Shown here: positions 1 through 64,000 of the stretch, piece by piece
How the letters are laid out: each line of letters opens with the position of its first letter
How positions within the stretch are numbered: position 1 is the stretch's first letter
NCBI RefSeq assembly: GCF_037392515.1
Contig: NC_090281.1
Span: 50,782,145-50,846,144, forward strand
Length of the DNA stretch: 64,000 nt
Source: Haliotis asinina
Lineage: Eukaryota > Mollusca > Gastropoda > Lepetellida > Haliotidae
Reading direction: 5' to 3'
Notes under the pieces: model-generated
What the model saw: only the letters and a program-made list of their open reading frames with translations
Told to the model about the DNA's origin: nothing
Database searches by the model: none
Position numbers and translations under genes: made by a program

Positions 1-570
1 AAGTTTCACATGTGGGGTGGCATATCGGCTCGCGGAGTGACGCCATTGTGTGTTTTCACGGGAAACTTGACAAAAGAAAGATACGTTGACATTCTAAATG
101 GTCACCTTCTTCCGACAGCACAAACATTGTATGAAGATGATTGGATTTTCCAGCATGATAATGACCCAAAACACACTGCGCGCTACACAAAACAGTGGTT
201 GTCGGGCGAAAATGTTGAAGTTTTAGACTGGCCCAGTTACAGCCCAGACCTAAACCCAATTGAGAATGTGTGGGGAGTCATGAAGGACAGAATAAACCAA
301 AAGGGACTGAGAAATATTGAAGATATGAAGGCCGAGGTGGTTTAATATTGGGATACCCTGTCACACGATTACCTACAAACTTTGATGGGTAGTGTGCCTA
401 GGCGTATTCAGGCATGCATTGCTGAGCGAGGAGGTCTAACAAAGTACTAAAACAAGACTGAGACTGTAAAAGGATGATGTTTTAACATGTTTATGTAAGT
501 AAAACGCCAGAAGTTAATAAACGTAATGAGTTACATGACGCAACATGATTCTCAATAAGTTCTGGGAATA
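1..570 (+). mobile_element. Tc1/mariner element, 3' part (copy 1), cut by window edge
   Basis: This is the 3' part of a Tc1-type DNA transposon and aligns base for base, without gaps, to 52209-52778 of the near-complete copy in this window. By eye about 10 of 570 bases differ. The readable part of the transposase (10-345) holds the second and third catalytic positions: the DND of HDNDPKHTA and the E of SPDLNPIENVWG, spaced as in DD34E enzymes. An in-frame TAA at 343-345 replaces a CAA codon present in the other copy, so this copy cannot make full transposase. The 3' terminal inverted repeat is at 549-570, with one mismatch to the other copy, and ends in TA. The 5' half lies before the window. 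Confidence 0.93.
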
Positions 571-1151
571 CTATATGTGAAAGTCTCCATGTATATATTC
601 TCCCTGGTTTTATCCAGCACATAATCATATCCATAAGGGGAATCGAACCCGAGACTTCGGCCTGTCAAGCAAACGCTTTATCCAGGAGGCGAGCTAACCC
701 ACAGCCCTAAGTAAAAGTGAAGATTTAATGATTATGGAAGTCCTGGGATTCTCCTACTCGTTAACTAAGCGCATTGTCCCCACATCTCTAAAAATTACAC
801 AGTACAAACCTAAGCTTTATAATAAAAGGTTATGAAGAACTATTTGACTGACACGTGTAACACTAAAAGCACTAGTGTTTATAGATAGCAGAATAAAATT
901 CATTTTCTGTTGTGATGTAATGATTCGGCATATATACTGTTCCTTGATCTATTAGGTCAGTAGTTACAATAAAAACAATATTTTAATATTAAAACGCTTG
1001 GACATTTTCTATAACGGACAGACTTCATGTTCAGATTCCCTATGTACATATTCTCTAGCACCAAATGTGAGTTTTACTCCTGTATTTGTTAGCACAAAGT
1101 TGTCACAAAAAGGGAGATTTCCTTTCACCAGGGCCAATATTCTTTGATGTC
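571..1151. other. Anonymous intergenic DNA with one SINE piece
   Basis: AT-rich sequence with no ORF of note. The only recognised part is the tRNA-like SINE fragment at about 610-708. Confidence 0.5.
610..708 (-). repeat. tRNA-derived SINE (family B), 5' head fragment
   Basis: On the minus strand this is the tRNA-like head of family B. The complement of GGAATCGAACCC gives a good pol III B box (GGGTTCGATTCC), and the following region corresponds to an A box. The tail is missing. Confidence 0.7.
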
Positions 1152-3176
1152 TTTAAAGGGGCACTGATGCGGAGCAATTTCCGTGGACTGGTGTAAACTT
1201 TTGTTATTGTTTTTTTCCCGTGAGTACCCGGATGATATCCCAGAATTCGTGACTGGTTCGTGACCTCTGCTGCGCAGTCCCGTAAGCGCAATTGATAGTA
1301 TGATTATAGACAGATCAACTGAGGTGAAGTCATTTGTACTTCTACTTCATTACAAATGTATTATGAAAACAAATGAAACACTTTGAAGGTTAATCATCTG
1401 CCAGTGGTAGAAATGGTAAAAAACTATTAGGACGGAAAAATAACGAAGCCAATGTACGTCTCTATATTTTGTCTCATAACCCTAATTAGTTTATTGTCAT
1501 ATTTGTATGATTCTAAAAATTATTAAAAGAACACACGATTTGCTTATACTCATAGTAAATTTCTAACATAACAGCAACATTTATACATTGTATAGATTGC
1601 CAATGTTGATCCTATTTCACACACATACGCGATCTAGTGTGTGTTTTCTGTCATACAGATTCTGCTGAATGCTACAACAAATAAATTAAAACAAAATGCA
1701 AATAATGAATGTAAAACAGACTAATTTTATAGCAACAGTGTCAGGCTACTACCTTGTTCAGGAATGTATCCATCAATATCCACGTTAAAGAAATCGTATT
1801 CCATTCATCTGCAGCTGGTAAATCATCCTGCTCTGTGTCGCGTGTCTTACAACTGTCTCATTTGCGAAAAAGTAACACATCGTTTCACGTCTTTCGTTGG
1901 TGAAAACTAGATAAACCTCTCATTGGTCTCCCAAGATAGCACACCTGGCAACTAATTGTATGATGTCCACTATTCTAAGTAATTTAATTGACCAATATTG
2001 AGCAATCAATCAATCAACGCAAGGGTGGTTAATTCTTTGAAGGGAGGATGTTGTTTTTGCACTCACACTTTACGACAGGGTGTAGTCATCTACGCACACT
2101 GCCTTTTGACAAATCCGCTAGAAGATAAAAGTAATTAATCAATCAGTGTGTTATCGGTTAATCCTTTGATCGATGTTTGTTTTTGTAACTCAGCCGATAG
2201 ACCCTCTTGCATCACTTACATGCACATATTACATAACATACAATACATTTGCCATTACAGACCTTAATTTATAATGTTGAGTATTTACTCCAGACAGGAG
2301 AAATGCCAAATGGGAACCTTTGTTGAGTAACCGAGTGGTGTTGCTACTAATTATACCTGCTATAAATTCATGAATTGACCATCCAGAGAATGATGACAAA
2401 TAACACGTGTAGGTTTACACCATCAAACGCGAGTTACAGCAAGGAAGATGTAATCTCTGTGTCGCATGCAGCCTGAAAACACTTATGGGCCGAAACTGTT
2501 TTGAGGATACCGACGGAATTTCGTTACATAAGGAATACACACAGGCATTTGCTGTGTACTTTGGTAAATAAGTGAAATAAGGTGTTTTTTACGTAAGACA
2601 ATTTTCAGATTTCTCTACCAAAGCCAAGGTCATCGTTTTTTTGTTTACGAATTCAAATAAACCAACTGTGTGTTTTATTATCATAAATAATAAACCATTG
2701 TAGCTACCATAGCTACCAAAATTTACGTATGCTATTTGCTATCACAGCTGAACCAACACTCAAAACTACCTAAATATAAAGCTTTGCAATCTTCCGTACT
2801 GAAACAAATGGCTTGCTACGTGCCTGTAGACATCATATTTTCATGTAACATGATTAAATATCGAGGTTAAAAACACAGAAATAGGATCAAATTGGATCAG
2901 TAAGTATACCATCCAAGCATCCGAAAAGAACTACACTGCTGGGATATATGGTTACGATCAGACAAGGAATACCATGAATATTTTTAAACAAATGGCATGT
3001 GATGGGCATCCGGCCTCCTGACTGTTTGAGTGAAGAAATTTTGCTAATATGGACAGGAGCCCAGTTCCTTTGTCCGTCACGGTCGAAGGAGTGGGCGCTG
3101 ACCAATTTGCGGTCTGCTTTCGTAATTAGACCGTTGGCGAGAAGCATTATTCGCTCCGCATCAGTGCCCCTTTAAA
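1152..3176. mobile_element. 2-kb element with perfect 24-bp terminal inverted repeats
   Basis: The 24 bases at 1152-1175 recur as an exact reverse complement at 3153-3176. The core of the repeat is AGGGGCACTGATGCGGAGC with TTTAA on its outer side. A TTAA lies at both outer boundaries, which would fit a TTAA target duplication as in piggyBac-type elements, but the ends do not clearly match that family. The 1977 bases between the repeats are AT-rich. They hold no transposase that I recognise, only an unassigned 86-residue minus-strand ORF (2887-3147) just inside the right repeat. I read it as a non-autonomous DNA transposon. Assignment to a superfamily is open. Confidence 0.65.
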
Positions 3177-4084
3177 TAGAAAATGATGATTTTTAAATGA
3201 TACAGATTATGTCCGAAAACGAAGTTGGGAATGATTAAGGGAAAATAAGTCAAGCTCATATGTGGCAAAGTGACACTTTGAACATGTTTGCGTAAAGTGA
3301 CGAAGTGTCTGCCTTAATTCATTGATGATGCCTGAAGCTTGGCAGCTACTCGTTGATTTTAGACGTTTAGGTTTAATATGGTCAGGAAGACATATGCAGT
3401 CAGGTCGACATGGTTCCATAACCATGAAAGAGTGCTCAAGAATCCCCAACACTAAGGTTTTAAAGTGTAAAATGAGCATGTGTCTACAGTGAGCAAGAAG
3501 CTGGTAAACGTTTGATATCCCATCACAATACCATCAGACTAGCATGAACTTCCACGAACTGTTTTGTGTCAGATATGTTGACTACCTCTTCCGCAATAAC
3601 AGCTGAATCCATCTTACTTTCTGCCTGTTGTGAGAACTACTTGAGCCCTGCAGGTATTCAACTAGATTGAAAATGTTCTGCTTGCGTTGTTTTTGTCAAG
3701 AAAACTGCCTTTGTCAAAAAGTGTTTTCGGGCTAACAACGTATGAGCACCTATGCCTGTGGCCGGACATTGCCCTGATTGTCATCACATATAGCAGTCAG
3801 ACCGAGGTTTTGTATGAGGAGAATCAAGATTGCCATAATACAGTCAAGTTGTTTATTGGGACCAGTGAGACTGTATACAAATGCCATGTTGTTGTAGATT
3901 ATCCCTGTTGGGACACGCTTGGTGACACCTTTCACTTAATCACTTACGCGAATGCAGCAGGCCTGGATGAGTTTAGCTGGTCGCGCCATCAGTTGTCTGT
4001 AGAGTAAACCGCGGTATGGTGGCCATGAAGGGTAATCTTACTAAGATTTCACAAGTCAGAAAACAGGCGATAGCACGTGTACGA
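3177..4084. other. Intergenic stretch with an unrecognised 106-residue ORF
   Basis: The plus-strand ORF 3687-4007 has a balanced composition with four cysteines in its C-terminal two thirds, ending in a segment like FHLITYANAAGLDEFSW. I do not recognise it. It could be a lone exon, a relic of a mobile element or chance. The rest of the stretch shows nothing. Confidence 0.3.
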
Positions 4085-4335
4085 TACGATAAAGAGGACT
4101 TTACATCGTTCTCTCGTCTCGTGTTATCACTTTCTCTTCTTGCATTATCGCTTTCTCGTTTCTAGCTCTTGCTTGTTTGTCTCATCTTATCACTCACTCT
4201 TCGCTGGTTATCGATTCCTCGTCTCATGCTCTTGTTTTCTCGTCATTTGTCACTCTCTACATATCGTCTCGAGTTCTCACTTTATCGTCTCGTGTTACCA
4301 CTTTATCGTCTCTTGTTACCACTCACTACTTCTGT
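4085..4335 (+). repeat. Degenerate tandem repeat of about 20-22 bp
   Basis: Variants of TTATCGTCTCGTGTTACCAC recur about ten times with drift in both length and sequence. The pyrimidine-rich unit lacks stops in all three plus frames, which explains the overlapping ORFs here. It is an old, decayed minisatellite. Confidence 0.7.
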
Positions 4336-4752
4336 TTTCCATCGAGAGAAAGCGATGTCTTCCTTCGGAGACCATCTTGTTGGCATGTCACGATAACCTG
4401 TACTGCGTGACACAAATCGACGTGCTATCCTGCCCACATACGAAGATGTTTAAATACGCGTCCAAGCGAGACAACCATCATCTCTTTAAGTGAAGAATAC
4501 CGTGACTCAGGAAAGCAATCTCATTAATTTCAGACTACATCGTTAACACAAATTAAGGTGATGTTACTGAGAGCAATCTTTACGGTGGCAAATGGAGGAC
4601 AATGCTTCGGGATGGTGCTGATGATTAGTTTAAAACGGGAGGCTGGGGATAAAGCCAGTTGTAAGTGGTCCCAAGAAACCAGTGCTTGCCAGCAGGGGAC
4701 GACAGAATCAGCCACACAATGTTACGTGGTTCACTGAGTGTTACAACAGGGT
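4336..4752. other. Anonymous DNA
   Basis: No gene, repeat or RNA signal seen. Confidence 0.4.
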
Positions 4753-4843
4753 TGAGTGAATGAGTGAAAATGGATTTATGCCACTTTTAGCAATATCACA
4801 GCGGGGGACACCAGAAACGGGCAGGACACTGTGTACCCATAGA
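4753..4843 (-). repeat. SINE family B, 3' tail fragment
   Basis: TGAGTGAATGAGTG is followed by GCCACTTTTAGCAATATCACAG and GGGGGACACCAGAAACGG. This is the tail and body of family B in reverse. The tRNA-like head is not present. Confidence 0.65.
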
Positions 4844-4984
4844 CAGAATCGACCCGAAAAAAGATCTTCTGTCGTCACTGGACCATCGATCGGTGTAACG
4901 AGCGATCACTTTAACATCTGTGCTGGCACCGTTCCTACCCCAGGATCGCGACGTTTACGTTCTTTTATACATGCGGCTTAGTCA

Positions 4985-5105
4985 ATATAAAAGAATATAA
5001 TTGTACAAATCCTAGTACTTTTCTGGTTGAGTCCCATCCAGCATTCGAACCCGCACCCTCAGAGTCAGGCACCTAGCCAGCACACTACACCGTCTGTAAT
5101 TGCTG
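4985..5105 (-). repeat. tRNA-derived SINE head, a second type (family C)
   Basis: The reverse complement reads like a tRNA head: an A-box-like GTAGTGTGCTGGC, then a B box GGGTTCGAATGC about 35 bases later. Its sequence differs from family B, so it is a separate tRNA-derived SINE. Its 3' end is not defined. Confidence 0.55.
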
Positions 5106-7046
5106 ATTTACATAAAATAGAAATGTTTGGATTACTCCCAGTTTAAGACATTTTCAAATGTGGAAAGATATTTAAAATGTGATATTCCTTGAATCATAGA
5201 TCTGCATTTTCGAAATTTAGATGTTGTAATTTTAATCATGCAGTTGAAACTGGAAGATACAATGAAATAAATTACAATGAGAGATATTTTTTTAAAATTT
5301 GAATGACAAAAATGTTATTGAAGATGAATTTCAGATGCGCCTTAAGTGTGAACGTATTTTGTTAATGTAAGTTTAAGATATATAAAGAAATATTTGACTG
5401 AGTTCGATCCAAATGCCAATTTTATCAGCATTATGAAAGCAAGTAGAGACTGTACCATAAACGATGTCAGTGTTTTCTGGATTATTTACTTCAGAGCTTT
5501 AGAAATATTCCTCTACAGCAGTATGTGCACTAACTCTCAATGCCATATGCAAATGGGTGTATAATGGGCTCGTGGCTTGTCTGTCTGTCTGACCATGCTT
5601 TAATTCATCACCAAAGTTGTCTCCCTTGAGCAACCAGCTGACTGGAAACTGTTTTCATTGGCAGAATAGAGATATCGATTATGTGCTCGCGTTAATAGGA
5701 TAGTGCAGTACAAATACACAAATAATTGCAGCTAACAGCAATTTACGGATTGTTATCAGGAACCGAAATACTCCATTATTAAGCCCACGACCTAAACACT
5801 GCCATACATCTAATGTCAACATAAAACAGAAGGCAATGGCATTACATTGCGCGACAGTACCTGGTGACATGCGCCTCAACAAACTAAAGCTATACATGCC
5901 GTAGATATACTTTCGTAACCTGCATCTATTTAGCCTGATGATTATCCCAAGAGGATCGTGTGCCTGTTAAATATTCAGGTGAGGTCAGATTGTTTATTAC
6001 GGTGGACCTACTGGGGCGTGTCTACGATCGGAGGAGGTGGTGCTGTGTTCTTTTCTGGATTTGGGAGCAGGGAACACGTGTTCGGTAAGTGAAGCTCCGT
6101 GTTCAATGGATCCATGGTATGTCTGACTTGTTAACACGTTCCATGGCCATGCTGAATTACTGATGAAGCGACTGTTGGGAGAGATGTGAAACCCAGGAAC
6201 TCTTTCCAAGACATGCTGAATATGGGACATCTTGGACACTGGAGGAAGATATTTAAACGACAATGGGAGAAGTTAAACCGGACCGCGTAAAAGCTTGGAC
6301 ACAAGGAGACAAGGAGAAGAGAAATTTCACAATTCTACAACAAATACATAGTACAAGGTATGGTATTTGTTTTTTCCCATGAAATCATATCCACTATAAA
6401 TACGCATATAGCATAGCACAGCATACATCATACCATACCATATTTTATATCATACAATATCATATCATAGGTAGACACGACACTGCTCGACTGCTAATCT
6501 TCATTAGTTTGTCAAGTTCTCCACCAAATTCAAATAGTGCTATGCTGATATAGTTCATAGCTGTCACACATATGTGCGTGCAAAAGAACCTGTTAAGCTT
6601 TAAGTCCTCCATAAATAGTGTCACAAGATTCTAGTACGAACGTTAAGTAGTGGTCTAATTGAGTTGGCAGAGTAAATAAATTAAAAGTATTTTTTTCAGA
6701 TTGTATACTTGTGGAACAGTGTTTTATGTCATCCAGTTTCATTTTATCAGAAACTACGGCACCTCCATGAACACAATTGACATGATGTACTCTCGAATGG
6801 TATCAGCTCTTGGTCTGGTATGATGTTTAAGGTCTCTTTTGGACTCTTGCATGAGACGACATTTTAGATTGACGTTTGCTCATGTTAAATGTTATATTTT
6901 TGTCAGGACACCTCCACACTTACGAGATGAAATTAGGCTTAATGGCGAGTTTAAGACCGATGCGTTTAAACAGAGCTGCGTGTAATGTTCGGCACATACG
7001 TGCATGAACGCCACCGGGTATTGGTTAGTTTGTTGGTTTAACGCCG

Positions 7047-7047
<1 letters not shown>
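5106..7047. other. Anonymous DNA
   Basis: No supported gene. An 88-residue minus-strand ORF at 5997-6263 has no motif I recognise. Short CATAC/CATAT-rich tracts lie at about 6400-6470. Confidence 0.4.
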
Positions 7048-7086
<39 letters not shown>

Positions 7087-7142
7087 ATGCGTGCGTGTGT
7101 GTCTGTGTCCGCGCGGGTGCGTGCGTGAGTATGTGTGTGTAT
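7048..7142. repeat. (GT)n microsatellite with impure right flank
   Basis: An uninterrupted GT run of about 37 bases starts at 7048 and is followed to about 7142 by imperfect GTGC/GTGT repeats. ORFs drawn across it on both strands are products of the dinucleotide. Confidence 0.95.
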
Positions 7143-7417
7143 ACAGGGGTGCTCTCCCCCAGCCCATTTTGTCCGGAAAGTTTAGTTACTGTAAATGGCC
7201 ATTGACACTCCTGAAAATTAACTGTGCACCCTCCTTTCTCTGTATACGCCCCTGAGTTTGCTAGTACCGGTTCAGACGGTTTGAGCTGTGAGGTACCATA
7301 CGGATAACCCACACGAAAAAAACAGTACAACACCTGGTCCTTTCTTAACTCCATCATTCAAAGTCCTCCACAAGGATATAACAAGGATCACCTCGGCAGA
7401 TAGTTTGTTTACCCATT

Positions 7418-7660
7418 GTTTAAGGCCGCACTCAGCAATATTCTAACTATATGGCGGCGGCGGCGGCGGTCTGTGAATAATCGAGTCTGGACCAGACAAT
7501 CAAGTGATCAACACCTTTAGCATAGACCTATGCATTTAGGATTCGACATGTGTTAACCGAGACAGCGAGTCTGACAACCCGATGCGTTAGTGGCTCTTTT
7601 ACGACAAGCGTCGGTTGCGAAAGAGCAATTCTAACAAGGATCTTCGGGTGAAGACCTTTA
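7418..7660 (-). repeat. Family A repeat (abalone-type SINE), diverged copy
   Basis: It carries the family landmarks CCGCACTCAGCAATATTC, CGAGTCTGGACCAGACAAT, a diverged TGTGTTAACCGAG and CTCTTTTACGACAAGC. Strand is given so that the ACTCACTC tail is 3'. Inside the copy a GGC triplet has grown to about six units (7453-7470) where other copies have two. Confidence 0.85.
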
Positions 7661-9360
7661 TACGAACTGGCGGAAATGGGGAATCGTGAAAAGTTTTGTA
7701 AATGTTATGTCATTGAATATAACACGACAGAGTGATTCGTGAGGTTAATGCTTCATCCAGAGACTAATTCAGTGACAAGGCTCATACGTGGAAACAGAGC
7801 GAGACGCCATGAACTGGGTTGATAAAATATATTGAACAAACTGTCGATGTCGGTGTGATCTCAATTTGCGTTCAAGCATGACAGGGAGAGTCGGTGCATT
7901 GAAGACACAGCATGATAGAAAAACAGAAAACAAAGTTTGGACCATCCGAGCTTGTTCGAGTCCTGTTTAAAGATACATTCGGGAGGGGTGGGTGGATGGG
8001 GGATTGGATATCAGGAGAACGGGCCTTGAAAGTCACTTATCAACACTGTGCTGAAGGATCGTTTATATGTTTGAACTTCACATACATACACACAATAATA
8101 CTAATATGTGTATAGCACCAATACCCAGTATATGTTTCTGACCTCGATCACAGGGGGTCAATCTCAACGGCACAGCGAATTTTCCGTTCTCAGCTCCCCG
8201 AGGATCATGCAACTCTTGCAGTCTTGCAACTCTAGGCGCATCAAATATTATGGCTTTCCCATCGAGGTACCCATTCATAACTAGGTGGACTGTGACACAT
8301 AGTCACACTATGTACTTTGTCCAAGTTAACTGCACTTTGCTATACCCGCAACTGAGTGATTGCACGTATTCATGTGGCCACCCTTCGCGGGTTATTTAAG
8401 GCGCCCACAAGGAGCTGTGACAACACTGAAACAGTCACTACACAAAACTGCTGACGCTGAGGCTTTTTATACCCTGTCACAGGTGGGATCGATCCCGACA
8501 AGTCAAGCTTGCTGCAGCTGTGCCAAGGGCTTCAGATCGCTCGCCTACCGCGCCCGGATGTTGTACGTGGTGTCCCGACCGTCCCGACAGTTGCATGAAA
8601 AGTAAAACGTGTCTCGAACGATATCGTCTCGGCAGCGAACTTACATTCAGATTGCCTCAGCAATGGTAGGTTGTGTTCTCGAAGGAGAGGCGATGTCAGC
8701 CAACACCATTGTATCCCCATCTCCAAACTGACAATCTTTAGTAACGTGAGCTTTCAAGTTCTCGTGGACCCATGAAGATCGGTATTCTCCCATATTAGTT
8801 GTCAGACAGGTTAAAACAACCAACTGCCTGGTTGAGTGCACTGCTAATCCTGTTACCTCTGTATGATATTGGAATGGTCCCCAAACTAAAGAACAGAACA
8901 ACAACGATCGCCCAGACTGAAAGAGGCCAAGATGAAACCTTGACTCCTATCCCACTTGTGTTCTAAATATCAGATGTCTTCACTACACTATGCATGCCTG
9001 GCGGTAGTGACCATATAATTATATTATGAATGGATGATGAATTGGCAGTTGCAAAGCTGTTGCTGCGGGCTGCATACGGTTCGACTCAAGTAGAGAATTC
9101 TCTGTGTATGGCAATTACAATAGATGCATCAGTCGAATAATCATGTCTTGTCACACGCAGACGACTAGTGTGTCAGGATTACGTCACGTTACGTAGATTT
9201 CACTCGTGAAGTCCTGTTCTATAATAAAATCATTAAAGAATGATCTAATCCTACAACTATGCACTCAAGAGTGGAATTAACCTCGGACCAACTCACCCCA
9301 ATCTCTGGATCTGAATATCATTAAAGATATGGTCAGTCCTCCTTAGGATCAAACACCAAC
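7661..9360. other. Anonymous DNA, possible unclassified repeats
   Basis: No supported gene. About 8120-8290, read on the minus strand, has a tRNA-SINE-like feel (a stretch like CCTAGTTATGAATGGGTACC) but no clear A and B boxes. About 8480-8570 has GGGATCGATCCCG, a palindrome that could be a decayed B box. Both are weak. Confidence 0.35.
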
Positions 9361-9530
9361 ACCTCCTCAGGTTGACACTTGTCATCGGTTCTCACTTGTG
9401 CAGATCGATGCTCATGCTGTTGATCACTGGATTGTCTGGTCCAGACTAGATTTTTACAGGTCACCACCATATAGCTGAAAATTACTATTGTTGAGTGTGT
9501 CGTAAAACTCACTCACTCACTCACTCACTC
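9361..9530 (+). repeat. Family A repeat, 5'-truncated
   Basis: Runs from the TTGACACTTGTCATCGGTTC landmark through GATCACTGGATTGTCTGGTC to a tail of five to six ACTC units. The head is missing, as expected for target-primed retrotransposition. Confidence 0.88.
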
Positions 9531-12175
9531 CGACAAACTACAATGTTATGATAGAATCTCCAGAGTTGTTATAACATTGCTGTATCTGTCTTTGGCTAAC
9601 AGCTGGGCGATCAGCAACCTACCTTTGTTGTGATGTACCGCTGTATTGCTGTTTGTCTGTCCCTGATATGATCTAGCTTGTGGCAACATCTCTTTGAATC
9701 CTCGGATAAAAATCCAAATGTGTGTTTAGAACCAGCTGGCGTAGAACTAGTGTTTTTGTCAAAAAATTAATCCAGGCTTGGAAACGTGAACGAGTTAGAA
9801 AGAGACATAGGACGATGAACTACTACTATCCTTTTCTTACTCGTTACTCCACGAATTCCTCCCCGAAGAACCCTAAATGTTATGCAGAAATGTTTAGGCC
9901 ACCGGTTTTGACACCCAGTAGAGGAGACGGCATAACTGTAAATAGAACCATATGTACATTTTGAGTAGAACTGTACGTTGCGATACATTATGTAAGAAGC
10001 TTGAGAGAATGAATTATCTTGTGGAGTGGATTCATCCTGTGAATGGGTATTAGTGTGATCCTAACAGGAGTCCTTTTATTCTAAGATGAAATCACGCTGG
10101 GTGGATTTCATCCTTAGCCGAAATAACTCCAGAGGGATTTGACCCCGGAAGTGTCCTGATCGTCCAACACCGGTCCGTCGAATGCATGTCATGGGTGTTG
10201 TCCTTAAATGAATAACCTCTATAACAAACGTTGTGAAGAGCAACGCTCCTTATTGATATTTTTGAAATATATGCTACGTTTACTTTCAAGCGGCTGATGT
10301 GCAGTGTGATGGCATTAAGGATGTTTAGTCTCTTTTCCCCATTTTTTTTTGTTTTGCGATGACAGATGATGACTATGAAGGCAAATGGTAGGTGGTAGTG
10401 GTGGTGGTGGTGTGTGTGTGTGAGGCGGGGGGAGGGGGAGTATTCTTGTTTTACCTTGATCAGACTGTTATAGACTGATAGACTGTAATAACCTTTATCT
10501 CCGTTGATTGCCGGGTTGTGTCGTCAGATGCTGATTGTCTCAGTGAGTTTCCTTTTCCAGTAGTCTAACCGGTTGGCCTCAAGAATGCTTCCGATGCTGT
10601 TACGAAGAGTGTTACGGTTTAGATGGGCTTGGGTGTGGTCGGAAATGGCTGACTTACTGTCTATTTTCTTCACAAGTGTCTGATATTCCTTGGTAGTTGT
10701 TTTTTTTTGTTTTTTGTTTTTTGTTTTTGTTTTTTGTTTTTGTTGGGTTTTTTGTTGTTTTTTGTGGGGGTGGGGGTGGGGGGGGGAGTTGTTGCTTGTA
10801 GCTGTTTAACATTTGGCTTGTTGAATATTGTTTTTCTGTGAACAATGAAATGTCTGTTGACCTAAAGGCCTTTTTGCAGTACAGGTTTTTCGGCAAGGTC
10901 TGGCTTTTCGTTGGCACTCGTTACTGTTCAGCAAAATGTCTATATGAGTACCTGAATGCCAGTCAATGATTCTCTAGATATTTATATAGGACAGAACAAA
11001 ATGATATTAAGATATGTGATATTGTTGATATAGAAATGAGTATCATTATTTTTTACAGTCTTTGACCTCTAAACCTCATAGCCGATGAATAATCAATGAT
11101 GCATCACACGCCATACAATCAAATCAGTTAATTGCCTTCAAGCCACATACCTGATGAATAATCTACCATGCATCACGCGCCAAACAACAACTGCAGTTAA
11201 TTAACCCCAAACCAGTATATCTGGTGAAGGATCAACACTACTGCCTAAATGTGCATTCTCCGTACGAGCATTTGGCACGGGTGCGCATCACGTGTGAGTT
11301 GTTGTCACGCGGGTGTGCAAAGCATTTGACTTCCGTCGCACGTACAACGTGCGTATGCAAGGAGACAAACGCTTGCCAAACGTGTAACACGAGACTAAGT
11401 TCCAGTTGAATATGACGAATGGCTTTAGGGTTGTGGGTACACATTTGTATGAATTTTGAAATTTCATGTGATGGCTGATGAGCTACTGAATGTTTCAGTT
11501 GGTGCGTGGTTTTTGGGGTTTTTTTTGGTTTTTTAGTTGTTTTTTGGGGGTGGGTGGGGGATTGGCTTATTTTTATGGGGTATATACTTAAGGTAGCACT
11601 ATTTGGTTATGTGGGATTATGTGCGAAAGGGAAGGCCGGATTTGATGTGAAATATACCTAAGGCCTATACCTAAATATACCAAAACTAATGTCCTAACCA
11701 GACATAGAATAGAAGGATGGTGCGAACATCCCCCCTAAACCCCACCCCCAGCACACACACACACACCCTACACCTACCCGTCATCTGTCATCCGGTACCC
11801 TTGAAGACTTTGTTCTGGATCCAGTGTTATAGATGTGGAGGCGAAAATACTTCTTCTACAAAACCATTCTGCAGCTTTTCTGCATTTTCCGATTCAACAC
11901 TATACCAATATGCAGACATATTATGTTTTGCATAAGATATATTTTGATATACAGGTGACGGGATTCAGCTGTACTCAGAAGTTCTGGGCACAGGTGTTTT
12001 CTAAATTCTTCTTTTCATAGACGTACCGGTATATGCTGGAGTGCTACTGGTCTTTGCTGAAGTCTGTCGTGTTTTACGTCTGTGTCCACACCTCCACACC
12101 TATTTCTGAAACAACTCTGACTGTGCTGGTCCTAAAGGATGCATTACCAGAAACTTTTCCATACTATCCACAGCA
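9531..12175. other. Anonymous DNA with homopolymer-rich patches
   Basis: No supported gene. Contains GGT/GTGT-rich sequence at about 10390-10440, T-rich tracts at 10699-10785 and 11510-11560, and a CA-rich patch at about 11750-11765. The 11224-11444 region has ORFs on both strands, none with a known motif. Confidence 0.4.
10699..10785. repeat. T/G low-complexity tract
   Basis: Runs of T broken by single G (TTTTTTGTTTTTTG pattern), then a G-rich run. The lysine/asparagine-rich minus-strand ORF across it is an artefact of composition. Confidence 0.85.
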
Positions 12176-12376
12176 GTGAGTGAGTGAGTGAGTTTAGTTT
12201 TACGCCGCACTCAGCAATATTCCAGCTATATGGCGGCGGCCTGAAAATAATCGAGTCTGGACCAGACAATCCAGTGATCAACAAGATGAGCATCGATCTG
12301 CGCAATTGGGAACCGATGGCATGTGTCAACCAAGTCAGCGAGCCTGACCACCCGATCCCGTTAGTCGCCTCTTACT
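12176..12376 (-). repeat. Family A repeat, well preserved
   Basis: Begins with four to five TGAG units, then TTTAGTTTTACGCCGCACTC, GCAATATTCCAGCTATATGG, GAGTCTGGACCAGACAATCC, ATGTGTCAACCAAGTCAGCG and CCCGTTAGTCGCCTCTTAC. The far (head) end is lost. Confidence 0.92.
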
Positions 12377-13084
12377 ATCCACAGCAACATGAACGAAGCA
12401 TTTGATTCAAATGGCATCGTTTTCACAATGGCAAGTGCCAACTGCATCTGGGCAGACACGAACAAACTCTGTAAATCTGAACTTTAGCACTAGGGGTGAC
12501 TGTTCAAGGGGAAACAATTATTGCGATAGTGATAGTCTATTGCAACATACTATTGTGATAGCGATAGCGTATTTTGACCAACTACTCTAATACTATTGCA
12601 TTAGTTTTTCTGTCCTTGAATTGCATCATTTGAAGTACTTTACTAAATGAATGCATAGTTCATATGTATTAAAAAGTTGAAGTAGTTTCAGTCACTTTTA
12701 ATAAGTGACAAGAAACTTGAAGCTTAAGCAAACAGTTAACGGGTGACAAGGACAGATAACTCTGTATTGAACGAATGTGGTATTTCTTGTACTTATGACA
12801 AAAATCTTTACTTAACTATCGATAGGCACATATACTGTCGATCATTTAATAGTTTTTCGTTTCTGTCATCGATTAATTGTTATCAAATACTTAACAATTG
12901 CAAGCAGTCTACTGATAGTTCGATGCAGCGTTTCTGCCCTATTTACCACAGGCAGGTGTTCGCTGAAACACTGTCTACAACCGTGAGGATGACATCTGTA
13001 CCGACTCTACTTGACTCAACGTCGTCGGTTTAGCAGACAGCCCTCCAATACCTTCGCGACTTTGCAGTAACTGCACAGAACTGA
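12377..13084. other. Anonymous DNA
   Basis: Small patches of GATAGT/GATAGC repeats near 12525-12565. A 96-residue plus-strand ORF (12743-13033) is not recognised. Confidence 0.35.
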
Positions 13085-13225
13085 TGTCCTCATCACCCAC
13101 AAGCGTGTACATGTAACTGAACAATACGATCGCTAGTGTCCTCATCACTCACAAGCGTGTCCCTCATGTAACTGAACAGAACGCTCGCTGGTGTCCTCAT
13201 CACTCACAGGCTTGTACATGTTGAA
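13085..13225 (+). repeat. Tandem repeat, about 57 bp, 2.5 copies
   Basis: The phrase GTCCTCATCACTCACAAGCG, followed by ATGTAACTGAACA and CGCTCGCT, repeats twice and starts a third time before diverging. Confidence 0.75.
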
Positions 13226-13723
13226 AACTGACCTGACCTGAAAATATAAGGAGATATAGGACTGAACCACGTTTTTGACGACTCTTCTTGAGAGCTTTGG
13301 TTCGACCCGTCTGAAATATGCGTTTCTTTTTGGAATCAGAGGTGGTGTCATAACCTTCCAGCTCATTGACCACCGTCAAGCCAGCTGGAGATTGTCTGCT
13401 TAGCAAATTGTTTCCTTATTCTCATAATAGCAGAACTATCTGATGTCCCCATTTCTGTGTCCAGCAGACCGTATGTCCTCTTGAGATTCCAAACAATCGC
13501 AGTTCAATTTATACTTGACAGATTTACTTTGGAACTTTAATTCAAGCACTCTATGTTTCCTCATCTTTCGTGGGTTTTTTTCACATTTCAAACAACGATA
13601 ACCGCCCCGACTCTTAAACAAAATCCACTTTCAGAGAATGAGGGTTTACATGCACGCATTTCCCTCTAACACTCCGAGCAGCTGGAACCTTTGAAGGGTG
13701 AAGAAACTTAAAGGCCTAAAACT

Positions 13724-13876
13724 CGGGCGGGCGCACGTCACACGTCGCTAGCTACACGGATATATATGTAGGTTGTTTTTGACATTACACAACACAGTTT
13801 GTCGGGTGACAAAGAATTCATACCAGTGAACAGTCACTCTTCAGGGAAGGACGACTACACTTGGTAAGATGTCTAG
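13724..13876 (+). promoter_or_regulatory. Candidate promoter and first exon
   Basis: In order: a GC-box-like GGGCGGG (about 13725), two CACGTCA/CACGTCG motifs, a TATA element TATATATG (13761-13768), and about 100 bases on an ATG at 13869. The reading goes ATG TCT AG and then a perfect splice donor GTAAGT at 13877. This spacing is what a TATA promoter with a short first coding exon would show. No transcript evidence is available, so it stays a candidate. Confidence 0.35.
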
Positions 13877-14571
13877 GTAAGTGTTTAGTCAATATTACAT
13901 TCGGCTTTCCTAAGTGGGGCATTTCAATGTGGGAACGAGAAACATAGTTCTTGTTCCTTATCTGTCGGTCCCGTGGCGAAATGCTGTTTTTGTTTAAAAC
14001 ACGAATGAAAATGTTTTATGTGGCATGTATTTATCGACGGACATATAACGTCTATATTTTGAGGATAAGGACGTTTCGGGTATATTCTTACTCCTTCGAC
14101 AGGTGAATTTAAAACATCAGGAAGGCTGTATGAGTTTTGGGATGCTTTCCCTTGGTATGGGTGAACGTTCTCGACAGTTTTGACTGATAAGTATCTGTAT
14201 AGATCTATGCTCTCCTATACAGAAACTGGACATTATTTTGCGTAGTTGTTGTATACGTTATGAACGACGAAACAGGCGTGAGGCATCCACGAGAAAAGGA
14301 GACAACAAAAGCGAAGAAATCCAGCAGCCCTGAGCCCAGTGAGCCGTTACAAAGAAATATGGCGGACCCATGTATGATACACAGTCCAACGTCAGGCACA
14401 CAATCACATGTTCAGTTTTACCATAGGGATGTGTATTGCCCTAATTTCGTGTTTTATTTAGATATAATGCACATACTCTTCCGTATTGCGATACATATTG
14501 CAATATATTGTGAAAGAAGAGTTTTTGAAGATTTGTCCACTTACCTCTTAACTGAATCACAGTATATTTGA
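13869..14571 (+). CDS. Candidate two-exon small gene, unknown function
   Basis: Exon 1 would be 13869-13876 (ATG TCT AG) with donor GTAAGT. A pyrimidine-rich acceptor CTCTCCTATACAG ends at 14222. Joined across this intron the frame stays open from 14223 to the stop at 14569-14571, giving about 118 residues. The start has a short hydrophobic run (LFCVVVVYV), followed by a charged, Lys/Glu/Ser-rich stretch (about residues 20-50). It could be a weak signal peptide or an N-terminal anchor. I do not recognise a family. The true second exon could end earlier at an internal donor. The evidence is one good donor, one good acceptor and an open frame, so chance remains possible. Confidence 0.27.
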
Positions 14572-15029
14572 GTAATCATTGTGCATTGTTTAGCTTCCTT
14601 CAAAGTGAAAAAAGAAAAACGCTCTTCTGTTCATAGTTTAGTTTAAAGATCGACACTGACTGAATCACTGCAACAAAAAGGCATACATCTGACCTTTTTA
14701 CCCGATAAAATCCTACAAAGTACATATCGTACCCCGATGTAAAATGCACAAAATATCATTTTATTTTATTTTAAAATGACATGTAAATAAAATGGTGTCT
14801 GCCTTTGGACTGGTTGTTTTCAACATCCAGTGAAGCATATTATGACAAGCTTACACCTGCTGTAAAAGATGATTAACTATGTTTACGTGGAGTGTGCAAA
14901 CAATTCAATGTATAAAATGAAATAGTGAAAGTCCGTAAAATAAACGTGCACATAGTCAACTCAAAAACAGCTAATCGAAAGTTGTTTCGAACTCCGTGCA
15001 CTGCATGCGTCACATTATGACAAGGGCGG
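14572..15029. other. Anonymous AT-rich DNA
   Basis: Nothing recognised. Confidence 0.4.
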
Positions 15030-15245
15030 AAAATCATATGTCATATCAGCCCTAAGGGCAAAACTGCATACCAGCCCAATCTGCCCTAAGGCCGAAAATA
15101 CATACCAGCCATATCAGCCACTGGGCCTACAATCATTTCAGTCATATCAGCCCATGGGCCGGAAATGCTTATCAGCCATATCAGCCATATCAGCCCTGGA
15201 GCCGAAACTGCAAATCAGCCATATGAGCCCTAGGACCGAAACTCC
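15030..15245 (+). repeat. Imperfect tandem repeat built on CATATCAGCCCTAGGGCCGAAA
   Basis: About six variable units of roughly 35 bp alternate CATATCAGCC with CATACCAGCC and a CTAAGG(G)CCGAAA block. Units differ in length because of internal CATATCAGC duplications. Confidence 0.8.
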
Positions 15246-16359
15246 ACACCGTATTCCCCGGATACTATAACTGGTACGGAGTGAATACACGGAAACCCTC
15301 GAAACTTTAATAGACGGAGCCTATTATATTTTAGAACAACGGTTTTTGCGTCGTTTGCTCGAGGTGCTGTCCATCATGAAATGGCTCAAGAATTATTTCT
15401 AATCAAGGAGACGATGGTTTGGCTGCTCTTCCAGGCAGAATCATGGAGTTAAGGCAAAATTTAAACGATGAAAACACAGACCGGTTATCTAATGACACGG
15501 ATACTTTGTCATTGTTCGACCGTATAGAGAATGTCAACACCGTAAGAAAATATCCGAACGTGATCTGAAGTTGTTCTTGTGATATGGTAGTGGAGCGCTG
15601 ATACGATTGGCGAAATGAAAACTCTCATGTAATAACCTCATAAAAATATGGCTAAACTTTGATAAACCTATAGGATCCACCGGTAATGATATATTTTGTG
15701 CACTGGTTTGTCTCCCATCTCAGTTTACAACCTACAGCAAATTCTGATTTTGAACAATTTTGCGAGAGCTTTTTAGTCGATAATCAAACCTCAGATTAAA
15801 TGAACATTGTCACAGTTATTCTGATGGGCGATTTCAACAGCTGAACTCAACTCAAGAATGATTTCATAAGCAACGATGCACTTACTTCGCAATTCATGTA
15901 CAGCTCTCACTGATTCAGTGACTGTGTGCAAAATCGCACGTACCACACTATATTTTTTAATGAATATTTGATAGAATTTCCTGCCTATACAGTTTCATGA
16001 CTATGCTGCATCAGGGTTTCGTTTTGTTGTATCAGCAGTTTTCTCCCTTCACCTTTGTCATCTTCAATAATTGTGCCTGTATTTAGAGAAAAGGTGATAT
16101 CAGAGACCCAACTGACTATCGCAGTTTCAACCGTGTGAGTTGTTCACAGTTCTACAGATCTAATCTAAGACTTTTGTCTTGGTCATCAGAGAATAATGTA
16201 ATTGTCTTGGACATCAGAGAATTATGTAATAACCGACGCCTAGTTTGGTTTCCCATCGGATCTATACACAGTTGACGCTACATACTTTTATTCATGAAAG
16301 CAAATTGGGATTGGTGAACAAGCATTCCTCTTCATGTTAACAACGCTCCTATGCAAATT

Positions 16360-16415
16360 GTAACGCAACATGAACTGGGGGATTTGACGTCATCGATATT
16401 GACTACTGAATAAAT

Positions 16416-16470
<55 letters not shown>

Positions 16471-16492
16471 GCCCCAATTCATGTTGTATTTT
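16360..16492. repeat. Small inverted-repeat unit holding a (CA)n microsatellite
   Basis: An AC run of about 49 bases (16419-16467) is flanked on the left by CGCAACATGAACTGGGG (about 16365) and on the right by CCCCAATTCATGTTGT (about 16472), which are near reverse complements. It looks like a tiny foldback element whose centre became a microsatellite, lying inside the LINE. Confidence 0.55.
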
Positions 16493-16929
16493 CACAACAC
16501 ATTTTAGTCAAAAGAGCTTTAGTTTTATTAGAGCCTTTGACTCTGTGGACAGCCTTAAGCTTTGGTGTAGGCTATGACAGATATGGATAAGGGACAAGTA
16601 GTTGACTGTTATTCTTTGTATTTATTTAAATGTTAGGTCTTGTGTGTCAGTGAATGATTTTAATAGTCGGCGTATTGCAAGGCGAAGTGCTATCACTATC
16701 CTGTTTTCTTTATGCATTAATGATTTTGCAACTAAATGCATTTTGTTCAAGATGACTGCCCACCATATGAACACAAGCAGCACGGTGTAGCTTTGTTAAC
16801 GAAACTACTGACGTGCGTCAACGTTTGTTGGACTCTATTATTCTACAACGTGGGGATGGAAGTTAACACTATGAAATCTAAGATCGTTGTTTTCCGCAAT
16901 GGATCAAAAGTTAAAATAAAAGCTCATAT

Positions 16930-17192
16930 GACGACGTGCATTCAAGTGTATATGCGGCTGCTTGAACTAGTACTAGACTTAAGCTGCTTTACAATGAGAT
17001 ACTGAGATACCATGACGCAGTTAAACATGGCCATCCCACTAAGACACATTATTTTGACTCCGAGACGACAAGTCCTTGTTGTACCTATTAATGTCGACTA
17101 CGCTAATTTAACGTCTTTTGGTATGACGCCAACGGGGATCGAACCCGCTCAACGCTCTAACCATTACACGACAGAATCGGGCCATAATGGAA
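16930..17192 (-). repeat. tRNA-like SINE inserted in the LINE
   Basis: About 260 bases interrupt the LINE between RNGSKVKIK and the EIVDNFAYLGG block. Near its right end GGGATCGAACCC is, in reverse, a good B box, followed by CGCTCTAACCATTACACGAC, the reverse of an A-box region. It fits an antisense tRNA-derived SINE of a third sequence type. Confidence 0.5.
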
Positions 17193-17738
17193 GTAATATT
17201 GAAATTGTTGATAACTTTGCGTATTTGGGGGGATTATTTTTAATTATAATAATACATTGCTATAGCTGAAAAGACATAAAATGACCAGGGAAAAAAGCTC
17301 TGGTTGCTCTGGTAAATAAAATTAAGTCTCTATATTTTGATCCTGAAACTATGTTATCAGCATTTGATGCCTACGTTGGTTCTTTTTCACAGTCTATGCT
17401 ATGCATGAAAGGAGGGTATCAGTTATAACCTGAATAAGTTTGAAGATAAGTTTTACTTTATTTGGGTTTGACCTATATATATGTCAGAAATATCTTACAC
17501 TATATCACTGTAAAAAGCTGTCTGTCTTTACATTAATCCAGTTGTTTGGTTTAAGTAATGTTAAACAGTTATATAATCTTGGATAATATTTGTTTACTGC
17601 ATGTAGTATACAGAATTTACATTAAAAATAATTATGTGCATTCTCCATATTTATGTGCACATTTACCACCAAAAGTGTGAAAACCCGCCCATTTGTATCA
17701 GTTTATACTGCATTATTTTTTCTGTAACCTTTAAGTTG

Positions 17739-18013
17739 TGACCCGTGAAGGTCCCGGGGTAGAATAGGCCTTCAGCAACCCATGCTTGCCATAAAAGGCG
17801 ACTATGCTTGTCGTAAGAGGCGACTAACGGGATCGGGTGGTCAGACTAGCTGACTTGGTTGACACATGTCATCGGTTCCCAATTGCGCAGATCGATGCTC
17901 ATGTTGTTGATCACTGGATTGTCTGGTCCAGACTCGATTATTTACAGACCGTCGCCATATAGCTGGAATATTGCTAAGTGCGACGTAAAACTAAACCCAC
18001 TCACTCACTCACT
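17739..18013 (+). repeat. Family A repeat, near full length
   Basis: Starts with TGACCCGTGAAGGTCCCGGG, runs through TAGAATAGGCCTTCAGCAAC, GGCGACTAACGGGATCGGG, TTGACACATGTCATCGGTTC and CCATATAGCTGGAATATTGC, and ends in ACTCACTCACTCAC. This copy and 39053-39325 are the best consensus sources in the window. Confidence 0.95.
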
Positions 18014-19104
18014 TAAGTTGTAAATGTTAAGATTAATAAAGAACCAGATTGAATCGAAGTACATGTGAAGCAACAAAAGTGATGACATACATGGGAAGCC
18101 AGTAGTTAAAGGTTAATGGCAATGGACTGATAGACCTTATGGGGGCATCAATGGTGAGATAACAGTAGTGGAACTTGACTAGGGATGATTAAACACAATG
18201 ACATGAAAATGACAAAATGACATAAAAAATATAGACTCCCATGCGCCTGGCAGGTATTATCTGTGCTGGCTTCCATGTCATGTCACCTACATGACTATTG
18301 TTCTCTGGATTAATTCCGATTCTTAGTTGGTTATGGCTTAAGCAAACTTTATTCGTGTAAATAATGAGCAGGATTGGCAAACAAGGCAAAGGCTTATTTT
18401 AATGCCGTTACATTACAAAACCATCGATTACATACATGTATCTGAGACATCAACAGAAACACAAAAAAATATTCAAATGACAATGAATTGGGTCAAACGG
18501 AATAGATTCATTTACAGTAGGTTTATAGTTGCGTATGACTTTTCATATCGGTATATTTAATTTACTTCTTAAATCTTGATTCCACAAGGCTTATATACTC
18601 TTAAAATGTTGGGGAACTCCATTTGTTTTATTTACGATTAAGAACATTTAGGAGATTTATCGGAGTCAATAAATGTTCATATGATATTATTGAATGTTTT
18701 GAGAGTGCATCACCATCTACACTTCCTTACAACCGTAGAATGTAGTCGCCTTTGAAGGATGATTGGTGTATGGCATGTAATTTTCATGTATACGATGTCT
18801 TGACATAATGACGCCGTTTAAAGAAGTCAAACAATAAACAAATTTAACAATTTCTGCAGTCCTCCGCCTTGATAAGCTGGAACATTGCTAAAAGCGGCGT
18901 AAAACCATACTGACTCACTCATTGGTTGAACTAATATTAATATGCCTTGATGAACACTCTATTTGAACGTTCGCCCCTATTTTGCCATTACAATACAACA
19001 TGATTTCATTATAGTTTGTTTCGAAGTTATAACTATTGCTTTGATATGAGTCATCTAGGATCGACAGTTTGTGATGTGTTGCACCTGTACTCTGTGTATA
19101 TCAA
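18014..19104. other. Anonymous DNA with one repeat tail
   Basis: About 18878-18932 is a tail piece of family A or B (AGCTGGAACATTGCTAAAAG, CGTAAAACC, ACTCACTC). Nothing else recognised. Confidence 0.45.
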
Positions 19105-19320
19105 GATCCGGGTTAGAACTGGTTTTATGTAACCCATGCTTGTCGTAAGGCGCGGCTACCGGGATCAGGTGGTCAGGTTCGCCGACTTGGTTGACACAGG
19201 TCATCATATCTCATTTGCGTAGATTGATGCTCATTCTCCTGATCACTGGATTGTGACTCGATTATTTACAGACCGCAGTCATAACGCTGGAAAACTGCTG
19301 TGTGCAGCGTTAGACAACCA
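19105..19320 (+). repeat. Family A repeat, degraded
   Basis: AACCCATGCTTGTCGTAAGG, GGTCAGGTTCGCCGACTTGG and TTTACAGACCGCAGTCATA are recognisable. The tail has decayed. Confidence 0.82.
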
Positions 19321-19860
19321 ACTGTTTTAGTCGTGATTAATATACTTCACAACTTCCACATGCTGCATGTTGTAACTGGTTTTCAGACACTAAACACAAT
19401 ATTGTTATCATATCAACAAAAACTACAGCTGACTTAAAATGTTAATGTCGCGTGAATAATTGCAGTCTTTAGAAATACACCAGTTAACCATGATCAAAAC
19501 ACAATTTATGTCGTACAAACGTCTTTTGTTTGGTGTCTCTAAATAGCATAGAATGCACAATGACACAGCAAGCACAAAGCAAGTTATCTGTTCCCCATCG
19601 TTTAGGAATAGATTATCTCCGAAGCAAACATCTGACGAAGTATGCGAATACTAGCTGATGTTATATTGTCTGTTCGCCAGCAAGTGAATATCGTATTGCT
19701 TTCTCTATAATCACATTTGTCATTCATGTAAAATTGTCAGTTCATTCATGATTTACATGAGTGCAGACTATCAAGCCGTGATAACCACTCTAAGACCTGT
19801 GTGCTCTAAATCATTGGAGATTTAAAACATACCGCAGCTTCGATCTATTTTGTAGCACCC

Positions 19861-21390
19861 TTATAACAGCCTTATGGTACTGTTTCAATCCATTTGGTAG
19901 CACCTTTCTAACAGTCCTACGGTACTATTACGATCTATTTTGTAACACCCTTCTACCGGCCTTATGGTACTGTTTCGCTCTATTTTCTAACATCCTTCTA
20001 ACAGCCTTATGGTACTGTCTCGATTTATTTTGTAACACCCTTCTAACAGCCTTATGGTACTGTTTCGATTTATTTTGTAACACCCTTCTAACAGCCTTAT
20101 GGTACTATTTCGATCTATTTTGTAACACCCTTCTAACAGCCTTATGGTACTGTTTCGCTCTATTTTGTAACACCCTTCTAACAGCCTTATGGCACTGTTT
20201 CGGTCTATTTTGTAGCATCCTTCTAACAGCCTTATGGTACTGTTTCGATCTATTTTGTAACACCCTTCTAACAGCCTTATGGTACTGTTTCGATCTATTT
20301 TGTAACACCCTTCTAACAGCCTTATGGTACTGTTTCGATCTATTTTGTAACACCCTTCTAACAGCCTTATGGTACTGTTTCGATCTATTTTGTAACACCC
20401 TTCTAACAGCCTTATGGTACTGTTTCGATCTATTTTGTAACACCCTTCTAACAGCCTTATGGTACTGTTTCGATCTATTTTGTAACACCCATCTAACAGC
20501 CTTATGGCACTGTTTCGATCTATTTTGTAGCATCCTTCTAACAGCCTTATGGTACTGTTTCGATCTATTTTGTAACACCCATCTAACAGCCTTATGGTAC
20601 TGTTTCGATCTATTTTGTAACACCCTTCTAACAGCCTTATGGTACTGTTTCGATCTATTTTGTAGCATCCTTCTAACAGCCTTATGGTACTGTTTCGATC
20701 TATTTTGTAACACCCATCTAACAGCCTTATGGTACTGTTTCGATCTATTTTGTAACACCCTTCTAACAGCCTTATGGTACTGTTTCGATCTATTTTGTAG
20801 CATCCTTCTAACAGCCTTATGGTACTGTTTCGATCTATTTTGTAACACCCATCTAACAGCCTTATGGTACTGTTTCGATCTATTTTGTAACACCCTTCTA
20901 ACAGCCTTATGGTACTGTTTCGATCTATTTTGTAACACCCATCTAACAGCCTTATGGTACTGTTTCGATCTATTTTGTAACACCCATCTAACAGCCTTAT
21001 GGTACTGTTTCGGTCTATTTTGTAACACTCTTCTAACAGCCGTATGGTACTGTTTCGATCTATTTTGTAGCATCCTTCTAACAGCCTTATGGTACTGTTT
21101 CGATCTATTTTGTAACACCCTTCTAACAGCCTTATGGTACTGTTTCGATCTATTTTGTAACACCCTTCTAACAGCCTTATGGTACTGTTTCGATCCATTT
21201 TGTAACACCCATCTAACAGCCTTATGGTACTGTTTCGGTCTATTTTGTAACACTCTTCTAACAGCCTTATGGTACTGTTTCGATCTATTTTGTAACACCC
21301 TTCTAACAGCCTTATGGTACTGTTTCGATTTATTTTGTAACACCCTTCTAACAGCCTCATGGTACTGTTTCGATCTATTTTGTAACACCT
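19861..21390. repeat. 45-bp minisatellite, 34 units in perfect register
   Basis: The unit TTCTAACAGCCTTATGGTAC plus TGTTTCGATCTATTTTGTAACACCC (45 bp) fits exactly 34 times with no insertion or deletion. The first three or four units at the left are the most diverged; the centre is nearly uniform, as unequal exchange predicts. Three unit types recur: TAACACCCTTCTA, TAGCATCCTTCTA and TAACACCCATCTA. Between about 20440 and 20845 they cycle in the same order three times, a 135-bp higher-order repeat. Because 45 is divisible by 3 and the unit lacks stops in two minus frames, long ORFs of 473 and 427 residues appear; I do not read them as genes. Confidence 0.97.
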
Positions 21391-22668
21391 TGGAACGACA
21401 ATGATCACGATCGCTACAATAGTCTCGGATAGAAGTGTAATCTTATTTTCTAAATATCCCTGAGGTCACTGGTCTGTGGTCTCTCTTATCATAAAAGGTT
21501 TATGTACCGTCAACATCAAAGGATATCCATGAGTGACTCATCCACGAAATTTTCATTGGTTGGTTGAACACAGCTCCACCATAGGGCAATGAAGCATTAA
21601 CATGAAATTGGTGTCGCATGACACTATGATATTATCTCTCATGTTCATCAGTTAACAAAAGCGACACAGTCTTGCCTTTAATCACAATATGTGTCTCCTA
21701 GACTGCATGTCTTTAACCTCTCTAAAATGAATCACCAGTAAACGGTAATGACACGGATGCCCGAGGAAGGTCGAGATGACGTCGTCCCACATATCGGATA
21801 CTCAAGGAACTCACTCAAGAGGACACCTGGGGACTCACATAGGGGATCGCGTGGGATAACATGATTGCAGCTGCTACGTCAAATCTGGAAATGCTGTCTT
21901 CGCCCCCCAAACCTTATAAATAGTCTGATCCCGGATGCTCAAAACCTGACGAAATATCCCCTGAAAACAGAGGTAGCTTGTGATCTCTTGACTATTTGTT
22001 TTTCTTGTTTTGTTATTTCATATCTGTCATTTTAAATTATTGAATGTTTCTACGCATACTTGATTATCTGGTTAGTGTACTAGTTGTTTCGAAACTACAT
22101 GTATACGGCTGAATTTTTGTATTTCACTTTTTTATAAAATCAACATATAGTGAATAGTGCATTTCACAACGTCAAGAAGTTTCCTGGATTTTTCATAATG
22201 ATCTTTCAAATGTCCCAAGACTTTTATAATAAACAGCTAAATACAAAACAACTTAACTAGAAAGACATACGGCATGAAGACCAAAATGGTAGAAATGATG
22301 GTTATATGGCTGAGATATTGCCGATGTGACGTTAGATTTTAATTTTTAGTTCGGATTTTTTTACACTAATATTCGGGTGCAAAACGTTTGCATCGTGTTC
22401 GTTACATGAAACGCACGTACCAGTAACACACAGGTCGAGTACCGGAAGCGAATGGAAAATTAATGTGAAACCAACGAATGTTGTCATTGGTATTCTTTTT
22501 CAAACGAGAGATAAAATGTGGTAAAATTGTCTAAAAACTCAACCAAGCAGTTAAATTTTGACACGAAATGTGCCAGAAGCATGGCAGATGATCATCGGTA
22601 TTCTCTAAAACCCAACCAAACACCTTCACATGGAGAACGTACGGCAGGACACAGTGTCCAAAACTGTG
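21391..22668. other. Anonymous DNA
   Basis: No gene, repeat family or RNA signal recognised. Confidence 0.4.
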
Positions 22669-22832
22669 AGTGAGTATGATTTTACTTCGCTTTCAGCAAT
22701 ATTCCAGCAATATCACTGCGGGGGACATCAGAAATGGATTTCACACATTCTACCCATATGGGGAATCGAACCCAGGTCTTCGGCGTGACAAGCGAACGCT
22801 TCAACCACAAGGCTACTCCGCAGCCCCCGAAA
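22669..22832 (-). repeat. SINE family B, near full length
   Basis: In reverse it reads as a tRNA-like head with CGTTCGCTTGTCACGCCG and B box GGGTTCGATTCC, body GAAATCCATTTCTGATGTCC, and tail TGCTGAAAGCGAAGTAAAAT ending in CTCACTCAC. It is the clearest full copy on this strand. Confidence 0.88.
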
Positions 22833-23772
22833 CCAAAGCCCTAATCCGACAATGCTATGAAAGATGACACTAATGCACATCACTAGCCACACAATCAGTG
22901 CTGTTAAATCTCTTCAAAAACACAAACTATATGACTGTTCCACCATTCATCACTAACGAAACAGTCAGTGTAGCTAATGAAAGAAAATATAGCTTTACAG
23001 ATTCACCATAATAGGTAACCAATTTACATTCAGTCGTGGGAATGCTTCAGCCAGACAAATCAATAAAATGTTTGTTCAAAGTATTTGACATAGGGAATGT
23101 ATCTAAACAAAAGCTGACGAATCTGGTTACCGCGGGGGACAGGAGCTAGCTTGGCGAACAGACAATTGCATCATTGTGATTTGCACACCTATTGTTTAAT
23201 GGTTGTGTACATATTAATGTTTGGACGTTATCATTTGGATCGGTTATTGGATCAGGCTTTGTACATTGTGAAAAATGGCTAGCGTTCGTAACAGTGGTCG
23301 ACTGGCACCGACGGTTCGTGCTGTGATGGATTCATGCCAACGACTCTTGATGTTGGAATGCATATCAACCACTCAGGGGTTGTTTAAATAGTAAATTTGC
23401 TCCTTTACTAAAATATCACACATATAAATTCGCTCTTTCAGTGTCAGTATTTGCCCATTGGGGCAAATGTCAGAAAAAAACACCCAAAAACAAACAAACC
23501 GTCTGGCATATGTGACTGTGTGCCAGAGGTCCCGACAATATACATAACTTGGCTTGCTTTTAACAACTAATTTATCTTCTGAACTCGACCAGGGACCGTC
23601 AGTCGCGACATGCATGTACGAGTTCCTAATTACCACATGGGTTCGATATATTGAATGATTTATAACTGGAATTAAACTGTGGCTAGACAGATGCACATCA
23701 AACAAAACTAATACCACATGGACACAGTAACCGCGTCTCAGCTTTAGAAACTGTGAAACACTAAAGTCAGTG
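22833..23772. other. Anonymous DNA upstream of the channel gene
   Basis: No gene recognised. The 180-residue minus-strand ORF 23373-23915 runs into the family A repeat and has no motif. Confidence 0.4.
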
Positions 23773-24052
23773 AGTAAGTTTAGTTTTACGCCGCACTCAG
23801 GAATTTTCCAGCTATATGGTGGCGGTCTGTAAATAATCGGGTCTGGACCAGACAATCCAGTGATCAACAACGTGACCATCGATCTGCGCAACTGGAAACC
23901 GATGACATGTGTCAACCAAGTCAGCGAGCCTGACCACCCAATCCCGTTAGTTACCTCTTACGATAAGCCTTGTCTTTTACGAATTGCCTTTTATGGCAAG
24001 CATGGGTTGCTGAAGGCCTATTCTAGCCCGGACCTTCACGGGTCAAACACTA
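23773..24052 (-). repeat. Family A repeat, near full length
   Basis: Complete from TGAGTAAGTTTAGTTTTACG to CCCGGACCTTCACGGGTCA, the mirror of the 17739-18013 copy. It lies about 480 bases upstream of the first coding exon of the channel gene. Confidence 0.94.
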
Positions 24053-24528
24053 AAGAGTAATGAAAGAAAAACTTTCATGCCACTGCCATGACGCCTTTAT
24101 TTAGTTTAGATGAATCGATTACTTTAAAATATATTTTGTTTCTATCTCTAGTAAGTACACTCCGATAATAACGAATTATAATTGATTATAAGTCGTTATA
24201 ACCGCATTTTGACTGGAATACACAACAGGACCAAACATCAGTCAGATCGTTTTTTTTACATTCGTTCGTGCTTACCTCCTTTTGATGTAGGATTCATCTC
24301 CTTCAAATACAACGTTTTATATAAGCCTGTGACCTTTCATGCAATAAATAAAATTCAACAGAATTTATTGATCGAATGTAGGGATTGTTCACACAAGAAC
24401 ACAATACATCGATATTGTACTATACAGCATTCGCTTACAATCCAATACAGAAATGCCTTAACCCCAGGACACAAACATTCAATTTTTATTCTCAAAACAA
24501 TGACGTGCATTTTGTGGTCTGCTTGCAG

Positions 24529-24690
24529 GACATTGAGCGGAGACGGGATGACTCGGACCGAGAAAACTGACGCGGAAGTAGTTGCACCGAACTACAAACT
24601 CAGAGATCTGTGGGCGGAGTTTTGTCAGACAACCGCGATTCATGGATTCAATAAGATCACGAGGCGCAATCGTCGATTCACCTTTCGAGG
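24529..24690 (+). CDS. Channel gene 1, coding exon 1
   Basis: Encodes residues 1-47 and two bases of codon 48. The ATG at 24548 is chosen because a pyrimidine-rich acceptor (TCTGCTTGCAG) ends at 24528, so 24529-24547 would be 5' UTR of an exon joined to an upstream untranslated exon not located here. YKLRDLWAEFC and TTAIHGFNKI match the cytosolic N-terminus of the family. The donor is GTAGGT at 24691. An upstream ATG at 24500 in the same frame is possible if the acceptor is not used. Confidence 0.85.
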
Positions 24691-27600
24691 GTAGGTACTA
24701 GAACTGAAGTCACATATACTCGGCGTCATTAATGAAAGGTCAAGCTATTGCATATACTATTTCTTAAAAACTGTAAAATCGTTTTTCGTTTCACTGAATG
24801 TTTTGCAAACTTTCTTTACAGTATGGAAATCACATCAGGTCGCTGAAATGTCGTTAGTGCGTTTTTTCAACTTCCGATACATTCTGTTACAAATGACAAT
24901 TTAATTATTTAAATTGTCATTACGGAAATCCATCTGCCACTTAATGCTATGGACCTCATAGAATCTGGTCAAACTCAGCGGCAGGATGCTGTCCGCTTTA
25001 ATGCTAGAGTGCCATTGGTAGACTGTGGCACAGATTTCAAGCCAGTGGGTCCTAGATCGGTGGTGATCGGTCATGATTTGGGCAGTATTAATTCCTGCTG
25101 AACGTACTGCATCTAGTCGACGGTAATCTTACCGGACAGAGGTAAAGGGACAAGATTCTGGCTTCTCTATCGGTAGCCTTTCCCACAAGCTATACAAGCT
25201 TTTATGGTCGACTCTTTTCACCTAAATACGACAACGCCAAGCCTCACAGGGCCAGTGTTGTCACGGAATTCCACAGGCAGCCCAACTGAGCATGTCTGGG
25301 ATGAACTCAGTCGACGCATGTACACATCAGTGGACTCCGCAGAGCTCTAGTAGACGAATTGAACGCTATTCCGTATATTCTGTTTTCTTTATGAAATTGA
25401 TAGGACGCATGAGAACAATGATGAGGGTACACAAGATACTGAATAACCGTGTGCTTTGCGTTTGTCATTCTCATGTGTTGAGTGGTGGTTGATGTTTGTT
25501 AGAGCTGTGCGAATTTTTTGTCTGTATTTTTAGTCTGTTTTTTTTGTCACGTTTGTAAACACATTTAACATTATGAAGACACTCTTCGTTCTATTATTTT
25601 CGAGAAACCTTTCTTTAAATGCGCTATATATCATTTGACCCTTTATTAATGACGTATAGTATATTTATGTTGTCGGGAGTATTTGATGAAACGTAACATG
25701 TGTTCCTCCTCTGTTCAGTGAAAATCACTCACTCATCCTCTGTTGAGTGAAAATCACTCACTCATCTTCTGATAAGTAGTGCCTGCTATTACGGACCATA
25801 GTGCTACAGAACGATCTTTCTGCTACAATGATTGTAACTCCCATTCTCCATCATAGGCTTACGATAGTTGTAGCGCTAAGATCGCTTTGTGCAAGTGGGC
25901 CCTGGACAGCACTTACACTTTCATTGCTTTCAATACATATACACGCAGCGGTAAGAAGACTTTGTGCAACAGGTTTCTATCCGCTCCGATGTTTCAAACA
26001 TATTCACTGCATCCAATAAAGATACGCAAATCCAGTAAGGCCATGAATCAACAGGAGTTACACCTTTTTACAAGTTACAAATTTTAACAATTTATATTTT
26101 TAACTTTATCAACGAGTGTTGATGTAATTCTATTCTAATCCCAGATTCTATTTATCATCATTAGTTTTCAATGAAAACTGTACATCTTTCCACACCGTAC
26201 ACAATTAGAGTTGCAGTGCAGCGATGCCATAGCATTGTGGCGTCATCAAGTTAATGACGTCATAGCATTGTCAGGGCATTGTACAAAATTTCCTGCCAAA
26301 ACGATATCTCCTGGGAGATATCGTTTGATCTCATACAAGCGATATCTCCTGTGGAACACAGGTTTGGATGATAACATGTTATAAACTCGCCCTGTTTTTG
26401 TTTTTGTTTATCCAGAGTACTTTGGTCAGTTGCTGTATGTGGTGCTACGGCGTTTCTCATCTTCAACCTGATGAGCGAGATTGGGGATTACTACAGCTTT
26501 CCTATTGGCACTAAGGTTACAAACAAAATCAGGAGCACTATTGAATTTCCCGCCGTCACCATCTGCAACAGATGCACCCTCAACAGAAGTCGTCTTATGT
26601 CTTACCCCGATCTTGAGGCATATTTCCGTAACGCAAGCATCAACGAAAGGTCCAGTACAGTATATAATTTCGCCGATATTGTTGACGGTATTATGCAGCA
26701 GTCACAGTCCTTAGAGTGGTGGACCAACATGTCTATGGATGCTTCTTCCTTGTTTAACTTCTGTTACTTCGGAGGAGAAAGTATCGACTGTACGAGCAAT
26801 TTCCGACCTGTGTTCACCGACGAGGGCCTGTGTCATACCTTTAACTTCAACACCAGTGACATTGTCAACGTGAAGACCTCCGGCAACAGAGCCAACCTCA
26901 TCGTAAACTACGACATTGGCCAGAGGTTTTACACATTCAGAGAAAACATGGCGGCGGGGATAAAGGTAAGGCTGACGGCTGACGTTTATGATGAAGTCGA
27001 CCGATGGGGGGCTTACTTTCTGCTGCCCAGTGCCAGACATTTTCAACTCGTAATCACCTAAATGTGATTATTAGAGAGAATGTTATTATCAAATGTCGAC
27101 TGCGTAATGAATTCGTTGAGTCTGTTCAGTACATTGTCAGTGGATGTCCCTTCTTAGCGCAAACTATATCTAAGCGTACCTTAAACGACGTGCTGCCATG
27201 GGTCGTTGTTATTGCCGTCCATCCATGACACAACCCGGAAAATGTCATGGAAAGTAAGCTTACAAACATCTTTGGAATACGTTTACAACCTAAGAACAAT
27301 TCCTGCCAACAAACATGATTTTTTATTTTGTCGATAAATTAATAAATGAATTATTTATGTTATTGAAACTAAACTCACCCACTCCACATCTATATGATCA
27401 TTCGGATCGGAAAGCGTCGGGGCTCCCCATCTGGAGCTCAGTTGGAATTCTGGGGCATGCGAAGGCTGTTGTTTTAGAAAGTGTTTACTTCCTCCTTCTA
27501 GATGAGTTAGACTCGGCAGTGCTTGCTGGGAAAAGTCCCCATCGTTGTCTGGGCTGCGTGTAGAAGGTACAATCAGCCTGTGTCAGGGCCACCCGAACCT

Positions 27601-30600
27601 TCTTTAATGCTTTTACATATCTTGTTCATAACAAATGCGAATGCCTCCGTGATTGGGTGAAGAGAGTCCTGACTGTGTCTGTCCGGGTACCGGAAGTTAT
27701 GTTTATAAATGTTACATTTGTATTTGTTGTTATCGCATTATCCGGATATGAAATAGACGGGATGAGTCCACAAAACTACGTGGGGCATGTATAATAGTTT
27801 CATTGGCTAGGTTCATCAATGAGCTGGCTCTCTCTGGCACACCATGCAGGAATTTGAACTTGTTATGATATCGGGTGATCAGTTACATCATATGATTTTG
27901 AAAAATCTCTGCGATATCTTCAGAGTCAGTTAGAAAACTGTATATAAACTCAGTTTCGTCCTCGATTCAAATATCACGCGTGTGAAACGAATTAAACAAA
28001 CAATAGTGAAATAACACCGTTTAACAATTCTTGGTCGAGTAATTATTTACTTTTTTCATACACATTTGACTAAATTCAAGGAATCGTTTTGCTTCAAACA
28101 CGCAGTTACGCGAAATGCATTCAAACAGGTCAATGTGTCATTATGTAACGTCATTCGTCCCTCTGGTGGTTTAAATAATGAGTGCAATGTTTACAGTGTG
28201 GCTGACATTATAAATCAGCGAGGGATTCATTATTGATATACGCTCTTACTGAGGGCAGCATACAGTGAGGCCATATCGTCCACTAAAGCCATCGTCAACA
28301 GACTTGATCAAACAAGAGACCCGCCTGATCTTGATGGAACCAGTATGATTCTGTTTGCGATGTAGTCTGTTTATGGCATTTGTAGACTCAGCAAATTTGT
28401 TCTTTCGTATAGAATTAGTATGTGGAATAGATAAACCCATATTAAATCATTCGGCAGCAGCTCTACATAACTGGTGCCAGTAAAGGCTTCCTAATTGACT
28501 TCATTACGTGACAATATGTCACTAATATTTGACTTCTTCTGTAACAGTGTGTAACTGAAGATAGGCTTCCTACCTGGGATGTTTCTCTACTGATGTATCA
28601 CTGTTCGTAAAGGCCTCTTACATGGCAGTGTATCGCTGTTCGTAAAGGCTTCTTACACGTCAGTGTATCACTGTTCGTAAAGGCTTCCTAAATGGCAGCG
28701 TATCGCAGTTCGTAAAGGCTTCCTAAATGGCAGTGTATCGCTGTTCCTAACGGCTTCCCACATGCCAGTGTATCACTGATGCTAGGATTCCTACATAACA
28801 ACCAGTGTGCCGAACTATCTTGTAACATGTCAAGCAAACCAGGAAGGATTGTCCACTATGTAAATATATATCATGGACGCCAGAGAAAACCTCGATTATA
28901 GGACGAAAGCGCACAAAAATCATGAAACTTATAAATATTTGAATGGATGCGGAATATCGGTAATGACACCCGGTGGTCGCTAAAAGAGTAAAGATAGTCA
29001 CCCAAAAGCATAAGTTGTAATTGGTTTCCCTTCTTCCAATATATCAGATATTACTGCTCTTTCCACGGTGTTACAGTCAACCTCCACGCCAATTTCTGAT
29101 ACCTGATGCCGTTACTGACGTCGCCTATGGCCATTACAACTTCTAATGGGTTGAAGCCACGTCATATCCTGCCTTCTAATGCATGGTAATCTGAAGCGCA
29201 CACGGAAATCTTATCAATAACCAGTCTGACACTGTAATAGCATGATGGCGACGAAGGTATATCACCAATGCAACTGATTAAGGTATTGAGAATTACAATA
29301 CTAGGAATATCCACCAAAGGATGCGTGAAAATCTGGGCAATACAATATCATTAATGGAAGGCAACCCCTCTAGCAACACGCAATATTTCTATAGGGCATA
29401 GGAAACCGGTGGCATTGTCACTTGTCAATGATGGGGAATCATGGATACACTGTCATGTCGTAAGGCTTTGTTGTCATGTGCAATAAGGAATAAAAGAATT
29501 TTAAAGTATTGTTTTAGGCGTATGTTTAACGAGCGAAATGAATTACAAACACTGTAAGCTCTGTCTCTAATAACATACTAAATGAACTCGTTTGGAGTAG
29601 ATTTAGTTTGGGCTATGCTCAACATTTCTGTTAAATTCCTAATTACCGACTGTAGACAAGTACTGATTAACACTTTGCGCCTGGATTTGTTACCATTATA
29701 ATCACTAAGTGTACATATTGCATCATCGTTTCGCTGTGTGTTAGGGTGGGATAGTGGACACATCGTTCATAGGTTACACGGACGGTCCGGGATTGATTTG
29801 CCAATGGCCAAGATGTACCTGGCTGGACTTGAAATTAAACACTATTTAATGCAAATTTTGTGAATTGTCTGAGCTTTTCCTGAGTTTTTTTACCCAGTAC
29901 GCATACGTCAGTCGCTGTTACTATACGTCTTACGGTAAGTACACACAAATTCGAAGTGCTGAGAAACTGCCGTGTCGACATACTACCATGTATCGACATC
30001 CAGATGTGTGTATCTAAGTGCTGAGATTCCACCATTCATTGGCACCCTGACATGTCTTTCTCAGTACTGAGATACTGCCATGTATTGACACCCTGATATG
30101 TGTTTCTAAGTGCAGAGATACTGTCATGCATTGACACCCAGATATGTGTTGCTAAGTACTGAGATACTGCCATGTATTAACACCCTGACATGTGTTTCTG
30201 AGTGCTGAGATACTACCATGTGTTGACACCCTGACATGTGTTTCTGAGTGCTGAGATACCATTTATTGACACCCTGACATGTGTTTCTAACTGCTGAGAT
30301 ACTACCATGTGTTGACACCCTGACATGTGTTTCCAAGGGTTGAGATTCCACCATGCATTGACACCCTGACGTGTGTTTCTAACTGATGAGATACTGCCAT
30401 GTGTTGACACCCTGAAATGTGTTTCCAAGGGTTGAGATTCCAACATGCATCCTGACATGTGTTTCTAAGTGATGCGATTTCAACATGAATTGACACCCTG
30501 ACATGTGTTTCTAAGTGATAGATAGTGCCATGTGTTGACACCCTGCATACTGCTATATATTGACAATTTATACTTCCAGGTGCTGCTCCACAATTCCAGA

Positions 30601-33600
30601 CATCATCCTGACGCCAATCCCACCGTGGTCATGGCTGCTCCCGGATTCTCCACATATGTTGCCATGCACAAGTCTGAGGTCAATATAAATATTAGGAGAT
30701 GTAGTTTTAGAATAACATTGATGACTCATACATATGTGTTGCTTGTGGGTATACCGTACATATCACAATAACTGAGTTGATCTAGAAGTCAGACCGCACA
30801 ATAGAGAAAATGTGGTGCAGTTCTGGCAGCCGAGTGGGATGTGATCTTTCACAATCAGGAATGATTTAGCTTTGACTTAAATCCGGTTGTCGTCAGCTAC
30901 GGCGAGTGACTACTATGCACTGAACCTTTGGAGGCATTATTAGTATCAATAGTATCATATTATCGAGGATACTTTTGGACTGTCATACAAATTTCCGTTT
31001 ACTGACAGTCTGGGAGAAACTATAATTCAGCTGATGTTAGAAGGAGATACATTTGATAAGTGTCAGTATTGTCTGTATTTGCGTCACATGACGCTCCACG
31101 TGCTGGTATGCTGCAAGACCTTTAAAGCTGACTGATAATGTAACATCTTGTGAAGGTTTGTAGGTGACATTATGTTGGTATACACATTTTGGTGTTTACA
31201 ATGTGAAATATTTGGTTCTCTTGATTTATTAACACCGGCAATAACAAACGCATTTTAAGTGATATCACACACTGAAGAAAAAAGGGTTATTGATACCGTA
31301 GCTCCAAATATACAGGGCCCTCATTTAGCTCTGAAATGTTTAACCATAAACAATTCCAATCCATTCCTTTTGATTGCAATAGGTGATGTGATGAGATCCT
31401 AGCTAATGAAACAGCGGTATTCAAGCGGACAGGTTTCCATTAGGCCACCAGCTTAATTACTTCGCTTCAATCCTTTGTCAGTTCTTTATACAACTGTGAG
31501 TGGGAGGAAAGGGCGGCAGCTGTTAGTTGTTGATAGTTGTTGATAGTTGTTTAGGTTATGCAACATGTTATTATTCTCTTCTGCTTTACTGGTTTAATGA
31601 TTCCTGCATTCAATCTATAGCAAAATACATGTGTTCAAATTCTTGTGATCGATGACTACACTATTCACAGGTACTTGTGTTTTTATACTTTTTAAAGTTC
31701 TATGAGGTATGCTTGTATTTAAATGTATTAATTTTAATTTAGTATTGTAAGCAACGCTTCGGGTTATATGGAGGTCTGGAGATGTATTATCGCCCTGAAA
31801 AGATAAAAACCTCCCACTTATTAGGTATTTCCACTTCTTCAAAGATAACTGGAGAATCATATCATGCTAATCAAAGATCACACAAGCACAGTGTACATAC
31901 GTGTACAGGGAGATTAGGCTTTCAGTACTCCATAAAACTAAGCAGGTATTACTTTTCACAAGTGCATGTTTGATCTTTTTACAATGCATTATAACGCAAT
32001 GAAATACTAGTCATGATTAAATACAGTGAATAGGATGTAATTGTGTGACATTTCACCAATAAGGTAACACGATATCAAGAAGAGACCCATCGTCTCTTGA
32101 AGTGTGTTTGCGCAAAAGATACGATAAACATTTTAAACTACCTTACAAGCCTTTATATGAGTTTATGGAACAAACAAAGCATGAGAGACTTCATTCGCTA
32201 CTTCTGTGCTAATGAGACAATAAACAATTTATTCTGCATACGTGCAACTCATTTTGAAAACCCCCAGCCCATGCAAATGTAACAAGCAACGAGCAAAAAC
32301 ACTCATAAAGCCCAAAATGTAGATATGGTCATCAATAAGCATATCTGGGGCATGTTTTCATCCATAATTACAGGATACTACACAAAGATCCTATAAAAAG
32401 ATCCTATACAAAGATCTTATGCAAAGCTTTATACAAAATGTAAGTCTCTGATAATAGGACATTTTTATAATGAATGAGCCCCAGTGAGCCAGTGGGATTC
32501 TAAACCTACTTCATTTTGGACTATTCCATTGCAGAAAGGGTTAGGCGGAAAGTGTGGAGCATTATACAGACTAATGGCGTGTCTACGGTCCATGCCATTC
32601 AGTGGTAATGTGGTTCTTGAGAGGAAACGCATTTAAATAAATCTTCTATAAATAGTACCATGCGTATTTCTTTCATATAAAAACGAACAGGTGGTGGCTT
32701 CATAATGTCTGTTGGAACAATGCAACATTGCCTACAACCATAGTGTTCATCTAGGTGAGGTCTGTCAATATTTTAGGACTAACGTTGTATTGTTCAAGTT
32801 TAACAGCTGGCGAAAATAGTGATTCACATGAGTCAGTTACACGATGCGATAACTATTATTAATATTTTAATTCTCTGCTTGAAGGACAACATATTCATGC
32901 GACATACTGAAATCGGGAAATGAATGACAGTTGGTCTGTTAGCAGCCATCTGAGCGAGGTCACCCACAACTGTCAATATTTTGGGACTGGCGTAATCGTG
33001 TTGACGTCCTTCATCTGATGAAGTAGTGATTCACTTTAGCCAATTCGATTATGCGATAATTATTAATTGTTTGAAGGACAACGTGGTCTTTCCACATACT
33101 GACATCGTGAAATGATTGAGAATCTGTTAGTATCCATCTAGGTCACCCACTTCTGGCAGTAAATATATACGATGTTAAGGTTTTCAGAGGAAAATTTGAT
33201 TCTAAAGCATCGGACAAGTCTGTCACCGTCTATACCAACTTCTGTGCGCGATCGTGATCAAATGTCACTTGACAATTCCTTCGCTAGGGTACGAGTTACG
33301 CAGAAACCAGTTGATATTGGAGACATTGTGTTGTGTGTGATTGGATTTTGCATGACCTGCAGTCCATATCATTAGACTGATTGCATTATGTTTCGAACCA
33401 TACGTTATCACAGGTTCATAAGCATGTTGCATTGGATCCGTAAAGCAATCGGGGTACAACAATATCCATTATGTAGCAACTGGGATTTGTGGTCGTCATC
33501 GTGTGGTCGTACTCACACACTTGTTTGATGCTTGCCATCGTATCCCACTTGGGGAGACCCATGCCCATAGTGCCAGAACCATCTTATTTGTAACTCTCTG

Positions 33601-36600
33601 TGTATATCATTAGATATTACTAAAACAGAGACCTACATATTTTTATGAACGTAGTTAGAGCAAAACGTTTACAAATATAGTATCTAGGAATATCTTTGAG
33701 TTGTTTTTAAATGTAGGCAGTTAATATTTTGTATTTTCAGCAATTGATTTCTGTCGTAATAGATATTCATTTCATATTTATCCATGACAAAGCCGCAAAC
33801 AAGTTGAACCTTTGACAGCCTCATGGCCATGCATGTAAAAGTCAGTATACAGGTAGGTGTGATTGTAAGAGGTTAAACCAGTTGTGTTTAATTCAGCGAG
33901 TGAATGTGGGCCTACTCGTGACCTTGACATTGATGATATTGACCAACATGTCAACTTGGAACTCACTATGACTATTAAGAACAATAGATACGAATTGATA
34001 TGAAGGAAATATTGCTTGCGTTATGATGGTATAACTGACTCATCATTCGTTGATGAGCAAAGGAAGACGTTTGTAATATGTAATAGAATTATACATTTTT
34101 ATCAGTTCTTTCTGTTATATTGTGTGATGTATCTTCGACATATTAGTATATGGCATCGTTAATCCTACCTACAGCATGGAACTGTTACTGGTGAACAGAC
34201 ATAGTGTAACATTTTGCTGATCTAAAATTAATACAAAGTACCATTTTTTGCTTCATTCTAATGTTTTCGTGCTTACAGTGCCAACTAAATGTATATGCAG
34301 TCTTCAAATGAAGATGGAATTGAACAACTTAATTTTAGTAAAATTAACTTGTAAAGGGTATATAGAGTGTTATTGTCCACAATTTTACTTCGTGATCTAA
34401 GCTCTCCAAAAGAGTTATTAGGATGAAATAAAAAATAAACTGTCCTGTTGTGGGCTGAAATAATACCATGTGTGAAATGATATATTGCACCTTAACAGGG
34501 CCCTGCCACGGTAGTCACGAACGGAAGTCGATGACAACCGGCTTTAAATAAAACTAAATCATTCCTGATTGTGAAAAATCACATCCCATTTGGTCACCAA
34601 AACTGCAGGGAGGTCTGATTTCCTTACTAGCTCAGACAAGATGTGACGATTGAACTAATCACTGTGAAATAATCTTTCATTTAGGATGATATCATTCATA
34701 TTTTATTCACACTTTAACACTTTAGGGTAGTACCGTTCAGGTAACTGTAAATTTGGTCAAACGCGTGATGGAATCGTTAGTGGGAATATACAGAACACGG
34801 AGCTGAACAAGAAAGGTTTGTATGTCCGAACACAGGACTGAATTAGGTGAGTACGTTACTTGTTTATCGCTGCAAGCGTACATCAATAAGACTGTCTGTA
34901 AATAATGATATCTGGATAAGAAAGTCTTCTGATCTCTGCAACCGAAATACGGTGACGTGTCAAGCAACTCAGCAATCACGACCAGCCGTCGTTAGTCGCC
35001 TCTTACGACAAGCATTGGTTACTGAAGACCCATTCTAACCCTGATATTGACTGGTGCAAGGTATAAGGAACGAAAACTAGGGTTTCATTGTGAGGCTATG
35101 TCACACGGCTGATCCACTCAATAGGGTGCCAGGAATGTTACTGGAAACAACATCAAATCACTAAATGTCATCGTATAAACAGACTTCAGCAAGTCACCTC
35201 ATAAATTTGGGTCCTTGTTTTGTAGTACGTGTACCTGCCTCACCCCTACATGGCGTTTGATGAAATGGAGTGTGTGGACACAAATCGTCCCGACTTTGTG
35301 AATCCTCTCAAGTACTACTCCCCCTACACCTATGACCATTGCTTCATGGAGTGTATCCAGACCAAGGCCTACAACCTTTGTGGATGCGTCGGACCTTCTG
35401 ATCCACGTAAGTTACATTCGTATCTACTCGTGTCATTCCGGCAAGACGGATGACGTCACGCGTCTCTCTCGTCGCCATGCATGCGACTGAGCCTTGTCAA
35501 AGCGCAAATGAGCGCGGAGATGAAAATAGTCTAATACTATTCCAAGTATAGATAACTCTAAATATCCAAAAATGCAGCATATCCCGTGGGCAAAACAGCT
35601 AGTCATTCCCGAGCTAAAGATGTTTCAGTGTTAAAAGTTCTTCATCCTTTAGCTCAAAGTCTATGTTTAAATTGTGCTTGGCATAGCTTATCGAAGATTC
35701 AAAGTTCAACGATGCCGCTGTTTTCATGCTTTGAAATGCGTTTTTACTACGCGCAATTTGATTGGTTTGTCTGCATCGAGGATAACATCCATATGCATTT
35801 GTCCCAAGTAGATATATAGTTGAAGCAACATTCTGGTCGCTACTATTAAAGAGCGTTACAACATTCAAGGCTGCAGTAAGGCTTTCAATATGTATATAGA
35901 GTCATTCCCAAAGTTGACACATTAGTTACAAAAATAGTGCCCGATGGAATTCCCATGCATGAAACTGCGACGGGTGTCGCAGGTGAGACATACCTAATGG
36001 TTCCCCTTTTGTAGCATTAATAATCTTTTCCCCGAACCATTCTCCTTACGTTGATTATGATCTCGAAATAATGAGGTTTTTTCTCGTTACTTCCGTTATT
36101 TTTCTCGTAATTTGTGGAATTATTTTCTCGTTACTTTAAATTTCATCTTGTTGTCGCCGATCCACCCATTCATAAAATGTCAATGTGTGTTGCCATTTAC
36201 CTGTCGTCTGTAATGCATAAATAATGAGTCATTTACCGCAATGATTTGAAATAAATGCCCTTATTACCACCAGGATCAGCAGAACCCGATATCCCAATCT
36301 GCTCCCTGGAGAAGCAGGACACCTGTTATTCGATATCTGTTCGTGAGTATCATATGTCCACTTATTGTAATACTTGAAGTAACCAGCGTTTTGATTCCAG
36401 GTAGGAACAGATTCTTAGCAAGTAATGCTTGTTCTAAAGCTGCCAGTATTTTTGTCCATGTATCACTTCGCCGCCCTCCATGAATGTTCATTCCGATTTG
36501 AAACAGTGAAAGTTTTCTCATCTCAATTTTCCAAGCTACTGTGGGAATTTTACACTTTCGCGATATAAATAAATACCCTGACCTTTGAACACTATAAACC

Positions 36601-39600
36601 CCAGGTCAATCTCATCTTTAGTTATTTGCATTTATTAGCAATGTTTCCGAATCATTCAATCTGCACCATAAAATATGTTGAAGGTTATTACCACATGACT
36701 GAAGTTTTTCTAATTTAAAATTAAAATTACACAATCAATGAGAGACATTTTTTCAAGTTTTTTACTTTTATTTCCTTTTTCAATAACCTGCTCATGCACT
36801 TGCTGGTTAACGGTGCAGAATAAAAACACATAATAAATGCACAGGGCCTATGAGAGAACAGGTTTCGCTTCACTGGAATAGTGTGTCATATAATCTCACG
36901 GTGGATAGTTGCTGGTATAATAAGTCACTGGGTTTTCTGGCCCAGTTTCGATTGTTTGTTTTTTTGTTGTTTTTTGTTGACTTGCCTCAAATCGGCACGT
37001 CAGTGAGGAAACTAGTATTGCGAAATATTAGTTACCTGGGTGAGTTTTCCTAATTCCCATTTTTAAAAAAATAATATCGTACATTACACTAAAAACAGGC
37101 ACGTCATTATACATCCATGGTAACTGGCTAAATATACTTTTGTATCTGTAGAAATTCTGCATGTCACTATATGTACAAATGCTGCATGTCCCTGTCTGTA
37201 GAAATACTGCATTTCACTCTCTGTGGAAATAGTGTATGTTACTATCTGTGGAAATACTGTATGTCACTATCTGTGGAAATACTGCATGTCACTATCTGTA
37301 GAAATACTGCATGTCATTATCTGTAGAAATACGGCATGTCACTATCTGTGGAAATAGTGGATCTCACTATCTGTGGAAATGCTGCATGTCACTATCTGTA
37401 GACATACTGCATGTCACTATCTGTAGAAATACGGCATTTCACTATCTCTGGAAATACTGGATCTCACTATTTGTGGAAATACTGCATCACTGTCTGTTGA
37501 AATGCTGCATGTCACTGTCTGTACATAACTGCACTGCGGAAATGCTGCTGTAAGGTTATATTATTATTTTATTATTTATATATATTTACATAGCGGCCAT
37601 ATCCAGATCACCTGCTCTAGGCGCTCTGTTTAGAGAAATACTGCATGTCACTATCTTTGGAAATACTGCATGTCACAATATGTAGAAACATCGTGTGTCA
37701 GCGTCTAAGGAAACTTATGAATTTACAGGTGAAATGTTCAAGAACACCACATTGGAGGCGGAGTGTCAATGTGGCACACAGTGCAATTTTGAGACGTTCA
37801 ATGCGCAAGTGTCGTCAAGCGCGTACCCAGCGGAAATCTGGGCAGAAACGTTGAACAACAATACTAATTCGGAGACTTCCGAATTCTTCAGGTAACTTCC
37901 GTTTGTGCCAGTATCCGTCCATCGTAAATTGTCCTGTTTACGATAACCTTCTACACTAGAATTCTTCAGTCAATATTCGTGCAGTACTAGTTTTGTTTTT
38001 CATATGCCCATCGACAAACTATTTATATATTATATATATAAATATAATTCTTTCCAATGTTATGTTTAAAGTTTGATATTAAGATTTTCATCACTATTTG
38101 GGGCGTGATTCCAAGAAGTTCTCCATTGGGACATGTTACGTTCATGATGACATGCAATTCCTAGTATCAGTATGTCATGTCTAAGAAAGAATGTTTGGAA
38201 TAACAATATTGAGATTGATATATGATATATTATTAATGTTATTGATGCAGTAGTATTTTGAGATATATTGATGGTATGTAAATATCTGCCTGACCCATAG
38301 AGCAGGGGTTGGAATTAGCTCATTAATTCATGATCAGTTCAATAATCATTTACGGAAGTATATTAGTACATTTAGTTACATACAGTTTTATCGTCCACTT
38401 CAGGAATAACTTCTTGGAGCTGAGAGTGTTCTACGACAAGATGATGGTGACATCCATAAAACAACATCCTCAGTACACGCGAGCCACTCTGTTCTGTTAG
38501 TACCCACCTTCATAGCCGGGTTGGAATTGGCCTTTGGAAAGTCATGCTTGTCCTGTGAGGCAGTAAAAGGGGTCTGGTGGACAGTGACTTATTTATGATG
38601 CATATCATTTTATCCCAGTTGCAAAGCCGAATGCTCGCTGGCCTGTGTGGTCCACATCGGGTGGTCAGACCCGAGGACCTGGTTGACACATGTCATCAGT
38701 TCCCAACTGTTCAGATCAATGCTCATGCTGTTGTTCACTGGATTGTCTGGTCCGGACTCGACTATTTGCAGACCGCCACCAAATAGCTGGAACATTGCTG
38801 CGTGCGGCTTTGAACAGCAAACAACACAAATTGACCGTACCTAGTTTACCTTGATTCCCACAGCCATGTTAGTCCTGTCTGTGTAGACGTCCTGGTCGAT
38901 ATTGAAAATGAGGACGTCGTAGCATCGTCACCTGCCGCCAATGCTATGACAATTTCACTGTTATTGTAGTTGAAGGTATGGCACAATCCTTCAGTGGTGA
39001 AAACAGGTCGGAATTTCCCCATGCAGTCAAATAATTCACCACCAAAGGAATATGACCCGTGAAGGTCCCGGGGTAGAATAGGCCTTCAGCAACCCATGCT
39101 TGCCATGAAAGGCGACTGTGCTTGTCGTAAGAGGCGACTAACGGGATCGGGTGGTCAGGTTCGCTGACTTGGTTGACACATGTCATCGGTTCCCAATTGC
39201 GCAGATCGATGCTCATGTTGTTGATCACTGGATTGTCTTGTCCAGGCTCGATTACTTACAGACCGCCGACATATAGCTGGAATATTACTGAGTGCGGCGT
39301 CAAACTAAACTCACTCACTCACTAGTATTTCACTAGTATTCTCCATAGAAATATTCCTCTACCATTCTAACGACAATGGTATGTGAAACAATCTCACTCA
39401 CTCACGTGTCCATGTCACACGGACAACTGTCATAAAGCTGGAATGATACTTAGTGCGGCTTTTACAAAATACATTTAGAGACTGTTAAGAATATAAGCCT
39501 GTCTGAATATTCAGCTTGTCTAAACGCTCCTTAGAGTTGCGTCCCTTGCCAACCTGGATCATCTGGGTGATAAACGTCTACAAGCTGTGTTCATTTTACT

Positions 39601-40114
39601 TTCCAACGTGATATTCCCAGCATGGGTACAGTGTGTGAAGTCCATTTTTGGTGCCCCCCTGTCGTGGTGTTGCTGTAACACTGCTGAAAACAACGTAAAA
39701 CATAATGTCACTCACTCACTGTAATAAGACGGGAAGTTAAGCAATAAATATGTGATATAATGGAAACAGTCTTCAAGCTGTCAGTGAACCCTAAACCATT
39801 TATTGGCCAAGATAATAGATTTCACAGATTAATTATTTTTAAAAGTGTATATTATATATCCGTGTACAAGCATATGAAATTTCTGATACCGGTGCGTTCA
39901 ATAAAGTATTAGCTGTTTGTGGGGAAATACATTGCTGGTGAACTAAGCTATTGCTTTTGTTGTTGCAGCTAATGTCGGTGGTCAGATGGGATTGTGTCTC
40001 GGAGCCAGCATCCTGACAGTGGCAGAGATCGGGGAGCTCCTCACGTTCATGTTTCTGTACATGATGGACAGGCTTAGAGGACGAAAAGCAGAAAACAGGT
40101 TTAATAGATGGTGA
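24548..40114 (+). CDS. ENaC/degenerin/ASIC family sodium channel, gene 1 (8 coding exons)
   Basis: Predicted subunit of a trimeric, plasma-membrane, amiloride-type sodium channel. Coding exons: 24548-24690, 26416-26965, 30580-30678, 35226-35406, 36274-36342, 37729-37891, 38404-38495, 39969-40114. All seven introns are GT..AG and phases match (2,0,0,1,1,2,1), giving 480 residues, a little short for the family. Seen in order: cytosolic HG gating motif (32-33), TM1 (about 49-67), FPAVTICN (92-99), GLCHTFN (185-191), a C-x3-C-x8-C-x-C cluster in exon 4, CxCGTQC in exon 6, and TM2 with the GAS selectivity triplet (444-446) followed by AEIGELL. Several N-glycosylation sequons lie in the extracellular part. 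In molluscs this family includes FMRFamide-gated and acid-gated channels; the ligand cannot be told from sequence. No defect seen. Gene 2 at 62276 is a tandem paralogue. Confidence 0.93.
24892..25360 (+). mobile_element. Tc1-type transposon relic in intron 1 of channel gene 1
   Basis: Near its right end DNAKPHRASVVTEFHRQ (about 25230-25280) is the second catalytic block of a Tc1-type transposase. It is followed almost at once by TEHVWDELSRRM in another frame, the third block. An N-terminal piece like MDLIESGQTQRQDAVRFNA (about 24950-25005) fits the first helix-turn-helix. The centre and part of the core are missing, so it is dead. At its left a 30-base palindrome AATGACAATTTAA..TTAAATTGTCATT (24892-24921) may mark an end. 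It belongs to a different lineage from the 51489 element. Confidence 0.65.
26095..26375 (+). repeat. Dispersed repeat P, copy 1, with palindromes
   Basis: Matches 48450-48745 over most of its length, with small gaps. It contains TATCAACGAGTGTTGATG and, at about 26302-26327, AACGATATCTCC-TGGGAGATATCGTT, an almost perfect palindrome, then a third GCGATATCTCCTGTGG. The copy ends about 40 bases before the exon 2 acceptor. No coding content. It may be a foldback-type MITE. Confidence 0.75.
26416..26965 (+). CDS. Channel gene 1, coding exon 2 (TM1 and palm/finger)
   Basis: Encodes residues 48-231: TM1, then YYSFPIGTKV, FPAVTICNRCTLN, SLEWWTNMSMD, NFRPVFTDEGLCHTFNF and NMAAGIK. Acceptor TTTATCCAG, donor GTAAGG at 26966. 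It is roughly half identical in residues to exon 2 of gene 2 and ends at the same codon and phase, so both genes share one ancestor. Confidence 0.95.
26966..28554. other. Intron 2 of channel gene 1, first part
   Basis: No repeat family or gene recognised in this part. ORFs here have no motif. Confidence 0.5.
28555..28795 (+). repeat. 35-bp tandem repeat, about six units
   Basis: The unit CAGTGTATCGCTGTTCGTAA plus AGGCTTCCTACATGG recurs with CTTACACGT and CCTAAATGG variants. It lies in intron 2 and fades at both ends. Confidence 0.88.
28796..30004. other. Intron 2 of channel gene 1, middle part
   Basis: Nothing recognised. Confidence 0.4.
30005..30548. repeat. 46-bp minisatellite, about eleven units, beside exon 3
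   Basis: Unit TTGACACCCTGACATGTGTT plus TCTAAGTGCTGAGATACTACCATGTG with variable length. It ends about 31 bases before the exon 3 acceptor at 30579, inside the zone where branch point and pyrimidine tract usually lie. Overlapping minus-strand ORFs are readings of the repeat. Confidence 0.92.
30580..30678 (+). CDS. Channel gene 1, coding exon 3
   Basis: Encodes residues 232-264, VLLHNSRHHPDANP to YVAMHKSE, matching the family's 'VLLHD...GYHTYVAI.K' segment. Acceptor TATACTTCCAG, phase 0 on both sides. The donor is GAG-GTCAAT, the weakest of the gene's seven. Confidence 0.9.
30788..30925 (+). repeat. Inverted repeat Q-left in intron 3
   Basis: About 135 bases including GGGATGTGATCTTTCACAAT and CAGGAATGATTTAGC recur in reverse at 34500-34628 with moderate divergence. 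Together they bracket about 3.6 kb of intron 3. Confidence 0.75.
32745..33165 (+). repeat. About 200-bp tandem duplication in intron 3
   Basis: The order GTCAATATTTT-GGACT, TAGTGATTCAC, GCGATAA-TATTAAT, GAAGGACAAC, GACATACTGA, CATCTAGGTCACCCAC appears twice, with a partial third start. The two units are moderately diverged. Confidence 0.75.
34500..34628 (-). repeat. Inverted repeat Q-right in intron 3
   Basis: Reverse complement partner of 30788-30925. The outer TCAGACC and inner GTCGTCAGC/GTCATCGAC motifs line up. Confidence 0.75.
34891..35055 (-). repeat. Family A repeat, partial
   Basis: CGTTAGTCGCCTCTTACGAC and CTGAAGACCCATTCTAACCC are clear. The left part is diverged and the tail is missing. 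It ends about 170 bases before exon 4. Confidence 0.75.
35226..35406 (+). CDS. Channel gene 1, coding exon 4
   Basis: Encodes residues 265-324 plus one base. YVYLPHPYMAFDEMECVD leads into YTYDHCFMECIQ and NLCGCV, the C-x3-C-x8-C-x-C core of the ENaC family signature (at the D, E, A and Y positions it departs from the strict PROSITE-style pattern). Acceptor TTGTTTTGTAG, donor GTAAGT at 35407. Confidence 0.94.
36274..36342 (+). CDS. Channel gene 1, coding exon 5 (69 bp)
   Basis: Small exon for residues 325-347, SAEPDIPICSLEKQDTCYSI, with two cysteines. Acceptor TTATTACCACCAG, donor GTGAGT. Phase 1 in and 1 out, so skipping it would keep the frame. Confidence 0.85.
37143..37690 (+). repeat. 25-bp minisatellite, about 15 plus 3 units, beside exon 6
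   Basis: Unit ATGTCACTATCTGTGGAAAT plus ACTGC. A main block runs to about 37530, then an AT-rich break, then about three more units at 37637-37690. The last ends about 38 bases before the exon 6 acceptor at 37728. ORFs here are readings of the repeat. Confidence 0.92.
37729..37891 (+). CDS. Channel gene 1, coding exon 6
   Basis: Encodes residues 348-401 plus two bases, with ECQCGTQCNFETF and SSSAYPAEIW matching the family's 'C.CP..C....Y..S.S...WP' segment. Acceptor TGAATTTACAG, donor AG-GTAACT. Confidence 0.93.
38404..38495 (+). CDS. Channel gene 1, coding exon 7
   Basis: Encodes residues 402-432 plus one base. NNFLELRVFYDKMMVTSI fits the segment before TM2 ('N...L.VYY..L.'). Acceptor GTCCACTTCAG, donor GTTAGT at 38496. 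Phase 2 in, 1 out. Confidence 0.9.
38512..38818 (+). repeat. Family A repeat in intron 7, diverged
   Basis: Landmarks CCTGGTTGACACATGTCATC, TTCACTGGATTGTCTGGTCC and ACCGCCACCAAATAGCTGG. An internal stretch (about 38580-38640) does not match other copies. Confidence 0.85.
38836..39051 (-). pseudogene. Inverted fragment of a gene-2-like channel exon 2
   Basis: Read on the minus strand this gives FGGELFDCMGKFRPVFTTEG, then LCHTFNYNNSEIV and AAGDDA. It aligns with FGGEDFECMSRFRPVFTTEG of gene 2 exon 2 and is clearly nearer to gene 2 than to host gene 1. The match runs past the exon end into GGTAAACTA, the gene 2 donor and start of its intron, so it comes from genomic DNA, not from mRNA. A one-base loss after GDDA shifts the frame, and the exon's 5' half is absent. 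It lies antisense in intron 7 of gene 1, directly between two family A repeats in the same orientation. It is a dead fragment of a third paralogue or of gene 2 itself. Confidence 0.88.
39053..39325 (+). repeat. Family A repeat in intron 7, near full length
   Basis: Full from TGACCCGTGAAGGTCCCGGG to ACTCACTCACTAG. It abuts the inverted exon fragment. A further short tail-like piece (AAGCTGGAATGATACTTAGT) is at about 39430-39465. Confidence 0.95.
39625..39722 (+). repeat. SINE family B, 5'-truncated
   Basis: GGTACAGTGTGTGAAGTCCATTT and body lead to AACGTAAAACATAATGTCACTCACTCACT. The tRNA-like head is missing. Confidence 0.75.
39969..40114 (+). CDS. Channel gene 1, last coding exon 8 (TM2)
   Basis: Encodes residues 433-480 and the TGA stop at 40112-40114. 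NVGGQMGLCLGASILTVAEI is the pre-TM2/TM2 pore segment with the GAS selectivity filter. Only about 14 residues (RLRGRKAENRFNRW) follow TM2, a short cytosolic tail. Acceptor TTTTGTTGTTGCAG. Confidence 0.95.
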
Positions 40115-40323
40115 CGATGCTACCACATGTGGATACTTTCTCATGTCGACGACGATGTTTATGCAACAGGGCTCCCGATGTTCATCCTGCTCTACCTCTG
40201 AGAAGTGTAGGAAGAAAGTCAAGCTACAAAATTCAAAACGGAAAGGGTACAAACCCCTGAATCCTATTATCGATGTAAATGTTTAGACAACTGAAGCATT
40301 GTTTATACGGCCATCTTCAAAGG

Positions 40324-40437
40324 TGTCTCATAGCCAGCATGTTGACAGTAACAGAGATTATTGAGCTCTTGGTGTTCTTCTTTGACAAGTCTAGAGTATA
40401 TCCTACACCAGGCAGCTGTAGTAACACAACCTCTTGA
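40324..40437 (+). pseudogene. Relic of a channel TM2 exon downstream of gene 1
   Basis: Frame starting at 40324 reads CLIASMLTVTEIIELLVFFF, which aligns with CLGASILTVAEIGELLTFMF of gene 1 exon 8. The upstream NVGGQMGL part and a good acceptor are missing, and the first position of the GAS triplet is Ile. It lies in what would be the 3' UTR of gene 1. I read it as the decayed last exon of a lost tandem copy; partial local duplication of exon 8 is the alternative. Confidence 0.75.
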
Positions 40438-40458
40438 CGTGGTCTTTGTTGAGGTTTC

Positions 40459-40483
40459 AATAAAATGAACAAACTGCAATAAA
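40459..40483 (+). promoter_or_regulatory. Two AATAAA polyadenylation signals
   Basis: AATAAA at 40459 and again at 40478, about 345-370 bases after the gene 1 stop, are the first plausible poly(A) signals for gene 1. The TM2 relic would then lie inside the transcript's 3' UTR. Confidence 0.4.
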
Positions 40484-40499
40484 CTCAATGACCAAAGAT

Positions 40500-42472
40500 G
40501 TATATATACAGGCAAATACAGCGTATCTTTCATTTAAGATCAGCCTGGGACTTTGTAAACATGTCTTTCACAATTTGACCGGATTCTGAATCAGCAAATG
40601 GTACACTGAATGTGCCAGTGAGGAGGCCTACTTAACCCCTGGGTCATGAAGCACATGGAAATCTAAGGAGTTGTTACACACATCAGCTGTTCGAAATGTA
40701 CTCACTAAGCGGGAATGAGTTTTAATAACTATAAGAAGGAAGGCGATATGCGAAACATGTTGTATCAAAGCAGAAAGGATGTGTGTGTAATCAACAAATG
40801 GAGGTTTCATGTGACGATTTTGTCATGACAGTGATTTTCGTATTAGGTTTTTTTCTTCTACATTTTAAGTTCAAGTGAAGACAAACCAGATGCACAAACA
40901 TGCACAATCACGTTGTGGTTCACGAGTTGGGCAACGGAAGAAACAGTCATGATCAAAATTGATTGCACGCAGATTTATTATTTACCTCCACCCCACGGAA
41001 TATTTGATGTCACGTGAAAAATGTTGAAAGTTTATTTGCCAAATGTTCAATGTCAGGTGGAAAGAGGAAAGGAATGTGGTCAAAGATCACACAAAGCTGT
41101 AACTTTTTAATGATGTACATATTACTGTCATAGTATAAAATTTTCGACAATCAAAGGGACATCAATATTTTCAATTTGATCATGTGAAGATGTTTCTATT
41201 ACTGTGAGCACTTTCTGCTTTTGAGTGAGTAGTTTCTGTCTTCTCACAGAATTGTTATGAAATCAGGCATACGGCCGAGTGTGTCCATATTGTGTTGACC
41301 TTTCCAGATCTATATTCCCATGTTGTATCATAAAGCATCTAAATAAAGAGATTCATTCAGTCGTTGCGAGTTAACATATCAGTACGAATTATGGATTCCA
41401 CTTTGCCGTGATGAATCTGTGATCAGAATATTTTTATTCCATTGTCCTACTAAGGTAAAGGTATTACAACACCTACTAATCATTATTATGGATAGCATGT
41501 CTGCAAGATGAACCTTGATTTCACCTTAATGTCTTTGCATGTGGATTTTAGAAATAACAGTAATCCGGTCAGATGGCAGCTGATATTTGTTAACTGCTCA
41601 CACACACGCGCACACGCACGAACGCATACACACACAGTTGCTTTCACATGTAGAGCAAGTGCAAATCTTAGAGTCGTAAGCATCACGCGTTAATCCCATT
41701 TTGGCGTTGTGTTGTTACTAGTGTAGTATTGATTCATTTTATAGCAAGACAGACGGCAAATATGACAAATCCGGTTATAAACGAGTAGGATAAAGCACTT
41801 CGTCGCGGCTGTGATAAGCCATTGACAGGTACGATACAATTACACCATACACGACCCAAATGCTGAATGTTCATTGACGATTTTCCGCTTAGGAAATGTG
41901 TCCACCGACTATTTATAGTCCATTCAGTAATAACTGTCCATAAATCCAACCTCGAAACATATTCGAATATGCAGCCTACTTTGATACTAGTGTTTTGTTG
42001 CACCCACACAACAGCTGTTACAGAAAGGATATATACTGCTCAAGCTTCACAACACGTTCTATTTACCATAACACGCATTCAAATTTCACCGTAGTCTTAT
42101 CGGTTCCAGGATGCAATGACAGACTTTCGAGAAATTTCTGATGGATCACTGTAAACTATGATATGTTCAATTATGTACATTGTTGGAAACAGTTTGGAGT
42201 GAAGACATGTTCAATGAACAAGTTGGTTGTCATGTGGCACACAATGTCGTTAACCGAGATGTCACCAATGATTAGTCCGGTCATCCGTCAAAATGACAGA
42301 CAAATGTAAAACATCCCAAATCACGAAATCAAATTCGGTGTCTGACAAATCAATTTCTACGAACGCGTATGTGATCGGTTGGATGGGATCACACCTTGAC
42401 ATCGTCGTATCATGCTTCCTGTAAGTGGCTGAATGGCTGACGATGGAAGGGTGTTCGGTGGGAGCATTGGCT
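40500..42472. other. Anonymous DNA with a CA-rich patch
   Basis: An impure CACA/CGCA patch lies at about 41599-41637. A 79-base segment (41892-41970) is repeated inside the SINE at 42473-42707. No gene recognised. Confidence 0.45.
41892..41970 (+). repeat. Source copy of a 79-bp local duplication
   Basis: Matches 42554-42632 in the same orientation with four differences in 79 bases by eye. At this place it shows no repeat-family context, so it is probably the donor. Confidence 0.85.
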
Positions 42473-42707
42473 AGTGAGTGACTTAGTTTTAGTTTTACAC
42501 CGCCTTTAGCAATATTCCTGCCACGGTGCTTGATTTCACACATAGTAGCAATTGGAAATGTGTCCACAGACTATTTATAGTCCATTCAGTAATAACTGTC
42601 CTTAAATCCAACCTCAAAACATATTAGAATATATGTGGACTCGAACCCGGGTCTTCGGCTTGACGAGCGAACCCTTAACCACTAGATTACACCACCGCCA
42701 CCATGGC
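42473..42707 (-). repeat. SINE family B interrupted by a local 79-bp copy
   Basis: The 3' part (TTAGTTTTACACCGCC, TAGCAATATTCCTGCC, GATTTCACACAT) and the tRNA-like head (complement of GGACTCGAACCCGGGTCTTC and TTAACCACTAGATTACACC) are both present. Between them, at 42554-42632, sits the copy of 41892-41970, at the point where other copies read GTACCCATGTGGGG. Confidence 0.88.
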
Positions 42708-45300
42708 AGGACAAACAGTGGCTGGTTTTATGTATGTCACGACACTTCGCGAGACCTCAATACTTCCGGCGAAAAACAATGGTCATAGCTTTTTGAATGG
42801 TCTCATGGTTGTCATTTGACAGTAAGGAACCGATAATTCGTGCAGGAATATCAATTTTCCGATCTAACAATTATAGAGTTGAGATCTGGTGTCTGGTTTG
42901 GCCACACCATGACGTCAGTAGGTTTTCTGTCCTGAGTAGGCGTGATCGACCCTGACACAAGGTCTGACTACACCCGCACAAGACCGCACTTTAACATCCA
43001 GAAGGCCTTCACTTCAGTTTGACCCGCTTTAGGATATGGAGAATGTGTCTTTCCTGATCCACGAATCCAGACACAAATCATGACTGAACCCCACCCCTCG
43101 TTGCGATCATTTTGCGGAGCTTTGTTGTTCTCAAGTCCTTCCTCTTGTCAAAGTCGTACTTGATTTGTGACAGACTGGGAAAAAGACGCATATATAGAAC
43201 TGCGGTTCTTTTATGTTCCTGCCGTTCGGTCTGTATTTCAGTTGAGATGTACATAAGTGAATACAGTTAATGGGGCCAGTCAGTTAGCGAGACCATCCCC
43301 TAACAAACAACGTTCATACTTTACCGAACTGTCTCACGGTTGACAGAATAAGGATAATCCTTGCATGAATAACAGCTTATATAACCATCCCCAAATGAGC
43401 CAACTGTTAGGACAGCTGTGACAGTCAAGAATGGCTCTACACTTGGTCCGGTCAAGTAAAGTCATTTTTGCCGGTCGAGCAGTTTAGAACTAGAACTGGT
43501 TCTTGAATATACGCTTGTCACCGAAACTCTGGTACCGGAAGTACGCTAGGTCTCGTCTCGAATATCGCTAAACTGGCGAGCGCAAATGGTGCAGGAAACA
43601 GGTTTAGCATTGGACGTAGCCCCTCGCAAGACATTTTAGAGGTCCCACGGTTTACTTTGAGTTCGTTAGAACGAAATAAGATTATGCTCTCTCTGTGTTG
43701 GTGATTATCTTAGTATAATGGACGAAGCAAAACCTATAATCAACTCTGTGGTGCCATTGCGGCTTGTCGTAAGATAGGAAAGTGGTGCCTATGTGTGGGT
43801 ACTTGTTCATAACATGGCATGGATGCATTTTAATGACTCAGTTACTAAGGTTTTGTTTGGGGGTGGGGGGAGGGGACGGGGTAGAGAGAGACGTGTCAGG
43901 ACAGTGTGACAGTCAACCGCCTTCACTCACTCTCTACACACCTATAATCGTTACAATCCTAATCTATTTGGGGAAAAATAAAGTAGGTGTGGGGTTTAAC
44001 TAAACAGAATATGTGTCATTCGTTTAATTTCTGTTTGTTGTCAGATATGCAATGCACTCCCCTTTCATTTGTTTGAAACCAACCCGTGTTTCACAAAACG
44101 AAAGCGTCACGAATTATATATCTTTTAATTGTTTTGTTCCACATTTATTCAATCGAGTTTCCATTGTATCTGTAAACCTTTACAACAGTCACTGCAATTA
44201 GAAAATTTATTCTGTGTTTTTCAAAAGCCAATAAAAATTTACTTGCAAACATTTGACTACTGAGGACAGAAGGGCTGACTGTTTGGCTGTCTCTCTTGGG
44301 TAATGATGGAGAGATAAGCCCGTCTAAATTCTCCTTTGTCACTAACGAGTTGACAATCCATTAGTAAAGCAAAGATGCATTAACGTTGTCGGGACATTTA
44401 ATTACGGTTATACAATGGCTTAAACATATTTCTATTCTCAAAGAATCTGGTTTGGTGAACAAGCAATACTTTTATTATTATCTTACCAGTAATTATATCG
44501 TCTAAACAAAATACACAGGAACTGGATACACAAAAACAACGAAGTAAATCGCACATGTGCATTGTACGTGCTTATGAAAATTGAGCTTGCAGTTACATTT
44601 AATTAATTGTGTATATATACTGGTTTAAAATAAATTATAAAATCGTTTAGTCTTCATGTTGTGTTTATGCAGGGGCCCTGTTATGTTCTTTTTGACATCG
44701 CGGGGAGTATTCCGTATAACACAGTTTAGAGACTGCGGTTATCTACATTGAAATGTGTATCATTTCTATCAACATTGTTTTACCTACCCGTAACATGATA
44801 ATGAACAATATCCTCATTGTGCAATCAAAAAAAAAAGCATTTAGGGTTGTTAGAAATGTCCTTTTACTTAATCCGAGTTGAAATCACTACAGTGGAGCAA
44901 ACGCCGAGAACTTACGATCTGGCAGACTCGACTGCCATTATTAACGTTTTGATAATTATCATTTCATCATTTCTTTCACATTCGATGTAGTTTACAGGGT
45001 GGGAGCTTCTTTAACATTCACCACATCATGAGGGGTAGGGGTGGGCGTGGAGCACACGTGGTAGATTCGTCTATGGGGCTTTCATTCGCTGAGCGTGCTT
45101 TGAACATGCCTGAAAACATGAGAGTCGAATCCCGGATGGCTCAGATGTTGTACCTAGGTATTTCAGCAGTGTACTCGTGTTCGTGGTCTAGTGCATATGG
45201 TAAATGTCGGAGAGCTGTATCACTTCCGGTCTAGTTTCACTGAAGCTTGCAGGCAGCGATACGAATCCTATATGGTACAAACCCGGTGGTTCCATCCTCT
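42708..45300. other. Anonymous DNA
   Basis: No gene recognised. A G-rich patch at about 43857-43882. Around 45115-45145 a GAGTCGAATCCCGGATGGC may be the B box end of another tRNA-like SINE, too weak to call. Confidence 0.4.
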
Positions 45301-45307
45301 CTATCAA

Positions 45308-45560
45308 GTGAGTGAGTTAAAATTTTACATCGCATCGGGCATATTGCAGCCATATAGCGATGAAAACAATGTAATTAATTTAAAATAGCTGCCGACAAAG
45401 GACAGTAAAACCAACTACTGTATTAGAGATGTATTTTAAAACTAGTAATGAAATCTAAAATACTTCAACTGTAGAAGGCAATACAATACAAAAACAGGCT
45501 ATAGATTGCCAACAACTGAAGGTAGATCACCACACTAGCTCTTTATCTAGGCTTTTATGT
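45308..45560 (+). repeat. Dispersed repeat S, copy 1
   Basis: Starts GTGAGTGAGTTAAAATTTTACATCGCATCGGG and includes GGCTATAGATTGCCAACAAC and TGAAGGTAGATCACCACACT. It matches 53068-53330. The start resembles the shared tail of families A and B in reverse (TGAGTGAG..GCATCGG.ATATTGCAG), so it may be a further family using that tail. Confidence 0.72.
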
Positions 45561-45659
45561 GATAATTCATTGTAAACACAGAGGGACTAAAGGGCGCCTT
45601 GTTTATCAAACTTATTTACTTTTTTTATGAATTATATCCTCTGTACCTACTGTCGTAAG

Positions 45660-45808
45660 TCGTGGTAGGGTAGCCTATTGGTTAAAGCTTACACCGAATA
45701 CCAGGGTTAGACGTATCACGTAGATGTGTGAACCTCATTTCTGGTGTGTTCTGGTACATTGAGGGAATATTGCTAAAAGCGTCTGAAATCCAACCCCATT
45801 CACTCGCT
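45660..45808 (+). repeat. SINE family B, diverged
   Basis: GTGGTAGGGTAGCCTATTGG is an A-box-like head. ATGTGTGAACCTCATTTCTG, GGGAATATTGCTAAAAGCGT and ACTCGC correspond to body and tail. Confidence 0.75.
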
Positions 45809-45811
45809 GGC

Positions 45812-46135
45812 ATTTTGTACAGCAATGAGTCACATGGCGTAAGTGAAATCTAGACTGTGGCACACGGTGTAATCGATTTGTACCAGCCGACAGTTGTCTA
45901 AACCAGCAAGTATTAACTTAACATTAATAGCCGAATTGATTGTCCCCTTTGCCTTCTCCATCGGCAAAACAGTCAATGTCTAAAAGGGTACTTAGGACGC
46001 CACACTTTAATAGTACATGCAGATATGCTGCACACAATTCTAAATATTACCTGGAAATTTTGTTCTACACAACAAAGTGAAAGTTATATCAATGTTACAC
46101 ATTTTACGTTATTGTTCTGAATGTGGGTCTTTTAT
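45812..46135 (+). repeat. Dispersed repeat R, copy 1
   Basis: Matches 51208-51488 and, after the Tc1-type insertion there, 52779-52950. Shared landmarks include CATTTTGTACAGCAATG, TCGACTTGTACCAGCCG, AGTACATGCAGATA and TTTTGTTCTACACAACAA. Confidence 0.8.
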
Positions 46136-46193
46136 ATATCGCCCACACCCCATGCAGAGATGACGGGGCAACATCGATGTTAAGTATTGATGT

Positions 46194-48083
46194 GACTAAA
46201 CATTACACGGAGGCATTAACAAGTAAATACAAATGAAGATAACATCAAAGACGTCTGTGATGAAAAGGTTGGATTGTAAGGTTTCTTGTGTTTTCTAGCT
46301 CCGCACTCCTCTCTAAATAGACTAAACATTACACGGAGGCATTAACAAGTAAATACAAATGAACATAACATCAAAGACGTCTGTGATGAAAAGGTTGGAT
46401 TGTAAGGTTTACTGTGTTTTCTAGCTCCGCACTCCTCTCTAAATAGACTAAACATTACACGGAGGCATTAACAAGTAAATACAAATGAACATAACATCAA
46501 AGACGTCTGTGATGAAAAGGTTGGATTGTAAGGTTTCTTGTGTTTTCTAGCTCCGCACTCCTCTCTAAATAGACTAAACATTACACGGAGGCATTAACAA
46601 GTAAATACAAATGAACATAACATCAAAGACGTCTGTGATGAAAAGGTTGGATTGTAAAGTTTCTTGTGTTTTCTAGCTCCGCACTCCTCTCTAAATAGAC
46701 TAAACATTACACGGAGGCATTAACAAGTAAAAACAAATGAACATAACATCAAAGACGTCTGTGATGAAAAGGTTGGATTGTAAGGTTTACTGTGTTTTCT
46801 AGCTCCGCACTCCTCTCTAAATAGACTAAACATTACACGGAGGCATTAACAAGTAAATACAAATGAACATAACATCAAAGACGTCTGTGATGAAAAGGTT
46901 GGATTGTAAGGTTTACTGTGTTTTCTAGCTCCGCACTCCTCTCTAAATAGACTAAACATTACACGGAGGCATTAACAAGTAAATACAAATGAACATAACA
47001 TCAAAGACGTCTGTGATGAAAAGGTTGGATTGTAAGGTTTCTTGTGTTTTCTAGCTCCGCACTCCTCTCTAAATAGACTAAACATTACACGGAGGCATTA
47101 ACAAGTAAATACAAATGAAGATAACATCAAAGACGTCTGTGATGAAAAGGTTGGATTGTAAGGTTTACTGTGTTTTCTAGCTCCGCACTCCTCTCTAAAT
47201 AGACTAAACATTACACGGAGGCATTAACAAGTAAATACAAATGAACATAACATCAAAGACGTCTGTGATGAAAAGGTTGGATTGTAAGGTTTCTTGTGTT
47301 TTCTAGCTCTGCACTCCTCTCTAAATAGACTAAACATTACACGGAGGCATTAACAAGTAAATACAAATGAACATAACATCAAAGACGTCTGTGATGAAAA
47401 GGTTGGATTGTAAGGTTTCTTGTGTTTTCTAGCTCCGCACTCCTCTCTAAATAGACTAAACATTACACGGAGGCATTAACAAGTAAATACAAATGAAGAT
47501 AACATCAAAGACGTCTGTGATGAAAAGGTTGGATTGTAAGGTTTCTTGTGTTTTCTAGCTCCGCACTCCTCTCTAAATAGACTAAACATTACACGGAGGC
47601 ATTAACAAGTAAATACAAATGAAGATAACATCAAAGACGTCTGTGATGAAAAGGTTGGATTGTAAGGTTTACTGTGTTTTCTAGCTCCGCACTCCTCTCT
47701 AAATAGACTAAACATTACACGGAGGCATTAACAAGTAAATACAAATGAAGATAACATCAAAGACGTCTGTGATGAAAAGGTTGGATTGTAAGGTTTACTG
47801 TGTTTTCTAGCTCCGCACTCCTCTCTAAATAGACTAAACATTACACGGAGGCATTAACAAGTAAATACAAATGAACATAACATCAAAGACGTCTGTGATG
47901 AAAAGGTTGGATTGTAAGGTTTCTTGTGTTTTCTAGCTCCGCACTCCTCTCTAAATAGACTAAACATTACACGGAGGCATTAACAAGTAAATACAAATGA
48001 AGATAACATCAAAGACGTCTGTGATGAAAAGGTTGGATTGTAAGGTTTCTTGTGTTTTCTAGCTCCGCACTCCTCTCTAAATA
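46194..48083 (+). repeat. 126-bp minisatellite, 15 units in perfect register
   Basis: The unit starts GACTAAACATTACACGGAGG and ends CTCCGCACTCCTCTCTAAATA. It repeats exactly 15 times, 126 bases each, with no length change. Differences are almost confined to two biallelic sites: GAAGATAAC or GAACATAAC, and GTTTCTTGTG or GTTTACTGTG. Neighbouring units often share alleles. Such uniformity means a very young or actively homogenised array. Each unit holds TTTCTTGTGTTTTCTAG, which resembles a splice acceptor. Confidence 0.97.
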
Positions 48084-48449
48084 GACTATACAAAAAGGAA
48101 AGGCATTAGCCATGGTTGGAAGACTTTATTGCGTTAGTTTAAGAACGATTATTTCATGTAATTTCAGGGGTGATAAGATGGAAATTGACACCTCTATAGA
48201 CAGAGAGATCGCCATAAATCTATATCAAATGCTTCTCAATAGACCTAAATTTTCAGTAATTCTCACATTACTAAATAGTTGGCAGCCATTTTTAAACACC
48301 CGATATGGAAGTCACTTCCATGTGACTACTACAGTAAACTTCGAACAGTGGCTATAATAGTATATAGAGCATCTCACCCAAGGGTCTACTGATATCAAAC
48401 ATACCAACACGAAATGATAAAATAACACATATCCGAGGCTTGTCGAGGA
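48084..48449. other. Flank of the array with an unrecognised 81-residue ORF
   Basis: Plus-strand ORF 48112-48357 (segments such as LTLLNSWQPFLNTRYGSHFH) starts just past the array. I do not recognise it. Confidence 0.3.
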
Positions 48450-48745
48450 TATTTTTACCTTTATCAACGAGTGTTGATATAGTGGTTATCAGTAGACACG
48501 AGGGTGATATTCTGTTTATCATCCAAATCATTCTTTATTAGTTTTCAAATCTAAATGTAAATCTCTGAACACAGTATTGTCATTAGTTTTGCAGTGCAGC
48601 AGTATCATAGTATTGTCATCAACGTCATGACGCCATAGCATTGTCTAGGCATTGTTCAAAATCTACTGTCGAAACGATATCTCCTAAGAGATAACGTCTG
48701 ATCTCACACAAGCGATATCTCCTGTGGAACACAATTTTGGATGGT
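48450..48745 (+). repeat. Dispersed repeat P, copy 2
   Basis: Partner of 26095-26375. TATCAACGAGTGTTGATA (a perfect foldback), AACGATATCTCCTAAGAGATAACG and GCGATATCTCCTGTGGAACA are shared. The palindrome is less perfect here. Confidence 0.75.
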
Positions 48746-49057
48746 AAATGTACGTATAGGCATCGCTTAACATTTGCTAACGCTGCTGTAGATTGAGTTA
48801 ATTGAGTAAACTACTCAAGTGATTCTTGTGCGTTTTTTGTACTCCCAGAGTTGTAATTAATTGGATAAATGTGATTTTAGTGAGTTACTGATATGATTTC
48901 CTTGTATATTATAGACATATATTAAAGAAAGTTTAAGAAATAAGAATAAACTCTCCCACCTTTTCACATGACGTTTCACATCAGCATGGGTCTTCATTTT
49001 CTCTCCACACTCTAGATTTCATAGATAATAAAGGATCAACCTTTGCAAATTTCAATG

Positions 49058-49310
49058 GTAGAACAGGCCTTCAGCAACCCATGCTTACCATAAAAGCCGC
49101 CTGTGCTTGTCGTAAGAGGTGACTAACGGGATCGGGTGGTCACACTCGCTGACTTGGTTGACACATGTCATCGGTTCCCATTTGTGCAGATCGATGCTCA
49201 TGATGTCGGTCACTGGATTGTCTGGTCCAGATTCGGTTATTTCAGACAGCCGCCATATAGCTGGAATATTACTAAGTGCGGCGCGTAAAACTAAACTGAC
49301 TCACTCACAC
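49058..49310 (+). repeat. Family A repeat
   Basis: GGTAGAACAGGCCTTCAGCA through CCATATAGCTGGAATATTAC to ACTCACACAC. The first about 20 bases of the head are missing. Confidence 0.92.
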
Positions 49311-49316
49311 ACTTGT

Positions 49317-50500
49317 AAATTTCAACACAGGCAATTTTGTCAAAATGCCCCCTCTAAGAAATAGCATAGCAGGGGTTTCTCCACTTGCACGATAAATTGT
49401 AGCTCCGTACGCTCGCAAAATTCTTGAAAGTTGGAGTTCTGGTTGCATTTCTGAAAGATTTCTGTGTATCTGTGAAACTTTACCATGGTGAAGAACTGAT
49501 GTATTAACTAGCTGCCATCTTCAGATATTTACAAAACTCTGAACTTACAAACTGTCTGCCACTGTCAATAACACTCTTTTCAGAGATCCATGTTCAAGCT
49601 TCTTAATAACCGACGATGATGCACTGTCCCCAATCACAATCCATCTTCGGCCAGAATCCTGTTTGTAGACACTGTTTTGTCCTGACCGTTCCTTGATAAG
49701 TTTCATGTGCAGTATCCAAAATTTTCTTTCTCAACACAGTCGGCAAAATTATGCTTTCTCTTTGCAACAATAAGGATTCAAACATAGCGAGTTGTATTTA
49801 AAATATTCACTTTAACAATTCCTCATTTCAGAATCAACTGAATTGTCTACTTTTACAAGTTCTGAATCATGCAAAGGAGCATCTCCCAACTCATCCAGTG
49901 AAACACACGTATCAACCACAGACATAACACAGTTTCAGATTTATTTGATGATAAACGTTGTCAAGACATAAAGTCAGCAATATTGCTTTTCTCAAGAATA
50001 TGAACAATTTCACAATCATACTCTTGCAATTTCCAAGCAAATCTCTGAATGTGTGGAGGTAAGTGTACAGGTTTCTGTTGAGTCAACATTTGAATCAGTG
50101 GAGGATGATCAGTTTGCAAAACAAAGATATTCGTTAAAATGTTGAACTGGTCAAACACATCATAACGCTTCAGGTTCAATCTGTGAATACCTCCTCTCTG
50201 TTTCAGTGAGAGAGCAACTTGGAAAAGCCATGGGTCTCATGGTACCACTTGACTTCTTCATGGTACCACTAGACCCAAGGCCAACTGGACTAGCATCAGT
50301 AATGGGAACTGTAGTAGCAGTCAAATCATAGTAGTCTAAATAGGCACTTGCACTAATAGCTCTCTTTAAGATACTGCAAGTCGTGAAATGATCGAATATG
50401 GACTGTGACCAGATAGACCAGTGATTGATCGATAAAAAGTATCGACGCAATGAAGGTCCGAGTACATCAACCATCACTCCGTTCCACTTGGGCGGATCTT
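49317..50500 (-). mobile_element. Ty3/gypsy LTR retrotransposon fossil, pol part only
   Basis: On the minus strand, in order: RNase H pieces (ITDASPVGLG and SLTETERRYSQIE at about 50160-50320; LQTDHPPLIQML and LQEYDCEIVHI at about 49975-50115), then the integrase zinc-binding region (HETYQGTVRTKQCL at about 49670-49715), then a decayed integrase core down to about 49320. The order is typical of Ty3/gypsy pol. No gag, protease, polymerase palm or LTRs are seen. The copy is broken in several places and looks old. Confidence 0.85.
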
Positions 50501-50639
50501 AAATATATATATATATATTGTCATTTTGCGACGGCAGTATTACATCTGTAATATTTCGGTTCATCAATGTCTAACCATGAATGCCAAGACTCATCCTTTT
50601 GAGGTCAAAGCAGTTGATAAACATGGCCGCTAAAACTAG

Positions 50640-51145
50640 TCCACGTCAATACCGTGACACTGTAAATGACACGGAAGGATAAAGATAAATGTTAGATGCA
50701 TATTGGCACAGAACAAAAAGTAAACAGTGTCGCGATCGACTCCCAGTTAATTACAAACATGTTTTTTAACAGTAATGGCTACAGAGAAACGGGGAACTGT
50801 TGGATCATCATCTGTACTTGTCACCAAGCAGTAGAGTTATGCAAATTTTTGTTTACCTGCAATCAGGGTGGAGGCAATCTCGCTGATATGCGACAGGACA
50901 CGTAGAATAACAGAATCTGATTAACCCATAACCCGCTTCTCAGAACCCTGTGTTGTCAGTGCTTTTACATAAACCGGCGACACAACGTTTGTCTGTATGC
51001 ATCTTATCACACACGTGCGTGGTTGATTGCATGTCAACTGCTCGATGCAAGGATAAAGGATGAAGAACTACAGATACAGATGTTGACATAGACTGTGAGC
51101 GAGTGTCATAGGACGTCGGGATAAGTTCAGTCAGCAATGCGACTC
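50640..51145 (+). repeat. Dispersed repeat T, copy 1
   Basis: About 500 bases match 58880-59395 at moderate to high identity, including AACAGTAATGGCTACAGAGA, AAACGGGGAACTGTT, TCTCGCTGATATGCGACAGG, AACCGGCGACACAACG and CATGTCAACTGCTCGATGCA. No transposase or tRNA-like part is seen. It is an unclassified interspersed repeat or a local duplication. Confidence 0.82.
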
Positions 51146-51149
51146 ATCC

Positions 51150-51206
51150 TGATATATCTGGAATACTGTTAATAGTGGTGTAAATCTAAACTCACTCATT
51201 CACATT
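51150..51206 (+). repeat. Tail fragment of SINE family A/B
   Basis: ATATCTGGAATACTGTTAAT, GTGGTGTAAATCTAAACTCAC and TCATTCAC: only the shared 3' tail. Confidence 0.6.
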
Positions 51207-51488
51207 TTGTACAGCAATGGGTCACATTGCTTTAAGGAAATCTAGACTGTGTCACATGGTGTAATCGACTTGTACCAGCCGCCAGTTGTTTAAAAGAGCA
51301 ATTGTTAGTTTACCATTTATAGCCGTATTGATTGTCTCCTTTGTCATGTCAGTTACAAGATCAATTATTCCAGAAACGGGCACTTAAGAGGACATAGTTT
51401 AAAAGTACATGCAGATACGCTGAGCATTAATATTATTAGGAAATTTGGGAATTTTGTTCTACACAACAATGTTAAAGTCACAAGAAAT

Positions 51489-52778
51489 TATTCCCAGAAA
51501 TTATTGAGAAAATCTTTGGTTTTTTTCTAATGATGCTAAGATTGGAAAAAGGGCTTTCACTATGCACTAAGCATACTAAATAAGGGAGACAACTCTTGAA
51601 GGCTTAGAAGGCAGCTCAGTACGTCAAGAGTTATCTCCCTTGTCTGAGCAGACGGCTTCCTGTGTTGACATGGCAGAATTTACAGCAAGAGAGAAAAGAA
51701 AGCTCATTCTAGATGATTTTGAAAGGGGTGTGGCTGATGCTAAAGTGTTAGCTTGTAGACATGGTATTCCTCTGTCTACAGTATACAGAACTTTGAAGAA
51801 TATTCAAACAGGAACCGGGATAGAGCACAAAGCAGGGGCAGGTCGGCCTAGGAAATTCAGTGTTGTGGATCGCCGAAGACTTGGGCAGATTGTGAGTAGG
51901 GGCAAATTGAAAAGTGTTGAGAACATCAGAAATGAAATGATTAGCAGAGAAAGTCCTCAGGTATGCAATGAAACAGTTAGGCAGGAATTACAGAGACTTA
52001 ATTGGGTGAATTGGGTGGAATTCCCTCGCCTTTGATGAAAGATGCACAAAAGGAAAAACGTTTAAACTGGTGTCGGGCTCATGAAAATCAAGATTGGGAT
52101 AATGTTTTCTTTTCGGATGAAAGTTCTGTTTGGCTTTTCCCTAATTGTGTGAAAATTTGGACCAAAGATACTGTCAAACCTATCTACCAGCGACCAAAAC
52201 AGAGCCCGAAGTTTCACATGTGGGGTGGCATATCGGCTCGCGGAGTGACACCATTGTGTGTTGTCACGGGAAACTTGACAAAAGAAAGATACGTTGACAT
52301 TCTAAATGGTCACCTTCTTCCGACAGCACAAACATTGTATGAAGATGATTGGATTTTCCAGCATGATAATGACCCAAAACACACTGCGCGCTACACAAAA
52401 CAGTGGTTGTCGGGCGAAAATGTTCAAGTTTTAGACTGGCCCAGTTACAGCCCAGACCTAAACCCAATTGAGAATGTGTGGGGAGTCATGAAGGACAGAA
52501 TAAACCAAAAGGGACTGAGAAATATTGAAGATATGAAGGCCGAGGTGATCCAATATTGGGATACCCTGTCACACGATTACCTACAAACTTTGATGGGTAG
52601 TGTGCCTAGGCGTATTCCGGCATGCATTGCTGAGCGAGGAGGTCTAACAAAGAACTAAAACAAGACTGAGACTGTAAAAGGATGATGTTTTAACATGTTT
52701 ATGTCAGTAAAACGCCAGAAGTTAATAAACGTAATGAGTTACATGACGCAACATGATTCTCAATAATTTCTGGGAATA
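51489..52778 (+). mobile_element. Tc1/mariner DD34E transposon, near complete (copy 2)
   Basis: Terminal inverted repeats of 22 bases at 51489-51510 and 52757-52778 are perfect complements (TATTCCCAGAAATTATTGAG then AA), ending in TA as expected for the family's TA target. Total length is about 1.29 kb, normal for Tc1. Between the left repeat and the transposase lies a second palindrome: 18-base arms at 51582-51599 and 51624-51641 with one mismatch and a 24-base loop. The transposase reading (51670-52658) has one frameshift. It inserted into dispersed repeat R. Confidence 0.95.
51670..52658 (+). pseudogene. Tc1-type transposase with one frameshift
   Basis: The start is the first ATG (51670, MAEFTAREKRK). 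The N-terminal part holds a helix-turn-helix (about ILDDFERGVADAKVLACRHG and IPLSTVYRTLKNI), a GRPRK hook and a second helix-turn-helix to about 52020. The frame then moves by one base near 52005-52030. The catalytic part follows: D in FFSDESSVW, D in FQHDNDPKHTA and E in LNPIENVWG. I count 34 residues between the second D and the E, so the enzyme is DD34E. All three catalytic residues are kept, and the total length would be about 330-340 residues, normal for the family. It is disabled only by the frame change, so it is young. Confidence 0.93.
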
Positions 52779-53067
52779 CTACACATATACGGGTACTGCA
52801 CACAGTTTCAACTATTATTGCAAATGTGGTTCTATACAACAATGTAAACATAAAGAACTAGGGGTTTGGGTATTACACAACAATATAAAGATGCGTATTC
52901 ATACTCGATCGTTACAGTTTACATAATTGTTCTGACATAATATTTCCGAAATAGGTTTTCGTAGTTATAGCGCAGAAATCATGTGATGAGCACTGAAACC
53001 TGTGTTGGTTTATGTCCACGAACATGACCGCAATTGAACGTAAATACCCTTTAACCTCTGCAAAAAT

Positions 53068-53330
53068 GAGTGAGTAAGTTAATATTTGGCATCACATCGG
53101 CAATATTGCAGTCATATCGTGTCGAGAACAAATCATTTGATAAAATGGAAACATTAGAGTAAAACAGAGTAAAACAGGTTGGCAATGGACACTAAAAAAC
53201 ACTAGACTATCAAAGATATGAACATAAAATTCAAACTAAATCATTGTAATCAGAGACAATACAATATAAAAAACGGGCTATAGATCACCAACAACTGAAG
53301 GTAGATCACCATACTAGAAGCCATGGGGAC
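53068..53330 (+). repeat. Dispersed repeat S, copy 2
   Basis: Partner of 45308-45560: ATGAGTGAGTAAGTTAATAT, CATCGGCAATATTGCAGTCA, GGGCTATAGATCACCAACAA and TGAAGGTAGATCACCATACT. Confidence 0.72.
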
Positions 53331-54429
53331 TCACATTACTTTCGTTACTTGCATGGACCCTAGCTGGATTTACACCATCCCTTCAGCCGCGGGCGATTGT
53401 AAGGCAATTTAGCCAAAATTTAAAATAACAAATTTACTACGTTTATTTTTTTTACTTTGAAAGTTCTATGACTTACGTACCCTATCTGGGGCACAATAAT
53501 TTTACGATACTTCCCTCTGAGGATGCAACCACTAGCAATCGCAGCTGCTAATTCATACCACCATTTATAAAATAGCATTTATCTGTATACAAACCATATT
53601 GCCCAATATTTATCCAACAACTCTCTTTCTCTTAAAAACAATTATTAAATGATAATTTACTTCAAAGATCCTTAATTGTTTTGACACTGAAATATTTATC
53701 CTTTCTGATGGCAGTCTCTATATGAGAATATAGAGAAAGTGTCTATATGAGAATATAGAGAAAGCGTCTATATGAGAATATAGAGAAAGTGTCTATATGA
53801 GAATATAAGAATATATGAAGTCTACTATAATCGTCATAAGTCATTGCTTCAGATAATTATTTTTACTCCATGAAACCTTTTAAATGAAAGCAATTGAAAT
53901 CATTCGATAACACAGCACGATAACACAACATTGCTAATACAGCAAAGTAATAATCTGTAAATAATCTGTGGATTTTATCAGCAAACATGTGTATACTCCT
54001 GCTCATACCAACGTTTTGACATGGACATATGTATAGACTAACTGAGATTGTTTCTTACATGTTCACCAACATATTTAGAGTCTTTATGTTTCACCTTTTA
54101 GGTCCCATTGGTCATTTTTGCAAGGTTACAACAATTATGTTAGATATGATTATTTCAAGGGTGAGTTTCCGATAAATATTGTGACATCAATTTGTTTTGT
54201 AATCACCAACGGCGCTTGAGACCATGGTATTGTTATTTGTAATTGATACAAGGTAGAGCTGAACATCATTTGGGACTACCATACTACTGTTTACACAACT
54301 TTTTATGATTTCATATAATATCTGTGAAAAGGGAAAATAGAAGCGGACTTAATTTGCATCCCTGACACATACCAATTTTGCGTTCCAACACAACCGACAT
54401 TACATCCATCTCGTACAGAGTTTTAACAT
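53331..54429. other. Anonymous DNA with a short tandem repeat
   Basis: At 53715-53805 a 25-bp unit (GTCTATATGAGAATATAGAG plus AAAGT) repeats about four times; each unit is itself a near palindrome (CTATATGAGAATATAG). Otherwise nothing recognised. Confidence 0.6.
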
Positions 54430-54900
54430 TTTTATTCATACTTCAACCCATGGCATTGTCCCAAGTCACACTTGTCCTTGTTATTAATAAAGGCAAATAA
54501 TTTACCAAAGATGGACAATAGAGCCACCCTTCTGTAGTTGTTGATGTCACGGAAAACACCTGTTTTATGAAGCGGATGTAAAATACCAATTCCCAAGTTT
54601 CCGGGAAGCATCCCGTACCAAACATTACGCTGAATAGCAATTGTAAATGTACAATGGGTAGGTCAGCCGCACATACAAATAATTAAGAAGTTATATTATC
54701 TATTCCAGCGGAAATGTTACATTCTAGACGGTGGAAGTTTGGGATTTTAAAAAAAAAAATATTCCATCTTCAGTGTTCCAAATATTGGGGGTATCCTGTG
54801 CAGTATATTTTGTCCGATCACTGTTGGTACAGACATCTTGTTAAATATGAAAAGGTCATCCGGTGTAAATGATGACTGCTCACAGCAACAAATCACTAAA
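54430..54900 (-). mobile_element. LINE fragment, start of the RT domain
   Basis: On the minus strand LLFSVMFGTGCFPETWELG is the 'LFN.I...G.FP..W..' RT block, followed by a decayed NNYRRVALLS-like block toward 54530. Upstream on that strand (54640-54890) a piece like SSGIDNIT fits the 'K..SPG.DGI' block. Several frame changes; dead copy. Confidence 0.7.
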
Positions 54901-54944
54901 ACATATACATAAGCCAATTACATCAGTATCAATTCTTACAAGTA

Positions 54945-55115
54945 CGCGTAAGAGGCAGCTAATGGAATCGGATAGTCAGGTTCGCTGACTCTGTTGACAT
55001 GCCATCTTATCCCATTTGCGTAGATAGATGTTCATGACGTTGATCACGAGATTGTCTGGACCAGACTCGATCATTTACAGACCGTAACCATATAGCTGGA
55101 ATATTGTGGAGTGCG
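54945..55115 (+). repeat. Family A repeat, diverged
   Basis: GTAAGAGGCAGCTAATGGAA, GGTTCGCTGACTCTGTTGAC, GAGATTGTCTGGACCAGACTCG and CATATAGCTGGAATATTGTG. The ACTC tail is lost. Confidence 0.85.
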
Positions 55116-55378
55116 GTTTCAAAAAGACAAACAAATCTTAAAGTTGAACCCGTCTATCACAGGCTAACACTTCTTTTAATTCGTTGATGTTATATTTATT
55201 CGCTCTTGTATTTGTTTCTTCATGCAGTTTGTTTATGACGTCATTAATGCCCAGATTATCTTCGTCCGATCAGTGTTGTCACCTTCTCTCCATCGTTGTC
55301 TGTCACAGTAACTACACACGTGTTGGCACCTATACTGGTAGGTAGTCTGGAAATCTGAAAGCACCTGTATTTACTGGG

Positions 55379-55645
55379 CCCGAAACAAACTTAAGTTCTA
55401 ACTCAAATCTCAAACTGAGTTTGACAATTTGAAACAGCTGAATTTTTTTATCTCAACTGCATTTTTTAGACTAAAAACGTCCAAACAACTAAAGAAATCT
55501 GTCCATCAAATTCAGATTGTCTACTACGTTTGAGCTGTATACCAATTTCCTTCCATTCTGGAAAATGCATGTTCCTGCATTTTCTCAAATTTGAGCAAAA
55601 ACTTGAACTTAAGTCAAAACTCAGACTTAAGTTTGTTTCGAGAAA
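55379..55645. repeat. Foldback candidate with CGAAACAAACTTAAGT ends
   Basis: CGAAACAAACTTAAGT (about 55382) recurs as its reverse complement ACTTAAGTTTGTTTCG (about 55627), with partial similarity continuing inward (CTCAAATCTCAAACTGAGTT and CTTGAACTTAAGTCAAAAC). About 265 bases in total, AT-rich, no coding content: MITE-like. Confidence 0.5.
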
Positions 55646-56149
55646 TCGATTACAGCTGCATCTTGGACTCTGTTGTAGTAGAGTTTGAATCACCACTCGA
55701 GTATTTCTGAAGTAAATGGATTCACTGATTGTGTAGCCGACCATAGTCTTTTCGACTCAACAGTCTCAGTTTCAAGCGTGTTCCCCTGTTGCCATGTACG
55801 CAGAAACAGTGCTGCATTTTTTTTCAGCGAGATTCCCAACTAGTGAGGTTTACATTTTCCCAGAGTAGATCTGCATGTTCATCAATGATCATTTGAATGA
55901 CCGATTGTGAACTCTGACCTTTTTAGGACTATTGCTAGTACTGATGGATTCATTATCATTGCTTAAAGATATGTTAGATTTGCATAAATAGTGAATTCTA
56001 AAATCATGAAGACCTACTCTGAATTTACACAACGCCCGTATTTTTCTTGTAGACTCGTAATATAAACTCCGGTTTTTATAAAGAATTATGAGAATAATAG
56101 CCTTCTAAAACATTCAAATGACATAGACCATTCTGGACGAAAATGTCCT
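55646..56149. other. Anonymous DNA
   Basis: Nothing recognised. Confidence 0.35.
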
Positions 56150-56850
56150 GAAGACGTCGCTTAAGAACATATAAACATTACATTCATTTCAAGCCTCTTG
56201 TGAAATCCACCCATGACAAAATCCAATCGAAAGGGTAACTGTCTAACCTCCGATGCCCAGTACTCACCAATATCATCTTTAGGAAAAATAAACTTTCCCT
56301 AGAGAATCCAGTCATAACTTCAGCCAAAATATAATTACTCTTAATCTAGTGAGTACAAATGTATTGCGACGACCAGGTACCTCAATACAGACTTATTTAA
56401 ATATGATGCATGAACCACTTCTTTCAATTCTTTTTGAATATCTGATATACTTGATGCTTGAGCAGATAAAGTTCACAGGCTGTTGACCAGTTTAGTCTGG
56501 ATGAGAATATTACACCTAAATATTAATAATACGAAACACATTTCACCCTTGTATTACCATAATACCATATCTCATCCCTTCTTAACACACCTCCATTCCT
56601 GGACACAATAATGTCAGTTTTCCCAGTATTAACACTCAGTCTCCAAGTAATACAAAACTGATGCACAATATTAACCTGCTGCTGTAAAGAAATGATTGTA
56701 TAGAAAACATATTTACATCGTCAGCAAATAGTAACATCATTTTAGCATCTATGTTTTGAGATGTGAATACAAAAGGGTTTGCAGGATTTATAAATTTCTG
56801 CAGCAAGTTCATCTAAAATGCAGCCTTGGCGTACTTGTTAGCTTTCCAAT
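56150..56850 (-). mobile_element. LINE fragment, RT palm and C-terminal part
   Basis: On the minus strand: RQGCIL (about 56825), an intact MMLLFADDVNMF (56703-56741) with the FADD catalytic box, SVNTGKTDIIVSRNGG (about 56590-56640), YLGVIFSSRLNWSTA (about 56490-56530), then a decayed end. Its part of the RT is C-terminal to the part at 54430-54900, yet it lies on the 5' side of it on this strand. The two are therefore separate insertions or a rearranged copy. Confidence 0.8.
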
Positions 56851-56903
56851 TACCAACCTTACACATGATTTTATAGATGCAGACATATTATGAAGAAGTT
56901 TGT

Positions 56904-57018
56904 GTATGTATGTATGTATGTATGTATGTATGTATGTATGTATGTATGTATGTATGTATGTATGTATGTATGTATGTATGTATGTATCTATGTATCTATG
57001 TATCTATGTATGTATCCT
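56904..57018. repeat. (TATG)n microsatellite
   Basis: About 27 tetranucleotide units, with TATC variants near the right end. All three frames stay open, which makes the overlapping ORFs. Confidence 0.96.
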
Positions 57019-57299
57019 TGTGTCTATCAACATTTTTCAGATTCGGGGTTCAAATCTGAAAGTTTGTTCAGATTTGGAATTATGACCAACAGTGTCAATA
57101 TACATTATCTCACCCCTGCTAATGTACTAGATGCTCCTTGTGAGCCTGGGTATCTTAAAATCATAAACAACTAAACTGCAATTTTCCATTGTTTGAACCT
57201 CAAGTTTGAGTTTTCTTGGTATTTGGGTTTAGGCATTTGAATTCCGAATCTGAATTTTTGTTCACATTCGAGATTTTTCCTTTCTAGACTCAGCATTCG

Positions 57300-57400
57300 A
57301 TATGTATGTATGTATATGCAGGTAGGTAGGTACGTAGGTAGGTGGGTGGGTAGGAAGGTAGGTAGGTAGGTAGGTAGGTAGGTAGGTAGGTAGGTAGGTG
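57300..57400. repeat. (GGTA)n microsatellite with TATG start
   Basis: Short TATG run, then about 20 units of GGTA with GGTG, GGAA and ACGT interruptions. It is only about 280 bases from the TATG array. Confidence 0.95.
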
Positions 57401-57570
57401 CGTATTTAACAGCATGATTTTCAATATCGGCGTGTATTTTCATAGAATACAGAATTCACATGCAATGCACGTGAACGTTGGGGATCAAATAGTCTCAACG
57501 ATGGGTATAAAAGGTTGATCGCAGTCTGTCGATTATTCTCTGTATTTGGAATATTGTTGACGAACGCAAC

Positions 57571-58143
57571 ATGCCACGTCTAAGTGAAGCCAACTGTCAT
57601 ATAGCCATTGGTCTCCTTGAAGTTGTCCAGTCTCATCGTGCAGTTGCCCGACGCATGAATGTTCATCAAAGCACCGTTTCACAGCTCTGGGAGAGATACC
57701 GCCGTCAAAATTCGGTTGCAGATGCCCCGCGTATTGGGCGACCTCGAGCGACCACAGGAACGCTGTACATCCGGGTACATTCCGCTGGAGAAGTGATTTG
57801 GTGATGATCCAGGGCAACCTGACAGCTCAAAGGTACTGTGGCGAAATCCTACGCCAACACCTCCGGCCAGAGGAAGTTGTTTCAACAGGGCAATGCCCGA
57901 CCCCACACAGCACGTCACACTAGAGACTTCGTCCGGTACCACACCATCAATGTGCTCCCCTGGCCCTCCAGATTACCGGACTTAAGCCCGATCGAACATC
58001 TGTGGGATGCCCACAGACGGGTGCGAAGCCGTAACCCTCAGCCCCAGACACTTCAGCAACTCGTACAGGCACTACAGGCAGAGTGGGCTGCGATTAGGCA
58101 ACAAGAGATTCTGAGACCTATTTGTTCGATGTCGAAGCGATGA
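57571..58143 (+). pseudogene. Tc1-type transposase relic, second lineage, internal deletion
   Basis: The N-terminus is well kept: MPRLSEANCHIAIGLLEVVQ, then HRAVARRMNVHQSTVSQLWE (helix-turn-helix) and the hook GRPRATTG. About 57765-57800 it jumps straight to a QGNLTAQRY-like piece. So roughly 400-450 bases, with the second helix-turn-helix and the first catalytic D, are gone. After a frame change, FQQGNARPHTARHTRDF and LPDLSPIEHLWD follow. The second catalytic D is Gly (QGN in place of QDN), while the E is kept. The C-terminus (ALQAEWAAIRQQEI) is present to 58143. No inverted repeats were found. The sequence is unlike the 51489 element. Confidence 0.9.
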
Positions 58144-58879
58144 CGTACAATTCTGGATGCCCACTGATAGTCACACTAGGTATTTACTTCACACTCAAAC
58201 TGACTTTCCTCGACTTGGTGCCAAAGACGGATAAGTCTGCTTTCCCAGGTGTGTGGGGTGTGTGTGGGGTGTGTGGGTATATTATATTTTTGGAAGAACA
58301 GACCATGTGCACATACAGGATGATGAAAGGATTTGGGATGCTGCAGCGCAAATGCTGAAGTTTTGAGGTTTTTTTTATACTCCTTTTATTATTGGCCATT
58401 CCAGCAAATGCACTCTGTTATCTCGTAATGGACAGTTACCAAACTGGATCTTTTCAGATTCCGTTCATCGAACAAGGCAAATATGGTTCCCATTTGTGAA
58501 TGTAGACTTTGCGATAATGACATTCCATATTTATTTCATTAATTGCTTCCCTTGAGATTTTTGTTTTCGACCTTCATTCCAGAATGGCTTATCAATTACG
58601 CACAGTCATCCAATAGCTGTGGTGGAGATGTCAAACCCTGATGGTACCCTACTGCAAACCAAGACTGAATTGATCCGGGCGAGTCACCTGAAAGGGCGGG
58701 TTTAGAAATAGAGGTTTAATTAATGTCATGTTGAGGTCACATGTCCCGCAACCCACGAAGACTCACGGTCGGAATATATCGCCATCAGTCTGTATTTGTC
58801 GGACCCGCCTCTACAAAACAAAACAAATATACCTTCATGATACAATATATACCCAAATCAGACCACATCACTATGCTGA
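58144..58879. other. Anonymous DNA
   Basis: A short GTGTGGG repeat lies at about 58250-58278. Nothing else recognised. Confidence 0.4.
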
Positions 58880-59395
58880 TATTGTAAATTGTACGGAAGG
58901 ATAAAGATCAAAGTTAGACGCACACAACAGAAAAAAGAAACAGAAAAAAGCTAATAATGTCCAATAGACTCCAAGCTAACCACAAATATTTTTTAACAGT
59001 AATGGCTACAGAGAAACGGGGAACTGTTTGATAATCATCTGTTCTTGTCACTGCGCAGTACATTTATGCAAATCTTTGTTTACCTGCAATCAAGGTAGAT
59101 TCAATCTCGCTGATATGCGACAGGACATGTAGACTAACGCAAACTGACTAATCCATAACCGGTTTCACAACACAACGTTTTGTGTTGTCAGTGCTTTTAA
59201 GCTTTGGGGTAAATGTTCCGTAGTAACCGGCGACACAACGCGGGCCTGCCTGGAGCTAATCACACAACTGCATGGAAGCTGGCATGTCAACTGCTCGATG
59301 CAACGATAAAAGGAGAAGAATCCGAGATAGCAAACTTCACATAGAATGTTATCGAAGGTCACATAGGATGTCGGGATAAGCAATCAGGTCAGTCA
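58880..59395 (+). repeat. Dispersed repeat T, copy 2
   Basis: Partner of 50640-51145. It has an extra GGAAACAG/AGAAAAAAG-rich patch near the start and an extra AAGCTTTGGGGTAAATG segment in the middle. Confidence 0.82.
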
Positions 59396-60496
59396 CCATG
59401 TACTATTGTTCACACAGGCCGATCCAATTGGTCATTGACTCGTTAGTGCCACTCAAAGACGTTGACCCAATTTATGCATCTATATGTTGTTCATATATAA
59501 ATATATTACTGCGAAAATAGTGTCAAAGAATAAAAGGAAGAAAGTGGGTAAAGGCAAACAGATTGTGAAACTTTCACCATCCCTTGAACCCGGCATCTTT
59601 GGGGGAGGGGGCAGTTTTCTTTTGATGACCAAATGGTCGTGTTTTAGTCAATGTTTCAAATCCGAAACACCATACTGCAAAATCAGCAGCATAAGGTTTT
59701 AAGGTATCTTTTCCGGACATCTGTGCAGGGAACTAGGTATTATAGTGATAATACAGATAATATTCCTACGAGGAAATAAATAATCAACACACGCAACAAA
59801 CCCCACTACTGATGTACCGTTATCAAATCCACTTACGTAGCTATAGTTTACAGATGATAGGTTTCTTTACAACATTTAGTTCGAGCATTTAGTTAAAAAA
59901 TTATCAGATCCTGCTCCTTGGTGGCAACCATCAGAACACATCCACATCAACTCAACCCTGAACAAACCCGACAACATATTGTGTAAATAAAATTCGATTG
60001 GAACTGACACAATGTTGATCGTAGAAACGAAACTTTCGAAATATTAGACCTCTATGCGTGTACCAGAAACATTTGTTAAAGGCTTTCCCGAATCCTTTGG
60101 ACAGTAACCGTCATGGCACTCGTGGCATTCTTCAAATGGAAGGTGAAAAAGAATTCTCCGTTGTACAATGTCATATGCCTCAGAAGATCATTTTAGCCAT
60201 CCATTTCAAAACGTCAGCGCCAAACAATATTCAATCCGACACATCCGAACAATATCCGAAACAATGTTATGTCAGAATAAGTTCACTCTTTTGACATGAA
60301 CAGTTGACTAGCCTCTGTATTTGTTGTTTATGGGTGAAAGATATTGTCACTATTTCGGGAACACCCCTAATCGTCATTATTACAGTGGATCATAATCACA
60401 TGTTCGTGACATATTCGGAATTGCACAACCGACACTTGTTTAACCAGATATTTTCTATAGATGTTGAAATTTGTTCGACATATTTTTTAGACTAGA
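59396..60496. other. Anonymous DNA
   Basis: Nothing recognised. ORFs here are short and lack motifs. Confidence 0.4.
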
Positions 60497-60645
60497 GTAG
60501 TTTAGTTTTAGCACTGTGCCAGTAATATCACGGCGATGGACATCAGAAATGGGTTTCACGCACAGTACTCAAGAGAGAAATAGAACCCCGGGTCTTTGAC
60601 GTATCGAGCTAAGGGTTTAACCACTAGGCTACCCAACCGCCCGAA
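60497..60645 (-). repeat. SINE family B, degraded
   Basis: TTTAGTTTTAGCACTGTGCC, ATATCACGGCGATGGACATC, AGAAATGGGTTTCACGCACA, GAACCCCGGGTCTTTGAC and TTTAACCACTAGGCTACCCA are present in reverse order of the element. Confidence 0.82.
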
Positions 60646-61532
60646 ACACTTAGGTCTTCGTGGTTTCCTAAAGTGCCCCTCTCCCTGCTGTCAAACGGCA
60701 ACGAATAAGCAACTTATGTGTGTGGAGGTGCTTCTGCTACAATAGGAGGCTCTTCTTGCGAACACCCGGTGTCAGCGCAGATAATCAGTGATTGATTCAT
60801 GCACTTTCCACATCTGTTTACCTTTAACGCTCAGTGAAATTGATCTTGTCTCGTAATCGATACTGCGTCCTTAATTGCTGCTGTTGACTTTCTTTTGTTG
60901 AAAAATGCGCGAATATTATTATAGATTGACGTATTTACTTTATGTTGGTAGGGGCTCATCTGGTGACTGACTGAATCCTTTTGTAATGCAACAAAATACC
61001 CCAAAACATGTTTGCTCAATTTGTACAAGCTTGCACACAGTGTCCACACATTATACAGCACCATATCCCACTCACGATAAGCTTCTCCCACCGATAGACA
61101 GGTACTGTATTACAATCCTAATGTCCACCGGGGCATGCCACAGTGTCATTTACCATTCGCAACTAATGGGTCCCTTCCATTTAGGCAATTTTGTTCGTAA
61201 TAACTTACATGGTAGCTTCCCTTAGGATGATAGTTAGTATTATCGATAGAAATGACTTATTCCATTTTGTTTAGAAAGGTGCGATGTGACGTTCTGTTTT
61301 AATGATCGACACTGATGCCCCTACGACGTCTCGTGCCTGGTCGGACAAAAATTCGCAAATTCTGAAACACGGAAGTTCGCAGAAGTTCACCTTTGTGGAG
61401 AAATGATTCCCAACAATTTTCAGTAAAATTAAGAAGTGCCATAGCATTACTCAATAGTCTTGTTTGAATAATACTTTACCAACCGTTAATCAAAGGAACC
61501 AATCAAATAGTATCTGCACATGAACGTTTCAT
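60646..61532. other. Anonymous DNA
   Basis: Nothing recognised. Confidence 0.4.
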
Positions 61533-61692
61533 GGGGGCGGTGGTTTAGCCTAGTGGTTAAATGCTCGCTTGTCAAGCCGAAGACCCGCTTTCAATTCCCC
61601 ATGTGGGTACAATGTGTGAAACCCATTTCTGGTTTCACCCATTGTGGTTTTGTTTGAATAATGCCAAAAGCAGCGTACAGCTAAACTCTCTC
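61533..61692 (+). repeat. SINE family B, near full length
   Basis: GGGGGCGGTGGTTTAGCCTAG carries a pol III A box (TAGCCTAGTGG). CGCTTGTCAAGCCGAAGACC and a slightly decayed B box (GCTTTCAATTCC) follow, then CATGTGGGTACAATGTGTGA and CCCATTTCTGG, and a tail GCCAAAAGCAGCGTACAGCT. It gives the sense strand of the family. Confidence 0.88.
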
Positions 61693-61814
61693 CGCGTATG
61701 ATGTTCAGTCAATCCATTATAAGGGATGTTTTGCAGATATGACAGGTGGACATTGTTGTTTAGGACATTATCTGAATCGAGTTTTCCAACACAGTAAGAG
61801 CTTAAAATGTTTGA

Positions 61815-61912
61815 CCGTCACAGGTTCGATTCTCGGTATGGATATAATATGTGAAGCCCATTTCTCTTTTTCCCTCCTGTAGTGTTACTAAGAAAGACAA
61901 ACTCATTCATTT
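61815..61912 (+). repeat. SINE family B, partial
   Basis: CACAGGTTCGATTCTCGGTA keeps the B box. ATATGTGAAGCCCATTTCTC follows and the end is decayed before ACTCATTC. Confidence 0.7.
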
Positions 61913-62275
61913 ATTTACAGAGTAAACTACGCTTAGGACAAATAGAAACACGAACAACGAACCGGGCTTTTTTTGCTCGAACACTTGCGGTTATAACGAA
62001 CTAAATATGTGGTTATCTCGAATTTGTTATAACCATAGTTGGCTGAACCACTAAACAAACGGCTTGACTTTTTCCATACCTATTTTCAACCAATGGGAAT
62101 AGATATATCGGGAAAGAAACAATCTTGAACTAGTTTCTTTTAAACGGTAATTTTGTCAGGTATTTCAATTATTGATTATCACTTTTCTGTAAAATAACGA
62201 TATTATCAAATGTGAAATACAAATGTGTAAATATGACCATGACGGTTGACCAGAAATATTGTTTACTCAGCAGCA
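61913..62275. other. Upstream region of channel gene 2
   Basis: AT-rich; a pyrimidine-containing acceptor TTGTTTACTCAG ends at 62270, so the start codon probably lies in a second exon. No promoter recognised. Confidence 0.4.
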
Positions 62276-63484
62276 ATGCGCATGGACGGAAAGTTGCCGG
62301 ACTCTGCCACAGCAGAAAAACAGTCGACAAAGTATGGACTTAAAGATCTGTGGGATGAGTTTTGTCACTCTACAGGCCTTCATGCAGTGAGCAAGATCAA
62401 AACTCCTTCGGCCAAGCCAATTAGCATTCGTGGGTAGGTGTGCTTGTTCCTGTAAATACACATCTTGTGTGTATCGACTGACCTGGCAGTGGGTAGAGAT
62501 TGATCTACCTTAACGGAGGACAAAATGTGTAGGGATTCACCGATCTGAATGAATGCAACAAACATGGGTGAAAGAACGATCATAGTGAGTTTAGAAATTT
62601 GGGAGCCATTTGTGAACGTTTTGTTTTGTTTCTATAAAGTCATAAGAACGGATGGGACAATGACATGAGTTATAATGAGTCAAGCAAGAAAGTTATATGA
62701 GAGGCACACGTACTTTTCAGACGTCTAATGTAAGGAGAACCAAACAAACTTTGGTTTTACGAAAGGTTGACTGGGTATAGATAATACATCATCATACGGG
62801 TACGCTGACAGTCAGCGAGCCTGACCACCCGATCCCCTTAGTCGCCTCTTATGCAGGTGTTGCTGGAGACTAATTGTAACGTAGATTTTTGCAGGTCACA
62901 AGCCATGGTAAGTATTAATCAGTATCATTTGGTTCAACAGGCTCATGTGGATGTTAGCTGTCTGTTCAACCACCGCGTTTCTCATCTATAACCTTATCGA
63001 TGAGCTGGAGACATATTACAGCTATCCCACCGTCACCAAGGTCACAACCCAAATGACGTCCTTCGTCGAGTTTCCCGCCGTCACCATCTGCAACAGATGC
63101 ACCCTCAACAAAACCCGCCTTGATGCTTACCGTGGGTTGGAAGACTATTTCTTCAATACTTCACAAGAACTGAACAGAAATTTTTCATTTCCTGAACCAA
63201 CTTCAGATTTGTTTCACAAACCATTGTCTTTAGAATGGTGGAGGAATGTTTCCATGGATGGAGACGAAATGCTGGTGATGTGTTCCTTTGGTGGTGAAGA
63301 CTTCGAATGTATGAGCAGGTTCCGACCTGTTTTCACCACTGAAGGATTGTGCCATACCTTCAACTTCAACAACAGTGAAATTGTCAAAGCATGGACGGCA
63401 GGTGACGATGCTAACCTCATCCTCATTTTCAACATCGATCAGGACGTCTACACATACAAGGCTAACATGGCTGCTGGAATTAAG
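62276..63484 (+). CDS. ENaC/degenerin/ASIC family channel, gene 2 (first two coding exons)
   Basis: Paralogue of gene 1, cut by the right edge. Exon 1 is 62276-62433 (donor GTAGGT, phase 2) and exon 2 is 62941-63484 (acceptor TTCAACAG, donor GTAAAC, phase 0), the same structure and phases as gene 1. It gives 234 residues so far. KDLWDEFC in the N-terminus, TM1 (about 54-73), YYSYPTVTKV, FPAVTICNRCTLN, SLEWWRNVSMDG, RFRPVFTTEGLCHTFNF and NMAAGIK are visible. The cytosolic gating motif reads His-Ala (residues 36-37), where gene 1 and the family have His-Gly. No stop or frame change is seen. The ATG at 62276 is chosen as the first after the acceptor; a second in-frame ATG lies two codons on. About 22 kb separates it from gene 1. 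Confidence 0.92.
62434..62940. other. Intron 1 of channel gene 2
   Basis: 507 bases, GTAGGT to TTCAACAG. It holds a short family A piece on the minus sense at about 62810-62870 (GTCAGCGAGCCTGACCACCC, TAGTCGCCTCTTATGC). In gene 1 the same intron is 1725 bases, longer by a Tc1 relic and repeat P. Confidence 0.85.
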
Positions 63485-63507
63485 GTAAACTAAGTAGGGT
63501 TAATCTG

Positions 63508-63728
63508 TGTTGTTTGTTTGTTGTTTAACGCCGCACTAGGCACTATTCCATCTATTTGGCGGTGGTCTGTAAATAAACTAGTCTACACCAGACAATCCAG
63601 TGATCCACATCACTAGCCCGACATACGCAGTTTTGAAAAGATGACGCGTGTCATCTGAACACTCGGTCTTGTCAGTCAGGTACCCGTCTTACGACAAGCA
63701 TGGGTTGCTGAAGACCATCTCACAGGTT
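63508..63728 (-). repeat. Family A repeat in intron 2 of gene 2, diverged
   Basis: TTTAACGCCGCACTAGGCAC, GGCGGTGGTCTGTAAATAAA, ACCAGACAATCCAGTGATCC and TTACGACAAGCATGGGTTGC. Only about 24 bases downstream of the exon 2 donor. Confidence 0.85.
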
Positions 63729-63962
63729 GATTACGGTTAATACAACGCAAATATAACGTTAAAACGCCGTTTCTAAGAGGCAGTGAATACAGGTAACCGG
63801 TAAGATAATGAAGTATTGACACAATTCAAAACAACATATGTACTACATAACATGGCATCAAAAATCATAACCTAATTTAGTTGTACAAGCATGCATACAT
63901 GTATGATGTTGTAGCATTGTTTTAAAAATCACTTCAAGTCTATGATGCTTTGGAGTATGCGG

Positions 63963-63965
<3 letters not shown>

Positions 63966-64000
<35 letters not shown>
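63966..64000. repeat. (GT)n microsatellite at window end
   Basis: At least 17 GT units, running off the edge. Confidence 0.95.

Follow-up and report, generated by a model that had tools for sequence, protein, structure and literature searches.

The stretch of DNA analyzed here, referred to below as the window, comprises 64,000 nucleotides of Haliotis asinina (C2:50782145-50846144), whose genome assembly spans 1.14 Gb in 159 contigs. Two channel-type genes lie on its plus strand. A Pfam scan, which covered the parent-type exons (exon 2 of gene 1 and exon 2 of gene 2), placed both in PF00858 (ASC, amiloride-sensitive sodium channel), a family that we take to be the one customarily named DEG/ENaC. 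Exon 2 of gene 1 (26416-26965, plus) was recognized by hmmscan of positions 26417-26968 with an E value of 6.3e-24 (85.3 bits), and exon 2 of gene 2 (62941-63484, plus) was recognized in positions 62942-63490 with an E value of 5.5e-28 (98.6 bits). When gene 2 exon 2 was compared with the sequences of solved structures, the best few matches were to ASIC5 and ASIC1, with E values of 9e-12 to 2e-10. Seven exons of gene 1 were found on the plus strand, at 24548-24690, 26416-26965, ~30580-30678, ~35226-35406, ~37728-37891, ~38405-38495, and 39969-40112; one further exon may have been missed, a test join of the exons kept phase in some parts but not throughout, and the boundaries given for the middle exons are approximate. 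The last two of these exons flank the last intron of gene 1 (38496-39968, plus), which begins with the donor GTTAGT and ends with the acceptor TTGCAG, and they are joined across it by an in-frame junction (...TLFSNVGGQMGLCLGASILTV).

Inside this intron, on the minus strand and with plus-strand exons of gene 1 on both sides, lies a piece of a paralogous channel exon, as a first-pass annotation of the DNA had proposed. BLASTN comparison of positions 38836-39051 with the window gave a best match to 63496-63283 (minus), with 86.9% identity over 214 bases (E 4e-71), a span that takes in the donor side, while the same query matched exon 2 of gene 1 at 78% over just 82 bases (E 4e-14). The minus-strand fragment comprises the 3' part of a copied exon 2 (part A, 38850-39052) and the first ~25 bases of the copied intron 2 (38823-38849), with the donor GT at 38848-38849. 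These intron bases could be aligned with gene 2 and with a minus-strand relative at 50721 kb, ~100 kb upstream (g50721m). The claim that the match to gene 2 extends through the splice donor into the first intron bases was thus confirmed by alignment (GTAAACTAGGTACGGTCAATTTGTG versus GTAAACTAAGTAGGGTTAATCTGTG). The fragment had also been said to be nearer to gene 2 than to gene 1, and its alignment with gene 2 agreed. Over 278 aligned exon bases, the p-distance to gene 2 was 0.169 for the fragment in the window and 0.155 for the version found in a second assembled copy of the locus, and the latter differed from gene 1, the more distant paralogue, by 0.392 (15-17% versus 39% difference). On this distance and on the weaker BLASTN match, exon 2 of gene 1 was rejected as the source. 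The second-copy version was equally near gene 2 and g50721m (C2:50721429-50721893), at 0.155 in both cases.

The homology of the fragment is larger than first noted. Similarity continues past the donor into the left-hand repeat (38726-39050 versus 63612-63283, 83%), and the copied exon resumes beyond the right-hand repeat (part B, 39326-39394, minus), where 39342-39391 matched 63258-63209 at 90% over 50 bases and a peptide match covered 39391-39320. The fragment had been described as lying exactly between two equally oriented repeats, and this arrangement was observed; its homology, however, does not end at those repeats, as the left one was copied with it and the exon continues past the right one. 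At the left edge, clear similarity to the repeat consensus ends at ~38653, and at the right edge another repeat-like 3' piece is present (~39400-39460). On the minus strand of the window, the exon-2 peptide matched the fragment alone at E < 1, and six peptides from the remaining exons of gene 1 yielded no fragment better than E 0.23. A larger minus-strand pseudogene with further exons was rejected on these results. On the plus strand, just 3' of gene 1, a second decayed channel fragment was observed (40309-40383); it copies the TM2 exon motif and matched the last exon of gene 1 at 60% over 25 amino acids (E 6e-5).

The two repeats are termed SINE-like, a label given from their size, dispersed copies, and simple-sequence tails alone. 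The first (38653-38822, plus) stands at the same site after the donor, and has the same AAACAAC-type 3' end, as the repeats of gene 2 and g50721m, and it was inherited from intron 2 of a gene-2-type parent; its counterpart in intron 2 of gene 2 has its body at 63520-63653 (minus). The second (39053-39325, plus) lies inside the copied exon and is 94% identical to 17739-18009. Since one repeat came with the fragment and the other lies within it, the placement of both needs no special mechanism. While the intron-2 repeat occupies one shared site in gene 2, g50721m, and the fragment, it did not appear in gene 1, g50711m, g50887, g50904, and g50923, where the opening 100-264 bases of the intron were compared. 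The retained intron bases, and a repeat placed as in gene 2 and g50721m, indicate that the fragment arose through copying of DNA from a member of the gene-2 subfamily.

The placement of the parent within that subfamily was examined using the derived sites of the repeats and a tree of the exon. Four derived sites were common to the three repeats, all in the 3' end or tail. Ten sites were common to gene 2 and g50721m, five to the fragment and gene 2 (three of which lie where the repeat of gene 2 aligns poorly), and two to the fragment and g50721m, a count that favors grouping gene 2 with g50721m. As the repeat body of the fragment carries none of the 10 derived sites common to gene 2 and g50721m, an independent insertion or conversion of its repeat is, strictly speaking, still conceivable. 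In the exon tree (279 columns), the fragment groups weakly with g50721m (SH-aLRT 76.8, ultrafast bootstrap 67). The exon tree and the repeat sites disagree on the parent within the subfamily.

The fragment is dead as coding sequence. A 1-base deletion was located near 38916-38920, with the frame breaking between 38921 and 38915; the peptide of part B (LFHIPLSLEW*RNISM) shows a Trp-to-stop change at ~39359-39361, and the coding frame is also interrupted by the repeat inside the exon. Changes on the fragment's own branch were counted for the second-copy version at codon positions 1, 2, and 3, and the values obtained were 7, 7, and 7 with g50711m as outgroup, 5, 9, and 8 with g50887, and 5, 7, and 5 with gene 1; sites changed in the fragment alone that the respective outgroup left unpolarized (11 of 32, 11 of 33, and 16 of 33) were omitted. 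The changes were thus spread evenly over the codon positions, indicating that no coding constraint acted on this branch. The corresponding counts between gene 2 and g50721m were 5, 2, and 12.

The relatives of the fragment form a local cluster. When the fragment was searched as DNA against the whole genome, at least 10 matches were returned, representing five loci in two assembled copies each: the fragment itself, gene 2, g50721m (minus), a paralogue at 50887 kb (plus), and a paralogue at 50711 kb (minus). A protein search of the genome with gene 2 exon 2 returned at least 51 matches, including more distant relatives elsewhere. Seven exon-2 copies from this search make up the local cluster at 50.71-50.93 Mb, in minus orientation at 50711 and 50721 kb and in plus orientation at 50808, 50845, 50887, 50904, and 50923 kb, with a second assembled copy at 54.04-54.27 Mb. 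Among the matches listed, the fragment was the sole isolated exon fragment in the cluster, the other short match being the frame-shifted start of g50721m, and none was closer to gene 2 exon 2 than g50721m. In both of its assembled copies (C2:50721429-50721978 and 54055206-54055755, both minus), g50721m is frameshifted by one base in exon 2 and lacks an AG at the aligned acceptor. Judged from these two defects, it would appear to be another pseudogene of this subfamily and a more complete one.

The second copy of the host intron, at 54.144 Mb, carries the fragment with the same flanks and the same decay. Between the two copies, part A differed by one substitution in 203 bases and part B by two substitutions and seven gap columns in 69 bases. 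The first-pass annotation had allowed that the segment might be an assembly artefact, absent in other individuals, and its presence in the second assembled copy makes an artefact unlikely. The locus copies are ~98% identical in aligned blocks of more than 1500 bases (range 93.6 to 99.8%) and differ by both substitutions and indels; the summed mismatch of 1.8% is a rough figure, as the blocks include overlapping tandem-repeat alignments. Both copies lie on one contig, separated by 3.32-3.34 Mb; collinear pairing at ~97-98% was seen between C2 49.28-50.92 and 52.60-54.27 Mb for the cluster and for one outside point, at 52.60 Mb, which paired with 49.28 Mb at 97% (the best 40 of 3603 candidates being scored). 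For a point at 51.20 Mb, no partner was found near 54.5 Mb among the best 40 of 470 candidates scored. On these alignments, the second copy may be an unpurged haplotype or a large recent segmental duplication. Whichever its origin, the maximum-likelihood branch common to both versions of the fragment (0.148 substitutions per site) indicates that the fragment is older than the split of the locus copies. A tandem array with a 126-bp step (window 46194-48092) was observed to be about twice as long in the second locus copy. It was also observed that C2:51200001-51201500 and C7:50736864-50738363 are 100% identical over 1500 repeat-rich bases, and this stretch may represent either a transposon copied very recently or a duplication made in assembly.

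Taken together, these data indicate that the feature is very probably a truncated, unprocessed (DNA-level) duplicated pseudogene fragment in a channel-gene cluster. Homology, a retained intron, a broken frame, and no coding constraint were all found, and in the last three of these, as well as in its position near the parent family, it resembles duplicated-pseudogene fragments of other gene clusters. It differs from them in that part of one exon, with its intron, lies inverted inside the intron of a paralogue. A segment of a gene of the gene-2 subfamily, consisting of the 3' part of exon 2, the donor, and the beginning of intron 2, where its repeat was already present, would have been copied in inverted orientation into the present last intron of gene 1. 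We infer that this copying took place by repair or recombination, perhaps aided by the repeats at the edges. Decay would have followed, through the frameshift, the stop, and the insertion of the second repeat into the exon, and the fragment would be expected to leave with the gene 1 intron by splicing. It is most likely without function.

SINE-like sequence abuts or interrupts the fragment on both sides, which is what might be seen if an exon fragment had been brought to the site as RNA by a SINE or another element. Such retroposition or transposon capture is, however, highly improbable, given that an unspliced intron and the parent's own intronic repeat are kept and that no clear target-site duplication was found in a by-eye look at the edges of the second repeat. 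A processed pseudogene or retrocopy was rejected on the retained intron bases. An origin as an assembly or haplotype artefact could draw on the presence of the locus twice on one contig at ~98% identity, with one copy that may be an unpurged haplotype. Both copies carry the fragment, however, and yet differ elsewhere, so that the same error would have been needed twice, and this origin is almost certainly not the correct one.

The remaining alternative concerns an effect on gene 2, which the first-pass annotation had considered conceivable. The pre-mRNA or the excised intron of gene 1 might pair with transcripts of gene 2 or of gene-2-like genes, through a 46-nt core and ~215 nt at 87% complementarity, and so act in trans by RNA-mediated down-regulation or endo-siRNAs. 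The orientation of the fragment is the right one. When the 15.6-kb transcript span of gene 1 was compared with the 1.7 kb of gene 2 that lies in the window, a single perfect complement of at least 21 nt emerged, namely a 46-nt block (38968-39013, minus) identical to gene 2 63320-63365 and to g50721m. On sequence grounds, transcription of gene 1 would make this run antisense to gene 2. The predicted duplex energy was -322 kcal/mol, compared with a mean of -81 kcal/mol for 20 shuffles of the fragment, but this value merely restates the sequence identity. Moreover, a complement located in an intron is expected to be removed in the nucleus, and the fragment decays evenly over the codon positions. 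Such trans-acting antisense pairing is very unlikely to be at work. The 46-nt block contains no fragment-specific change and is slightly longer than chance would give: in 20,000 permutations with the second-copy fragment, the longest such run had a P value of 0.048 (279 positions, 34 changes) or 0.031 (189 positions, 22 changes), in a test that was conceived after the block had been seen and is thus post hoc and marginal. When the run test was applied to differences from gene 2 alone, values of 0.7% and 0.5% were obtained, which are confounded by the coding constraint on gene 2. It could be that the 46-nt core has been kept as an RNA-level cross-regulator complementary to gene 2 and to the broken g50721m while the coding remainder decays freely, a proposal to which we attach very little probability. 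Local gene conversion would equally yield the 46-nt block. The regulatory role proposed for the fragment is not supported; the fragment evolves like dead DNA, and the sole hint of constraint is the post hoc P value of 0.03-0.05.

There is nevertheless a gastropod precedent that counts in favor of antisense action. The NOS-pseudogene RNAs antiNOS-1 and antiNOS-2 of Lymnaea stagnalis are described as expressed and as associated with negative regulation of NO production (PMC7878882); the Lymnaea work is also cited in the reference list of PMC12589416. As in the present case, that pseudogene-derived sequence comes from a gastropod and has its complement in the mRNA of a functional paralogue. In a study of human pseudogene-derived trans-NATs (Muro and Andrade-Navarro 2010, PMC2984423), the set, found through ESTs, derives mostly from duplicated pseudogenes, and uneven mutation along trans-NATs is taken as a sign of possible constraint. 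Here too a pseudogene is antisense to a parent gene, and the 46-nt block would be a weak case of uneven change. However, the Lymnaea antiNOS molecules are expressed RNAs and the human set is EST-derived, whereas the present fragment is known from DNA sequence alone, with its complement in an intron. If an antisense effect were true, an intron of a gastropod channel gene would target its neighbor, in a manner comparable to that of the Lymnaea NOS pseudogene.

To return to the duplicated pseudogene fragment, such remnants are what duplication ordinarily leaves behind in a cluster of channel genes with many dispersed repeats. The fragment provides an example of inverted paralogue debris accumulating in the introns of a tandem ion-channel cluster, and the shared repeat insertion marks its line of descent. 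Literature searches on the SINE-like repeat family or on molluscan DEG/ENaC clusters gave no title on either among the matches listed, and absence from print is not claimed.

The window also contains open reading frames at 51580-52820 and 1-612 that presumably resemble a Tc1/mariner-type transposase. In translated comparison, window positions 1-612 were observed to be a 91-96% copy of 52209-52820.
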